This document shows positions 1 through 64,000 of a stretch of DNA of 64,000 nt, one piece after another. Both the position numbers and the translations under genes were made by a program. Location: positions 4,241,671 to 4,305,670 of the forward strand of contig CAJSYZ010000002.1 of the NCBI GenBank assembly GCA_910574455.1, in the 5' to 3' direction. The notes beneath the pieces were generated by a model that was not told the origin of the DNA, did no database searches, and saw nothing but the letters and a program-made list of their open reading frames with translations. Within the stretch, counting starts at the first letter, position 1. Every line of letters starts with the position of its first letter. The stretch comes from Trichaptum fuscoviolaceum. Lineage: Eukaryota; Basidiomycota; Agaricomycetes; Hymenochaetales; Trichaptaceae.

Positions 1-777
1 ACTGTCCAAGTACGGCTTCGCTGTGTCACGAGCATATTGTAGCGCAGACCCGGTCTTGTCCGCTGCATTATCGATGTGAGGTTGTAAAGCTTCCTTTGTG
101 CCATCGACCTTCGGCTGAAGAGTCTGCTGAGCGGAGGACATTAAGCCTTTCGTCGTCTCTAGAGCAGTGACAGCTGCCGACTGCAGCTTCGAGGTTAAGC
201 TTCCGTCTTGAGCGTTAGCCTCCGGAGTGATCTTCTGCTGACCCGCTTCAATGTATGTCTGAGGTATGCATTAGTACGGGTATTACGCTTGCACTACAAG
301 ACAGTGCTTACCTGAGCTGTTGCAAGCGCGCTTCCGGCATATGTCTTCGCAGTCTCAATGTACGACGAACCAGCGGCCTTCGCATCTTGCACGTCATGTT
401 GACCTTCTGCGGCCGCAGCGTCTGCCTTACGTGACAAGTCGTGCTGAAGAACGTCTGTTGAGGAAGTCTGATTCGCTGTTTCGGGGAACTTGTCCTGTAC
501 ACAATCTTATATTCAGTATATTCCGCTTGATATGCAAACTTCGAACTCACCTGGGCAACATCAGCCGCGTCGAGTGCAACACTTCGAACCTTCGAAGCCT
601 TTACTTCTGCTTCACGCTTCACTGTCTCGGGGTCTACATGAGCTCCCTGCTTTGCGTTTCTAATGACAACGAAAGTCAGCCCAGAAATGGCATCAGCAAG
701 GACATATCGACGCACTCTGCGGTGTATATGCCGTTCTCAACTGCCTGAGTCGCTGCATTGTTAATTGCTTGGGACAT
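1..777 (-). CDS. LEA-like amphipathic stress protein, 3' end cut by window edge
   Basis: I read exons 716-777, 551-659, 311-494 and 1-258, separated by introns of 52-56 bp with GT and AG ends; the model starts at the ATG at 775-777. The protein is hydrophilic and rich in Ala, Thr, Lys, Glu and Gln. It has repeated 11-mer-like amphipathic stretches (for example TAKTYAGSALATAQ and AADKTGSALQYARDTAKPYL) and no signal peptide or membrane segment. This composition is typical of late-embryogenesis-abundant or CsbD/Hsp12-like proteins, which are thought to coat membranes or proteins during desiccation or stress. The family assignment is by composition only. The C-terminus lies beyond base 1. Confidence 0.6.
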
Positions 778-1150
778 TGTGATGATGGTAAGAAATATGA
801 TGAATGTAACTGGTGAATTGACAATGGATTCGTGAGGAGCCTTATATACATTTGCAACCAGGTAGCATATAGTCATCCAGTGGTGCTCCTAGTTATAGTG
901 GAGGTACGATGATCCTTTCATGACGTCACTGATACTGCCAGGTGTCGCAATTCTGGCAAGAGAACTTTCCTTTTTGGGACTGTAAAGAATGAGTGGCTTT
1001 TGCAGTGACGAATTGCGTCATAAATCAATACAGCGGAAATAAACAAAAGATGGGAATAATATAATCCGTATGCAAATTTTATCATCATCAAATGGCACAA
1101 TTAGGACTCGAGCTTCAAATCGCACAGATAGAAGTATCATAGAAACACTC
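778..1150. other. Intergenic, convergent side unclear
   Basis: This is 373 bp between the LEA-like gene start and the 3' end of the DUF6534 gene. It is AT-rich and would hold the LEA-like promoter. I see no gene or repeat in it. Confidence 0.4.
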
Positions 1151-2912
1151 CTAACCCATACTCTCAGTCATCTTCGTATCAGTGGCTCCTTGGCTAACAT
1201 CTGCTTCAGATCCGCTCGATGTGTCTGTTTCCCGACGTCCAGAGCTCTTCGACCACTTCGAAATCCGGCGAGGAGGATAGGGATTTTCCTGGTCAGCATA
1301 GCTTTTCTCGGACTCTAACCCCGGAGGGAATGGGACGCCCCTTTCGTCTGGTGCATCGTCCGAACGACGCGACCGTGATAGCCCAGAGAACTCCTCACCA
1401 AGGCTCCCGAACCTCCCTCCGCCGTCCGATCGTGAGCGCTCATCATTCGTAAAGAGGAATGGCGGGTCGAGGAAGCTTGACAAAACCGGCCTTGTACCAC
1501 TCGCAGCTGACGTCTGTGTCGTCCTCGTTGCTTTTCCATTGCCAGATATCTTCTCCGAGTCAACATTATCGGTGTGATTCCGATATGGCTGGGAAACACT
1601 GGAGTCTTCGGGAGTTTGACTCGAATTACCCCCAATACGTGCGAACTGAAGCTCGGAACGCTTGCCGGCTTCGGCATCTTCTGCTACAGGACCTTTACCC
1701 CGGCGTCGGATACGCTCGAGCTCAACTTTTCCCTTCCGCGCCACGAACTCTCGGGAATTGAGCGTTGCGAGGAGGGATGTGCAATAGACTTCAAGGCGCA
1801 ATCTGTAAGTGTGCTGTTCTCTGGATTTCATGGTGACTCACTTCGGGATACAATTACGTGGAACGGGAGGAAGAATATTCCGGTAGGTTTGATTGCGTAC
1901 TGCAGAGGAATTAGATTTATTGTAAGACATACATAGGTCGTCACTCACCGACAACACTTCTCCTAATTGTACTACCGCCTGCAGCACACCACGCTGAACC
2001 GAGAACAGTATGAGAGCGTTTATCATATTATTCGCACGTTGCACGTTCGTCTTCCGGATGCCTAACTGCCAGCACAGGACTGCGACAATGCTGAGATCAC
2101 ACGCTAGCGCCGTGCCTCGGGCGATGTTGAACGCGAGGTGATTGAGAGGCGAGACAACAATTGTCAATATGTCATGCAATTTAAGCTGGACCGCCGGAAG
2201 GACGAGACCGGTCGCGAGTGAGGTCACGGAGACACCGATAAGGAGTATGATTATAATGAGAGGGGCTTTGACTAGTTCATATTCGTAAGTAAGAACATGG
2301 AATGAGAAATAAGTAGTGTCATATATGTACTCACGAGCGCGGATAGTGTTAATGTAAAAGAGTTGGACGATGAACACCAGAATAGAAGTAAGCACATATT
2401 CAATCTGGAGAAAAACAGTTGATGAGTTCTCATAACAACTCTTCCGCACATATACTCAGCATACAGGAAATTCCCTACGTCAATAAGTTAATGGCAAGAT
2501 GCAATAAGTATTTAAGGCGACTTACTTCACGTCTGGGGCTAACATCTCCGTGATACCCCACGATAGCACGGTGTAATAGTAGGCGCAGTACATAAACAAA
2601 GCTAGAGCGGCCGAATCCAGAACGCTGGGTAAAAGATATCAGACATAGTATCCTAAGGGTAGAACACGCAGGACTCACAAAATGACAGCAACGAGGATAA
2701 GCCAAGCACTTCGATCTGTATTTCCGTAATGATTATAGTAGTAAAACGTTTGAAGGACTGTGATGCCATATATACTTCGCCGATGATTGGAAAGAGATGC
2801 ACAACCATTCGTAGTAAATCACATACATCGCTGCAAGGAATGTAGAGATGAGGGGTGGGCCCCATGTTTCCGCGATACTGTGCCCGATGAGATTATCTGT
2901 TGGCGCGGACAT
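1151..2912 (-). CDS. DUF6534-type polytopic membrane protein
   Basis: The eight-exon model (2827-2912, 2679-2774, 2526-2624, 2465-2474, 2335-2404, 1949-2271, 1842-1899, 1151-1788) gives 459 residues in frame. It includes a 10-bp micro-exon at 2465-2474, needed to join APDVK to EFPIEYVLTS. The N-terminus MSAPTDNLIGHSI is followed by about seven hydrophobic segments. The segment IFFLPFHVIVSRIYCTSLLATLNSRE is split by the last intron, and its end (SLLATLNSRE) is the signature of the DUF6534 family. The cytosolic tail of about 200 residues is charged and serine-rich. The family is abundant in Agaricomycetes and has no assigned function. The gene lies at the edge of the duplicated peptide and UstYa cluster; a role there is only inference from position. 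Confidence 0.8.
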
Positions 2913-3825
2913 GTATTCCACTTGTTTTGCGATACGCAAAGAACGATGATACTCTCGGGGGGAGGTGGAGACGAACTTTGCGAACATACTCTGGTGTTTG
3001 ACTTTATACGCCGCAGGGTGAAGAAAAAGAGGGGGACGATCCTTAGCCACATTTCGTTCCGGAAGACTCTGAAGTTCGGGCCCGCCCAAGCGTGTTATGC
3101 AACGACGTTGACAGCAAAGGCGAAGAAATGGCAGACAATGCTTATTGGAGTCGAACATGTTGAGGAGCGAAGAGCGAAGAAGTGACATGCGGCGAGCGTT
3201 TTATGTTCGTTAAGGTTCTCATGCCTGGCCTCAAGCGAGCACTATCCTCTATGAAGGAATGCAGAATACCCAACCTTCCAGTTAGCATAGGTGTCGACAG
3301 TTAGGAGGGGGATCGAGAAGTGGGCTGCAGATTCAGAAGTGTCGCCAAACGAAGTTCAAACTCCGCGACCTCTGCCTTTCCGGGTCGACTTGCCAAACAT
3401 TACTTTGCGCAACGTCAACACACTCCATGCCATTGAGGCGAAGAGCGAATAAAGTCTATCGGAGTGAGCGTCTTACTTCGTGGTGCAATGTGTTAGACCG
3501 TCGCCCTAAATCCTCACGGAAAGTGTATGCTATGTTAGATAGCAGTTGGGCGCAACGCTTGACGGCGTATAGCAAAGAGCTCTTGATTAGGGACCTGAGG
3601 TGCTCGCGGGTTTTTAAAAAGAGGAATGTGCTCTTTGCGCATTCATTCTATGTGTACACACAACGTGTTACAAAGAAGCTAACTTCTTTACAAAGATAGG
3701 ATAAGAGGAGCATATACTGTAGCATACAAGGATAACAACGTCAAAAGCTGGACATCATAAAGCGATGGGCACGGACACTTACCTCAGACCAGTCTCCGCA
3801 TAGGTTTATTCGGGCCAAATGCTTC
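2913..3825. other. Non-coding stretch
   Basis: This is about 900 bp between two minus-strand genes. Short open frames exist on both strands, but none has a recognisable domain or credible splice context. It would contain the promoter of the DUF6534 gene. I see nothing else in it. Confidence 0.4.
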
Positions 3826-4761
3826 CTAAACATCGCTACGCCCCTCTTCGCTTTGGAACAACCAAAATCCTGTTCATTGCATGAGTTCCACAACTTCCCA
3901 ATAGATCGAGACTATTTACCGAATCTGGGAGCTGCTCTGTCTTGAACGAAATCGAGCTTGCAATCGGAGCTACCGCAAGCGACTTCGAACAAAAAACTAG
4001 ATTGAGATGGACAATGGAAGGACGGGGTGTAGTCTCGAATTGCCGTCGCATTGAGTGTACCTATCAGCCTTCGCCTAGCTGGCTTCGTGTTCCAGGCGTA
4101 CGTCGTTGGTGGATCCAAGGGTGACCAAGGCCTGCTCGGCTCTTCCAGCTGCCAAACCTCCAATGACTGAATTTGACCCTCTCCGCTATAACTTCTGTGC
4201 GGAGCAATCCGACCTCGAGTGGGAAACATCGATGCTATGACGCAGTTCTCCAGACCATAATCATGAGCAGTGAACAACATGATAACCGAATGCTAAAACG
4301 CACAAGGTAATTAGCTCGGTTATAGATGCATTTCCTGAATGCGTGCGCACCGTGTCATCTAATAAGACCCTCCGCGTATTTGGCGACTTTGCCTTCGCGT
4401 TCCCTGAATCAAGGATACCAAAATACTCCGGGAAATCATATCTCTTCAGAGGCCAGTTCGGAGAGGAAGCGTTTCGAGTAAGCTGGTCGAAGCCCAGATA
4501 TGTACTCGGTCGAAGAGTTGGTACAGGAGAGGGTTGCCGGGAGTTGTACAAGTCGACGCTCAGCCAGGTTAGATTTATGGAAGTGATTATGATTGCAATT
4601 ATCGCTCCGTATAGCATCCAACTGTCACCACATGCTCTAACCTTTCCGCTCGAAGGGAAGGGTCGCTTCTCGGACAGAGAGGGTAGAAGTACATCCGTGT
4701 CTTCAGAGATGAAATCGTCATGAGGCGAGGTAGTTTCGGAAGGTAAGCGCGAATAGCTCAT
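3826..4761 (-). CDS. Single-pass membrane protein of an unnamed Agaricomycete family (copy 1)
   Basis: Exons 4351-4761, 3920-4292 and 3826-3869 give 275 residues. The short cytosolic N-terminus (MSYSRLPSE) is followed by one hydrophobic segment around residues 50-70 (MLYGAIIAIIITSINLTWL). A lumenal domain follows with RPSTYLGFDQ, LEVWQLEEPS, FLFEVACGSSDCKLDFVQD and a C-terminal APRFG-FWLF. I recognise this layout from many uncharacterised basidiomycete proteins; function unknown. An upstream in-frame ATG at about 4809 is possible, but MSYSRL fits the family start better. It is divergent from the membrane-protein gene at 5445, leaving a shared upstream region of 680 bp. A second, broken copy of the gene lies at about 15535-16400. 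Confidence 0.72.
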
Positions 4762-5444
4762 GGCCCTGTAGATAGTTCTGGAGAGAGGAATCCAAGACGT
4801 TGAATACACGATGAGTCGCCGACATTATGATGATTAGAGCAGAAACAATTGATGGTAAACACGAATTCACATGAGGCTAATTTGGGCACCATTAAAGTTC
4901 AGTCTCCGCCCGAACTTTTGCCAAACCTTAAAACGCGGTGCTTGTCTACATGATACGATCAACGAACAACGCCCAGGACATCAATGCACATTCGCAAATA
5001 ATACATGTAAGAGGTTTGCCATTATTCGGGATCAACGCTCTGACCCGAATAGAATTGACTCCATGTGTATCTTCCATCACCGCACACTTCTCCCGCTCTC
5101 CCAGACATTCGGAGATATGAGCCAAGCGTGTAGAATTCCGGGCTAAATACCACTCGTCTGCGGGCTTCTCTTCCTAGAACGTCCTCGGCGCCGGACATGA
5201 GTTCTCGCATCAATATCAGCTCTTTCTTCCGACCTTCCTTAGCCGTGTCTCGTGCTCTTCGCCATCTTAGGCCGGACAGATATTGATTGCTGGATTGCCT
5301 GCTGTCGAGAAACGTCAACCTGAACCTGATTGTCTTTTGCGGAGAATCCCCAATAATGGGTTGTTGGTCCTTATTTGAGCTCATGCTCGGCTAGCAGAGA
5401 CATCGAGCTCCTCGTCCTTCTCTCGACCCCAACAAGTGCCAGTA
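4762..5444. promoter_or_regulatory. Shared upstream region of divergent genes 3826-4761 and 5445-6597
   Basis: This is 683 bp between two divergently transcribed starts. The equivalent interval in the second copy (about 16400-16959) is clearly related near both ends but has diverged in the middle. No specific binding site could be identified by eye. Confidence 0.4.
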
Positions 5445-6597
5445 ATGTCCAGCTTAGACCCGGCTCTCAAAGTTCTTCTGGATGATTCCTTCACAGGATC
5501 CAACGTGGCTTGCATTCTCTACGGTTCGAAACTTCAATAATTTGCTTGAGAAAACATAACTTCTGACTTAGAGCTCTTCCATTAGGTGCTTATTTGATTA
5601 TTGCACTCTCTAATATCTATCTGCTGTACAACAAGGGGTCGCGTTTTCTCCTAGCCTACACAGCTGTATTGGTATGCATCACCACGGTGTACATGGGCGT
5701 AGCAGTGAACTATGCGCAAGTCCTGATTGTGGACGATCCAACAAGTCCCGACCTCTTATCGGTCTGGCCTCAAGTTGTGGTTGACTCGGCATACACCGTC
5801 AACAATTGGCTCACTGACGGATACCTGGTAAATGACAATCATTTCGTTCATGCAATCCACTGTGCGCTCAACCCACTCTCGGAATAGATCTATCGCTGTT
5901 ATGTGATTTGGTGCGGGGCGTATCACAGCCTCATCCTTCTCCTGCCCATCGCTGTCTACCTGGGATCGATGGGGTGCTCGATAGCCCTCCTGGTATTTAC
6001 CGCAAATCCAGGCGCATCGTACAGCACACACATTGTCCAGGTGTTCGGAACAGCGACGTGGTCACTATCGCTTAGTCTGAATGTCATTGTGACGCTACTC
6101 ATCTCCGGTCGGCTCATCTACTATCGCACTCGATCCCGCAAAGTCCTTGGTACCAGCCACGGAAGAGTATACACAACTATTCTTGCGATTACGGTGGAGA
6201 GTGCCGCGCTATACGCAATCTTCGAATTAATCGTCCTTGCCACCTTCCTTAAGAACAGCGCCACCGAAAACGTCTTCTTCCCTATGCTTGGGAACGTTCA
6301 AGTAAGACTGAATTTCATCCATCCTATCTTGAAGCATCTCTGATAAAGCCTTGTTACCAGGTTATCGCGCCCAATCTCATCATATTCCGTATTGCGAACG
6401 GCATTTCTTTCACCTCTGAGATCACTCATCCTACCGAATCCACGAACATCAAGTTCGCAAGTCGCAAACCAACCATGCTACCTTCCAGGGATGAATCACA
6501 CACTCAGATTGGAACGGGATATTCGCAGCCCAGCACATCGGAAAAGAAACGTACAATTTCATCTTCATCACAGGAGAACTCCATTCAGATAGTGTAG
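5445..6597 (+). CDS. Polytopic (about seven-TM) membrane protein, copy 1
   Basis: Exons 5445-5523, 5586-5827, 5888-6301 and 6361-6597 give 323 residues. The start MSSLDPALKVLLDDSFTG precedes several hydrophobic segments such as AYLIIALSNIYLLY, AYTAVLVCITTVYMGVAVNY, LILLLPIAVYLGSMGCSIALL and IVTLLISGRLIYY. A serine-rich cytosolic tail follows. The architecture matches the many receptor-like integral membrane proteins of Agaricomycetes; ligand and function are unknown. It lies tail to tail with the intact UstYa oxidase gene. A second intact copy at 16960-18115 encodes an almost identical protein although many third codon positions differ. Confidence 0.8.
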
Positions 6598-6758
6598 TTA
6601 AATGTCCTCGTTTCTTGGGAGGTTTGATATTGTCTCTTGCTTTGTTATGTCTTCTTTCTTATGACTCGTTGTAATTGCAATTTCAGTAATGCAAGTGATA
6701 TATAATTAAATCCTCTAGAGAAAAGTAGAAAGGAGCAACGTAAACAAGAGAGGCATGG

Positions 6759-7398
6759 TCAATAGCTGGCTGCATCCGTTTTATTTTTGCCCTTCGTCTC
6801 GTATTCAACAAGGTTCCTCTGCATTTCCGCATACACGGCAGACCAGTCCCGGCACACGCGAGCGACGTCCGATTTACCCTCGGGCTCGAGTTGTGTATCT
6901 GCAGAACACAGTATTAGTTCCCGCACGTAGTTTGCGCAGTGCTCGATATGTTTGATATTGCCACTCCCGATCGGCTTGACGAATATCGAATGACGCATCC
7001 TGTCGAGGCAATGGAGCGTATGCAGCATGGTGACCGCGAATGTACGGTAGTGTGGTCCAAGGTGGACCACACCGCGTCCTACGGAGGGGGGGAGGAGGGC
7101 CTCCCATTCTTCATCGGCCTCGGTTCCGTTCAGCCCATAGTGGACAGACTGTTCGGAGATAAGGATGACCTTCTCATCCAAGCCTGGGACATCCAGTCTT
7201 GCAGGAAAGTCGTCATTGATGTAGGCTAACAACGTGTTAGCGAAAATATTATGGATTTGCGAATTCAGCGTTCGGCTCACAGTATTGCCTGGTCGATACT
7301 GCTGTTGACCTCCGCAGTGTGAGAGCCAAGTAGATATTGAGAAGCCCTAAGAGGGCTACAGAAAGTTTGACAATGAAAAGGCTGCGCGAAGAGACCAT
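6759..7398 (-). CDS. UstYa-family (DUF3328) oxidase, canonical motifs
   Basis: Exons 7281-7398 and 6759-7225 give 194 residues. The N-terminus has one membrane anchor (about residues 8-27, FIVKLSVALLGLLNIYLALT), then YSYINDD and the body. Both family signature motifs are present: HTLHC at about residues 108-112 and HIEHC at about 132-136, followed by ANYVRELILC. In characterised pathways (ustiloxin, phomopsin, asperipin, cyclochlorotine) UstYa proteins are metal-dependent oxidases in the secretory route that cyclise or hydroxylate peptide cores. All elements expected for activity are visible, so this is the best candidate modifying enzyme for the small peptides encoded from 9.4 kb onward. A degraded copy lies at about 18310-18860. 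Confidence 0.85.
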
Positions 7399-9374
7399 TC
7401 TAGTCGTACTAAGCCTGCATAGTAAACACAGGTTAAAGCCAGATTCAGTTCCTGGTGTACATGAGTGTACTCACCAGAACTTTGCTGGGTATCATAGTTA
7501 ATAATATCAGCCGGTATCGCCTTCTACATGTACAGGTTTCCGTGAGATACCCGGATTCGCCATGCCGTCCAACAGAGCATGCGCTGCATGAGAAACATCA
7601 TCTCCTCGAATGATGATAAAAGTGCGACTCTCTTCTTCTGCCCGGCCTACATCAAAGCATCCACATAGTACCGCACAGAGAGACCCTTGATCTTAATACA
7701 CCCGAGGACAATCTTGAGCTGTGCTCCACTTATTAGTCTTCTTGATGATCAGAGAATCCAGCGCGCGCCCATGACCATTCAAAATGGAAGATACGTGCTA
7801 ACAATGTGCCAGCAAAGCGTAACAATGAGGTGTAGTGTTTCAAACACTGTGTTTGCATCATTCTCCAAAGGTGCTCGGTCGTCGGAGGCAAACCCCAAAA
7901 TCAACGGTCGAACATATCCAGGCTGACGGAAGATGCATCGTGCGTCAATTGGCGCTCGCCGCTCGCTCGCTCGGACACGGCGTGGTAAAGCAATACAGAC
8001 ATAGGAGCTATAGATTTTGATGGGAATTCGCAGTAACAACGTTCTTGATCAGATCAATGGGAAGGAGAGCTTCGTCGTTGAGTCTCGACCAGTGCGACAA
8101 CTTGAACTTGACCGTGAGAAACGTTGTTCTCCGCACGCACTGCTTTGTTGAACTTGAACCACTGGCATGGCCACGGCAACTTGTTCATCTACCTCTCTTT
8201 CTACACCCGAAAAATTGAAGTTAAACAAGAAGTCTTGATCAAGGAGGTCTACGCAAGGTACCCCCTAACTGGAACGAACGCACGCAATTACCGTATCTAT
8301 CCAAGCTTCTTCTGAGTACGCTTGATTGAACTCAGCACCCATTCTCACTATAAACCGTTATGATCATGATAACCAGGAGCTTCGATACAGAAATAACAAC
8401 TCAGTAAAATACGGTCAGGCTATACCTTCCTGTGCTCCTAGCCTATGATACCTTATGGTCAGTTCATACTACTTCATTCTTGTAAAAGGGTACTTGCCAC
8501 GGTCCTGACGACTTTCTCATCTATACCAGACGCCCTCAGCCCCCAGTCTGCGATCCACCCGGAGTAGTGGAGACTATATACTTCACCCCAGCAATACTTC
8601 TCCATTATGAGAACTCTCAGGCCAGCCGGACATCCGCATTCTTGCAACTGGGGATTGGGATACTCATGACATCCCCTCTCCCAACAAAATGCTTGATCTC
8701 TCACACTCACCCATCTGTGTACACAGGAAGAAAGCTCTGCTGTTGGAGGCGAAAAATGACAGAGAGGCTGAGATTCCCAAGGGTGCCTGGACTGCCGAAC
8801 CGTGAAAACTGCAAAGCCTCAAGTTAATCATTGGTTACGCTCATCGAAATTATTTGATTCCTTATCTAGTCGATTCGCATACACGACTGGCTGCTTCTCC
8901 TGATTGTCCTATGGGCTTCTGCTTCGCCGACCTTCTTCCTTAATGATTGTTCTTATCCCGTTGGAAGAACGCCACGATGCCTTAAGGCTCCGCTTTGTCT
9001 TCTATCTGATGAGTAAGGTGACAGTCCTTGAAGCATGTTAAGCGTCCCACCAACTCGACCGAGAGCACGCGGTCCATTCGTCGTGTGCACGGACCGATCT
9101 TACACCCACAATCATGGGTCTATTCTTTTAGCCTTCGAGTCATTGCTTCCGAGTAATTCATCTCAGGAAGAAAATGCAGACATTGGGAACGTCTGGTCGC
9201 ATGAAGAAGTCAAAGCTTTCCAATGTGCCGGTGATTTGACCTATTCTTGAGCAGGAAAACTTTCAGGTTTCCGTGGTAATGGGTTGGTGGGATAAGCGAG
9301 GTTCACTGGTATTTAGATGACGCCTAAGACATTAGGCCTGCTATAACGTTTAGCACCGACATATTTCTCTCGCC
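7399..9374. other. Non-coding stretch with duplicated blocks
   Basis: No convincing gene. The segment at about 7700-7960 is related to segments at about 11460-11690 and 19020-19230. The part from about 8480 to 9300 is related in patches to about 12050-12480 upstream of the third peptide gene, including a shared agagcacgcggtcc/aaagcacgcggtac block. The last 300 bases probably form the promoter of the peptide gene at 9375. Confidence 0.45.
9271..9282 (+). promoter_or_regulatory. Conserved CCGTGG(A/T)AAT element upstream of peptide gene 1
   Basis: CCGTGGTAATGG lies about 104 bp before the ATG at 9375. Close matches occur before three other peptide genes: CCGTGGAAAT at 12467, CGTGGAAATGG at 14001 and CCGTGGAAATG at 23658, at 116-138 bp from their start codons. 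It may be a shared regulatory site or simply retained sequence from duplication. Confidence 0.4.
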
Positions 9375-9615
9375 ATGATCGCTAAGCTCATTGCTGCTTG
9401 GACTGCCTGCGCGTTACTGTTATTGAACGGAGTTGCGTTTGCACGTCCTCTAGGTTAGTTCAATTCTTTGCAATGCTCAAAAATCCTGCAAAACATGCCA
9501 ACCTTTCAATTTAGGCAGCTCCGTTGAACCAGCAGTCCAGACAGATGCCGCCGCTACTCCGGTCGTTTCACCGCTCGATGTGTTCTTCGCCGCTTACGAA
9601 GACGAAGAGGAATGA
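9375..9615 (+). CDS. Small secreted peptide precursor 1 (candidate RiPP precursor)
   Basis: Exons 9375-9453 and 9515-9615 give 59 residues. Exon 1 encodes a textbook signal peptide (MIAKLIAAWTACALLLLNG...ARPL). After a phase-1 intron, exon 2 encodes a short Ala/Val/Thr/Pro linker and then VFFAAYEDEEE at the C-terminus. The aromatic F-F-x-x-Y block and the acidic tail recur in four other genes of this window with the same intron position. No Lys-Arg Kex2 site is present. The stop TGA falls five bases before a conserved splice donor (9621) that three paralogues appear to use, so this copy ends one step earlier. The role as a modified-peptide precursor is inferred from architecture and the nearby UstYa genes. 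Confidence 0.75.
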
Positions 9616-11044
9616 TTTCAGTAAGAGATTCATAGCTTGGGCATATGCAACTCTCTAATATAAAAATACCAAAGTTTAACTTTAAACATCTCGTTCTCTG
9701 CCCCGCTAACAGTCCGTTGTTTCGCGACTTTAATGAAGCTAGGAGGACGCGCTTATATAGGCGATTCATCTGAGGACTTGTATTCTTTTGAAGTCGTTTT
9801 CCACTGCGCGAAACGATAGATTCTGTACAATGGAATGTATGTATAGATTTAATGAGCGTCTTGCCAGTTGTTTGTTTATCATCGCGGCTGAGGTGAGGAT
9901 CTTGAAAGTTGAATGTCCGCATCAACTTCAAGCTGAAGATGGAAACATACGAGATGTCAGTGATACCAAACGGTCATCGTAGCCTCTCTCTACCCAGCAA
10001 GAGCTTCCATTCACTGATATTTGTATGACAGCCACGGTAAGATGTGACCCACACTTCCCCCGGTCTCTCAATATTGCTGTATCAAAACGTGTAGAAGACA
10101 TTAGATCTTTAGAACTTTATCACGACTGCGGCTTAGTAAGAAAGGAACAGAAGCATTTCTTAATCTCCTCGTGGATTGTTAGGAAAGTAAATCTGGTATT
10201 GACATACATGATCAGACAGGTCTCAGGATAAGGAGGGCTTCTGGTTGATTCAACCGCTATTGTGTGTGTTATTTAATCTTTAAGTAAGTGGTCTTGTCAG
10301 ATTTGGATGCAAACGGTGACAGCAAATTGAAAGCACACTTCCTTCAGTAGACTCGACCCAGCCGCCACAATAGATGACTATACTTCTACTATAGCGGCTG
10401 GTTCACAAGTCTATTCCTACAGTACCACTGGCGGAAGGGTGTCTATCTGTACTGGCCCAAACAACCAGACAAACGAGTTGTTCCCCCTTCGCGTTCATAC
10501 GAAGATATTAATTTCTTTGGTCATCTCAACGTTATCCCAATGATAGATATCGCCAACCAAATCGAAGTAAGGGCAAAGGTGTCCGCGAATTTTAATGAAT
10601 CCAGTTTTCGGACATACTGGTAACTAAACTGTATGAAAGTTTTATCACGTCTATAACTTCACAAAGAAAAATGCGAACATATTTCGGTTCAACTCGGATG
10701 CACGACTACTCGCTTTCTTATCGTGGAGGTTGTCCAGTAGACTTTTGTTCCCCACTGATTGATATCCAACGACGGGTCCACCGCGGAGCTCTGGGATATC
10801 GCCGAACCTTCAGATGATGAATATAGTTGTCCAAGGACTACATACATGTAAATCAACAATTCTGGTAATTGGTTGTGATGCGAGTCCCGCTGTCATTCGA
10901 TTCGAAAGGGAGGAAATGTAGATAGACAGAAATATAACGGGCTCGTCGGTATATAAAGGCAGGTAGTACATACCACAGATCCTCATGATTCAAGTCCGCT
11001 AGACTTGAATAATAGCTTTCAGTAAAGACCCAAATCTTCAAGCT
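9616..11044. other. Non-coding stretch with a possible UstYa remnant
   Basis: Around 9810-9880 on the plus strand a short frame reads FCTMECMYRFNERLA, which resembles FCTMKCMHRTI in the decayed UstYa copy at 13 kb. That suggests another, almost erased, UstYa copy following peptide gene 1. From 10230 to 10850 there is no open frame of note. Confidence 0.35.
10950..10957 (+). promoter_or_regulatory. TATA box of peptide gene 2
   Basis: tatataaa lies 95 bp upstream of the ATG at 11045, a plausible distance for a fungal TATA element given a short 5' leader. Confidence 0.4.
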
Positions 11045-11307
11045 ATGATCGCCAAACTTGTTTTTTCATGGATACTAGTGTGCGCACTACTCCCAAAGGG
11101 AGGTGCACTTGCATTCCCAATAGCGCTAAGTCAGTTCAAATCTATAACAATTCAGGAACCATGGCCAACCCGGGCTAACCTCTCGAACCAGATAAAACCA
11201 TTCGTAGCGATGGTGTGTGTTGCAACTGTAGATCTGCCCAGGCCAACGGACTACCGATACCTGATTGTATTTTCTTCCGTGGATATGAACCGGACGACGA
11301 TGACTGA
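11045..11307 (+). CDS. Small secreted peptide precursor 2 (divergent linker with cysteines)
   Basis: Exons 11045-11129 and 11192-11307 give 66 residues. The acceptor at 11190-11191 follows a ctaac branch site and is the one I found that restores the frame; the resulting phase (1) matches the paralogues. The signal peptide is MIAKLVFSWILVCALL... The linker differs completely from the others and holds CCNC and one more Cys (PDC). The C-terminus is IFFRGYEPDDDD, so the F-F-x-x-Y-[EP] core and acidic tail are kept. As in peptide gene 1, the TGA lies five bases before a donor-like GTAAGTG. It was recovered only through splicing; the unspliced frame misses the core. Confidence 0.62.
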
Positions 11308-12466
11308 CCCCAGTAAGTGACGTGCAGTACATCACTCTTTAGTGGCTGAACAACATCCTGAAGCGCCTAAAAGCCACGTCTACCTTGCCAGTGTGGGATA
11401 TCTGCTTGAACCAAGATAGGAGGTTTTGTAAATTGAGCATAGGAGGGCTTGTTGATATGTAGGCAGTTCACCGGGGTTCGTGTAAATAGAACATGTACGC
11501 ACGGACCTAGCCCAAGACCACTGAGAATGGAGGATAGATGTGTTGACAAAGTGCAAGCACAGCGAGATAATAACGTGCAATGTTTGCATCCTCTTACTTC
11601 AGTGTGGAGTTGCCCGGTCGTCGGAGGTAAGTCCAGAATGAAATTCAGAGATGTCGGTATAGCCAAGGAACATGCCAGTGGCCCGTCACAGACGGTGGTC
11701 ATTGGCAATGCCAGTGGTAAACTTGAAGGAGACTGATGTGGAAAAAGAACTTGAAGACAGCAAGTTCAAAAAATTGCGTGGGAACAACTTCACTCAGTGT
11801 CGCATTTCATGATGGTTCGAACCAGTCACCACGGCCCCACCCTTAATTAACAACCTAATACTTAAGCTAAACAACCATGAAGACGCTCATTGATACTTCT
11901 TCTCCTAAGTAGGATTGTCTGAAATCGACATGCACGTCATAGACTATGGGCATGAAAACCGTGGCACCAGGAAAGTACGGACCGCGTAAGCCCATGTACT
12001 CTTGATCTGCGATACCATATGGTCAACCTTATTCCATTATTCCATTCCAGCTTTTGCCAACGGTCTTAGCAGCTCTCTCTTGTTTTCTCTACTCCAGATG
12101 CCCATTGGTACTGTCCTGTGATCCAGAGTGGTAGGTATTGCTTATTATACCACGGGACCTCTATACACAGCCCAGCACTTCTCAGGCAAGCATAACAAAG
12201 CTATAAGGGGTCGTTGGGTCTTCTATCTCATGGATGTGGCGGGCGCTGCGCTCGAGACGTACAATCCCACCAACTGGGCGGAAAGCACGCGGTACATACA
12301 TCGTATGTGCTAATCGGACTTACGGCTTATTCCTGTACCCTCCGAGTCACACCTTCAGAACTGTCCTTCTCCGGAGGATTTTGGGAGTGTCTGACCGCAT
12401 CAAGAATGCAAAGTTATATAACGTCCTAATGAGCCGACCTATTCTTGAACAGAAGCTTGCAGGTAT
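11308..12466. other. Non-coding stretch between peptide genes 2 and 3
   Basis: It contains the second of three related blocks (about 11460-11690; see 7.7 and 19.0 kb). From about 12050 it holds sequence related to the upstream region of peptide gene 1. No supported gene. Confidence 0.4.
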
Positions 12467-12480
12467 CCGTGGAAATAGGA
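12467..12480 (+). promoter_or_regulatory. Conserved CCGTGGAAAT element upstream of peptide gene 3
   Basis: CCGTGGAAATAGG lies 117 bp before the ATG. The preceding ctattcttga(g/a)cag block is also shared with the upstream region of peptide gene 1 at 9241. Confidence 0.4.
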
Positions 12481-12583
12481 ATCTGATAGTAGTCTATGGG
12501 TATTTAGATACGGGTACCTCGCATACGGTCTTGGGCTGCTGTACCTGTGCCGCAAATTTCAGTAACGACACACTTCTCCAACT

Positions 12584-12893
12584 ATGATCGCCAAGCTTGT
12601 CGCTTCATGGACTGTTTGTGCATTACTTCTCTTCAACGGAAGTGCATTTGCGCGTCCACTAGGTCAGTGCTAGTCGAGTATCAAGTCAAAATATTCGTGC
12701 TATTAATCCTTTCAAACTACATAGTCAATTCTGTTGAGCGAGCAGAGCAGGCAGATGCCGCTGCCAGTGCTCCCACTGTCTCGCCGCTCGCAGTGTTCTT
12801 TGCCGCTTACGAAGACGATGTGGATGATGCCAGTGAGAGAGACTCATAGCTTGTGTATATGCAATTGCCTAACTCAACAACTTCGAAGTCTAA
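12584..12893 (+). CDS. Small secreted peptide precursor 3
   Basis: Exons 12584-12662, 12725-12832 and a tiny third exon 12889-12893 give 63 residues. The signal peptide MIAKLVASWTVCALLLFNG is followed by an Ala-rich linker and SPLAVFFAAYEDDVDD. With the third exon the protein ends DDAI. If that intron is retained it ends DDASERDS with a stop at 12847-12849. The branch site gcctaact and the acceptor cttcgaag support splicing. The core is the same as in peptide gene 1 except for the acidic tail. A decayed UstYa copy follows at about 12960-13190. Confidence 0.72.
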
Positions 12894-12959
12894 TATCAGT
12901 GCATCCCGCTGTGCCGCAATATCTGACACATGTTTTGCGCTTTGAAGTCAGGACTCAAG

Positions 12960-13190
12960 GTCATCGAATGTCATGTAGTTTTACAGCTGGTTTACCACTG
13001 TGCATTTGTATGCGATACAATGGATTTTGTACAATGAAATGTATGCATAGAACCATTTTGGTGCAAACGATTGATGGCTGGCACGGGTGCTCGTATTATG
13101 CAGATTCTTGACGGATGTAAACTCGAGGATGTGCTTGATGCGAACCTCAATGAAACCCACGCATACCCACACGATAACTAGGACTCAGGA
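12960..13190 (+). pseudogene. Decayed UstYa oxidase
   Basis: Compared with the intact gene at 22336-22960, this segment keeps recognisable pieces: a TMKCMHR stretch in place of the first HxxHC region, then HGC, and a block reading LEDVLDANLNETHAYPH in one frame (intact copy: LEDVISADLSVNHAYPH). Frameshifts and stops separate the pieces and the 5' exon is missing. Downstream homology to 22960-23330 continues without interruption, showing that this is a duplicate that lost its coding function. Confidence 0.6.
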
Positions 13191-13296
13191 GTATGCCGAC
13201 ACACGAGACTTCAAGGCAGATCGCAGAGTAGTGTACTTCCTATTACCCTATCACCTCTTCCTGCTTCTTCGTCACCCTCGTCTTCCCAAATACTTT

Positions 13297-13584
13297 TCTG
13301 AACGGTTTCCCCACAACATTACGAAGTATTGCATTGACCTGAGCAAAAATTTGAAGAAGCATTATTACGAATAGTAAGGAAGCAAGAAGCAAAGTTCGAG
13401 GCTGTCTGGAATTTTTGAAGATATCCAGGAGAGAGAATCATCTGAACGGTTTCCCCACAACATTACGAAGTATTGCATTGACCTGAGCAAAAATTTGAAG
13501 AAGCATTATTACGAATAGTAAGGAAGCAAGAAGCAAAGTTCGAGGCTGTCTGGAATTTTTGAAGATATCCAGGAGAGAGAATCA
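13297..13584. repeat. Perfect 144-bp tandem duplication
   Basis: The segment 13297-13440 is repeated base for base at 13441-13584 (unit tctgaacggtttcccc ... gagagaatca). A diverged single copy of the same sequence lies downstream of the UstYa gene at about 23035-23190. The perfect identity suggests a very recent event or an assembly artefact. Confidence 0.9.
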
Positions 13585-14000
13585 CAAACACTCGTTTCAG
13601 TCAGTGATTCAACGCAAGCGACGTCGCATAAGAGTTCTCTTCTAGTCAACTAGGACACACGTCTGTGCTTCTAATAGTCATGAAGACAACTGCTTGGTCA
13701 CCATACTTCTCCACTGATTGATGTTTGCCCAGATCATAGAACGCAAAGCCTTATTTGGGCCCTGAGGGTCGCTGGACCTGAATCCGGCGATCGTCAAAAG
13801 CACCGATCGCTGTCATTGGTAATTCAATCCATGAAATTGGCGTCTTTTCTGTTCACTGAGGGGAACTGTTCTGCGTTTGATCAGGAAAACTTCAAGTTGC
13901 TGCATGAAAGAGATGAGCAGTGTTAATCCACGGCTGAGAACTTGACTTGTCTGCCAGTGCTTCGCTCTCCACCTGCATCTTCAGTAGGCTTCCGGGCGTA

Positions 14001-14010
14001 CGTGGAAATG
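14001..14010 (+). promoter_or_regulatory. Conserved CGTGGAAATG element upstream of peptide gene 4
   Basis: It lies 137 bp before the ATG at 14138. The preceding cagtaggct is also present before the element of peptide gene 5 at about 23640. Confidence 0.4.
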
Positions 14011-14137
14011 GATAGAAATAGGAACACACTGAGTTGGTTCTATAACACTTAAGCCCGGTCCCATCCTCACTGGGAGGATACCAGTTTCACTATCCTTGAG
14101 TAGATCTCAGTGCCGGCCAATAATCTCAGCTACTGCT

Positions 14138-14636
14138 ATGATAGCTAAACCCGTCGCTTTCTGGTCCGTCTGCGTATTGCTTCTTCTGAAAGGAGGAGCA
14201 AGCGCTGTTCCACTTGGTCAGTGTATTCTCGAAAAGAGCGAGTGAACTGGCTCACCTTTCAGAAGCAGATGATACGGTTGCATCAACAGTGGCGACATCG
14301 TCATTTGCACCAGCAAAATTAACATCGTCATTTGGGTCGACAGCGGCGACATCATCCTTTGGATCAGCAAGGGCGACATCAACATCCTCCTTTGCGTCAA
14401 CGAAGACGATATCTCCATCAACAAAGGCAACGCTGTCATCATCCTTTGCGTCGACGGGGGCGTCATCATCCTTCGTATCAACAGCGTCGTCTTTTACTTC
14501 TATTAGTACACTTTCAATATTCTACGCCGCCTATGAAGACGATGAGGATGACTTTGGTAAGGCAAATTTCCCGAAACTGACTAACATGACTCGCCTACTC
14601 ATCGGGCTGAACGATCTATCATCTATCATAGTCTGA
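14138..14636 (+). CDS. Small secreted peptide precursor 4 with serine-rich repeat linker
   Basis: Exons 14138-14216, 14263-14556 and 14632-14636 give 125 residues. The signal peptide is MIAKPVAFWSVCVLLLLKGG. The linker is expanded to about 80 residues of imperfect TSSF(G/A)S(T/A)-type repeats, then STLSIFYAAYEDDEDDF with a final V. The last intron (75 bp) is a multiple of three; if retained, the frame stays open to the same stop and adds 25 residues. The core is F-Y-A-A-Y-E, so the second aromatic residue is Tyr instead of Phe. Ser/Thr-rich repeats would be expected to be O-mannosylated in the secretory pathway (inference). Confidence 0.72.
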
Positions 14637-15530
14637 GCCTGATTGGAAGGACCCAATTCCGTGTCAGATGTACCTCGAGGGACTTCAGCGTCGATCCTAG
14701 AAATTTGTACATATGTAGGGTTGTCATAGTGGACATTCGGACTTGCTTGCTTTGATTGAAGGCGTAGTGCAAGGCAAAGGCTGCGTGTATACGTCACTTG
14801 AGTTCTGAATCCTACAGATTTCCTCTGACCGTAATCACATAATCGGGCCGAAGAGCAATGAGCAACGTCACGAGTGATATAACAGATCCATTGCAATTTG
14901 AGATGGTCGAACCTATGCTCCGTATCTTCAGCGCATATCGAAGCGTGAACGGGACTTGACATTTAGGTCCATATAAGAAACTGTAAGTATTGTTCTCGCG
15001 GAAAAGCATCGCATATTCACAGGTCTTCAGAGGACCTGAACAATCAGTTAGAAGACTGGCGCTCGAATCAAGTCATTCAGACATACCGTAAATTGTCAGA
15101 GCTATTACGAGTGATAAACACAACACCAGAAGGAGGGTGTTTGTTTTGATCCAGGCTTCTCTACTGCAGACTGCGTGGTAACTTTCATTCTCCCCTGATT
15201 GATAGCTGCAAAAGAGGTCAACGACGCCGGACTTCCTATCGATAAGATGCGATGTTGGACAAGAGACTCTTCACCAAGCTTAGGGTGCTCGTGGGGTCTG
15301 GAAATAAGTATGTGTTGTGTTTTTTGTGCATTCATTGCAATATAGCTTGGATCCTGAATATACGTTAAGATACGTATGTGATCTGCCTTATATGAAGTTA
15401 TGAAGCTGACACTATGCGGGTACCCATAAAATCGAAAGACAGCCTAGAAGAGAAGTGTGTGCACTTGCCTCAAGCTAGCCTCGATGTGAGTTATCTGTTC
15501 GAAACGGCCATTACACACCCGAGCGCCCCT
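14637..15530. other. Non-coding stretch
   Basis: About 14640-15000 shows scattered similarity to about 24350-24480 downstream of peptide gene 5 (for example acgtcacgagtgat), so it is the flank of the duplicated peptide block. I see no intact gene. Confidence 0.35.
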
Positions 15531-15534
15531 CTTC

Positions 15535-16400
15535 ACTCTGGAACAGTCAGAATCCTGTGCATCGCTGTGAGTTCAGACTTATCAAAAGATCGAGACTGTT
15601 TACCAAATCTGGGAGCCGCTCTGTCTTGAACGAAATCGAGCTTACAATCGGAACTACCGAAAGCGACTGCGTATAGTCTCGAATTGCTGTCGCATTCAGT
15701 GTACCTAATATCCTTCGCCTAGCTGGCTTCGTGTTCCAGGCGTACATTGTCGGCGGATCCAAAGGTATCTAAGTTGCTCGGTTCTTCCAGCTGCCAAACC
15801 TCCAGGGATTCGATTGGATCCTCTCCGCTATAACTTCTGTGCGGAGCAATCTGACCTCGAGTGGGAAACAACGAGCTATGACGCAGTTCTCCATACCAAA
15901 TCATCAGTAAACAACATGATAACCGTACGCTAAAACGCACAAGGAAATTAGCTCGATTATAGATGCATTCCCTGAATGCGTGCGCACCGTGTCATCTAAT
16001 AAGACCCTCCGTGTATTTGGCGATTTAGCATTCGCATTCCATGAATCAAGGATACCAAAATACTCCGGGAAATCATATCTCTTCAGAGGCCAGTTCGGAG
16101 AGGATGCGTTTCGAGTAAGCTGGTCGAAGCCGAGATATGTACTCGGTCTAAGAGTTGGAACAGGAGAGGTGCCCGGGAGTTGTACAAGTCGACGCTCAGC
16201 CAGGTCATATTATAGACGTGATTATGACTGCGATTATCGAGCCAAATAGCATCCAACTGTCGCCGCATGCTCTGCCTTTTCTGCTTGAAGGAAAGGTTCG
16301 GCTTCTCGGAAAGAGTGGAGGGTAAAGCACATCCATGTCTTCAGAGATGAAGTCCTCGTGAGGTGAGGTAGTTTTTGATGGCAAGCGTAAATAGCTCGTG
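15535..16400 (-). pseudogene. Broken copy 2 of the single-pass membrane protein at 3826-4761
   Basis: Alignment by eye with copy 1 shows at least four disabling changes: a one-base loss near 16170, just after NLTWLSVDLYNSR; a two-base loss near 15765, after LEVWQLEEPS; a deletion of about 40 bp near 15670, in the FEVACGSS region; and TGG changed to TGA in the last exon (about 15551). The intron positions are still visible. The neighbouring membrane-protein gene copy is intact. Confidence 0.7.
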
Positions 16401-16959
16401 GTCTGGTAGGAATCTAATACGTTGAATATAGGACATTATGGTGAACTTGAATAAAACTGATGGTAAACACGAATTCAGTCAGTGACGCTTGCCAGTGTTT
16501 TGGCTTCAACTTGCACTTCAAGTTGAAGTTCAGTCTCCGGCGGCGGCGCCCGAATTTCTGTAAAAGTTGGACCTCAAAACTTGAACGCGGTGCCTGTTCC
16601 TCGTGAATCTGAGAACAAACATCCATTACTGCTATATCTAGGATCAACCAAATAGCGTCAGCTGGCATGCATATCAAATACGAACCAAGCGTGTTGAAAT
16701 GTGGGCTAAATATTGCACGTCCTTCAAGCTTCTCTGTCTACATGCAACGTCTTCTACGCCGGGCACGACTGTCTCGTTTAGTTAGCTCTGTTGTGTTGTT
16801 CGCTATCTTGGAACGACACGTTGATTTCTGGGCTGCTTCTGTCCCGACCTGAACCTGACTCAAGCCGTTTATTAAAGAGAAGCTTTGAGCCATGGCCGCT
16901 AGTCGTTATCTGAGCTCCGAGTCTTGCTTGGCTAGAGGCTAGGAACTCGTCCTTCAGCA

Positions 16960-18115
16960 ATGTCCAGCTTGGATCCCACTCTCAGACTACTCCTGGATGA
17001 CTCCTTCACAGGATCCAACGTGGCTTGCATTCTCTACGGTTCGAAACTTCAATAGTTTGCTTGAGAAAACATAACTTCTGACTTAGAGCTCTTCCATTAG
17101 GTGCTTATCTGATTATTGCACTCTCTAACATCTATCTGCTGTACAACAAGGGGTCGCGCTTTCTCCTAGCTTACACAGCTGTATTGGTATGCATCACCAC
17201 CGTGTACATGGGCGTCGCAGTGAACTATGCGCAAGTGTTGATTGTGGACGATCCGACAAGTCCCGACCTGTTATCGGTCTGGCCTCAAGTCGTGGTTGAC
17301 TCGGCATACACGATCAACAACTGGCTCACTGATGGATACCTGGTAGAAAACCTCCTACTTCTTTTACGCAATTCACAGTGTACTTACCTCGCTCACTGAA
17401 TAGATCTATCGCTGTTATGTGATCTGGTGCGGGGCGTATCACAACCTCATCCTTCTCCTGCCCATTGCTGTCTACCTGGGATCGATGGGGTGCTCAATAG
17501 CCCTCCTGGTATTCACGGCAAACCCAGGCGCATCGTATAGCACACACATTGTCCAGGTATTTGGGACAGCGACGTGGTCGCTCTCACTGAGCCTGAACGT
17601 CATCGTAACGCTCCTCATTTCCGGCCGGCTCATCTACTATCGCACTCGATCACGCAAAGTCCTTGGTACCAGCCACGGAAGAGTATACACAACTATTCTT
17701 GCGATTACTGTTGAGAGCGCAGCGCTATACGCAATCTTCGAACTGATTGTTCTTACCACCTTCCTTAAGAACAGCGCCACCGAAAACGTCTTCTTCCCTA
17801 TGCTAGGGAACGTCCAAGTAAGACTGAATTCATCCATCCTATCTTGAAGCATATCTAACAAAGCCATGTTACCAGGTTATAGCGCCCAACCTCATCATTT
17901 TCCGTATTGCGAACGGCATTTCCGTCACGTCTGAAATCACTCATCCTACTGACTCCACAAACATCAAATTCGCGAGTCGAAAGCAAACTATACTACCCTC
18001 CACAGACGAATCACACACCCAGATTGGAACGGGTTATTCGCAACCCAGTTCCTCGGAGAAGAAACGCTCAATTTCATCTTCATCGCAAGACGACAGCCCC
18101 ACTCAAATGGTGTAG
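16960..18115 (+). CDS. Polytopic membrane protein, copy 2
   Basis: Exons 16960-17038, 17101-17342, 17404-17817 and 17876-18115 give 324 residues. The protein is nearly the same as copy 1 (5445-6597): over exon 3 only a couple of residues differ (for example YHSL to YHNL, VLATF to VLTTF), while many codons differ synonymously (ggaacagcgacgtggtcact against gggacagcgacgtggtcgct). All splice sites are conserved. This pattern indicates purifying selection on both copies, in contrast to the two decayed genes either side of this one. Function unknown. Confidence 0.8.
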
Positions 18116-18289
18116 CTAATTCCTCATTTTCTTCAGCGTTTGAGAATATTTTATTTTGCTTTATCCACGGCTATATATACTTGTGTAATTGGATTTCAAT
18201 GACAGAATTTGAGTCAAAGCAAAGCCTGTCTGAAAATGCGGAAAGGAGCAGATGAGCCAACAAAGGTACGCCTATAGCTATGACTCAAG

Positions 18290-18880
18290 TGTTGCATTTT
18301 TACGATTTGTTTCATAATTAACAAGGTTCCTCCACGTTTCTGCATACGCAGCAGTCCAGTCTTGACACATGCGAGCAACATGCGGAACGTCCTCAGGCTC
18401 GAGTTATGTGTTTGCAGAACACAGTATCAGTTCCCGCACGTAGTTTACGCGATGTACATATGATTCTGATATTGCCATTCCCGATCATTGGCTTCAAGTT
18501 GGAGAATGTCAATGAAATATGGTGACTGCGAAAGCACCATAATGAGGTCCAAGTTGGACCATACCGCGCCATACAGAGAGGGGAGGAGGAAAGACTTGCA
18601 TTCTTTTCGGCCTCAATTCCGTTTAACCCATACTGCACAGAAACCTGGACATCGACATCCGCGGGTCTTGCAGGAGCGCTGAACGATCAATCGATGTGTT
18701 AATTAACGAGATTTTCATCATTTAGCGGACTCAGCATTCGGTTCACAGTATTGCCTTGTCACTGCAATGATAGGGCTTCGTAGTATAAGAGCTGAATAAA
18801 TATTGAGAAACCCTAAGGGAGCTACAGAGAACTTGACATCGAAAAGGCTGCGCGAAGAGACACCGCGCCCAGGCCCCACG
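18290..18880 (-). pseudogene. Decayed copy 2 of the UstYa oxidase at 6759-7398
   Basis: The anchor region (FLNIYSALILRSP...TRQYCEP), QYGLNGIEA and the C-terminal DWTAAYAETWRNLVNYET can be recognised in different frames. The HTLHC motif region is deleted and frameshifts separate the rest. It occupies the same position relative to the membrane-protein copy as the intact gene does at 6759. Confidence 0.65.
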
Positions 18881-18899
18881 TACCTCAAGAGAACGATCA

Positions 18900-19465
18900 A
18901 CTTCCTCGACTGTTGATCTCAATGTGACACTCTTCTGCGCTGGCAGTGTCCGGATTTCAGAAAAGTATCCACACACGGCTGCATCACGCGAGGACAATCT
19001 AGAGCTGTGCTCCTCTTATTAGTCTTCTTGATGATCAGATATTGAGCGCGCGGACCTCGCCCGAAGCCGCTGAGAACGGAAGATAAATGTGTTGACAACG
19101 TGCCAGCAAAGCGAAACGGTGCATTGATAGTATCACCCACGTTCCAATTGAAGTTGCCCGGACCTCGGAGGTGAACCCAAGATTGAATTTAGGGATGACG
19201 GTGGAGCCGATGAATATGGACATTCGATTGCTGCAAAATACCTTGACGCTGCCTCACGAAGACGTAGCGAAGGAAACTTTCACAGGCAGCAAAGACAGAT
19301 GGTCACTGAAATGACATATCAAGAAATTATGCCCGAAGACAGAGGTCGAAAGAAGAGGTGTCCTGATAAGTACCCGTCTTTTCAAATCGCTCGTGAGACA
19401 GATAAAGTGACTTCTATAAGCTGCGATATTTTCAAGGTACACTTCCTCAGAACACCGTGGCGTGT
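18900..19465. other. Non-coding stretch with third copy of a repeated block
   Basis: About 19010-19230 matches about 7730-7900 and 11490-11690 (for example the shared ttgttgacaa.gtgc.agca core). No credible reading frame is conserved across the three. Confidence 0.4.
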
Positions 19466-21422
19466 TCACGACTTTCTCTCCAACTCCGCGGCGATGGCAG
19501 GGACAAGAAGCGTAACACGTCCATCACTTTGCTTGACCTTCAGCATGTTGGTCGCATATCCGTTTCCATACGCATATTGGTCGAGCCCAATCCAATTGAA
19601 CATGCATCCAGTGTTGGGTACGCTGACTGCAAGTCTATCAAGGGAATATTTCAGAACACTTTGGGGAGTTGGGATGGGTAAATAAACGTACCGAAGGTCG
19701 TGTCCCCCAGTAGATAGCAAAGAAGCTCTACGAGAGACGCCATCAGGTTGGATGGTCTTGAGTACATCTGTTCCGTTGATCACGTAGTTGGAGGCGAAAA
19801 GAGAGCCCTTATCGAGGGTAATGGTTACTTGTACAGATCCATCGCTTGATGCCCAGGATCCTCCAAGCAACTCACGAGTCTTCTGTTCTGCAATGCTATC
19901 AAAGGCAGGCTGGAAGTGCGAGAAGACAAGTTCGTTGAGAGGGATGGTTTGCATGCCCGGTGAAGTCGTCAGAATGACAACCCCAAATGCGCTGTCCGGA
20001 TTAATAGTGAAGACCGTATGATGTCCAATAAGTTCACCAACTACACGAGAATGCATCAGCAAATTTTCTACATCATTAGGTGAGAACTAATACGAACACT
20101 TAACGAATTGGCGTGAATACCTCCCGAATGAGTCCTTGACACGGAAGATCTCCCACATGGGCCCAACCTCTTGATAGTCGTCCCAGAATGAATGAAGCGG
20201 CTTCATCCATTCGCGTACGGTTGATGGACGTAAGAGACTTTCGGGGCGCCTGGGATCAATGAGGGTCTGCATAACTTTCACGAGGTCTGAAAGTGAGCTC
20301 ATTTGGCCACCCGCAGGATTTGTCGCATCCTCAAAGTCTAAATCCTGATCGAGATGAAAGATAAGCGACAATCAGGGTTGTTTGGCGAAGGTAATTGACT
20401 CACCGTCTCTACTGAAGCGACGGAAGATACCACTACTTTCCCTTTGTTTCCCTCAGAAACGACGAATGCACTATCGGTAAGACCAAGAGGCTCGAAGATA
20501 TCGCGTTTAACAAGGTCCGCGTGCGTCGACGGCGCTTTGCGTCCTTCTGCTGCTTTATTTGCAGCCACATTTGCGAGCCCGAGAAGAGAGAAGCCAGTGT
20601 TCGAGTAAATCGGGAACGTATACGGTGGTGCAACCAGAGGAAAGCCAGATATTCCTTCAAGGAATTCCTCATTTGTAGGGAATGGTAGTCCATTATACCA
20701 TGGCGGCCCCGAACCCGTCGTCGACTCCGGCCATGCACCCGCCGCAGGACCAGCGGGCCAGTCCCGCCCAAGCCCAGACATGTGGCTTGCTAATTGTCGT
20801 AGGGTGACAGGATCTTCATTTTGAGCAAATTTTAGCTTAGGGAAGAATTTCGTGACCTCATCGTCTCTGGATAGTCGATTAGAAACATTCAAGGTGATTT
20901 GACAACAACATACAGATTCAAGATCCCCCGATCTCGCAGCATATAGGTCTCCATAGTTGTGAAGAGCTTCGATATAGATGCAAGTCGATAGACAGTATGA
21001 CGATCGATAGTCCCTTGTTTACTTTCGTCCGTCTCATTTGCACGTTGAACGCCCCAGAAACCCTCGTAGACAGAGCCTTCCGCGGTAACAACAGCCACCG
21101 CTACACTGTCCAGACCACCCTCATTGAACCTTGCCGTCAAGGCCTCGTTCAGGTCATGAGCAGCCTTTCGGATTCTCGCATCCTCGTTGAAAAGGTCATG
21201 TTTGAACGTAAACTGTGGGAAGGGAGCGGTGCATTCGTGCTCCACCACACTGGACACGGACGGTCGCCCAATGAAGTTTCGCAGTTCAACATCGTAGCGA
21301 AGGAAAGCGACGCAAGCAGCAGTGGCTACAGAGAAAGTCCAGAGCAACCACTTGTGGTTATTTGAGGAGTTAATTGTCGGCGTCCTGTGCGTTAGAGGCG
21401 ACTCCTTCTCTCTCGACGACAT
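19466..21422 (-). CDS. Membrane-anchored beta-lactamase-fold serine hydrolase
   Basis: Exons 20914-21422, 20404-20866, 20098-20344 and 19466-20040 give 597 residues. The last intron uses a weak donor (gttcgt), the only one I found that keeps the frame and yields the expected GELIGHHTVF. An N-terminal anchor lies near residues 25-43. The class C beta-lactamase/penicillin-binding-protein signature is present: the SxxK motif in YRLASISKLFT and the Tyr-x-Asn motif in PIYSNTGFSLLG. Such fungal proteins are serine hydrolases or peptidases of mostly unknown substrate. It lies between two UstYa copies within the peptide cluster, so a part in peptide maturation is possible but unproven. Confidence 0.82.
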
Positions 21423-22335
21423 GGTTGGACACTTGACAGTCTGAAGCTTGTTGGGGGCAAAACAGGCTTGTAGACGAAAGGAGTAGGGCTTGAGGCAGAG
21501 TACCTCGGAGGAGAAAGAAAACAGCACATCACTGGCTTCTCTGGATTATGATGAGCGTGGGCCTCCGGTTGGACCATGGATGGAGAAGATGCGCCGCTTG
21601 AGCTTCCATATGCCAGTGGCCCACTGGTGCGTGGGAACTTGAATATTCTTCAGCTGGTTCGCAGGCTCACCAGAGTCACCATGATCAATCTCTCTTGCGA
21701 ACCACATGCTATCCTCATACCATCCTCAACAAAACGGATGACCGGGTAGCTTGGACCCACTAAAACTGCAACAAGTGTTTGTGAAACCCACATGGGTCTC
21801 TCAACTCCGAAGTACCGGGCACACCCAGGCTGGCATGCGAGCAATATCCTCGCACTTTGTGTTCGAGGGGCATCCATCATGATCACGCAAGCACACGGTC
21901 CCATCAATGCTATACACATCTATTAACCTTCTCGGCTTCCATGAGACTTCGATGAGCAAGCTTGATTAGCACTTACATCATTCTCACCATAACTCGTGTA
22001 CGTGCTTCGATCCGAGAATAATATTCCCTTACTAGCAAAATGATGCCGCACTTTGTTATCTATACTCCCGGCTGGCGGTGCCAGGTAAGAAGAGAAACCG
22101 CACTACTTTTGTGTAACGGAACCTTTTGCCTTTCTCATCTTCATCGATCCTGATTTGCACTTGATTTATAGGGGATACTTGTTTCATGAGAACATTCAAT
22201 GCATCTACACAGCTCAGCTTCACTCTATGAACTTCCTGGGGTTCTGAATGATGCGCCCGTACTACTGCTAGCTTGACTCGTCAAAGCAGAAACTTCAGAA
22301 ACATTTGCTTCTTCTTTCTCAGCTCTTCGTCGCCA
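21423..22335. other. Intergenic between hydrolase and UstYa gene
   Basis: This is about 900 bp holding the divergent promoters of the hydrolase (minus) and the UstYa gene (plus). An 89-codon open frame at 21650-21919 on the minus strand has no recognisable domain and no splice support. Confidence 0.35.
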
Positions 22336-22960
22336 ATGATGTTCTACAACTCCTTATCTCCCAGCGGAGAGCTACGGCTCTTCACGATAGCTGCACTTTG
22401 TCTTGCTATGTGGTCAATAATCTTAAGTGCCTTGCATAGAGCATCGAGCTTAAACATGTCGAACGTACTTGAAGCAGGTAATTTGTGCTTCACCCGTCAT
22501 TTAGGCCAGTCGTTTACGTGTTTTTTTCGCAGAAGGTCCAGTCACCGACATTTACCCATCCCACTACCCCATATCCCTCAAGGACGTCATCCTAATCCCA
22601 GAAGATCCATCGCACTATCGAATTTATAATGGCTACGACGAAAGCGAATGGCAAGCACACTTTCCACCTGGAGGAGGCAGCGTCCGCCTTGGCCTGAACA
22701 ATCAGACTTTCGAATTGACAATGTTCCACGAGCTTCGCTGCTTGGGGGCTATCCGCCATGCAATGGCTGCGCAGTCCGCCGGTAGCGCCGATAATGCGGA
22801 ATTCCTTCATGGATGCTTTAATTATCTGCGCGAGCTCATACTGTGTCGAGCAGATGTTACGCTCGAGGATGTGATTAGTGCGGACCTTAGCGTAAACCAC
22901 GCATACCCACACATATGCCGAGACTGGACAGCTCTATACGCTGCTTTGAGTGAAGAATAG
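22336..22960 (+). CDS. UstYa-family oxidase with divergent motifs
   Basis: Exons 22336-22477 and 22533-22960 give 189 residues. An anchor (FTIAALCLAMWSIILSAL) is followed by YPSHYPISL and the family body ending CRDWTALYAALSEE. The first signature reads HELRC (residues about 113-117) and the second FLHGC (about 138-142), so the His before each Cys of HxxHC is replaced (Arg, Gly). HELRC variants occur in other basidiomycete members as I recall them; the second is more unusual. The frame is fully open, so the protein is probably made, but catalysis may be altered. Peptide gene 5 follows 830 bp downstream on the same strand. Confidence 0.78.
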
Positions 22961-23790
22961 TGCAAGTTCCATCACCCTATCCCCTTTCCTCGTTTCTACG
23001 CTCCCCCCCCCCCCCCCTTCGACCTTCCACAAAGTTTTTAATCCGGTTTCTTTCAGGATAAAAGAATGTTGCATTGTCGTATTTTCTAATAATATCACAA
23101 TACACAGAAGCATCAGTACGAATAACCAAGAAGCAAGGAGACGTTTGAGGCTCTTTGGATCCCAAGGCTACCAGAGAGAGAATCACAAAGTCTCATTTCA
23201 ATCAGTGATTCCAGGCATACGAAGACGTATTTGAGTCCCTTTCCAGTCGACTTGGACACACGACTATGCTTCTTAATCATGTAGAATGCTGCGTAGCCGA
23301 AAGACTTCTCCACTGATTGATGTCTACAATGACTGCAGAACGCCACCTGTGTATTCGGACCGCTGATCTGATGGCTTTGGCGGCCGTTGGCTTTGGAGTG
23401 AGATGAATAGTAAGGTTGGGAGCACGCGGTACGGATGTATGTTTTCACCGAGCGCGACCGGTCATACAATCAAAGTTATGGGTGTTGTTCCTGATCACTA
23501 CGAGTCATACCATCAAACCTCGAGTCATGGGGAGAATGCATTTATTCGGCGAGTATTGCCGCATCAAGGCGCTGTGCAGTGCAGTGTAAATCCACCACGG
23601 AGAATCCGGCATGTCTGTTCTTTTCGCTAACTGTCTCTCCAGTAGGCTATCAGGCGACCGTGGAAATGAGAGGTAGATGGAAATGGGAGAACGCTGGGAT
23701 ACGCCGGGAATTGTGGTACTTAAGACCAGGTGCTGGCAAACTCCAGTCCTCGATTTCACCACATTTCGGTACAAACCCATAATTCCTGCT
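22961..23790. other. Intergenic between UstYa gene and peptide gene 5
   Basis: It includes a run of 15 cytosines at 23003-23017 and sequence closely related to 13200-13750 (cttctccactgattgatgt in both). The conserved CCGTGGAAATG element lies at 23658-23668. Confidence 0.5.
23658..23668 (+). promoter_or_regulatory. Conserved CCGTGGAAATG element upstream of peptide gene 5
   Basis: It lies 133 bp before the ATG at 23791 and is preceded by agtaggct, as in peptide gene 4. Confidence 0.4.
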
Positions 23791-24135
23791 ATGATTGCCA
23801 GACTCGTCGCATCGTGGGCTGTCTGCGCACTGCTTCTCCTAAGCGGTGGCGCATTTGCACTTCCACTAGGTCAGTTGGATTGGCAGATTAGTACGAGCAA
23901 CTCAGTATGCTAACCTTTCTGAAACACATAGACAACTCTGTTACGCCAGCAGAGGCGACGCCGGACGTCGCTCCTATATCTGATATCGCGCCCTTCTTCG
24001 CCAAATACGAAGACGACGATGGTGATCTTAGTGAGCAAAGAATCACGTAACATATCATTCACTGCTCATCGTACACGTCGATGTATTATAGTCTAACAGG
24101 AGAGGCTCACTTTCGTTGTCACAGTATCGGTCTGA
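23791..24135 (+). CDS. Small secreted peptide precursor 5
   Basis: Exons 23791-23869, 23932-24030 and 24125-24135 give 62 residues. The signal peptide is MIARLVASWAVCALLLLSGG. A short linker (DNSVTPAEATPDVAP) is followed by IAPFFAKYEDDDGDL and a spliced end ISV. If the second intron is retained the end is SEQRIT. The first intron is at the same phase and place as in the other four genes. The core F-F-A-K-Y-E carries Lys at the fourth position. It lies downstream of the divergent UstYa gene in the same orientation, the arrangement also seen in decayed form at 12.96-14.6 kb. Confidence 0.74.
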
Positions 24136-24707
24136 TCAATGTGAACATATCACGATTTCGAGGCAGGAAGGTTGTATATGTGTATGTGTAGTATCGGTGG
24201 TTATCTGGTCTTGCTATGTTGGTCTTGCTTTCACTGGTATCGACGTAGATGGAGTCAGAGAGCATGTCACCTATGAACTCCTATATGAAAGCTGTCCGAG
24301 ACGCAGCATTCGTGAAGCTGCAGACTATCTCTAGCATCTATTGCCTCGACACACGGAGATGCTGTGCTTGAAAACGTCACGAGTGATCTAGCAGAAAGAA
24401 AGCAATTTGGGGGAAGGAGAGGGGGGTCCATGCTCAGCTTTACGATGTATGTGTTTGTAGCGTCATCACGTATTTGCATTGAGGCCTAGGATAGAGACGC
24501 AAATACTGCCCTCGTACAAAGCTTGACGGAAGGCGCAGATCTAGTGGTTATAAAAGGTCTTTCGATAGCGCTTGGTGAATGTAGTAGCTCGTCCGCATAC
24601 AGTAACGATGGTTAAAGCAATAAATTTGGCTGCAATCGTACATCGTTACAAGATAAAATCTTGTTCATCGGTATCCACACTAGTATATGATAACATCCTG
24701 TCTTCGA
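24136..24707. other. Intergenic
   Basis: This is about 570 bp between peptide gene 5 and the beta-flanking gene. No supported feature, apart from similarity of about 24350-24480 to about 14850-14960. Confidence 0.35.
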
Positions 24708-25700
24708 TCACATGAACTTGTTCGCCTAAGAGGAGATGTAAATATTTCGTGAGGTACGAAACCGATGAGGCCGACGTACCAGGCTCATGATACCTCCGAG
24801 ACCACCACTGTCCCCACCACCGATCATCCCAGAGAATTTGGACTGAACCAGCAACTTCATGACCGTCATCCCCGCGCTGTTTATCACGTCCTGTTTGTTC
24901 CCGCTGGCAGCTCCGCCGGAGGAGTCGAAGAGGTTCGATGCCTCGGACATAGCCATTCCAATAAGCTTAGACTGCATGTCGCCTCCGCCACTGGCTCCAC
25001 CTCCAGATGTAAACGACTTGAGAGCCTAGAAAAGAGAGTTTGAGACCTACGCGATCCGAAGATATAATTGAGTTATAAGTTACTTGAAGCGCTGCAGCGC
25101 TACCCATGGACTCAGCGCTCAAGTTGGAGGCATTTCCTTGCGAGTACGCCTGATCATGCGCATTCTGCACATGATTCTCGTTTACGGGATCGTGATGCGC
25201 ACCCTAGAGGGTACAAGTTGTGTCGGCTCGTGCCATGTTTGATTACATGTTAAATAACTCACAGAGTTGGACTTTATGAACCCAAGAGCACTCGAGAAGA
25301 GCGAAGAGTTGCCGGAGTTGGATGAATCATTTGCGTGGCGAACGGCGGTGTCATCATCGACTAAAGGGTAGCAACAGGAAAGGGACGATTGGTGAGGATG
25401 TGCGGAAAGGAGGGTCGAGTGATAACATACTATTAGGAGATCCGCTGGACTGCTGTTGGTTATTCGATGGAGAATTATATTCTTCGCCGCCAGTCTTCTG
25501 GATATCGCCAGCTGTATATTTTATCTCCTATCAGTACATGTCGCATTTCGAGTTCGGTAAAATAGGCGTTGCACGAACATTGCGAGCGCTGGTAAGCCTG
25601 GAAGCCTTCCTTTGCAATGTTCATGAATGAATCCTAATCGCAATATCGCATATAGTCAGTCTTCGAAGCACACTGAAAGTTCCAAGGACAAGCATACCAT
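24708..25700 (-). CDS. beta-fg: Beta-flanking protein of the A mating-type locus (DUF7721-like)
   Basis: This is a multi-exon gene starting with an ATG-only exon (25698-25700), then DSFMNIAKEGFQAYQRSQ. Further exons give VDDDTAVRHANDSS, AHHDPVNENHVQNAHDQAY and ALKSFTSGGGASGGGDMQSK, then the most conserved part: LIGMAMSEASNLFD, ASGNKQDVINSAGMTVMKLL and the end SLANKFM. This Gly/Ser/Asn-rich soluble protein conventionally borders the A mating-type genes in Agaricomycetes. Its function is unknown; its value here is as a synteny marker. Alternatively translation may begin at the Met four codons into the second exon (MNIAKEG). Confidence 0.8.
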
Positions 25701-26341
25701 CGTGTTTGATTTCAACGAAGAAACTGGTGCAAAACGAGAGAGATGTGGAGATGATGATAGTCAACAAGAGATGAGTTGATTGCTGAGCTGAGTGCCTGTT
25801 GAAGCGGATCTAGTTATATCGATACAGATGGAGGCGAATGGAGGCTGTGTGACGTATGGAATTTCGGCCGCCACTGCTATTTATAGTATGTATGCACTCA
25901 TATTATACACAATGAATTATAGAATGCATTGCACAGGACACGGTGTACTAGACGACGGGAAAAAAAACACAACACTTGAGTGGAAGAAAGGCAGAGCGAG
26001 AAGAACGGACAGGGAGAACATCATGACTTGAAGCGAAAGTAATGAATCCATTGACATTGGATGCTGAAAGTGCAATGAAGGCTGAAGACACAGACGATTG
26101 TAGAGGGTATGACATGTGCATGTAGTTGACGAAAAGTGCTTGAAAGTAAGTAGTAAGGTATCGCCATAGATGTGTGAAGCTTATCGGAATGAATAAGGAG
26201 AGAGTAAAGCTAGTAAATGTCCTATGTTTGCCATCCACGTTGGTTGCAAGACAAATGTGAGCGAAGAAAAGAATATTATGTGTTCCAGTTCCAGATCATC
26301 AAGGATACCGAAAAGCATGGCGATTTGATACGTGTGATTGT
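25701..26341. other. Intergenic
   Basis: This is 640 bp between beta-fg and the glycosyltransferase 3' end. It has no supported feature and probably holds the beta-fg promoter. Confidence 0.4.
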
Positions 26342-29300
26342 TTACACGCGTTGAGCCTGTGAGGTGTCGTCCTCCCAAGAGCCCATACGTAAGAAGCGAG
26401 CTAACACTTCCTCCGACGTGCGCTTGAAGACATCAACACCGGTTGCAGGGTCCCACGTCCGCCCAATTCGCTTCCTCGATCCAACGACGGGACTATCCAT
26501 AGGCGAGATCGGTCCGACTGTGGAAGAATCCGCTGTCTCCGTCGACGGAGTTCGCATTATCATCATCGGAGGCGGCGGAGGGCCTGGAGGCAGGTCCTGG
26601 GCGGCCGAGGACGGCGTTCGGCTTGCTTGAACAGCTGGTCTGGCCGTTGTTGCAGGCGTTGTAGCTCCAGGAGTTCCCGGGGGAGGAGTTCGGGCAGGCG
26701 ATTCATATGAGTACGTATCATGAAGTCTTGGCGATATCATACCAGACGGTACATTTTGTTGCTGCTGTCGAACCGGAGGCCGAATGAAGGATTGCACGTT
26801 CACAATGCTCGGAGAGGCAGCTGCCATCGGCTCCTGACCGAGCTTGGGGTCCAACAAAGCTGTCGTAGGCTTCGGCAGATCCAGATGCGTCGAAGTCGAA
26901 GGGGAAGATGCGCTTGACCCTTGACGCGAATGCTGCGTGCTGCCGCTCTTCTTGTGCCGATGCGGCGGCCCACCATCAGTTCTACCTGTAGGGGGTGAAG
27001 AAGTTTGTTGAGACGCTTGAACCGCAACACTTCGAACGTCTTTTGGAATGGTCTGCACACCGAACGATCGATAATCCCTTTTCCCTGATTTTGAGCGAGT
27101 TGACGAGCCCGACACAGACGGTGGGGACTTAGTCCCACTCTTCTCGCGCCTGCCTTTGCCTGTGTCCTTCTTGTCCACGTCCATTACTTCGTTACCTGAT
27201 AACGGACCGTTTCCGCCCTCGTCCTCATCATCGACTTCGTCCTCAACATCACCGTCTATGCTGCTCGCGTCTGAGCGTTCACCCCGACTTCTGTAGCTAT
27301 CGCTGCGCCGGCGAGAACTCCATGAAATGGGAGCCTGCACAGGCGGGGGCGGAGGTTTGACCAAACGAGAAGCATACCGCTGAATACTCGCAACCGAATC
27401 CCATGCATTGGAATACCCTTTCGAGCTGGGGAATCCAATTGTCGGAGACGGCATCGGAATATGTAAGCTGGGGCTTGTTTGTGTATCTGGTTCTGCAGCA
27501 GGATTGGCGGCATTATGTTCCGGGGCCGGTTTTGTCTCCAGCTCGCGAGGCATATCCTCGATATATCTCACATTGCCTAGAGGAGCAGAGTCACCTTCCG
27601 GGAAAACACGAGCGGGTCTATGGATAGGCCTCTGCTCCCATGGAAAGACCGTATGTACCTTCGAGATGTCTGGCTGAGAGTGAGATGGCGGGGGCGGAGG
27701 TGGAGCGTAATAGTGATGAGTGTGCGTCTCTTGCCGATGATGTTGAGGTGCAGAAGGGGGTTGATGTTGACCAATGACGTTCGCATAGTGTCCCTCCTGG
27801 ACTAGGTGTTCAGGAATCCTACTTGGAGGGGGAGCCTGAAAGAAAGCGGAGGAATCCGGTGCAGATTGCCCAGTGAGATCGTGATGTAGTTTCCCTGCGT
27901 TTGGCGGAAGATCCCAGACGTTGGCGAAGTAAGCCTGTTCGCGGAAAGCGGATACAGGAGGTGCTTCGTTTGGTGGGGGTTCGACAGCAGGATTCCATTT
28001 CAATAATGGCGGGGATACAGGGCGAGATGGAGGTGGCGGTTCGTAGTGTTGCTGATGCGGGGGTTCCTGATAACTCTGCTGAGGAGGTTCTCCGTGATGA
28101 TGGAAATCTCCTGGGCGAGGGGTAGTATTTGACTCTCGATGTTCCAAAGGTGGCATGGACGGAGGTTGATACGGTTCCTGTTGTACCGGTTGGCTTGGGC
28201 CAGCTTGACCAGGCGTAGAAGGGGCAGTGGAAGGAGGTAAAGAGACTGTTCCGAAGTAGGGTGACGGAGGAACTTCGTTCGGACCCGGAGTGGGTAAAGG
28301 CTGTAGCGTTTGCAACTCTTGAGGTCCCTGATGACTTTCCACATAAGTTTGCTGTCCGGGTGTCTGATGGTCTTGATGTTCTCGAACCTCTGTCTTGTCC
28401 TCCGTACGTGGTTCTTGCTTTGGTCGCATGAGATCAATTCTCCCCTCTAGAGGAAGACTACGGTACTCCCCTTCGCCTTCGAGCTTAGAATCCGCGCTTC
28501 CGCCTTGAAGTGCAAGCTGCTTCAGCTCTTCCAGTCCAAGAGGAGCTCCTGAAGAAGGCGGTAGAGAAACTTCAGATGGCGGCGTCGGTTCATCCCAAAC
28601 ATTCTCGTATCTCCTTTCTTCGAATGCCTGTTCTGGTACTTGGCGGTAATGACGGTCATAAGTATCGAACCACCTGTCTACTAGAGCACCAAATGCGTAC
28701 GACTGTTGAGGTGCGGTGCCGAATTCCGAAGATGATGACGATGATGACGAGGCTTCCGGTGCCTTTTCTTCCTGACGTGTAGATGTAGGAGCGCGATATG
28801 GAAGATCCTTCCAAGGCTTGTTGGGACCAATGAAGTGTATAGCCGAGATTTGTGAGCCAAAGCGCTCGTATGCCGGCGCATATCTTTGAAATGTTGTGTT
28901 AGTAGATGAGAAGCTGATGGCAGAAGACTGAGCTCACGTATATGCAGCGGTCGGAGTGGTATTGTAGATGAAACTTAGTCGGTTCCAGTCGTTTCCTCGC
29001 CACTCATTAAGGACTCCCTGGTCACCACCATCCCAACTACCCTTCGATCTGACAAGACCCATAATTTCATTGAACTTGTCCTCCCCTGGCGTCAAAACCA
29101 TCACCCCGGAATTGAATATATCCGGCCATCCCACATCCGGCACGGCGGAAAACTCGTGCGGTAAGCTGAATAGATGCGATAGTGGTCTTATAGGGAGTAC
29201 GTCTGCGTCCAAGAAGATTACTTTCTCGTATCGCGTAAGACGGAAGACGTGCAACTTCGTTAGAACAGTGTGCAAGTCCGGACGACCTAAAGGATAGCAT

Positions 29301-29842
29301 TTCGGTCAGAAGAGTAATGTGGCACTAAATCATGACATGACAAGTATGCACAAAGGGAATCATAGGACTTCTGTGTGATCAGTGTTATCCTCGATAGGAT
29401 AATGTTCAACACCAAACTTGATCATGAGTCGAAATTTTTAGAGTCTACCGGCTCCATATGGCACCAAGCTCAACCTTCTCTAAGCCCCTCTAGTGCGTGA
29501 AGGGAAAATAACCCTCATAGGGTGAAGGGAAAGCACGTCCATTGACTCGGGGAACAGTGCTAGTAGGGGAACAATTTATGAATACTTACCAAGTAACTTC
29601 AGTCCCGCCTCATTCTTTTCCTCGATGACTTCAACACCAAGTACAACATCGAAAGCTCGCCGCAGCAGCTTTATCGTCTTTACATCGACAGTTTCAGGAG
29701 TAACAATGCAAACCGTGTCGAAGGGAACCTCTTTCGCGTTGGAAGGGGAGTGCACCTCTTTCAACGCCGCTGCTAGAGCGAGAGCACCTGGAAGGTAATG
29801 GTCGGATGTAACGAGTGTCGCGAAAGCATATCGGTTAGACAT
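26342..29842 (-). CDS. Glycogenin-like glycosyltransferase (GT8) with long disordered C-terminal tail
   Basis: Exons 29590-29842, 28938-29286 and 26342-28883 give 1047 residues. The GT8 domain fills about residues 1-270: start MSNRYAFATLVTSDHYLPG, the metal-binding DxD in VIFLDADVLPIRP, FNSGVMVLTP, DQGVLNEWRG and HFIGPNKPW. Glycogenin self-glucosylates a Tyr with UDP-glucose to prime glycogen. The remaining 770 residues are Pro/Gln/Ser-rich and low complexity, with the conserved short segment GRTWDPATGVDVFKR near the end. The first intron (303 bp) is unusually long for this window. Glycogenin-like genes commonly sit near the Agaricomycete A locus. An upstream in-frame extension to 30118 exists but lacks family support. 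Confidence 0.85.
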
Positions 29843-30835
29843 GACTTCCTGGTGATATTCGCAGCCTTGGGGACATTCGCTCGCAATGAGCAGGTCGAAG
29901 TAGTAGTTGTAGGCAGAATGATGAAGAAGATTGAGAGCGGGGCTCTTGCCTGACCTGACGACCCCACACAAACTTCCGAAAGTTAGAACTCCAATCCAAA
30001 TGGGATGAATAGAATACGTAATACGTACTTGTATCTTTCCCCTATCACCAGCGTCAGCCTTCCTCTTCTCGTATGTTCGTACCGCGTCAGCAAGCGCTAT
30101 GACCAGTGCTGGCCACAATGGTTGAAATGGAGGAAACGGAATCGGCCTTACGGTCTACATCCAAAAACGTCCGTCGGACAAAACAGTCTTCCCACAACTT
30201 CTTGAATATCCGACCCTTCGATGTTCTTCCGCGGAGCTCAGAACATCAAATTCATCCTGCTGTTACTGTCTTGGAATGGCACTCGTGTAATACATGTACA
30301 CACAAGTCGTTCGTAGTTGGTTTTAGATCTCGCGGTGTCCTACAACAACTGATCGGGATGATATGAAGTCATCGTCGAGTGCCTTTTCACATCATTCCTT
30401 CCTGTCACCACTGGCAGAGTCCAGGCCAAGAACGGTGCGCTCGATTATGGTTGTATATAGTACGACGGCGGAGTCGTTACTCCTCAAGCTGCCATAGGGT
30501 CTTCTGCAGAGGGAAAAAAGTGATACCTTAGCCTTACCCACCAGTACTTTTCGCATAAACGGTGACAATAATACAAACCATCTGCATTACACTGGCAGAA
30601 GAAAGACCCTCTATATGCAATCCGGAATAATGTCAAATTGTCGTTTGACACTAAACAAAGACCGTACAGTAATACCTACAGAAAAGATACAGAGTTTTGT
30701 AGTGAATACTAAGAAATACATTCATGTGGTTAACATTTAACATTACATGCGCATTGAAAAGTTAGAAATATGTCAAATGAAATAATAATAATATAAGACA
30801 CAGCTGAATGATTATCCGTGAACATAAGGGGTTAA
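29843..30835. other. Intergenic
   Basis: This is about 990 bp between the glycosyltransferase start and the HD2-a 3' end. It is AT-rich toward 30600-30830 (3' UTR-like). No gene seen. Confidence 0.4.
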
Positions 30836-33256
30836 TCACGATGCAAGAGGCGCAAAATCAAATGCAAGCGGAAGACATTGGGGTATCGCTGGCGGGGGAT
30901 GTAGTTGTAGAGATAGGAAAGCTTCCGCCTGTGTTTGAGAGAAAGCAAGGTCATAAGTATTATCGACAAACGGCTTACTCAATAGTAAGTCATAGTTGAA
31001 GTCGGATGATGCGAAGAGCGGGAATGGAATGTCTCCAAGAAGCCCCTTCGAGGTGTCAGGTATTGCGGTAGTAGAGAGCTCGGGTAGAAAGCACATGGCA
31101 GTTTCATCTGGGAGCCCTTGTGCGGCATTGGAGGGGGATTGTGCTTCGCTCGACGATGATGATGAGATAGATGGCGTTAACGACGGCACTGAATCATCAG
31201 AACTCGAAGAAGCAGTGCGTGTAGACATTCCTTCGCGCTCCAAGGGCAATGTCGAGACCCTTCCCCGCGTGCGCGAACCAGCCTCGTCTGTATTGGGAAG
31301 CCCGAGCGCGTCCGATATTAATTTGGGCATTGCAGACAGATTCGGTTGGTTTGTAGGGACACGTTTGGGAAGCCTAGGCTTTATGACCCGTTTTTTCTTG
31401 GTCGTAGACTTGCAACTAGACGGAGTGTCATGACCACACGAAGAGGAGACGTTCGGCACCGTCTGCACCAAATCACGATGTTGTGGCCGAAGCATATAAG
31501 ATGGTGTAGCAAGCTCGATTGATGACGAGGAAGATGATGACAATACTACAGGATCATCCGGGCATGAATAGGTCGAAAACGGCATCGGCAAAGGAGAAAA
31601 TCCAAACGAAGATGCAGGCGGATAATTGTAAGAGATTTGGCCTGGCGTAGATAGGAGTTTATTTTCTGAGGTATATGCCTTCGGAGGGCTCGTATGCATG
31701 CGCTTCGCCAGACTGGTTTTCATCATCGTCGTATTATTGATCGACATCGCTTCTCCCTGACCATCGGTTGCTCCTTTAACCGACTTCCTCCCAGTTCCTG
31801 TGCCGCTCCGGAGATGCCGCGAATCTCCCAGAGGGTGAATTCCACTGGTGAAGTCAGGTTGAATCAAAGAGTCCCTTTCCGATTCAACGGAATGATGCTC
31901 GGGTTTTTTCAATTGGGGCCGGAGAAGTGTGCAGGGAGGAAGGGCTATGTGGTTTGATGGCTTTGCAACTAGGGATGGTAGGGGTGCACGGAAAGGCCGA
32001 ATTGTCAAAGGAGAGGTAAAATTATACCCAGAACACTTCTGTGTATGTCGAAGGCCCCAGCGGGGGGGAGGCTCCGACATCAATGGTTCAGTATTTGTCG
32101 TACGGGAAATGTGCAGCTCGTTGAACATCTCCGCTAAAACAGTGACGTCCACAGCGTCTTGTCTTGTGATTGGTGAAGCAGGTACTCTGCGCCACGCTAT
32201 CTTGGTCATTGAAGAGAAGTCACCGAATCTGCAGGGAAATGGATCCGGGTGTTTGTCAAAGTTCGGCGGATATGTTGTCGGATATGCAGACATCGGAGCT
32301 TTGGTCGAAAAAAGTACTTCTTCGCCGACCAGGGTAATAGACGACGACCTTGACGAAGAACAGTGCTTCATTACCTCCAAGATTAGATAGAATTCGGAGG
32401 TAAGAAAAGCGTTGTGACTCACAGACTGCTGTGTGTTATCTTCTATGTCTGTCTCAGTACTTGAAACAGCCTCATAGTCCTTCGGCCCAGCCCCGTTGAC
32501 CGCTGATCTCTTAGTTCGCGAGCGACGATTTTGAAACTACGGAATACCTGTCAGCTTAATTAAGCCGAGATAAATATTGTTCAGAGCGTACCCAAACGTG
32601 GATCTGCCTGTATGTCATGCCAGACTTATTCGCAAGAAAGAGTTTATCAGCTCGTGACGGAAATTGTTCGTCAGCGAAAAAGGCTTCGAGCACGGGAGTG
32701 TAATGCTATAGTTTGTTAGTATGGTTGGAATTCAATACAAAAGGACAGTGCATACGTGATTGAAGGCTGGGCTCTGATCAGCTTCGTCTGAAACAAAGTA
32801 GTTGGGAGACTGAAGGTGGTCCTGCAGTGTTCTCGCGTGGCTTAAACGCAAGACTTCATCTCTCCAACTACCGACTTGGCGTCGAAACAGTGCCTCGTAA
32901 GATTCCGCAAGCTTGATTTGCAACTCGTCTTTAGTCGACAATTTTGAAGATGAAGGAAGAGCTGAGAGTTGCAAACAGACTTCATCGAACTTCGCAATGC
33001 AAGCAACTCGTAAGCCTTGTATGGCCTTTTCGAAAGCTAATATTATCCTCCCTCCCGCTACAGACGAAAGTTTCAGCTCCGCTGCGCTTAACTGGAGTTC
33101 AGGAGGTACAGCAAGATTTAGTTTAATGAGGTTCGGCGCGATGTGAGTATCGGAGGGGGACCGGTAGGGGCCTTGCCAGTGATCGACCATGGATACTTCA
33201 AGGCGAGTTCTGACTGCTGCAGCAGCCTCAAGGACGTTGGACCAAGCTGAACGCAT
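30836..33256 (-). CDS. HD2: Homeodomain mating-type transcription factor HD2-a
   Basis: Exons 32756-33256, 32592-32705, 32423-32536 and 30836-32374 give 755 residues. The N-terminal about 165 residues are the variable, dimer-specificity region. The homeodomain spans exons 1-3, with VLEAFFADEQFPSRADK, GMTYRQIHVW and, across the intron, WFQNRRSRTKR: canonical, with Asn51 and Arg53. A Ser/Pro-rich C-terminal part of about 500 residues follows, containing FPCRFGDFS, basic KKKRVIKPRLPKR (possible nuclear signal) and serine runs. HD2 pairs with an HD1 from a compatible mate to switch on dikaryon development. It is divergent from HD1 with only 180 bp between starts. Confidence 0.9.
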
Positions 33257-33436
33257 ACTAGTAGTGGAAATGATGATAGGCTACACAGCCAAGTGGCCCA
33301 TTATTAGTATACTATTGACGTTGTCATTGTTATGCAAATAAAGACAAAGAGTGAATTTGAACTCCGATCATTGTTGTGTAAATTGTCCTATACTAGTAAA
33401 AGTGAGTGTGCGCTCATCCACAACTAAACACCCACC
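33257..33436. promoter_or_regulatory. Bidirectional promoter of the HD2-a/HD1 pair
   Basis: This 180-bp interval separates the start codons of two divergent homeodomain genes, the typical layout of an A-locus gene pair. It is AT-rich. No specific site could be named. Confidence 0.6.
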
Positions 33437-35492
33437 ATGACTGTCTCTGTCGATGCTGGCTCGATACTGCACTTAAAATCTGATATACTAAATGCTGAGA
33501 CCACATTTCTATCTGCTCAAGGCGACTCAAATGCCCTAACGTCTTTCAGTAAATCTTGGGACAATCTCAATACCCGCATCGGAATAGCAGCCGATTCATT
33601 CGCTCTCGACGAGGAAACGGGTCTGGCCGCCCAGTCCGTCGCCAATAACATTGCTATTTTAGCGGAAAGTTTACTTTCGCTTCATCTAGCTGAAGATCAG
33701 ATCCTCTTAGATCATATGTCGGAGGTGGACGAGATCCTGCGCGAAGGCTCAGAAAGTAGCCGTACTACTTCGATCGCGAGGCATGCACGGGCTGCATCCC
33801 TCCACCGTAACGATTTCACTTATACATCTATCGATCAGATGCGACAGCACTTCGATGATGGTTCTGCATCGGATTCTACCACTTCCTCTCCATTCGTGAA
33901 GGAGGCTAGCAGATGGCTGCTGAAGCATCTTCAAAATCCGTATCCATCCCAAAAAGCAAAACTGCGGATGGTCCGTGGCTCCAACGCTACTATAAAATCA
34001 GTGACCGATTGGTTCACACACGCTCGCCGACGGATTGGGTGGATTAAGATCTGCAAACAGCATTTCCAGGGAAACAGACATCTAACCGCTGATTGTGCTC
34101 AGGGCATTTTCCGAGAAGGTGCGACTCCCTCGACTTGCACTTCGGAGATCGCTCAAGAATTCTGGGCAATGAAAACTGCTGCGGAAAGGCTTTATGGAGA
34201 GAAGGCTGTGGGCGAGCTGGTGAAGAATATAGGGGTTGTGGAAAATGACAACCGTAAGCGCCCCGGAGAGAATAGGCCTTCATGCAATAAAGAACAGCAA
34301 GGTTATAAGAGAAAGCGTGACTCCTGTGCATCTGACGACGGAACGGGATCAGGATTTGATTCGAATTCCTCCTGGCCGCATGTGCGGCGAACGAGTGATG
34401 CCTATAGCTTTGAGAAGGAATATTTTGCGAAACGACGCCGCCCTGATGACGAAGGAGAACGTGAATGGGAAGGAAAGACGGGAATGGAAGAGCATCTGGG
34501 GTATGTATTCTTGTTTTTCCTTCATATGTGGTGAGAACTTATCAGAAACAGTGCTCTCTCCTCGGAATCCGTGGCTCGCTCTGCATCATTCACCTTTTCT
34601 GCTTCTTCGCGAGATTCGACAGAAGAACTTTCGACGCCGTCCGCTTCAGTCACGGATCTTCCATCTTATATCCCGTCCAATACTATCGATGAATGGCTTT
34701 CAAGCATTGCGCTGCAGCAACCAAGTTGCAATCCCGAAAGCATATCGAACGAATCACGGAAACGATGTATATCGGAGTCACGTATGACGCCCCCTTTGAA
34801 AAGGCATCGTCAAAACAGTTCGAATACGTCGACATCTGAATTGTCAACCGATTCTCACCTGCCGTCTCAACAGACGAGGGACGTACCCTTCGAAATTTTG
34901 CCGCAGTTCAACTTCACTCTACCCCCACCAGCTACCATTTCCAATATTGAAGAGGGCGAGGCACTTCATCTTAAATTCTTTGACTGTTCATACTGGCAAG
35001 GAACAGACATTGCTCGTTCCCCGTTAGAAGCATATGGTGAGTGAATCTTTGATTGCCAGTTTTAACTGCTGCTAATACAGTTACTCAGATGAAGTTCAGG
35101 GTGGCGATGCATGTTCTAATTCAGGGGGTATTCATGAGTGGATAGATGGGATTTTGAATTCTTTATCACCGAATCTTCCTGAACCCCAGGCTGTTACGGA
35201 ACAGGACGAAGCTCCGAATGATGTCGGTAGTCCAAGCGAGGACTCTCGTTTCTACAATAATTCAGAACCAAAACAAGACGCATCGGATAGCTTTGTAGAA
35301 TCGGGCGGCCAGCTATCTCTACCCGTTGGTGCACTATTTGAAAATTTTTGTCCCGCGCAGCAATCGGACCTCGACGAGCAACATGGGTGGATAGATAGCA
35401 ACTCTCTTCAAAATGAAAATCTGGCGAAATTGGAACGTCTTAATTTACTGCTGGCAGAGGCTGCGAAATTGCAACAGGAAGTTTTCGGTTGA
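33437..35492 (+). CDS. HD1: Homeodomain mating-type transcription factor HD1
   Basis: Exons 33437-34500, 34546-35036 and 35089-35492 give 652 residues. The N-terminal about 150 residues form the specificity region. The homeodomain is of the atypical HD1/TALE-like class, with WLLKHLQNPYPSQKAK and the recognition helix VTDWFTHARRRIGW at about residues 189-202. At the position of the near-invariant Asn51 there is His195 (codon CAC at 34019-34021). Downstream are bipartite basic clusters (KRKR at about 293-296, AKRRRPDDE) that fit nuclear localisation, and acidic, Ser-rich segments. It forms heterodimers with a non-self HD2. Start ATG is preceded by ACC (caccATG), a good context. Confidence 0.9.
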
Positions 35493-36727
35493 TAATTTGC
35501 ATAACAATCGACTCATCATACATATATATATATCACTTATTGTTTATGTTATCATGTACTTTTATTTTGTTCTATATTAAATTCCTGCTGTATCGCCGCT
35601 GTATTCACTCAACTTGTCATGTAAATTCAAAGCATTCCTCCTACCGGGCTTCCTGTCATCAAGATTCGTCACCCGAAATGATCTTTGAGCTGGTCGGTCG
35701 TGTCAGAGACTTTCGTGCTCGTTCTCCTTCGTAAACTTTACAAAAATTTGTTTCCTAATCTTTCTCTTCGTCGTCGAGAACAAGCGCTAGGACTTGTACC
35801 AGATGATAGATCCCCTTCCGCACTATACTCAACGCTGTGCTCATCAAAACTATCACGAAAATGCGTCGGAGTTGGCAATGTCCCTGCCCTAAGCTGGCCT
35901 TCAAGTCTGCATAATTAATGATATGTAATAATGCATTGCTATTATGCAAATTCGACAGCTACATGATTAAAAATTAGGGCCTGGCTTTTCTTGGGACCCT
36001 TGTGCTTTGGACTTGTGTTCCTTGCGACTTGTGCGTGGACCTGGACAAGGTGCCAGTGTCTCAGGCTGGGCCTGGACATAGGAATTTAAGTGGTACTTTC
36101 TGGTGAAAGTGACTTATTACTATAAGTATCACTTAAACATCCTGAGTGATTGAAATTCTTGTTAAGTACATTTTACTGATTCAGGCATGCCCTCCCATTA
36201 TTCAGGAAGCCGTTGACTGAATAAGTGCTTCAGACAGTCAGGCATTCAAGTTAGGCATTTATGTTGTTCAGTCATTCAGTCATTCAGTTGATATAAGTTA
36301 ATAAATATATTATAAGCATAAAATAGGTACAATAATAAGTAAACTAAGATAATGCTTGGGACATATCCGAGTCCAAAGAGTGCGAGAATTAGTGCTTTCT
36401 GAAGAGTTGATCGCACACGCATGCAAGGATCAGAGAACGGTCAATAGCTCAAGCTATGCCAGTTGCAGTGGACTCACACCCCAGTTGAAGCTACGTAGAA
36501 CGCATCGCAGATCCAGAGGGAAGGATGGCAGATCAGACAGAATAAATTCAGTTGCCTCAGTAGTGCCGAATTCTTGTACTTGAGCACATTCAGAGGGAGC
36601 AGCGTCTTGGCCACAACATAGATCCAGAAGGGAAAGACGGAAGAGAACCACAGATTCAGATGCCTCCGCTACGCTCAGCTGAGCTTCGGGTTCACCGTCT
36701 TCTCCTGGTGATCATGCTGGTATGATC
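35493..36727. other. Non-coding, low-complexity stretch
   Basis: It includes a short (ta)n run near 35522-35532 and a region at about 36050-36310 dense in gtgactt/agtgatt and cattcagt repeats (cagtcattcagtcattcag). No open frame carries a recognisable domain. Confidence 0.4.
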
Positions 36728-38037
36728 TCAAGGGTCGTGAAGCTCATAGTATAGCTGAAAGATAGGATCTCCGGAAGATCGGGAAGTCCTAAGGTTCTCT
36801 GTTATCTGGAGGCTGCAAACGGTCGTGTGTGGGGGGCCATATTCTCTGACAACCGGAACTGGCAGTGACGGCGGAGGGGAGGACAGCAGTTTTGGCGCTA
36901 CCAACTGTGTCAAAGTGTCCTGTATCGTTACACAGGTCCTCCCCATATCGACGACATAAAAGATTGTCGACACCGTGGTGCAAGTCGGCATCTTAGACAG
37001 AGAAGGCAGTTCTGCATCCGAGTCCATGTTTGAAAGCAAACACAAGGAAGCAGAGCCCGTCACATTTTGCAGTGCCTCTCGAACATTGGGATCTGAAGCC
37101 GGTCCAAGGAGCAAATCGTTGCTAGCGGGGGGAAGGCATACTGGAGGGCATAAGGCGCTAAGCCCACCTGCACCAAAGGACTTGTCTCCGCCAAGAGTAG
37201 CGCGTGTCCTGTCCGAATGCCCCCAAGTCGCCTCTCGTCTCGAACATAGACAGCAGAGGCGACTCGCACCGACTGATCGTGTCAGGCGTCGGAGCTACAC
37301 CAATTCAACGTCAACCAACGAGCAAAAACACACTTAGAAAATAATACTAACCATAAGTTGACTGTTGCTCCAACTGTATTGTCTTTTGCACGTCTTTGGT
37401 ATTTGCAATTTCTAAGGTCTTCGTGGAGAGGGTCATCGGTTGATTGCTCCGCGACATGCTCCCCGTACTCAGGTTCCTATCTAAAATCTGCTAGGACTTC
37501 AACTTGTAAGACATCTTCGCCTGCTCGCTGAGCTTCTCCCGCAACGCCCGCGTCCAAGTCGCTCGCACTCTTCGTCACAATTGCTAGCTGTGCTTCCAGT
37601 CGTCGAATAGATGCTGTCGCTGAGCACTGGCGTGCCTCCAATGTTGTCTGAAGCCGCTTTGTCTCTGTCGAGTACAATGTCGAGAATGTCAGGTTACGCT
37701 TGGCACACTGTTCTGCCACCCAGTTCTCCTTCTCCAAGAAATCAATTCAAAGTGACAATCTTGTAACCTCATTCCGTGCGGATACTGAGTTCTCCTTCGC
37801 CTCTTCCTTCGCAACGTCAGCGTTTAGGTGAGCGCGACGCATCACATCGGTGGGCTGCTTGTTGTCCTCCCGAGCCGTCTGGAGTTGATGTTCCATCTTC
37901 TGACTGCTTTCCGAAAGCAGGCAAGTATTGCAGGTACCTGATAGGACCTGCAGGTAATAACGGTCAGTAATGTCATAATAGGATAAAGTAAATGAGAACA
38001 TACCATCTATGTTTCTGAGGAGTCCTGCATGGTCCAA
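36728..38037 (-). pseudogene. Decayed gene region with coiled-coil frame
   Basis: From about 37930 to 37477 one frame reads a charged, heptad-like sequence (SSQKMEHQLQTAREDNKQ, AKEEAKENSVSARNEVTRL, RLEAQLAIVTKSASDLD), but an in-frame TGA at about 37750 interrupts it before LEKENWVAEQC. A separate open frame covers about 37290-36728 (ending FQLYYELHDP). I could not find splice sites joining these into one product. I do not recognise the family. It may be a broken gene that moved into the mating-type interval. Confidence 0.3.
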
Positions 38038-38271
38038 GCTTCGAATGAGCCACGTCGTCCATCAAGGCAAGGTGTTTGCGTCCCCATCAGATTGTGACGA
38101 GGTGCCTACAGGGGTCAACCGCGTTGACGGCGCGGTAAAGCATTGTGCGCAGGCGTCGACCGCGTTGACTGCGAAGTGAAGCCTAGTGCGCAAGTTAGCA
38201 GGCTCCTGAAGCGAAGGAACGTGGTGATAGGGAGAGGATCGCCGCGCTACAAGTCAATGAGTAAGGTATTA

Positions 38272-39290
38272 TCAACATGAGAATAACCAGAACCACTCAC
38301 GGCCATTGAACGACAACAACATACATTCCTTGTGCTCTGGAATACTGCTCCTGCCATAGCACAGGCGACCTTCAGGCATGGTAACATATAAGGTGCTTCT
38401 CGCTTTCATCCCAATACTGGACCATAGCCACCGCCAGTTTCTCAGTTCCTTCGCACTGTTGATTGCTACGCGCAGAGAAGCAACCTGGGACACGGAGGAG
38501 GCCAAGTGCTCGACGCCTAGCGGGCATTGTTTGAAAGCGAGAGGTGGCGGTAAGAGGTTTTCGACCTTGAATTCCCATAAGCCATCGCAGGTGTATGTGG
38601 AAGAACTTCCGCAGCTGTCGAGCACGACGGGATAGAAAGCGATTCCAAAGACGAGCCAAATTGTCGCAAGACATGGTTCAGTAGCTCAGGCGCCGAAACC
38701 CGTTCCAACTCCAAGGAGCGCGGTGACTGCGAAGAGGTTTGCAGCAGCCAGTCAATGAAGTCCATCTTCAGCTGGAAGTTCAGCCTTACATCGGACAAGA
38801 TTTGCTTAAACGGAGGCGAAGAAAGATCAGTATGCTCCATGTTCGGGGGAAGGCTTTTGAGGACGATGGATGCGAGTGAAGGTCAGATGTCCGAAAGCAA
38901 CTACATCGTTGTCGGTCCAATTGGTGAGCTTTAACGCCCGAATCTGCGGTCCACTGCGTGATAACGCCAAGGTGACGACATCTCGGAATGATGGGACCAT
39001 CTTGCACATGCACCGTTGCGTCTACGGCGTCCTCTGCCTACTGCGCGGGCACACCACGGCCATAGTACGAGATGTTGAGCCCCTACAGGTTGCGACAGAC
39101 GACGACTGCGCCCGCGAAGAGTGGTGGGGAATCTGATCTGGATGGTTGCAGTTGAGTGTGATGCGCACGCGTGCAACGGCATCACCAAGCTCGCGGCCGC
39201 GTTCGTCTTGCGGTCGACCACATGGACGAAGGACTTGCAGGCAGAAGGAACGGAAAAGCAGCCTCTGTGCTGGAGCCGAACACGCATGAG
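38272..39290 (-). pseudogene. Broken F-box/leucine-rich-repeat-like gene
   Basis: Pieces in different frames resemble the C-terminal half of basidiomycete F-box-associated proteins: SGPQIRALKLTNWTDND (about 38930), PRSLELERVSAPELLNHVL and SSLESLSIPSC (about 38620-38730), then in another frame LWEFKVENLLPPPLAFKQC and LRNWRWLWSSIGMKA (about 38400-38590). The frame shift at about 38610 cannot be bridged by an intron I can see, and no F-box start is visible. Family assignment is tentative. Confidence 0.35.
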
Positions 39291-39658
39291 AGAAGTCTTG
39301 GAGTGCGTCTCAGCGACCGGGGTTTAGCGTCTCAGCGACGAGCGTCTACTACTAGTAGTACTATTAGCGTCAGGATCCAGCGTCTCAGCGACCAGGCCAG
39401 CGACTGACGCGCTCGGACGAAGTAACAGTTCCCACGGAATTATGATCAGCATGAGGGGACAGGGGATATGTGAAACAGATACTAAAGATACAGATTTGCA
39501 TAACAATACAGCTAGCCGCGACTCGGACAAAAAGTACATATAGATCATAAGCCTGCTCGTACACTGAAATGACAGCTGCAGGAGTGTGAAGATGTTTATC
39601 TGCTTCATAGACATGAAATGGATCTCCGTACACGCAACGGAGTCGTCGAAGGATGCAG

Positions 39659-41396
39659 TTATTGTGCAACACTGAGGGGGAAGGTTAAAGCAGCCCGTTG
39701 TACTACATCCAATTCCTGCGACCAAGACGAGATGTAAGATGCTGGTAATTTGCTGATGTGGCGACTTGATACTTTTTCAACATGGCGTCTGGTTGGTAGC
39801 CGCTTCGTGAAGGGAAAGTATTTCTTTCGCATTTGCGACGGCGCAGCTTCGATCGCGCAGCACTGGTTCCCAAAAGTATTTTTGGTACCCGTTAGCTGAT
39901 TGAGTATTCTACGAGACCCTGCATCGCCGCCTGGAGCAAGACATCGTTTGAACTTGTTCTGAATACTGGTTAAGCGTGAAGTGCGGATCAATGATGGCAT
40001 GGGTGCAGAAGGAGTAATCGTAAAAAATGGATATGTAGCATTCGATATCCTGTTTGATGAAGCGTTACAAGGCCATTCGGTTGTCGTGGGCCGGTCGAAT
40101 GTGCCTTCTTCTGCGTCTGGACTGGAAGAATGGAGAGAAAGCTTTTCAAAGGCCGTAGCCAGTCCCAGAATGTCCATTTCATCGTCATAACGAGACATCA
40201 TTGGGTGTCTTGTCATATGAGTCCAGGACGGCTTTGGAAAGGAGAAATCGCCAAAACGGCAAGGAAAAATTATGGAGTCCAGAGTCGGAGGGTATTGCGT
40301 TGGAAATGCGTGTGAAGGTGCCTTTGTGAAGAATGGATCGGTATATTCCGCTTCAAGTGGATAAAGCTCTTCTTCCACGAGGGTAGAGGATGAGGACCAA
40401 GAGGACAGTCGCTAGGATAGAATGGTTAGGAAATTCAAAATAGATATATGCGATTATACGCACAGAATTGGCACGGCCTTGTGACGAATGATCACCAGGT
40501 ATGGTATCCGTATCTGAAAGAACATCGATGCAACCGTCTTCTTCGATGTCTTTGCGCTGAATTTGTCCCGGGAAGCTGGCCTCTTCTGATGTGGTTGACT
40601 CTACCCCAGTTGCCAAAGAACTAGTATATGTAGAAGTCGATGCTGTCGCTTTCTTTCCATTCTCCTTCTGAACACGAGCGCGATGATTTTGAAACTAGGT
40701 CGTTATCAGATTGGTTGATATGTGATTCTCAATCGGAAATAACTTACCCATACGTTAATCTGTCTCAAAGACATGCCCGATTGCTTTGCGAGGAAAACTC
40801 TATCCGCTCGAGTAGGTTTCGGATTTATCTTGAAGAATGCTTCCAGCTTTGGAAGGTAAGACTAAAAAGTATAGTTAACCTTGAGAACTCGTAGTAGTAC
40901 CGTAGTAAGGACTTACTGTATTGAAGACCTTCCGAGACAATCGTGATGGACCTTCAATTTTGTCTCGTTCCCCCACTCGCAACCTCGCGGACTCTATGAG
41001 GTCCTCTTCCCACGCGACGACAGTCATCGAATAGCGGTGAGACAGCTTTCGTATGCGAGAAAGCATCCTCGAATGATCCAAATCAAAGGGGCCACCGAAA
41101 GCCTCCTCAGAGACACCGCGACAAGTGTCATTGTAGAGCTCGATATACTGCTGCGCCAATTCGATACAGCTGTTCTGATGAATTTGAGAGAGTTCCAACG
41201 CATTATTATACGGCATTCCCACTGCCATCAGCTTCTCAACGGTTGAATCTGCACGGGGAGTATCCAATTCGAGAGGAGGGATGGAAAGAGTGTTACTCGT
41301 TATTTCTTTGCATGGACTGCCAGCGGGAAGTATCTGAGATGTCTGCAGCTGTAAGCTCGACAGAATATTCGCGACTTTGGTCAGTAGGTCCTCCAT
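39659..41396 (-). CDS. HD2: Second homeodomain transcription factor HD2-b
   Basis: Exons 40917-41396, 40748-40861, 40464-40694 and 39659-40411 give 525 residues. The homeodomain runs LPKLEAFFKINPKPTRADR, GMSLRQINVW and, across the intron, WFQNHRARVQK: HD2 class with Asn51 and Arg53. Intron positions match HD2-a exactly, and the C-terminal part shares FPCRFGDFS, TKAP and the flanking TYPP/QYPP block, so the two are old paralogues. The N-terminus (MEDLLTKVANILSSL) is a specificity-type region. There is no HD1 gene beside it; its upstream neighbour is MIP. Confidence 0.88.
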
Positions 41397-41736
41397 CGAA
41401 TGCTAAGGTTGTTGACAGGTTGTTGCAGATGAGTAGTGAATATATCGTGAACAGGTATCCTCACGGTGCCCACTAGTAGTACTGGTGAACAATGGACATC
41501 GTCTATTCTATGCAAACAAGAACAAACACAGTAGTTCATTGTTACCAAATCTGGGGCCAGAGCTACCCTGGGAAGGAGGATGGGGCCAGTGGTAACTTGA
41601 AATATTTTATTTTGTTCAAAGATCATCAATTATACTATGTCACTCGATGATACTTTCTTATATCCATTTAATCTCATTCGTAATCTGGACATAGAACTAA
41701 GTAACGTAGATACACAGCTCAGCTGTTGATTAGATT
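41397..41736. other. Intergenic between HD2-b and MIP
   Basis: This is 340 bp containing the HD2-b promoter and the MIP 3' UTR. No remnant of an HD1 gene could be recognised. Confidence 0.4.
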
Positions 41737-44213
41737 CTAATGTCTACTAGTAATCTCATCCTCTATCCTCCATCTTCCTACTTCCCTCATCGCCTTCGCA
41801 TCTCCAGACTCCAACTCAGCAAAGGATAGTAGATTACTGATCATCTTCCACGGATCCTTTCCGCCACCATACCTAAGGATCTCAAATTTATAGCGTTCGC
41901 CAGTTTCCCGACTCAATGGGTCGGCAGAGAAGATCTGAGACCAAACTCGTGAAGCGATAGCGCGGTCGAGAAGATAAGAGTAGTAAGTCGCACCATAGCC
42001 ATATAAATGGCCAAACTGAGTCTGCCAAGATGTACCTTGGGCAGGTGGAATCAGTCCCCGACGTTCTTGCAGTTGATTGTAGACAACTGTTGAGCCGAAG
42101 GCAGGGTCAAAAGGTAGGGTGGAGTGGTACTCCTGATCTAAAATAGCTAGAAGAATTTGCGTGTGCGTATCGATAGAATGGCAAGGATCTTTGTGATGAT
42201 TTGCTGTACGAGGCACGGCTGTAGGATTAGATTGAAGATTGAACAATCCGAGGACTGTTGGCGAGTTGAGAAAGTGTTCCATGAGAATAGACGGAAGTTC
42301 GACAAAATCAGTCGCACACCGAGTTCCAGATACATTGTGGTATTCCGTGCGTCCGATCATTGCTGCAGGAAAAACGAGATTTGTCAATATTCGAAGCTAT
42401 ATCCAACAAACATGTACTTACAGTGCATAGCATGTCCCATTTCATGGAACAAGGTCTGTACCTCATACCATTGCAAAGGCGAAGCGCCCCTTGAAGCCGA
42501 AGGAGGCATGAATTCGCACAGCAACACTACAACTGGAAGTTGATATTCTCCGTCGACACCCTTCAATCGCTGTCGGTGGCGTTTGTCGAAGTCTAACGAC
42601 AGCTGTATGGTCTCGTTCATTTGTTCAAGGGGGATGTCATCCGCGCCTGGGTCGTCGTCATCAGTGCGCCGAGAGCAGCGGACAGTGTAATGAGCTGCAC
42701 CACTCGCTTTGCCTCTCCGAGCGAACAGGTCAGCATAAATCCATCCAATGACACCGGCATCTTCATCAACCACCTCGAGCTTCCGGACATCACGATGCCA
42801 AACCTCACCCAGCGCTACGTCAGTAGGGCGAAGAGTGACGCCGTAGAGATGTCTAAAGAGTCTTGAAAGAGCCATGAATACGGTCCCAGGGGTAAGAGAA
42901 GGTAGTGGGATAGGAGGTGCAGGTGCTTCTGGCGGACAGTAATAATCTCGGTCCCAGGGTTGTATAGTAGGTAAGGAAGGTAGATTGAGGTGGCTCTGTT
43001 TCCGTTGGCTTAAGGCTAGAAGTGCGTTTCGAGCGTATGGTCTGGTATGTTCAAGTAGAGCAGAGAGGAAGTACGAAACATTCTCTAAGGTCACGAATCA
43101 GTACAATTTATCGAGCATATGAAGAAAATCAAGAGCGCACCCGGAGATCTCGCCATTTTATCGTCTAAGGCAAGGTGAGCAAAGCTTTCCTTCCCACACA
43201 ATCGAGCCAGCTCAGCGCGAGCGCGCAACAGTTGCTCTAAAGTTTCCACCTGCTCGGTTGTGCTTGAGTTCGCTGCGACGTACAATTTTCTGCGAGGCTC
43301 TTCGTCAGGGGCTGAACGCATTATCATATGGGCCTGCAACGATCCCGGGTACACATGTAACGGTTTGTTCGTCACAAGCGCCTGCAAACTCAGGCGCGCT
43401 CCCATTCCATTGTCCTTTAGCCCTTTAAGTTCGGAAGGTGTGATCAAAGCTGGGGGTCGAGGTGACGCTGCTTCGTCCAAGAACTTGCGGCCGAGCGATA
43501 AGATTTCCGAAGACAGGGTCACGAATCGACGGCGCTGCTCTATAGGGAGGTTTATAGCAGACTTCTCGAAGTCTTTCCAGAAGATCATAGCCGTGTTGTA
43601 TGCCTCCTGGCTTAAGGATCGGACTATTTCATCATCCGTAAGCACACGCTCCAGGACCTACAACGAATTACTTAGGTATTGTATTAAGCTAGGTATTCGA
43701 AACGTTACTCACATTATACAGCCCTACGTGCGTATTAAGCTCGTTCATGAATTCGCATAGCATGTCGTAAGCATCATTGGCGCTCTTCACCCATAAACGA
43801 TCCGGATGCGAGTTTCTGATCAGTTCTGCTAGATCTATGACCCCGCATAATAGATCGCTGAGCTTGTCCAAATTCTTCAGAACGAGCCGTAGTTCCTCTC
43901 GGGACCGTGCCCGAAGAATTCTATCGGTGAGGAGTCGTGCTCGAACAAGAGTTCCGGCTGCGAGGACAGTTATTGAGTACGGTGTAGTGAGGCCATTGTG
44001 CAAGAATAAGCCAGAGTGCGATGCTGAGCGGGTCTGGTGCACATTTGGTTGGTCAAAGAAGGGGATAAGCGAAATATCATCTGTTGAAGGTGGTATTACG
44101 GAGGTTGTCGCATTCCGTGATTTATAGGCCCCAAAGGATGTCTGTGCACGGATGGAAGCAGCGACCGAAGTACGTGTCTTTGAATACCACGTCCTCGCCG
44201 TCCTCGCCAACAT
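41737..44213 (-). CDS. mip: Mitochondrial intermediate peptidase (M3 metallopeptidase)
   Basis: Exons 43713-44213, 43141-43657, 42422-43084 and 41737-42362 give 768 residues, close to the yeast Oct1 length. The N-terminus ([16 protein letters not shown]) is Arg/Ser-rich and amphipathic, a mitochondrial presequence. The zinc-binding motif HEMGH lies in [10 protein letters not shown], followed across an intron by [22 protein letters not shown], the diagnostic M3 block. MIP removes octapeptides from imported mitochondrial precursors after MPP cleavage. It is the classical border gene of the A mating-type locus, here directly next to HD2-b. Confidence 0.93.
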
Positions 44214-44985
44214 GCAGGTCCAGTGGTCGTAGTTGCAGCCGAAGGACTCATGGTGCCGCCTGCCAGTGACCTTCGCATAATTTGAGCTTGACTGACAAAG
44301 CACCCTGACTCCGAATTTATGTTGCTATAAATAGCCAACTTGAATGTCTTGCAGTGACTCCTTCAACTTGGAAGAACTGCGGGCGGTCACTGGCATAGGT
44401 CAGGGTAGAAAAATGAAGGCCATTGTCCATTCTCAAGGTAGAATGCGTGGGTTTTTTTTTTTAGTCCCCTTCTGCGAGTAAGTCAACGATTTGAGTCCAT
44501 GATTTTCAGTCAAATTATAACGTACGACAAAGTAGTGACTCTATATCACAATCTGACAGTACTACAGTTTGAGTACACAGAAAATATCACCCATGGCACT
44601 ATTCAAGGGGAGACCTTCATGCGCTATGAGAAGCACAAACTATATACAGTATAACGATGATCCTTAACTTGCCACAAATTCATTATATTGAATTATGATA
44701 ATGCTATAACAATGCATATCTAATCAAAGTCTTGCTATTTGCTCTGTCGTATATAGTCAGGATTTAAGTAATAATGATAGGAATGAGCCAAAGGAAACTA
44801 TACATCATATAATTCCAGGAAAATCGAATGAGAAAAGGGTATGCAGGGGGGCCGGAGGAAACATGTGGATCGAACTGGACCATATATGGAGTGTGGCTAT
44901 TCGTGTCTGGTAGATATGCGTCGTTGATCTCGGTGAAGCGATATAGAGTTGGGCAACCGCGGCCTCGGAGAAGACTGAGCCTTTA
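44214..44985. other. Intergenic
   Basis: This is about 770 bp, AT-rich, with a T run near 44454-44462. No gene seen. Confidence 0.4.
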
Positions 44986-45195
44986 TCATCCCTGGTGACA
45001 AAGGTTTGCGAGCAAATCGACGAGACGGTCCTTGAGAGCATGGGTTCCCCTCTTGAAAATGAATGACTCCCCCCTCATAGACAAGGTGAGCAGCGCTTCG
45101 GTATAAGCCGAGATGAGATGATCTAAGCTTGAAACATCTGGTCCAGGAATGGAGACGAACGGGATCTCCTTGGCCTCTTTTTGGGCGGGCCTGAA
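44986..45195 (-). other. Short open frame of unknown status downstream of the WHIM gene
   Basis: One frame reads EAKEIPFVSIPGPDVSSLDH, LISAYTEALLTLSMRGESF, IFKRGTHALKDRLVDLLANL and stops at 44986-44988. It looks protein-like but has no good start codon. It may be an exon of a separate small gene or an alternative 3' exon of the WHIM gene (a tcag acceptor lies at about 45193). I do not recognise it. Confidence 0.3.
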
Positions 45196-45375
45196 CTTGC
45201 GACGACATTAAGGGCGATTTTTCTGAATCATTTCGATGACAGGCAAGCTACGTGCAAGACAGCCAGAACAATGTACAGGTGAAAGGAATTCTTTATACGG
45301 CGGTCCAGACGAGAAAAGGTCGCAAAGTAAATGAAGATGCGGCATTCCCCCCGAAGCAAGATGATGAGAAGAACT

Positions 45376-47459
45376 TCACTCCGATGCCATGCTAGGAGAT
45401 TGACTGCTTTGGTGAACCATGCCGTTAACGCCATTCCGCCCCGCGGGAATCGTCTCGTGAGTATCGCCATTCTGATAGCCATTTAACTCGGGCTTCACGC
45501 CGTTGGTAAGGGGCGCTTCTATCGTTGCACCGCCCAATGCTGCAGACTCAGCAGTAGGTTCGACGGCGTAAAACCAGAATTTGCTTTTCTTCTTTCCTGC
45601 TAGCTGCTCTACGACGACCTCGTTTGGTCGGACAGATGCAGCGCCCTTCTTAGGCAAAGTACCATTAGAAGATAAGACGGGTGACACAAGAGTGTCCGAA
45701 GGGGCACTTGAGGCACTGCGCTCCTCTGTACGGGCACGTTTTGTGGAAGGCCCGTCGCTTATTGCGTCGTTGTTTGAGCCGAGCCTAGAGGATCGTCGTT
45801 CGCCTCTCCACTCTCCGAGAGCGTCAGAATTCCTCTTCCCATTAGCATTCCTTGTAGATGTCCGTTGAGATCTTCTACGGCCTGCGGCGTTGCCAAAACC
45901 ATCGTTAAATTCATCTTCATCAAGGTCAGCATCTTCGTCTTCGCCGGGGTCTTCCTGGTACATGTAGTCATCTCCGTCATCCTTCAAACAAATGACTAAT
46001 TAGCAGCTTTCTCTCACTAAGGTGAAATTGTTTACTTCACTGCCTAGGTCTTGATTATAAACATAATCAGGTCGACGTGTTTGCCTCCGAGTCCGAGTGG
46101 TGCGGAGCTCTGCTTGAACCTTGAGGATTTCTCTCTGCTCGATTTTCCGGCGAACTTTCTGCACGCGCTGTAAAAGCAGACAATTGTGTAAAACAGCGAG
46201 CGAGCCGGAAAAATGGAACGATGCAAAGGTCGGTCAAAGAGATATACATAGATCTGCAAGGCGTCACTTACAGCCAATTCAGCATCTATTGCTTCTAAAC
46301 GGTTTTCCAGTGCTTGGATGAGATTGATGTGCGATATCTCGAACTTCGCAAGCCTTTTCGTTTTTGTGGGTGCTTTCGCCTTCAGTTCCTCTATCACCTT
46401 CACGTATTCTTCTCTTGTATGTGAGACAGCCTTGAACTCCGAGGTCACCTTCCATGGATTTGTGGATGAATATAGACATGGAGAGTCTGATGCCGTCATG
46501 CAGTGAGGGAAGCCGCAGTGTGAGCGCAAAACGGGCGTATGGCATGAGCGTCAGAACAAGCCAAATAATTGCAAATATGGATTTAAAGAAATATCAAACC
46601 ACATACCATCAAAAGCCCAGTATCGTTTTCTCGACAAATCCTGGCCAAGGGGATCAGTGGTTAACCGTTCCATGCTATGTGGATCATTAGCATCTGGAGG
46701 CGCCGATTGCCCGTCCTTCTTTCGGTGCTTGTTATGAACGACGCCCCAAGCACGATCAACAATGCCTTTGATGTCGGCATTGTGACTCAATTGAAGCTCG
46801 ACCAACTGTCGTAGAATCCGAAGCTGAAGGTGTACAAGCGATGATTAGCGACAATTACATACATGAAAAGACAAAGCTGCAACATACTTTAAGATCCCAG
46901 TCTGCACCCCAGATACCACCCTGTATTCCTTGTAAGGGGTCCATATTCATCTGCTTGTCCTCATCCCAGAATACTGTTCTCTCTGGAGACTTTGCGTATT
47001 CTTGTAGAACAGAAGAGAGCGTAGACGATAATTGATCTGGACTGAAATCGGAAACGCGTCAATCGTCTCCGGAATTCACAAGCAGCATGCAGAGGGCCTA
47101 AACTTACTTCAAGTTACGCGTCTGTGGCCTCAGATTTAACACAAAGCGAGTCAGCACCTGAACCAGGACAGGGTGCTGTGTAGGCGATAGCAATGCTTCC
47201 TCTAAACTACAAAATACAAAGAGACGTGTTAGGGTAGGGCAGCAACTATGGGAGGACAGACCAACACTTACTCCGCTGGACATTCAAAGCCTTCAATTTT
47301 ATTTCTCAAGTTGGTGAACTTGACGATAAAGGCATAAACAAATGCGGTCTCCCAGCGGTCAGACGGATGCTTGGCGTCAGACGGGGGACAGATATGACCT
47401 TTCTTATCTGTCTTTCCCTGTTCTTTATTAGGTACTGATCGAGAAGTGGAAGGTTTCAT
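45376..47459 (-). CDS. DDT/WHIM-domain chromatin-remodelling-type protein
   Basis: Exons 47272-47459, 47108-47206, 46888-47041, 46607-46823, 46272-46486, 46036-46167 and 45376-45981 give 536 residues in frame. The order is a DDT-like N-terminal part (WETAFVYAFIVKFTNL, LEEALLSPTQHPVLVQVL), a WHIM1-like helix (LRILRQLVELQLSHNADIKG), the WHIM2/3 signature DPLGQDLSRKRYWAFDG, and a basic coiled segment. A Ser/Asp/Glu-rich nuclear tail follows with RRSQRTSTRN and KRARTEE. Such proteins act as linker-DNA-ruler subunits with ISWI-type remodellers; the exact partner is not evident from sequence. Confidence 0.8.
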
Positions 47460-47805
47460 CGTAGCCAGCGACGACGACAAAGTGGCCTGGTGGAGGTGTG
47501 TGTAGTGGAGGTGATGAGCAAAGATGAAGTCGCGGAAAGTCTGCCGTATGACCGATAGAACCAAACATGGATATATAAATCACGCCCACTCTTCAAAAAA
47601 CCACAAAACCACATTTTCTTGTTTCCTTTATGATAAATCAATTGTTACAAAGTAGGACCCATCGACATCATCCGAGCCCCAAGCAGACTAGGATTCATGT
47701 AGACAGAAGCTAATATTTCCAAGGGCAAGTTGAGTACAAAGCGCTCGAGTGAAATGGTACACTGGCAGAACGTAGATAAATAAGAGACGATATTGCGATA
47801 ATTTC

Positions 47806-48358
47806 TTATCCAGGTCCAACCTGAAGCATGACAGGTCAGTACGATACAGTAAAAGAAACAAGGTAAAATAGCTGACCTTGGGAATGTCATGATGTTCACT
47901 GAGAGATTCCAGCTTAGCATTGAACGAATGAACACGATCTTTATGTGTTTGCGCAGCAAGTTTCTTCACGCGTTCCGCCAGCTAAAACGCTATACTTAAT
48001 ACATATCATTTAAAGGGTAATTAATGTGAGACACTCACCCGGCGCCGCTGAACTTCTTCGAATCTTCTCTCAGCTTCGGTTTTATTATCACCATTACCAC
48101 CCGAAGACGACTTTGAGTCGTCCCTTGATGATGAGCCTTCCCCTTTTGTAACGTTGGTCGGTGAAGCACTCCTTGTCTTCGCTCTCTCCTTGACGGCCTT
48201 CTCCAATTTCAATTTGGACTTGTCTTTCTTCTTCTTCCTGCAAAAAAATGAGCAATTGTAATTATAAGAGAGAAGATGGCGCACTTCTTGGTCACCCCTC
48301 CTTCCTGAACTCCCTTGAGCTTGAGGGAGCCTCCCGGACGGAAGTCATAGTCGGACAT
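47806..48358 (-). CDS. FAM32A: FAM32A homologue
   Basis: Exons 48285-48358, 48039-48237, 47877-47981 and a 15-bp final exon 47806-47820 give 130 residues. The N-terminus MSDYDFRPGGSLKLKG, the Lys-rich stretch, TEAERRFEEVQRRR, the block THKDRVHSFNAKLESLSEHH and the C-terminal DIPKVGPG are all diagnostic of the eukaryotic FAM32A family. In human spliceosomes FAM32A is a C*-complex exon-ligation factor whose C-terminus reaches the active site; the conserved tail here suggests the same role. Confidence 0.93.
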
Positions 48359-49363
48359 GATAGTGGTCGAAAGACGACGTCCTTTACATGCCGTACAGCT
48401 CCTACTTTACATGTACTGTTTAGGGCAGGTTTACTCGGACTTTTTGAACTTTATGCTTTTCCGAATTATATGGTGTCACAAAAACTCCAAGATATTCATT
48501 TCTTGTATCAAATATTTCAGGAATCGGTTCCAGCAAAGAGATAGGTTTTGAGCTCTAGATGTCATAAGATTTACACTTGAATTGTGTTGAATGACTTAAT
48601 TACGTAAGTAGAACCGTTACATTGCGACAACATCAGGGAAACTACTTTTTGCTTAAGGCGACTGACGCGTCCTGACGCTGCCTTAAATGGACTGAAGGGT
48701 TGCTATGCCTGTCTGAAATCTACTGATATGTTGCTATGCCTGTCTGAAATCAACTGATGGCCTGAACACACTGAAATAAGCCAATTTTCAGGACACACTC
48801 AGTACGTCAGTACATCAGGAGGTCAGTCAAGCATAAGTAAAGACTAAGTACAAGCATGTACAATTCAAATGTCATAGTAAGTACAAATCAGTACACCAGT
48901 AATTCAGTACGCCAGTATTGTAGGCTGCGCGCTGCTTTCCTCTCGCCTTCGCTGATAAGGATGTTCATGCTTTTCGTTGTTGGCTGAGCGACTCAAGCAC
49001 ATTTGCCTTGTGCGCTTCGAGAATTGTCCGACTTCCGCCCAAGTGGCATATTCTTCCTGACGCCTGAAACAATTGTCAAACATAAATTCCAGAGTTCTTA
49101 CTACGGGTTTTCGGAGGACTCGGACATACTATTTTCAATCTGTTCCGAAAGCAATTTCTCTCTTGTCCGATTGCGCACGTTCTGATCATTTTCCCTCAAG
49201 GTCCATGTTCTTAAATTACCCTCCACCTTGAATGGTCCGCCGTAGCCGCTCGTGTCAATTCTCGTCACCGCAACCTATCGATCTAGCTCTGCTTCTACAT
49301 CCTTGAGAAGCAGATTGCCTCCGGTGGGAAGTGGGGGTAGATCTCGGTCTGGCAGTTGTTTGT
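48359..49363. other. Non-coding, degenerate short repeats
   Basis: About 48700-48920 contains imperfect repeats (tgctatgcctgtctgaaatc twice; many cagtac/aagtac words). No gene was recognised. It is similar in character to 36050-36310. Confidence 0.45.
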
Positions 49364-51190
49364 TCAATAGGGAGTTTTGGTCTGACGCCAGAACGATCGG
49401 TATATATCGCAAGTGTTCATACTCCTGGTTTGTTCCTTCTGGATCATCCGAAAAGTGTTTGAGTAAGGCTTTATACTGTAGCTCGAATGCACTTTAACAA
49501 GATGACTTACGGCCGTCAGCGAATCAACAAGTATCCCATCGATATGTAGGCAACACTCATTATCTGCAACTTCGCTCACGTCGTAAGGCTTCAGAATAAG
49601 CTCTGTGATACACATCACTACACCTGTTCGGTCGTCCAGCGTATTGGCAAGCCGGATTTTCTGCTTCGCGAATGCCTGGATCATCGAAAGTACGTTCTCG
49701 GTGGACAACTGGCTGATTTAGGAGGTGGTCGTGAACTTCCCTTGCCCAGCTCGCTCTCAACTCACATCGTCTTATTCATCAGCGACACAACTCACTTCGA
49801 TACTGATTGACCAAGGACAGCACCACCGTAGTCCTAGATTTAAGAAAGTAAGACCACTACAGGCCGGAACAAATGACTATTCGAGAAGAGCTCACTCGAG
49901 TGGTTGATCCATCCCCTCGCACGAACGTACCACAGATCAAGTTCACTGTACCTTTCGTAATACCGATACCGTATCCGTGAGACAGAACTCTACCTTCACC
50001 ATCGAGTCCTTGATGCCAACCAGACGGCACGACAGCGCAGCATGTCCGTTCCACACGACCTTGCTCGAGGTGAACTTGATAGCGTTGCCGACAATGTTCG
50101 TAATGACCTGGCGCAGATGCAGCGAGTCACCGATGAGCTGATCAGGAATGTCTGGGTAAACATCATATGTGAGGTCGAGGTTGTTTTGCGATGGTCGTAC
50201 AACGAGAGTCTTGAGGTTACCGAAAACCGTGTGTCTCAGTGAATACCAAACTTGCTCTATCGTCATCCTGCCTGCTTCGAACGTAGTAATTAATCGAAAT
50301 ATTAGCAACTGAATTCGGAAGCATCGGCGGCGGATTAGCTTACTCTTCGAGATATCCAAAATATCAACATTAATCAATAGCAGACTCCGAGCCAAACTAT
50401 GCACCAGCAGAAGACTCTCGCGCTGACTCTTATTCAAATTGCTATCCAGCGTAAACTCTTTCATGCCAATGATACCGTTCATAGGGGTCGAATCTCATGA
50501 GACGTGTTCGCCAAGAACTCCAACTTGGAGCGACTGGCAAGTTCGGCAGCTTCACGAGCGGCGGCGTTCTTCTAAATCGACTCGCGCAAGTAGTGCACAA
50601 TTTAATTGATTTGATGAGTCTCAAAGGATTCCATCTCGCCTGAGCCTTTGACGGTGATGAAACACGTGAAGTCGCCGTTTATAGCTGCAGTACTGATCTG
50701 CGCGAAACCACGCACTTCGGTCGTCAAGTTTCCGGCCATGGTGTCAACAGCCATTCTATTCGGAGTGCGTTCAGTAAAAACCACACTACACAACTCAGCG
50801 GAATGCTAGTGAAATAAACATACGTGATTTTTTGCTGTGACATGAACATTCTCGATTTCAGCTTGAACACCGAGTTTTTTCGTTCTGACTTCCCGCGCGA
50901 CTTTGGTCACCCCCGCAGTGAAGAGAGCCAACTGGTCAACCATGCCATTGATGGCCAAGTCCAGAATATCACCCTGAACAGACACGCCCACGATCTCCTG
51001 CGTCAAGTCGCCACGAGCGACGGTCGTAGTCGCGACAACAATGGTACGCACTTGAAAGTTCACCTGCGTCAAAGAAAAGTGAGACAATTCTCTCCAAGAC
51101 AAAAGCGCAGCATAGGTTGACCGCCCATTTGCTGTACTAGTAGTCACAGTCTCGAGCTCCATCGCCCGCGAAGTTGTCCAGATCAATAAT
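49364..51190 (-). pseudogene. Decayed group III (Nik1-type) hybrid histidine kinase
   Basis: Fragments in several frames follow the order of a HAMP-repeat osmosensing kinase. HAMP repeats are recognisable (51190-50806: VARGDLTQEIVGVSVQGDIL, NGMVDQLALFTAGVTKVARE; 50790-50602: [20 protein letters not shown]). The H-box SHEIRP (about 50490) and MNGIIGMKEFTLDSNLNKSQ are in shifted frames, followed by the ATP-binding N box region (LRQVITNIVGNAIKFT, about 50080-50120). Receiver-like remnants (DDRTGVVMCITELILKPYDV, about 49620) come last. Frameshifts, stops and missing parts rule out a functional kinase. Confidence 0.75.
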
Positions 51191-51444
51191 TGTCTAACAC
51201 ATTTAGCTTCGGTTAGATCTGTGTTGATATGATATGTTTGAAGAGCAAAGTATCCGAAATAGACGCATGTGGTTTCGCTGATGAATAAACCAGTATAAGC
51301 CTAGTAATATAATAGCAAGAAGAGAAGTCCGTACTTATAGTTCCAGAGGCTTCAAAGGTTGCGGCTTATTCTCTTCCCTCGCATGCCCTCATAGATGTTC
51401 GCCACCGTAGTCCGATGCTTGTGAACTAGATGTAGCGCCTAGGT

Positions 51445-52030
51445 TCACGCTACCTTCCGGCGACTTGCTAGAGATTGGCCGGGAGATGCTGGCAGCTGTT
51501 TCATGGAAAGATGTTCGCCTCGCGTCATCGCGTTTTTCACTATCGGAGGTGTATCACATTCAACTAGAGGTATGAAGGTGTCTCGCAAGACGGTATGAGG
51601 TGGTGTTCCGAGGCTGGGGCCGGGGCCGTCAGCCTGCAATTGACGGACGCGAGATTTACTACGTTGCAATGGCGGTTTCGGCGCAGGAAACTGATATGTG
51701 AAGCGAGGGGCATCCAAGGACACATGCGCAAGGCTGGCGCGGGATCGGTCGTGTAGTTCATCTGCCCCCTCATCAATAGCGTCCTCTGCCACCTCTTCAA
51801 TCGTCAGCGGACGGCCCTTGCCCTTCCTTTCCTATAAGGCGGTGTCGACTCTAGTTGAAGACGAAGGATTGTTACTAATTTTTGATGAAGATCACAACAG
51901 TTGGTGATGCAACATGTATCGGCCTATCCTCAGCGGGTGTCGTTCGAAAGGTAGAAGATGCTCGCTTCAGCGTGCACGTCGGAGCTCCTCTCACTATAAC
52001 AAGGCCGCCCACCTTCTCCTCTCCAGGTAC
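51445..52030 (-). other. Possible exons of an unrecognised gene
   Basis: Two open stretches with a plausible intron between them: about 52030-51880 (EEKVGGLVIVRGAPTCTLKR, TTPAEDRPIHVASPTVV) and 51832-51445 (KGKGRPLTIEEVAEDAIDEG, LDAPRFTYQFPAPKPPLQRS, TPPIVKNAMTRGE). The second begins after a ttatag acceptor. Codon use looks protein-like, but I do not recognise the family and could not place a start. Confidence 0.3.
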
Positions 52031-52274
52031 TAAAGACAAATGTGAGTGATAAGATCAAGCAAGAAGCACGTTCTCAGACGTACACTATCGTTTTTTGGTT
52101 CATTCGGAAATGTTGAAGTCTAGGCGAGTTCAATACAAGCTTGAGGGTAGGATAAAACATAACTTGTTCAGGCCAATAAGTGGTCTTATGGAATGGGTGG
52201 GGGATGGCGGAGAAGTGCTCATAACAAGACTGGAGAACGTACACTGTGTCGTTGAGGGGACGCAGTGGGTAAAA

Positions 52275-52337
52275 AGTTCAAGTTCAAGTTCAAGTGCAAG
52301 TGCAGTCCGAGTCACGGTGGCAACTTGAACTTGAACT
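52275..52337. repeat. Inverted repeat with 16-bp arms
   Basis: agttcaagttcaagtt at 52275-52290 is the exact reverse complement of aacttgaacttgaact at 52322-52337, with a 31-bp loop. It is built from ttcaag repeats and could form a hairpin in RNA or single-stranded DNA. Confidence 0.6.
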
Positions 52338-52610
52338 CTTCAAGTTCCAATTTTAGATTTAAAGCTCCACTGGAAGCATCATCATGGCAAGCAATCCGAA
52401 CAGCAGACAGACACCATTGGCGACATCTTCCAAACCACTTTGATACCTCAGACTACGGTGATCATTCGGGAAAAAAAGGCAATTCAATAATAAATTTTAA
52501 TCATGAATCTCCTGGCAACTTTGAAAGACAAGAGCATGCGCACAACAATTTACTCGATAACTCATGCACATTTGGTCAAACCTGCTACTGGTGGGCCTCA
52601 GCCTACTAGA

Positions 52611-53482
52611 TCAAGCCTCGAAGTTCTTGATGTACTTATCCGGTAAGGGTGAGTGGCTTTGGCTCAGGGCCAAAGCTACAGCAAACGTGCTGTGAACGTC
52701 AATAGCTGCATCTAGTATTCCAGTACAGCAGATCATGCAAGTGAGAACTTGAAGATGGTTGATCTTGAACAACAGAATGATAACTTACACTCTTTTTGTG
52801 CCGCTGATAGCTCGTCAGCTGCCCAGTCACTCATTGTGACCTCACTACTCTTCTTGACGTTCAGCCTCAATACTTCTCCCACTATTTTTTCGAGCTTGAC
52901 AGTCGGAGTCGGATGCTGGAACCAGAGACGAGGGTTTAAGAGCAGTTGGGACCAGGTCGGGTTTTTGGGCCAGACTTCCGGGTAGACAACGCGTGCCCAA
53001 TCTGTCAGATCGACACAGGAGCGCACAGAGGTGCGAAACTTGCGCTTTATATGCACTGCGTCACCTGCCATTTCTTCTGTTAGGCCACCTCGCAGGAGAA
53101 AAGATAAGTTATTCATACCGTTGATTCCTGCGGAAATTTTCATGACTGTACCATCCCCAAGGAGTTGCGCCAACGTAGGGGGAAGGTCAGTAAGAGTATG
53201 CGTCCTGACTAGATAAATGTGGTGTTGAACTGCGAGTTGGATGAGGTCCACACGATGATTGGGCCCTTCTCCGCCACTTGCCCACTTGATGTCGATCGAG
53301 ACAAATCTACTAGCTGGTACCTGTGGCAATGATGCATATATTGCAGTCACTGCATTGTCCACATCCAAGCCCGTGCGACACTGTATCGGAACTATATTAT
53401 GGAGCCTATATTGATGTAATTCGGAGAGAGGTGTTGGTGGTACCCCAAGAAGATCAAGAAACGTTTGCAGTTTCTTGTGTAT
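52611..53482 (-). pseudogene. 3'-5' exonuclease (RNase H-like DEDD fold), 5' part displaced by retroelement
   Basis: Exons 52789-53482 and 52611-52711 remain, joined in phase. Recognisable parts are SRFVSIDIKWASGG (exo I region), IHKKLQTFLDLLGVPPTPLS upstream, and VTMSDWAADELSAAQKEYAA leading into IDVHSTFAVALAL (exo III, Tyr-x4-Asp). The usual D-x-E of exo I reads D-I-K, so the catalytic Glu is lost, and exo II is poorly conserved. The acceptor at 53483-53484 is followed 16 bases away by the end of an LTR (53500), so the 5' exon or exons were separated by the insertion and are not in the window. Confidence 0.6.
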
Positions 53483-53499
53483 CTAGCAACAAGTCAGTG

Positions 53500-53966
53500 T
53501 GTTACGTCTCAACTTACGGTCTCGTATAGTTGGGGAACGCAACGTTAAGTTGCTCAGTGATAGCGGAGCTAGGGCTCGACACTAAGTGTTGTATGGACAA
53601 AGGCCTACGATGTAGAGTAGAGAGAAACAGATGTATAGCAGAGACTAGAGACGGGGGGTTTGACAAAGGAGATCGAACTTAGAGTTCGATCATGCTAAGT
53701 ACAGGGGTTTATATACTGTAGCTGCGGAGCAAGGGTACATCGGAAGATGAGTAAGAAGAGAACAATAAGAGAGTAGACGATAGGCTACTAATAATAGTGT
53801 GAGAGCGATGGGCAAAGGGTTAGGGCAAAGGGTACATGTGTAACATCGGGATTGGCTGAGGGTTGAGGGTTACATCGGAGGATGACTGAGCAGAACAAGA
53901 ATAGAAACAAATAGGGCAAAGGGTTCGGAGTAATGGGGGCCGCTGACATAGTAAGAAAACGTAACA
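53500..53966 (-). repeat. 3' LTR of Ty3/gypsy element 1
   Basis: The 467-bp segment begins tgttacg and ends cgtaaca, perfect terminal inverted repeats of an LTR. Immediately inside lies the purine-rich tract (minus strand aagaacggggtaa, 53967-53979) expected before a 3' LTR. The five bases before it are cagtg (candidate target-site duplicate). The partner LTR is not in the window. Confidence 0.75.
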
Positions 53967-54114
53967 TTACCCCGTTCTTAAATTGAAACGTAGTGGAAAT
54001 CAGTAAAGAAAATGGCCGTTATAGGGACAAATTAAGTCCAATAGACAATAAGGAAAAACATGCCATATAAGCGAAGTTAACGCCAATAGGGTATCCAGGT
54101 TAGCAACAGGTGCT

Positions 54115-54993
54115 TTAGTTGTTTGCAGGTGGGTTTCTCTTCGTTACGCGTTGTTGAGCAATTCGGTTAGATGCGCATTCATCGTCATGACCATCGTGTT
54201 GTCCACATGAGGGGCATGTATACTTGGGGCATCCAATGATGGTGTGTCCAGGTGCACGTATGTTACAGTATGAACATGTATAGAATTCGCAGGTGGACGC
54301 GGCCAGGTTGTAGTGGTGGTCGACAGCGGAGTGTTGTGTGCATTCCTTGGGGTCCAAGGACATAGACGTAAAAGGATTGTTGTTAACTTTCGGGCTGTAT
54401 GTGGGTGAGGGTGGGGCTGTGTTGACACGATACTCTTGGTCTTCTTGTAACTGTATTGGCGATTGTAGACGAATGGGTTCGGACAGGCGATTGATGAGTT
54501 CTTTGCGTTCTGGGACTTGAGTGCCGACGGAGTGAAGGGGTGGGCGAGGTACTTGGTCAGCAAGGTCTTTAGTGAGGTCGATGATGTCGTCCTCCGTGGT
54601 GAGGTCAATGACCAATGGGGCAAATAACTCTTGAGGCGCTGTTTCAAGGAGTTCCGTAAGGGCAAATTGTCGCATGTCTTGGAATGACTCTTGAGCCCGT
54701 CGCAAGAGATGGAGAGATCCTTCGATGATGGCAATGGTAGGATCGAGAATCTCCTGGTTTCGGGTAACAATATCATAACATTGGGTCCAGTTGGCAAGAA
54801 GAGGAGTGTTATCATACGTTGATTGACTTAGGCGTTGGTGGAAGGTGCGAGTTGAGAATAATTCAAGGATCTGGCGGGATTGCAAGGGGTTGTGGGTGTC
54901 GAGGCGTAAGGCTGGTGGTTGGAGAGATGATGTGTATGAACGAAATAAGGGGGTGTGACGGGATGGGTTGCGTTGGGAACGGGCAGGTGGCAT
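54115..54993 (-). CDS. Element 1 accessory ORF B with Cys/His cluster
   Basis: This 292-residue frame starts three bases after the stop of the preceding frame (TAA GTC ATG). The middle is acidic (PLVIDLTTEDDIIDL) and the C-terminus carries a dense Cys/His array (C-x4-C-x2-C ... C-x4-C-x2-C-x2-H-x2-H-x3-C), resembling tandem zinc knuckles. It lies 3' of integrase, not where gag normally sits. Possible roles are a relocated nucleocapsid or an acquired gene; unproven. Confidence 0.6.
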   Translation of the reverse strand: MPPARSQRNPSRHTPLFRSYTSSLQPPALRLDTHNPLQSRQILELFSTRTFHQRLSQSTYDNTPLLANWTQCYDIVTRNQEILDPTIAIIEGSLHLLRRAQESFQDMRQFALTELLETAPQELFAPLVIDLTTEDDIIDLTKDLADQVPRPPLHSVGTQVPERKELINRLSEPIRLQSPIQLQEDQEYRVNTAPPSPTYSPKVNNNPFTSMSLDPKECTQHSAVDHHYNLAASTCEFYTCSYCNIRAPGHTIIGCPKYTCPSCGQHDGHDDECASNRIAQQRVTKRNPPANN

Positions 54994-54996
54994 GAC

Positions 54997-55485
54997 TTAG
55001 AGGGAATGAGTCGGACAGTCGTAGTGACAACAACTGCAGGTGCAATAGGGGTCAGAGCGGCGAGGTTCAAAATGGCTGAAGTGATGACGATGTCGGACAA
55101 TGGGTCGAGTGATTGTGAGTGGGGGTTGAACACGAGCAGATTTGTTGAAATAGTCAATGAGTCGGTGGGCGTAATCAGGGTTGTTAAAGAAGGTGTGGAT
55201 GAGAAATACCGAGATTGTTGGGATGTGGAGTCCAAGTCCGGTGGGGGGTTTGAAGTACTTGTACTCCCAGTCTGGGTCGTAGTGGTCTTTGGACCAAGCT
55301 CCGGAGTATACAGGTCGGACAGCGTCCAGGTAATGGGGGCGAGTTGGAATCGAGGTAGTCGGTAATGCGACAGTATGGGGTTCGGGTGTTGGTGGCTGTT
55401 TGTTCGATGGGGAGAGCGTATAGTCGTTTATGATGTTAGATGAGTGGGGATATGAGAAGTGAACGAGTTTTTTGGATGGGGACAT
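54997..55485 (-). CDS. Element 1 accessory ORF A
   Basis: This 162-residue frame has an ATG that directly abuts the stop codon of the integrase/chromodomain frame (TGAATG), a stop-restart arrangement. The protein is Pro/His/Tyr/Ser-rich (PHYLDAVRPVYSGAWSKDHY, PPTGLGLHIPTISVFLIH). No known domain was recognised. Confidence 0.55.
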   Translation of the reverse strand: MSPSKKLVHFSYPHSSNIINDYTLSPSNKQPPTPEPHTVALPTTSIPTRPHYLDAVRPVYSGAWSKDHYDPDWEYKYFKPPTGLGLHIPTISVFLIHTFFNNPDYAHRLIDYFNKSARVQPPLTITRPIVRHRHHFSHFEPRRSDPYCTCSCCHYDCPTHSL

Positions 55486-58339
55486 TCAAGTGAGATGATG
55501 GAGTCTTTTATAGGCTTTGAGGATGGTCTGTGCGTTCCGAAGATGTGACTCGGGTTCCCATGAGTTTCCAGAAGTGGGGTAACCTTTCCATTTTATAAGA
55601 TATTGTCGCCTGGTGCCATTCCCATGGTGGGCTCGGATGGCTTCTACTTCGAATTGTTCTTGTCCTTCGATTAGATCAGGTGGGGGGTTACTGTGGGGTG
55701 GTCCATATGCTTCCGTCTCAGTGTATCTCACGAGAAGCGCGGCGTGGAATACTGGGTGTATCTTCCATTTAGTCCGTGAGAGATCTAATTCATAGACGAG
55801 TGGAGATAAGACTTTCTTGATCTTGAAGGGACCATCGCGTTTTTCCTTGAACTTTTGCGATAAACCGGGAATTCGAAGGTTCTTTGAGTCTAGCCAAACT
55901 TTGTCTCCTTTGTTGAATGGTTTGAAGTTTCGGAAAGTGCGTTCTTTCATTACCATAGCAGCGACTGAATGGGCTGCTAAGGCTTCTGATCGATGTACTG
56001 TGAGGTTGGCAAGTCGTTGTGATACGGATGGGACGTTTGATTTCGGATATTTCAGGGGTAGTGGAATGGGGTCGTATCCCATGAGAAGCGAGAAAGGGGT
56101 TCTCTTGGTGACAGCGTGGGCACGATTGTTATGGGCAAATTCAATGTTGGGAATGTGTCTAGACCAGTTCTCAGGTTCCGCAGTACAATAGATCCGGAGG
56201 TATACTTCGATCTCTTGATTGGTCCGTTCGGCTTGTCCATCAGTTTGAGGGTGGTAAGCGGTGGACATAGACGACTTGATTCCTATGATCTTGCAGAGTT
56301 CTTGGAATGCTTTAGAAGCGAATTGGGGTCCTCTGTCGGATATAATGCGTATCGGAAGTCCAAATCATCGATATACATTGTCGAAGTATAGTTGTGCCGT
56401 TTCAATTGCGTCTACTGTCTTCTCGCATGGAATGAGGACAATAGCTTTGGAGCAATCGTGATCAATGACTAATAGAAGTGTGTCATAGCCATGTGACATT
56501 GGTAAATCGGTGATGAAGTCCATATTGACGTGGGAGAATGGAAACGAGTGTTTGTCGGCGGCGATAGGCATTAGTGGTGGAGCGGTCGGATGGTGATTGA
56601 CTTTCATTTGTTGACATAGTGCGCATCCATGGACATAGTCGGATACAAACTTCTGCATCCTGGGCCAGTAATACGTCCTTCGGACCTGTTCCAGGGTGTT
56701 AAATATGCCAGGGTGTGCTCGAACTGGTATATCATGGTGAAGTCGGAGAATAGTGCGCTTTAATTCAAGGTTGTCCGGGATATAGATGCGATTTTTGAAG
56801 TAAAGGATGCCATCATCATCGAAAAACCAGTCCTTGAGGGCAGTTCGGGCAGGTGGTAGTTTCTTCTTTAGCTGGGCAATGGTGTTGGTGAGGAATTCAT
56901 CTTTCTTCATCGATTCTTTGATGGATTTTGTGAGGCTATCTGTGTCTGGGAGGTCGTCATCAGATTCATAGTCTTCCTCTTCTTCTTCGTCTTCAGAATT
57001 TTCTTGATCCTTCTGTTCCTGAAGAGTGGAAATGAATAGGTCCTTCGGAAGCATAATCGATGATTCGTTGAGATTCTCCCCCTGTTTAACATGGTCCGCC
57101 CGGCGGGATAGAAGATCGGATTGAATCATTTGTTTGCCGGGGACATGTGTGATATGAAGGTCGAATTGTGAGAGCAACAGATGCCATCGTGCTTGACGGG
57201 GTGAGAGTCGTCGGGCCTCTCGCCAGTAGGTAAGGTTGCGATGATCACACCAAAGTGTAACAGGGTGTGGGGATCCAAGGAGATAGTGTTTCCAAGTGAT
57301 GAGGGCACGGATAATAGCTAATAGTTCGCGATCATAGATCTCGTAGTTCCGTTCAGCGGAGTTTAGTGATTGCGAAATATAACCAATTGGCTTGAGAACA
57401 CCGTTGTCATCATGTTGTCGAAGGACTGCTCCGGTTGCAACTTTGGAAGCGTCAGTTTCGAGGAAGAAGGGATTGTGCGGATTGGGCATAAGAAGTAACG
57501 GATGTTGAGTGAACGCGGCCTTGAGATCATCGAATGATTTTTGTTCTACTTCAGTCCATTTGAAAGGTTGATCTTTGCGTTTGAGGTTGTCCAAGGGTTT
57601 GGTGATTTCGGCGTAGTGTGGAATAAAACGGCGGTAGAAGTTGGTGAATCCAGTGAATGAACGGATATCTTTGACAGTAGTCAGAGTTGGCCATTTAGTG
57701 ATTCCTTCGATTTTTGTTGGGTCGGTTTGGATGTGATTAGGTGTAATAATGAGTCCAAGATAGGGTAGTTTCTGCGTATGGAAAAAGCATTTGGTAGGCT
57801 TGAAGTAGAGGTCATTCTTTTCAAGGATAGTGAAGGCACGTCGTGCTCGAGAAATGAGTTCCGGTAAGGTTGGGGCATGTATGAGGATGTCGTCCATGTA
57901 AACCAAGAGATGATTTAGAAGGATTTCTTCGCCAAGAATATCATTCATAAAGTGTTGAAAGGTGGCAGGTGAGTTGCATAGGCCGAAAAACATAACTGTT
58001 GGTTCGAAAAGTCCTCGTTGAGTGGTAAATGCGGCTTTCCATTGATCTCCATCCTTGATGCGGATATTATTGTATCCCCATCGGATATCTAGGGCGATGA
58101 AGTAGTGAGATCCATGTAACTTGTCTAATAGATCCTGGACAAGTGGTAATGGGTACGCATTCTTGATGGTTCCATTGTTGAGGTAACGGTAATCTTGAAC
58201 AGGTCGTAAGGTACCGTCTTTCTTGTCAACGAAGAAGAGAGGGGATGCCATAGGTGACTTCGAAGGTCTGATATATCCATTCTTGAGGTTCTCATCGATG
58301 AAGGCATCGAGAGCAGCTTGTTGCGGAAGTGAGAGTGGA
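55486..58339 (-). pseudogene. Element 1 pol: RT, RNase H, integrase, chromodomain (one in-frame stop)
   Basis: The frame is open from 58339 to about 56365, then TGA, then open from the next codon to 55486. RT shows the YMDD box (VYMDDILIHA) and LDIRWGYNNIRI; RNase H shows FLETDASKVATGAV. Integrase has its HHCC region (RLHHDIPVRAHPGI ... CALCQQ) and DDE pieces (NMDFITDLP, ISDRGPQF, NQEIEVYL). The chromodomain reads YLIKWKGYPTSGNSWEPESH. The TGA separates the integrase core Asp residues, so the protein is disabled unless the stop is read through. Confidence 0.85.
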
Positions 58340-58915
58340 TGTTACGACCTAGAGTGGTTCCTTCGCTTTCGAGACCCTGAATCGGACACGGACGACGATC
58401 GGACGCAATGAGCGGTGGTTCTCACTCTGAGAAGCACTTTACAAGTCAATTAAGCTATTCTACACATCAGAGCTAAAGATAAACACATCACCTGAGAAGC
58501 ACTTTACAAGAGGCCAAAAGTGGAGTGCTTCGCAGGGGGATCCGCGGTTTTGATGAACAAAGGCAAAAACTATACAGTACCAAGCCACTGGACCCTGATC
58601 CGACTAGGTCCGACCTATACCGCTGACGTAAGTCGGAGTTCGGGGTCCCGCTCTAGTCGGGGTCCCGCATCGGTAGAGCGGAGGTTCGAGTCGGAGTGGC
58701 GGAAGAAAGAAAGAAAAGAGAATTGTTTGCAGGGCGCTTGTCCTAGCGGCCTGCAAACATACAGGCAAGTAATCTATGCAAAAAGGAAGAGAATCGGAGT
58801 CAAAGAAAGTCCGGTTTCGGACCGGACATGTCGGGGATCCGACTCGGAGTGTGATCGTAAAAGAAAATAAAAGAAAAATAAAAGAAATAAAATAACCTGA
58901 GGCGGATTCCTGACA
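58340..58915 (-). repeat. 3' LTR of Ty3/gypsy element 2
   Basis: This is 576 bp from tgttacgacc to the terminal tgaca; on the minus strand it reads TGTCAGG...CGTAACA. It abuts a polypurine tract (minus strand ggagggggataa, 58916-58927) on the element side. It is inserted into the RT-proximal coding sequence of element 1. Confidence 0.8.
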
Positions 58916-58957
58916 TTATCCCCCTCCAAGGGCGCTCCTAAAGAGCGCGCGCGTTCG

Positions 58958-61900
58958 TTAGCGAATGGCGTCGGGGTACCGACGATAGAACTTTCGGATA
59001 ACGGCGGGGGCATGCTCCATGTTCGCGGCATCGATCCATTGGTCTTCCTCGGGTCCATAGCCTTTCCAGCGAACCAAATACTGCAGAGTCCGACCTCGAC
59101 CGCTTCGGCGCGAATTAAGGACTTCGGATACTTCGTATTCAATGTCGCCGTCGACGTTTACGGGCTCTGGCGGTGTCTGGACGCGACCAGGAATAGTGTC
59201 CGGTGTATACTTCGTGAGAAGCGACACATGGAACACTGGGTGAATCCGCATAGTCACAGGCAGCTGAAGCTCGTAATTCAAGAGTCCGATCTTCCGCAAA
59301 ACCGTGTAGGGTCCGAGTCTCCGCGGATTCAGCTTGCGCGTGCCCGGTATTGCGATATTCCGTGCGTCGAGCCATACCTTGTCTCCTGGTCGGATGTCCG
59401 GCGTGTCTGCATGTCCCTGGTCGTAATACCGCTTCATCCGCTCCGCTGCGACTTCGAGAGCCGCGCGAGCATCCTCCTGAGCCTTCTGAAGCAGGTCGAG
59501 TCGGTCGTCCGCTGCGGGTACCGTCGAAAGTCCGGCACTCGGTACAATGGTGAACTCGGGGTCGTATCCATACAGTAGCGCGAAGGGAGACACCTTGGTA
59601 GCGGAGTGCGCTCGTGTGTTGTGCGCAAACTCCGCCATGGGCAGTAACTCCGACCAATTTTCCTGTCGGACGTCGGTAAACGCGCGGAGATACTGTTCCA
59701 ACTCCTGGTTCACCCGCTCGGTCTGACCGTCCGTTTGCGGGTGGAAGGATGTCGATGTCGCGCCCTCAATCCCGAGTCGATGGAGTACCGCCTTCATAAA
59801 CCGGGACACGAACTGTGTACCCCGGTCCGAAATGACCTTGCGCGGCGTGCCATGGTGTTTCCAAACTTCGGACACAAACAAGTCCGCTGTCCGCGCGGAG
59901 TCAATATCCGAGGTAGTCGGTATGAAATGGGCCTGTTTGGTGAGTCGGTCTACAACCACAAAGATGGCGTCGTATTCGCCGGACTGTGGCAGCTGTGTGA
60001 TAAAATCGCATGAAATGACCTGCCACGGTCCGTCTGGTACTTCATTGGGCTGAAGCGGACCAACCGGACGTTGCGGGATGTTCTTCGTCCGCATACAAGT
60101 GTCACAGCCCGACACGTACCGCTCGACGAATGTGGACATACCAGGCCACCAGTAATTCCGACTCACCAGCTCGTAGGTCTTCCAACGACCCGGATGTCCG
60201 ACCGGAAGCGAATCGTGGTGTAACTTGACGATATCGCGGCGGATCTCCTCGTCCTTCGGCACATAGACCTTACCCCGGTACAGCAGCAGCCCATCCTCCG
60301 TGTTCCACTCCTCCAAATCGTTCGCCAGCGCGCGCGGAGCCCCTTCCTTCACCTTCTCAATCGCCTCAACCAATTCCTCGTCAAACCTCTCGGACTCCCG
60401 AATCCTCCGCAACAATTCCGTATCCCCCTCTGCCCGGACCATCCCTCGTCGCATCGCCAACGTGTAGAAGCGGTTCGTGTCCAGCAGGACCTTGTTCGTA
60501 TTGTCCGGTCCGTCAGGACGAAGATCTTCGCGCCTGGACAAGGCATCCGGCTTTCCACCGAGTCGTCCGGGACGGTGGCGGATCAGAAAGTCAAAACGGC
60601 TAAGGAACAAGCTCCAGCGGGCCTGGCGTCTCGTGAGGTTTCGGGCTTCCGCAAAGAAGAGCAGGTTGCGGTGGTCCGACACAATATCAATTTTGTGCGG
60701 ACTTCCTTCGAGATAGTGCCGCCACTCGTCCAAGGCTCGGACGATGGCTAGAAGCTCCTTGTCGTGGATCTCATAGTTCCTCTCCGCATCGCCCAGGGAC
60801 TTCGAATAGTAGGCCACTGGGTGAATGTCACCATCTGGTCCGATCTGCGAAAGTACCGCTCCGGTCGCGAAGTCCGAAGCATCACATTCGAGGATGAAGG
60901 GTTTCTCGAGGTCGGGCATCGCAAGGACCGGTGCCTCCGCAAACTTCTTCTTCAAGGCATCGAAGGACTCTTGCTGGCGGGTAGTCCAGCGCCACTGGAC
61001 ATCCTTCCGCAACAATTCGGTCATGGGAACCGCCAGCTTCGAGAAGTCCTTGATAAAACGTCGGTAGAAGTTTGCGAACCCCAAGAAAGCCTGAATGTCC
61101 TTCACCTTCGCCGGAGTCGGCCAGTCGGCCACCGCTTCGACCTTCTTCGGATCCATCGAGATAATCCCAGCGCCAATGATCATACCCAAGTACTCGATGG
61201 AGTCCTTGTGGAACTCGCACTTTTCGGGCTTACAGAACAGGTCATACTTCTCCAGACGTCGGAGTACCTCCTTAACGTGTTCCTCGTGCTCCGACTCGTT
61301 CTCCGAAAAAATGCAGATGTCATCGAGGTAGATAATGACAATAACATCCAGCATATCCTTGAAGAGCTCGTTCATCATCCGCTGAAACGTAGCGGGTGCG
61401 TTCGTAAGTCCGAAAGTCATAACGGTCGGTTCGAAGTGGCCCTCCTGAGTCCGAAAAGCGGCCTTCCACTCGTCGCCTTCCTTGATGCGGATATTGTTGT
61501 ATCCGGCCCGCAAGTCAAGCTTGGTGAAAACGCGGGCCTTCTTCAAGGAATCGATGAGTTCTGTGGTGAGGGGAAGCGGGTACCGATTTTTGACGGTGAT
61601 TTCATTGAGTTTTCGGTAGTCGACGACCATCCGAAGCGATCCGTCCTTCTTTTTGATGAAGAAGACCGGAGCAGCGGCGGGGGACTTCGACGGTCGGATG
61701 TAACCCTTTCGAAGGTTCTCCTCAATGAACTCCTTCAAGGCTGCCCGCTCCGCCGGTGCCATAGGATAGATCTTGCTGTACGAAGGTGTCTTTCCGGGCT
61801 CCAGGTCGATTGCATGGTCAAACGGCTTCCTCTCGGGCAACCGTTCGGCCTCTGACTTCGAAAACACCTTCGCAAACTCGCGGTACTGCGGGGGGACCAT

Positions 61901-62745
61901 CTCCTCGAAGGACTTGTCACCCTCCTTCACTGCCGACTTCTCCGCAATTGCCTGCGACCAGGTATACGAGGCCGCAACTTTATGCACAAAGTCCGGATCG
62001 TCCGCCACATAGAACTGCTCCGCGTCATGGTAGATATCCATGTACTTTTCGGAGTACCGAAATCCGGGGGGAATCTTCGCAAGGTCGTCAGACTCACTGT
62101 CCGACTCCTCTGAATCATCACCGACTTCCGCAACGCAGACTCTCGCATGGGGCTGCGGTCGCGGTCGCATCTGTCGACTGTTCTTGCATCGCGCGGCCCG
62201 CAACTTGCGGACGGCGCGGGGTAGCGGTTGTCCGGCTTCTACGACTCTTGCCTCTTCGACAGGGCGGCATTCATTCGGACATCGCGTAAAGCTGATGGTC
62301 TCGTCGTTCCAATCAATCTCGGGGTTATGGTGGTGTAACCAATCTATCCCAATGATCAACGGATAGTCTCCGATGTTTGCCACTGTGGCATCGACTTCTT
62401 CTTTGTGTCCACCGATCTCCAGAGTAAGTCGGACTTGGTCTGTAATCGGACCACTCTGGTTCAGCGAATCGTCGGCGTTGTACACCTTGATTGGTCGGTC
62501 GAGAGGACGAGTACGTAGTCCGAACTTCCGCACCAGCTTCTGGTTGATAATCACCGAAAATGCACCGCAGTCTAGCAGCGCTCTCATGCTCAAAATCTTT
62601 CGGCCGTCACTTATTCTCACTGGGACATGGATGAATCGACGCAAACTCTTGTGTATTAGCGAAGTACGATTGTACACAGAGGGATCGGATACATCATCAT
62701 CTAACAGCGAAAATCGGTTCGGGGTCTTTGGCGGAACGACCGCGC
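58958..62745 (-). CDS. Element 2 pol polyprotein: protease, RT, RNase H, integrase, chromodomain
   Basis: The frame is open from the codon after a TAG at about 62748; no ATG occurs near its start, so expression probably depends on recoding from gag or an alternative initiation. At least 1239 residues. Domains in order: retropepsin-like LLDCGAFSVIIN (DCGA instead of DSGA/DTGA), RT with YLDDICIFS, RNase H (FILECDASDFATGAV), and integrase (HHDSLPVGHPG ... CDTCMRTK; ISCDFITQLP, ISDRGTQF, NQELEQYL). The C-terminal chromodomain reads EYEVSEVLNSRR and YLVRWKGYGPEEDQW. Chromodomains direct integration to heterochromatin in related elements. Confidence 0.92.
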
Positions 62746-62756
62746 CCTAGACCCAC

Positions 62757-64000
62757 TCAAAAACCCTGACTCTTGAGAGCAGCTGCGACCGCTTTGGCGA
62801 TCTCGTCAACGGTCGGAGTGCGAGCGGCATTCACGGTCGGAGTCTCGTCGCGGACTTCCTCGAGGGTCGCCGTCGGTGTCTTGGAAGCGGCGGCGGGCGC
62901 AGAGGCGGCGGGCGGAGCGGTGGACGACGAGGCGGCGGTCTGTGAAGCCACCTTCGATCGGACATTTGATCTCTTGCTCCGCTGCGGACAGTCTCGAGCC
63001 AGATGTCCATGCTCACCGCACTGGAAGCAAAGTCCGCGGCGCATCATCTCTTCAGTGCTCAAGCGATCGATGTCCATCGCGTCGGGGTCCCGCGTAGGTC
63101 CGCGCGAAGCGGAGTGGTGTGTCTGCGAGCGGGAGCCCCAGTTCGGACTCCAGTTGTACTGCTTGAAGCCAGTCCGACGTGCACGCAAGTCCTCATCGTA
63201 TTCGCAAAGAAGTCGGACCCAATGGTCGAAGCTCTTCGTCTCCGGGATCTCCTTGCTCGCCAGATCGTAGCGGAACTGGCTGCTGAGTCCGGTCTCGAAC
63301 ACCAGCATCTTCCCATCCATTCCCCAGTCCACCTCCGCCTCCACCATCAACGCACGAAACTTCGCCGCATACTCCGACACCGTGTCCTTGCCCTGGCGCA
63401 GTTTCATAAGCTCCTGTCCGGCGTGGCGCTTGATGTTCGGACGTCCGAACGCGGACTGGAGGGACTCCAGGAAGAGGTCCAAGTCGGTCATGAGAGCAGG
63501 GACTTCGGTGCCTTTGAGGGCGGCAGTTGTGTGCGGACGAGCCCACTGTTCAGCGGGCCCGCGGAGTAGCGAAGCAGCCCATAGACAGGCCATCGTCGGA
63601 CCGCCTACAAACTCCTGGGGGCGCATCTGGACATAAAGTCGGACCTTCTGCGACCACTCCTCGAAGCTGATACTCTCCGCCTCCTTATCTTTCGGTGTAC
63701 GCCCATAGAACGCGGGCGGGGCACCGACCTTCGGACCCTTGGGAGTGCGGGTCGCGCCTTCCTGCGCATTTCGGACGAACAGGTTCATGAAGTCGTGGAG
63801 GCGCTGGTTTTCGGCGGTCACCTCCTGCAGGTGTGACTGGAGAGGTCGGGTGGCATCATTGATAGCCTGGAGGACGTGTGGGGGGAGGTCTCCGCTCTGC
63901 TGGGGCGGTGGTGCGGTCTGGGCGGGAGCAGCGTCCGGAGTCGGAGTCGGAGCAGCGCCTGGTGCGGGCGCTGCTTGCGCGGGGTTGATCGGGTCGGTCA
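62757..64000 (-). CDS. Element 2 gag, 5' end cut by window edge
   Basis: The frame is open from the right edge to TGA at 62757-62759. The visible part has a Pro/Ala-rich stretch (TPTPDAAPAQTAPPPQQ) and a capsid-like region (SFEEWSQKVRLYVQMRP, LYVQ; GKDTVSEYAAKFRALMVEAE). One CCHC zinc knuckle, CFQCGEHGHLARDC, is typical of nucleocapsid. The last residues are KAVAAALKSQGF. Gag and pol are in different frames and separated by about 10-80 bp without an ATG. Confidence 0.88.
   Translation of the reverse strand, partial: TDPINPAQAAPAPGAAPTPTPDAAPAQTAPPPQQSGDLPPHVLQAINDATRPLQSHLQEVTAENQRLHDFMNLFVRNAQEGATRTPKGPKVGAPPAFYGRTPKDKEAESISFEEWSQKVRLYVQMRPQEFVGGPTMACLWAASLLRGPAEQWARPHTTAALKGTEVPALMTDLDLFLESLQSAFGRPNIKRHAGQELMKLRQGKDTVSEYAAKFRALMVEAEVDWGMDGKMLVFETGLSSQFRYDLASKEIPETKSFDHWVRLLCEYDEDLRARRTGFKQYNWSPNWGSRSQTHHSASRGPTRDPDAMDIDRLSTEEMMRRGLCFQCGEHGHLARDCPQRSKRSNVRSKVASQTAASSSTAPPAASAPAAASKTPTATLEEVRDETPTVNAARTPTVDEIAKAVAAALKSQGF

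What the first reader, a model, noticed from the sequence alone, without database searches (positions are those of the whole stretch)
9375..24135. Five-member family of tiny secreted precursors with an F-[FY]-x-x-Y-[EP] core and acidic tail, beside UstYa oxidases: candidate undescribed RiPP system
Seen: five plus-strand genes (9375, 11045, 12584, 14138, 23791) with the same signal-peptide exon (MIAK/MIAR), a phase-1 intron at the same place, hypervariable linkers, and conserved C-terminal cores FFAAYED, FFRGYEP, FFAAYED, FYAAYED, FFAKYED followed by Asp/Glu runs. The core is far better conserved than the linker. Known: dikaritins (ustiloxin, phomopsin, asperipin) are made from secretory precursors whose aromatic cores are oxidatively cyclised by UstYa/DUF3328 proteins. 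Inference: these genes encode precursors of cross-linked peptides modified by the UstYa at 6759-7398 and perhaps 22336-22960. They differ from dikaritins by having one core per precursor at the C-terminus and no Lys-Arg processing sites.
Basis: partly seen in the sequence, partly recalled or inferred. Interest (0 to 1): 0.92.

Follow-up and report, generated by a model that had tools for sequence, protein, structure and literature searches.

The report
Single-core secreted peptides beside UstYa oxidases
A probable bracket-fungus genome holds a family of tiny predicted secreted peptides, each with one aromatic core and without repeated cores or Lys-Arg cutting sites, next to UstYa-type oxidase genes that would cross-link that core, which is a likely new layout for making cyclic peptides in mushrooms.

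Summary
Five plus-strand genes share a signal-like exon, a phase-1 intron and one core, F-[FY]-x-x-Y-E-[DP]. The core pattern matches ten times in the 59-Mb genome; five are these genes, the rest scattered (reversed-pattern control: five). Nine of nine database relatives that include the core read FFxxYED. A sixth, divergent candidate with the same three-exon plan (TFFYYAEEL) lies 21 kb upstream of the first, outside the window.

Four of the nine UstYa genes found in the genome lie here, in two kinds: A, with both HxxHC motifs, and B, with both degenerate (a clade shared with Sanghuangporus). Both B genes and a B relic are each followed by a precursor on the same strand; one such unit was duplicated as a block.

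Best reading: precursors of UstYa-modified peptides, probably Tyr-O to Phe-C-beta ethers as in asperipin-2a, with one core each and no dibasic Kex2 sites. By the usual definition not a dikaritin (tested, not met), but it would work like one. Expression, cross-linking and release are untested.

The parts
9375..9615 (+). Precursor P1: exon 1 9375-9453, intron 9454-9514, exon 2 to stop at 9613-9615; core FFAAYED at 9583; possible 3'UTR intron from 9621
11045..11307 (+). Precursor P2 (divergent, Cys-rich linker): intron 11130-11191; core FFRGYEP at 11272; GTAAGT donor after the stop at 11313
12584..12893 (+). Precursor P3: intron 1 12663-12724; core FFAAYED at 12796; putative intron 2 12833-12888 (AAG acceptor), ends ...DDVDDAI
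13122..13199 (+). Relic of the 3' end of a B-type UstYa (one stop inside), upstream of P4
14138..14636 (+). Precursor P4 (long Ser/Thr-rich repetitive linker): intron 1 14217-14262 (several acceptors stay open); core FYAAYED at 14520; putative intron 2 14557-14631, ends ...DDEDDFV
23791..24096 (+). Precursor P5: intron 1 23870-23931; core FFAKYED at 23994; putative intron 2 24031-24091, ends ...DDGDLI
6762..7346 (-). A-type UstYa, both HxxHC motifs present (HTLHC, HIEHC); conserved part only, the N-terminal exon was not modelled
22336..22960 (+). B-type UstYa, intron 22478-22532 in the favoured model; motifs degenerate (HELRC, FLHGC)
18290..18812 (-). Decayed A-type UstYa copy (stops in frame)
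3839..7823 (.). Duplicated block, copy 2: But2-like gene (-), membrane gene (+), A-type UstYa (-)
15524..19117 (.). Duplicated block, copy 3: But2-gene fragment, membrane gene (DUF6534-like below cut-off), decayed UstYa; 78-81% identical to copy 2 in three pieces
19469..21545 (-). Serine beta-lactamase-like gene (PF00144 in two of its three frames); role in the locus unknown

Best explanation
A locus of about 36 kb holds at least six small predicted genes, each coding for a short peptide with a signal-like start and one aromatic core, among four UstYa-family genes, and these peptides are likely precursors whose core would be cross-linked by the UstYa oxidases in the secretory pathway. Proposed order of events, all inferred: the signal peptide sends the precursor into the ER; an A-type UstYa (with the double HxxHC, the proposed dicopper site), perhaps paired with a B-type UstYa that lost these histidines and helps to hold the substrate, oxidises the F-[FY]-x-x-Y core, most likely to an ether from the Tyr oxygen to the beta carbon of a Phe or Tyr 3 or 4 residues before it; the acidic residues beside the core act as recognition tag or follower; proteases other than dibasic Kex2 cleavage trim the linker and tail. 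Shown: gene layout, core conservation, UstYa types, co-duplication. Inferred: splicing, secretion, oxidation, pairing, release.
For: The core occurs five times within 15 kb and otherwise at the level of the reversed control. Four of nine UstYa matches are in this locus; 0.4% of the genome lies within 20 kb of one. Both B-type genes and a B-type relic are each followed on the same strand by a precursor, after 413, 830 and 938 nt. The UstYa end, spacer and signal exon before P4 match those before P5 in the same order (13122-13172, 13499-13724, 14133-14222 against 22862-22912, 23106-23323, 23786-23875). A scan for a signal exon, phase-1 intron and aromatic/acidic end, not using the core motif, gave 4 hits in 86 kb around UstYa genes (P2, P3, P5, P6) and none in 143,115 control bases. 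P6 has two phase-1 introns and a stop right after intron 2. Nine of nine relatives with the core region read FFxxYED. Signal exons of P1, P3, P4, P5: dN 0.11-0.29; dS 1.1-2.0 in four pairs, saturated in two. UstYs use a dicopper site and make the Tyr-O to Phe-C-beta ether of asperipin-2a (PMC12186524, passages); its core is FYYTGY (PMC6514808, passages).
Against: No transcript, peptide or mass data. The locus is a duplication array, so nearness may be hitchhiking and the UstYa genes are not independent. P1, P2 and P3 have no B-type UstYa directly upstream. P2's core DNA is no better kept than its intron, and over seven codons dN is not clearly below dS for P1-P5 (0.16 and 0.17). The database search picks candidates by shared five-residue words, which favours proteins that keep the core. 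Close relatives keep the unspliced-looking tails (SEQRIT in P0001, P0010, P0011; SKRDS in P0002), so intron 2 is not certain. Proteins named Sanghuangporus include B-type UstYa but no precursor at E up to 10, though tiny spliced genes are easily unannotated. The two other degenerate UstYa genes (L002, L004) showed no candidate in a crude scan. The scan missed P1 and P4. AlphaFold models were poor (mean pLDDT 47.5 and 46.1). Signal peptides were judged by hydropathy and A-x-A only.
Confidence: 0.55

Rival explanations
1. Ordinary small secreted proteins or signalling peptides that are never oxidised; the core is a receptor- or target-binding motif and the UstYa genes are unrelated neighbours.
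For: Fast-evolving secreted peptides with one short conserved motif are common (general knowledge). The neighbourhood also holds duplicated membrane and But2-like genes. A 2022 Agaricomycete study detected linear, minimally modified peptides from repeat precursors (PMC9769878, abstract and passages).
Against: Both B-type UstYa genes and the relic are followed by a precursor, and one such unit was duplicated as a block. A new candidate lies beside the upstream UstYa pair.
Confidence: 0.27
2. UstYa-modified, but the modification is not a cross-link (hydroxylation, dehydrogenation or halogenation of the core).
For: DUF3328 proteins are said to hydroxylate and chlorinate in the cyclochlorotine cluster (PMC12048977, passages); a paper titled for dehydroamino acids made by UstYa proteins is in the reference list of PMC12186524.
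Against: The core keeps two aromatic residues at one end and a Tyr at the other in the five window genes and in nine of nine relatives with that region, a layout that suits a ring.
Confidence: 0.12
3. Tyrosine-modified (for example sulfated) signalling peptides: Tyr followed by acidic residues resembles sulfation sites.
For: YEDDD context; a sulfation site was predicted in a Trichoderma candidate precursor with predicted core KKAHPYEEP (PMC7099791, passages).
Against: Relative P0003 keeps FFAAYED but not the acidic run. I know of no fungal tyrosylprotein sulfotransferase (recalled, not searched).
Confidence: 0.04

Closest known systems
Dikaritins (ustiloxin, phomopsin, asperipin-2a)
   Same: Predicted secretory precursor, Tyr-containing core, UstYa-family genes at the locus; asperipin core FYYTGY resembles FYAAY and P6's FFYY; acidic residues beside the core (EDYXI in ustiloxin and phomopsin repeats, PMC6339444)
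   Different: One core per precursor, no dibasic sites, acidic residues mainly after the core, half of the locus's UstYa genes lack the HxxHC motifs, probably a basidiomycete host
Kex2-processed repeat proteins of Agaricomycetes
   Same: Signal-bearing peptide precursors in mushrooms; 103 of 1680 (6.1%) basidiomycete ones lie near DUF3328 genes (PMC7329392, passages)
   Different: Those are repeated units cut at dibasic sites; these have one core and no dibasic site
Single-core possibility raised for lichen UstY clusters (PMC12048977)
   Same: UstY genes without a repeat precursor; the authors name a single core peptide as one option (passages)
   Different: There no precursor with a conserved core was described in the passages seen; here a family with one is identified
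Cycloamanides (MSDIN) and borosins
   Same: Basidiomycete RiPPs (PMC9233826, passages)
   Different: Processed in the cytoplasm by S9 oligopeptidases (PMC9769878, passages); these have a signal-like start, no MSDIN leader and no fused domain

Membership tests
Dikaritin | UstYa/DUF3328 gene(s) beside the precursor gene | tested here: met
   PF11807 over cut-off at 6762-7346, 22505-22957 and two upstream genes
Dikaritin | N-terminal ER signal peptide on the precursor | tested here: met
   Hydropathy peak 2.27-2.79 and an A-x-A site in 6 of 6 sequences with exon 1 (P1-P5, P0003); P6 passed the scan's hydropathy filter; no dedicated predictor was available
Dikaritin | Multiple repeated cores | tested here: not met
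   One core in each of P1-P6
Dikaritin | Cores flanked by dibasic Kex2 sites | tested here: not met
   No KR, RR, KK or RK in the six sequences checked; P4's linker was shortened there; its full linker and P6 have none by eye
Dikaritin | Two HxxHC motifs in the UstY protein | tested here: inconclusive
   Met by the locus's A-type genes (L005, L008), not met by its B-type genes (L007, L009)
Dikaritin | Oxidative side-chain cross-link in the product | not testable with these tools
   Needs LC-MS/MS
Kex2-processed repeat protein | Repeated peptide units separated by dibasic sites | tested here: not met
   the repeat scan did flag repeat frames at C5 near another UstYa (L030)
Cycloamanide (MSDIN) | MSDIN leader and no signal peptide | tested here: not met
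   P1-P5 start MIA[KR] with a hydrophobic stretch, P6 starts MTSTR; prolyl oligopeptidase was not searched
Borosin | Core fused to an N-methyltransferase | tested here: not met
   No Pfam family in 5 of 5 precursors scanned (P1, P2, P3, P5, P6); P4 was not scanned

The most novel reading that the evidence does not exclude
A mushroom class of UstYa peptides with one C-terminal F-[FY]-x-x-Y core per precursor, installed by a pair of UstYa proteins of which only one keeps the copper site while the other, B-type, partner is a dedicated substrate holder inherited together with its precursor; this would give mushroom UstYa genes a single-core substrate family that repeat-based mining cannot see.
Probability: 0.35. 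Interest if true: 0.87.

Novelty: new variant of a known kind. Interest (0 to 1): 0.72.

Why it matters
Mushrooms carry UstYa genes (16 in Pleurotus, 6 of them developmentally expressed; PMC8893723, passages), yet only 6.1% of basidiomycete repeat precursors lie near a DUF3328 gene (PMC7329392, passages), so what these oxidases act on looks open. A precursor family with one core and no dibasic sites offers a direct, testable answer and a search rule (signal exon, phase-1 intron, aromatic core with acidic residues, phase-1 intron, early stop, beside UstYa) that repeat-based pipelines would be expected to miss. The loss of both HxxHC motifs in a UstYa clade that is still kept is a clean target for testing which residues hold copper and whether UstYa proteins work as pairs.

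Tried and rejected
Chance motif: rejected. The same core at the other UstYa loci: in 12 stretches of 10 kb around them a broader motif scan gave one spurious match (L028), and a looser gene scan near L002 and L004 (parts of L033 and L024) gave nothing. Reading the longer C-termini (SERDS, SEQRIT, FGKANF...) as real: disfavoured because of the fixed second donor and because relative P0006 diverges three codons past it; three P5-like relatives and P0002 do keep such tails. Structure: two AlphaFold jobs gave poor models, so no fold search was run. Solved structures: no UstYa relative by sequence (best E 0.48). Pfam (5 precursors) and NCBIfam (4 precursors): nothing meaningful. Core strings in the paper library: 0 papers. 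Searches for a basidiomycete single-core UstYa precursor in print (one search was swamped by words beginning with the term): none seen in the listings and the passages read; a 2025 paper on a copper-dependent DUF3328 cyclase and a 2025 copper halogenase paper are not held and are known here only through the text or reference list of PMC12186524.
Full report
What is there. The window is C2:4241671-4305670 of a 59-Mb assembly in 12 contigs. The only named relatives of one of its genes are three Sanghuangporus proteins, so the host is probably a Hymenochaetales fungus (the order of Sanghuangporus is recalled). Five plus-strand genes start at 9375, 11045, 12584, 14138 and 23791. Each has a first exon of 79 or 85 nt coding for a signal-like stretch with an A-x-A site followed by X-Pro, a phase-1 intron with a GTTAGT or GTCAGT donor, a variable linker and one core: FFAAYED, FFRGYEP, FFAAYED, FYAAYED, FFAKYED. 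Several acceptors keep P1, P3, P4 and P5 open; I favour the first pyrimidine-rich one; P2 has only one.

A second donor (GTGAGA, GTAAGG, GTGAGC) lies exactly 37 nt after the core start in P3, P4 and P5, in phase 1. In P4 and P5 a TAG acceptor (intron 75 and 61 nt) gives one more codon and a stop (...DDEDDFV*...DDGDLI*); P3 would do the same with an AAG acceptor (...DDVDDAI*). Other acceptors are possible. In P1 and P2 the stop comes just before a GTAAG donor, so that intron would lie in the 3'UTR. The relative P0006 resembles P3 through this donor and diverges three codons on; against this, P0002 (P3-like) and P0001, P0010 and P0011 (P5-like) keep the read-through tail.

Not chance. The core pattern in DNA matches ten times in the genome: five are these genes, five are scattered; the reversed pattern matches five times. 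A protein search with P3 at E up to 10 finds 8 stretches, all in the array. Among seven sequences the core has mean column entropy 0.50, the linker 1.46, the tail 1.54; 95 of 100,000 random draws of seven post-signal columns are as low (one linker had been shortened by me, one homologue spliced and one trimmed). Between P1, P3, P4 and P5 the core DNA is 76-95% identical, intron 1 34-52%; in the four pairs with P2 the core is 52-57% and the intron 34-58%, no clear difference.

Relatives. Two profile searches of 5.8 billion proteins gave 13 proteins in all; one (P0007) is the window's own frame. Of the 13, nine include the core region and all nine read FFxxYED (FFAAYED four, FFAKYED three, FFLAYED two); the other four are exon-1 readings. 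Candidates are recruited by shared five-residue words, which favours cores that are kept, and two of the relatives were in the second profile. P0003 is probably from another species: similar signal exon and FFAAYED, but its tail is FEPGTQLQ, so the acidic run is not essential. None carries an organism name, and their neighbourhood is not known.

UstYa genes. The genome search found nine PF11807 matches (a lower bound); four are in this locus. Five of nine keep two HxxHC motifs (L001, L003, L005, L006, L008); four have both degenerate (L002, L004, L007, L009). In this locus L008 (window 6762-7346) and L005 (upstream) are A-type; L007 (window 22336-22960) and L009 (upstream) are B-type (HELRC, then HGC or QEC). 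Of ten database relatives of the window's B-type gene, nine share the B pattern (eight HELRC, P0019 HELQC; no His before the second Cys), including the three Sanghuangporus ones; P0022 is canonical. So the loss is shared across species and kept. The upstream A and B genes are divergent neighbours, and so are L004 (degenerate) and L003 (canonical) on C8. HxxHC is taken in print as the likely active site (PMC12048977, passages) and UstYs as dicopper enzymes (PMC12186524, passages). That B-type proteins are non-catalytic partners is my inference.

Link between UstYa and precursors. The B-type gene at 22336-22960 is followed by P5 on the same strand after 830 nt. A relic at 13122-13199, matching the 3' end of the B-type gene (too short to show HELRC), is followed by P4 after 938 nt. 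The two stretches match in order: UstYa end (51 nt, 82%), spacer (226 nt, 74%), signal exon (90 nt, 74%). Downstream of the third B-type copy (L021, outside the window) I noticed a signal-like frame by eye in the ORF list; 413 nt on, same strand, is a sixth candidate, P6: signal exon, phase-1 intron of 47 nt, MPHEPATSLPSGTSNINEEDTFFYYAEEL, then a phase-1 GTGAGT donor whose 57-nt intron would end in an immediate stop (other acceptors are open too). A scan that does not use the core motif, written before I had read P6's second exon, found P6, P2 and P5 in 86 kb around UstYa genes; with a lower hydropathy limit and a phase-1 filter it found P2, P3, P5 and P6 there and nothing in 143,115 control bases (controls were the rest of the window, 10-kb flanks of UstYa loci and five unrelated loci; it missed P1 and P4).

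The rest of the locus. A block of But2-like gene, membrane gene and A-type UstYa occurs three times: upstream inverted, at 3839-7823, and at 15524-19117 with a decayed UstYa. The membrane gene is DUF6534-like below cut-off in one of the two copies scanned. A serine beta-lactamase-like gene at 19469-21545 is the only peptidase-like gene among the 20 ORFs given to Pfam, which are not all of the locus.

How it probably works. Asperipin-2a is made from FYYTGY by ethers between Tyr side chains and beta carbons (PMC6514808, passages), a Tyr-O to Phe-C-beta link according to PMC12186524. F-[FY]-x-x-Y has the same ingredients. Ustiloxin and phomopsin repeats read EDYXI (PMC6339444, passages), so acidic residues beside the core recur. 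Here they mostly follow it; in P6 they precede and follow. In the passages I read, dikaritin precursors are repeat proteins cut at dibasic sites (PMC9769878, PMC9233826); these are not. How the core is released is open; the X-Pro start is a dipeptidyl-peptidase-like signature (STE13 sites XP/XA) and monobasic Kex2 cleavage is suggested in the same paper.

What remains weak. No expression or product data; splice models rest on sequence; positional linkage in a duplicated array; poor structure models; no precursor among Sanghuangporus-named proteins or near the other degenerate UstYa genes. Several genome searches did not complete, so an exon-1 pattern search and family counts for DUF6534 and But2 are missing.

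Noticed in passing
L030 (C5:310001-320000) 1986-2689, minus: Frames with many EEDLGVSFKR and REDLGATFKR units, about 1.8 kb from an A-type UstYa (C5:314498): they look like a classical Kex2 repeat precursor beside UstYa in the same genome.
   Followed up: partly
L024 (C8:2306001-2316000) 2447-4078: Divergent UstYa pair, one canonical and one with both HxxHC motifs degenerate, like the pair upstream of the window; no precursor found nearby in a crude scan.
   Followed up: partly
window 13297-13584: Perfect 144-bp tandem duplication between P3 and P4.
   Followed up: no
window 9375, 11045, 12584, 14138, 23791; L021 8508: The predicted mature peptides start X-Pro (RP, FP, RP, VP, LP; LP in P0003; MP in P6 by eye), a dipeptidyl-peptidase-like start.
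   Followed up: no
window 11192-11271: P2's linker holds four Cys (CCNC...C), unlike the other members; possibly a different function.
   Followed up: no
P0018 and P0023 (database proteins): A B-type UstYa and a precursor both list a longest contig of 70,542 bases; perhaps the same contig in a related fungus.
   Followed up: no
L021 2-5383, minus: Open frame of 1,794 aa that looks by eye like a Helitron helicase, next to the cluster; mobile DNA may have helped the duplications.
   Followed up: no
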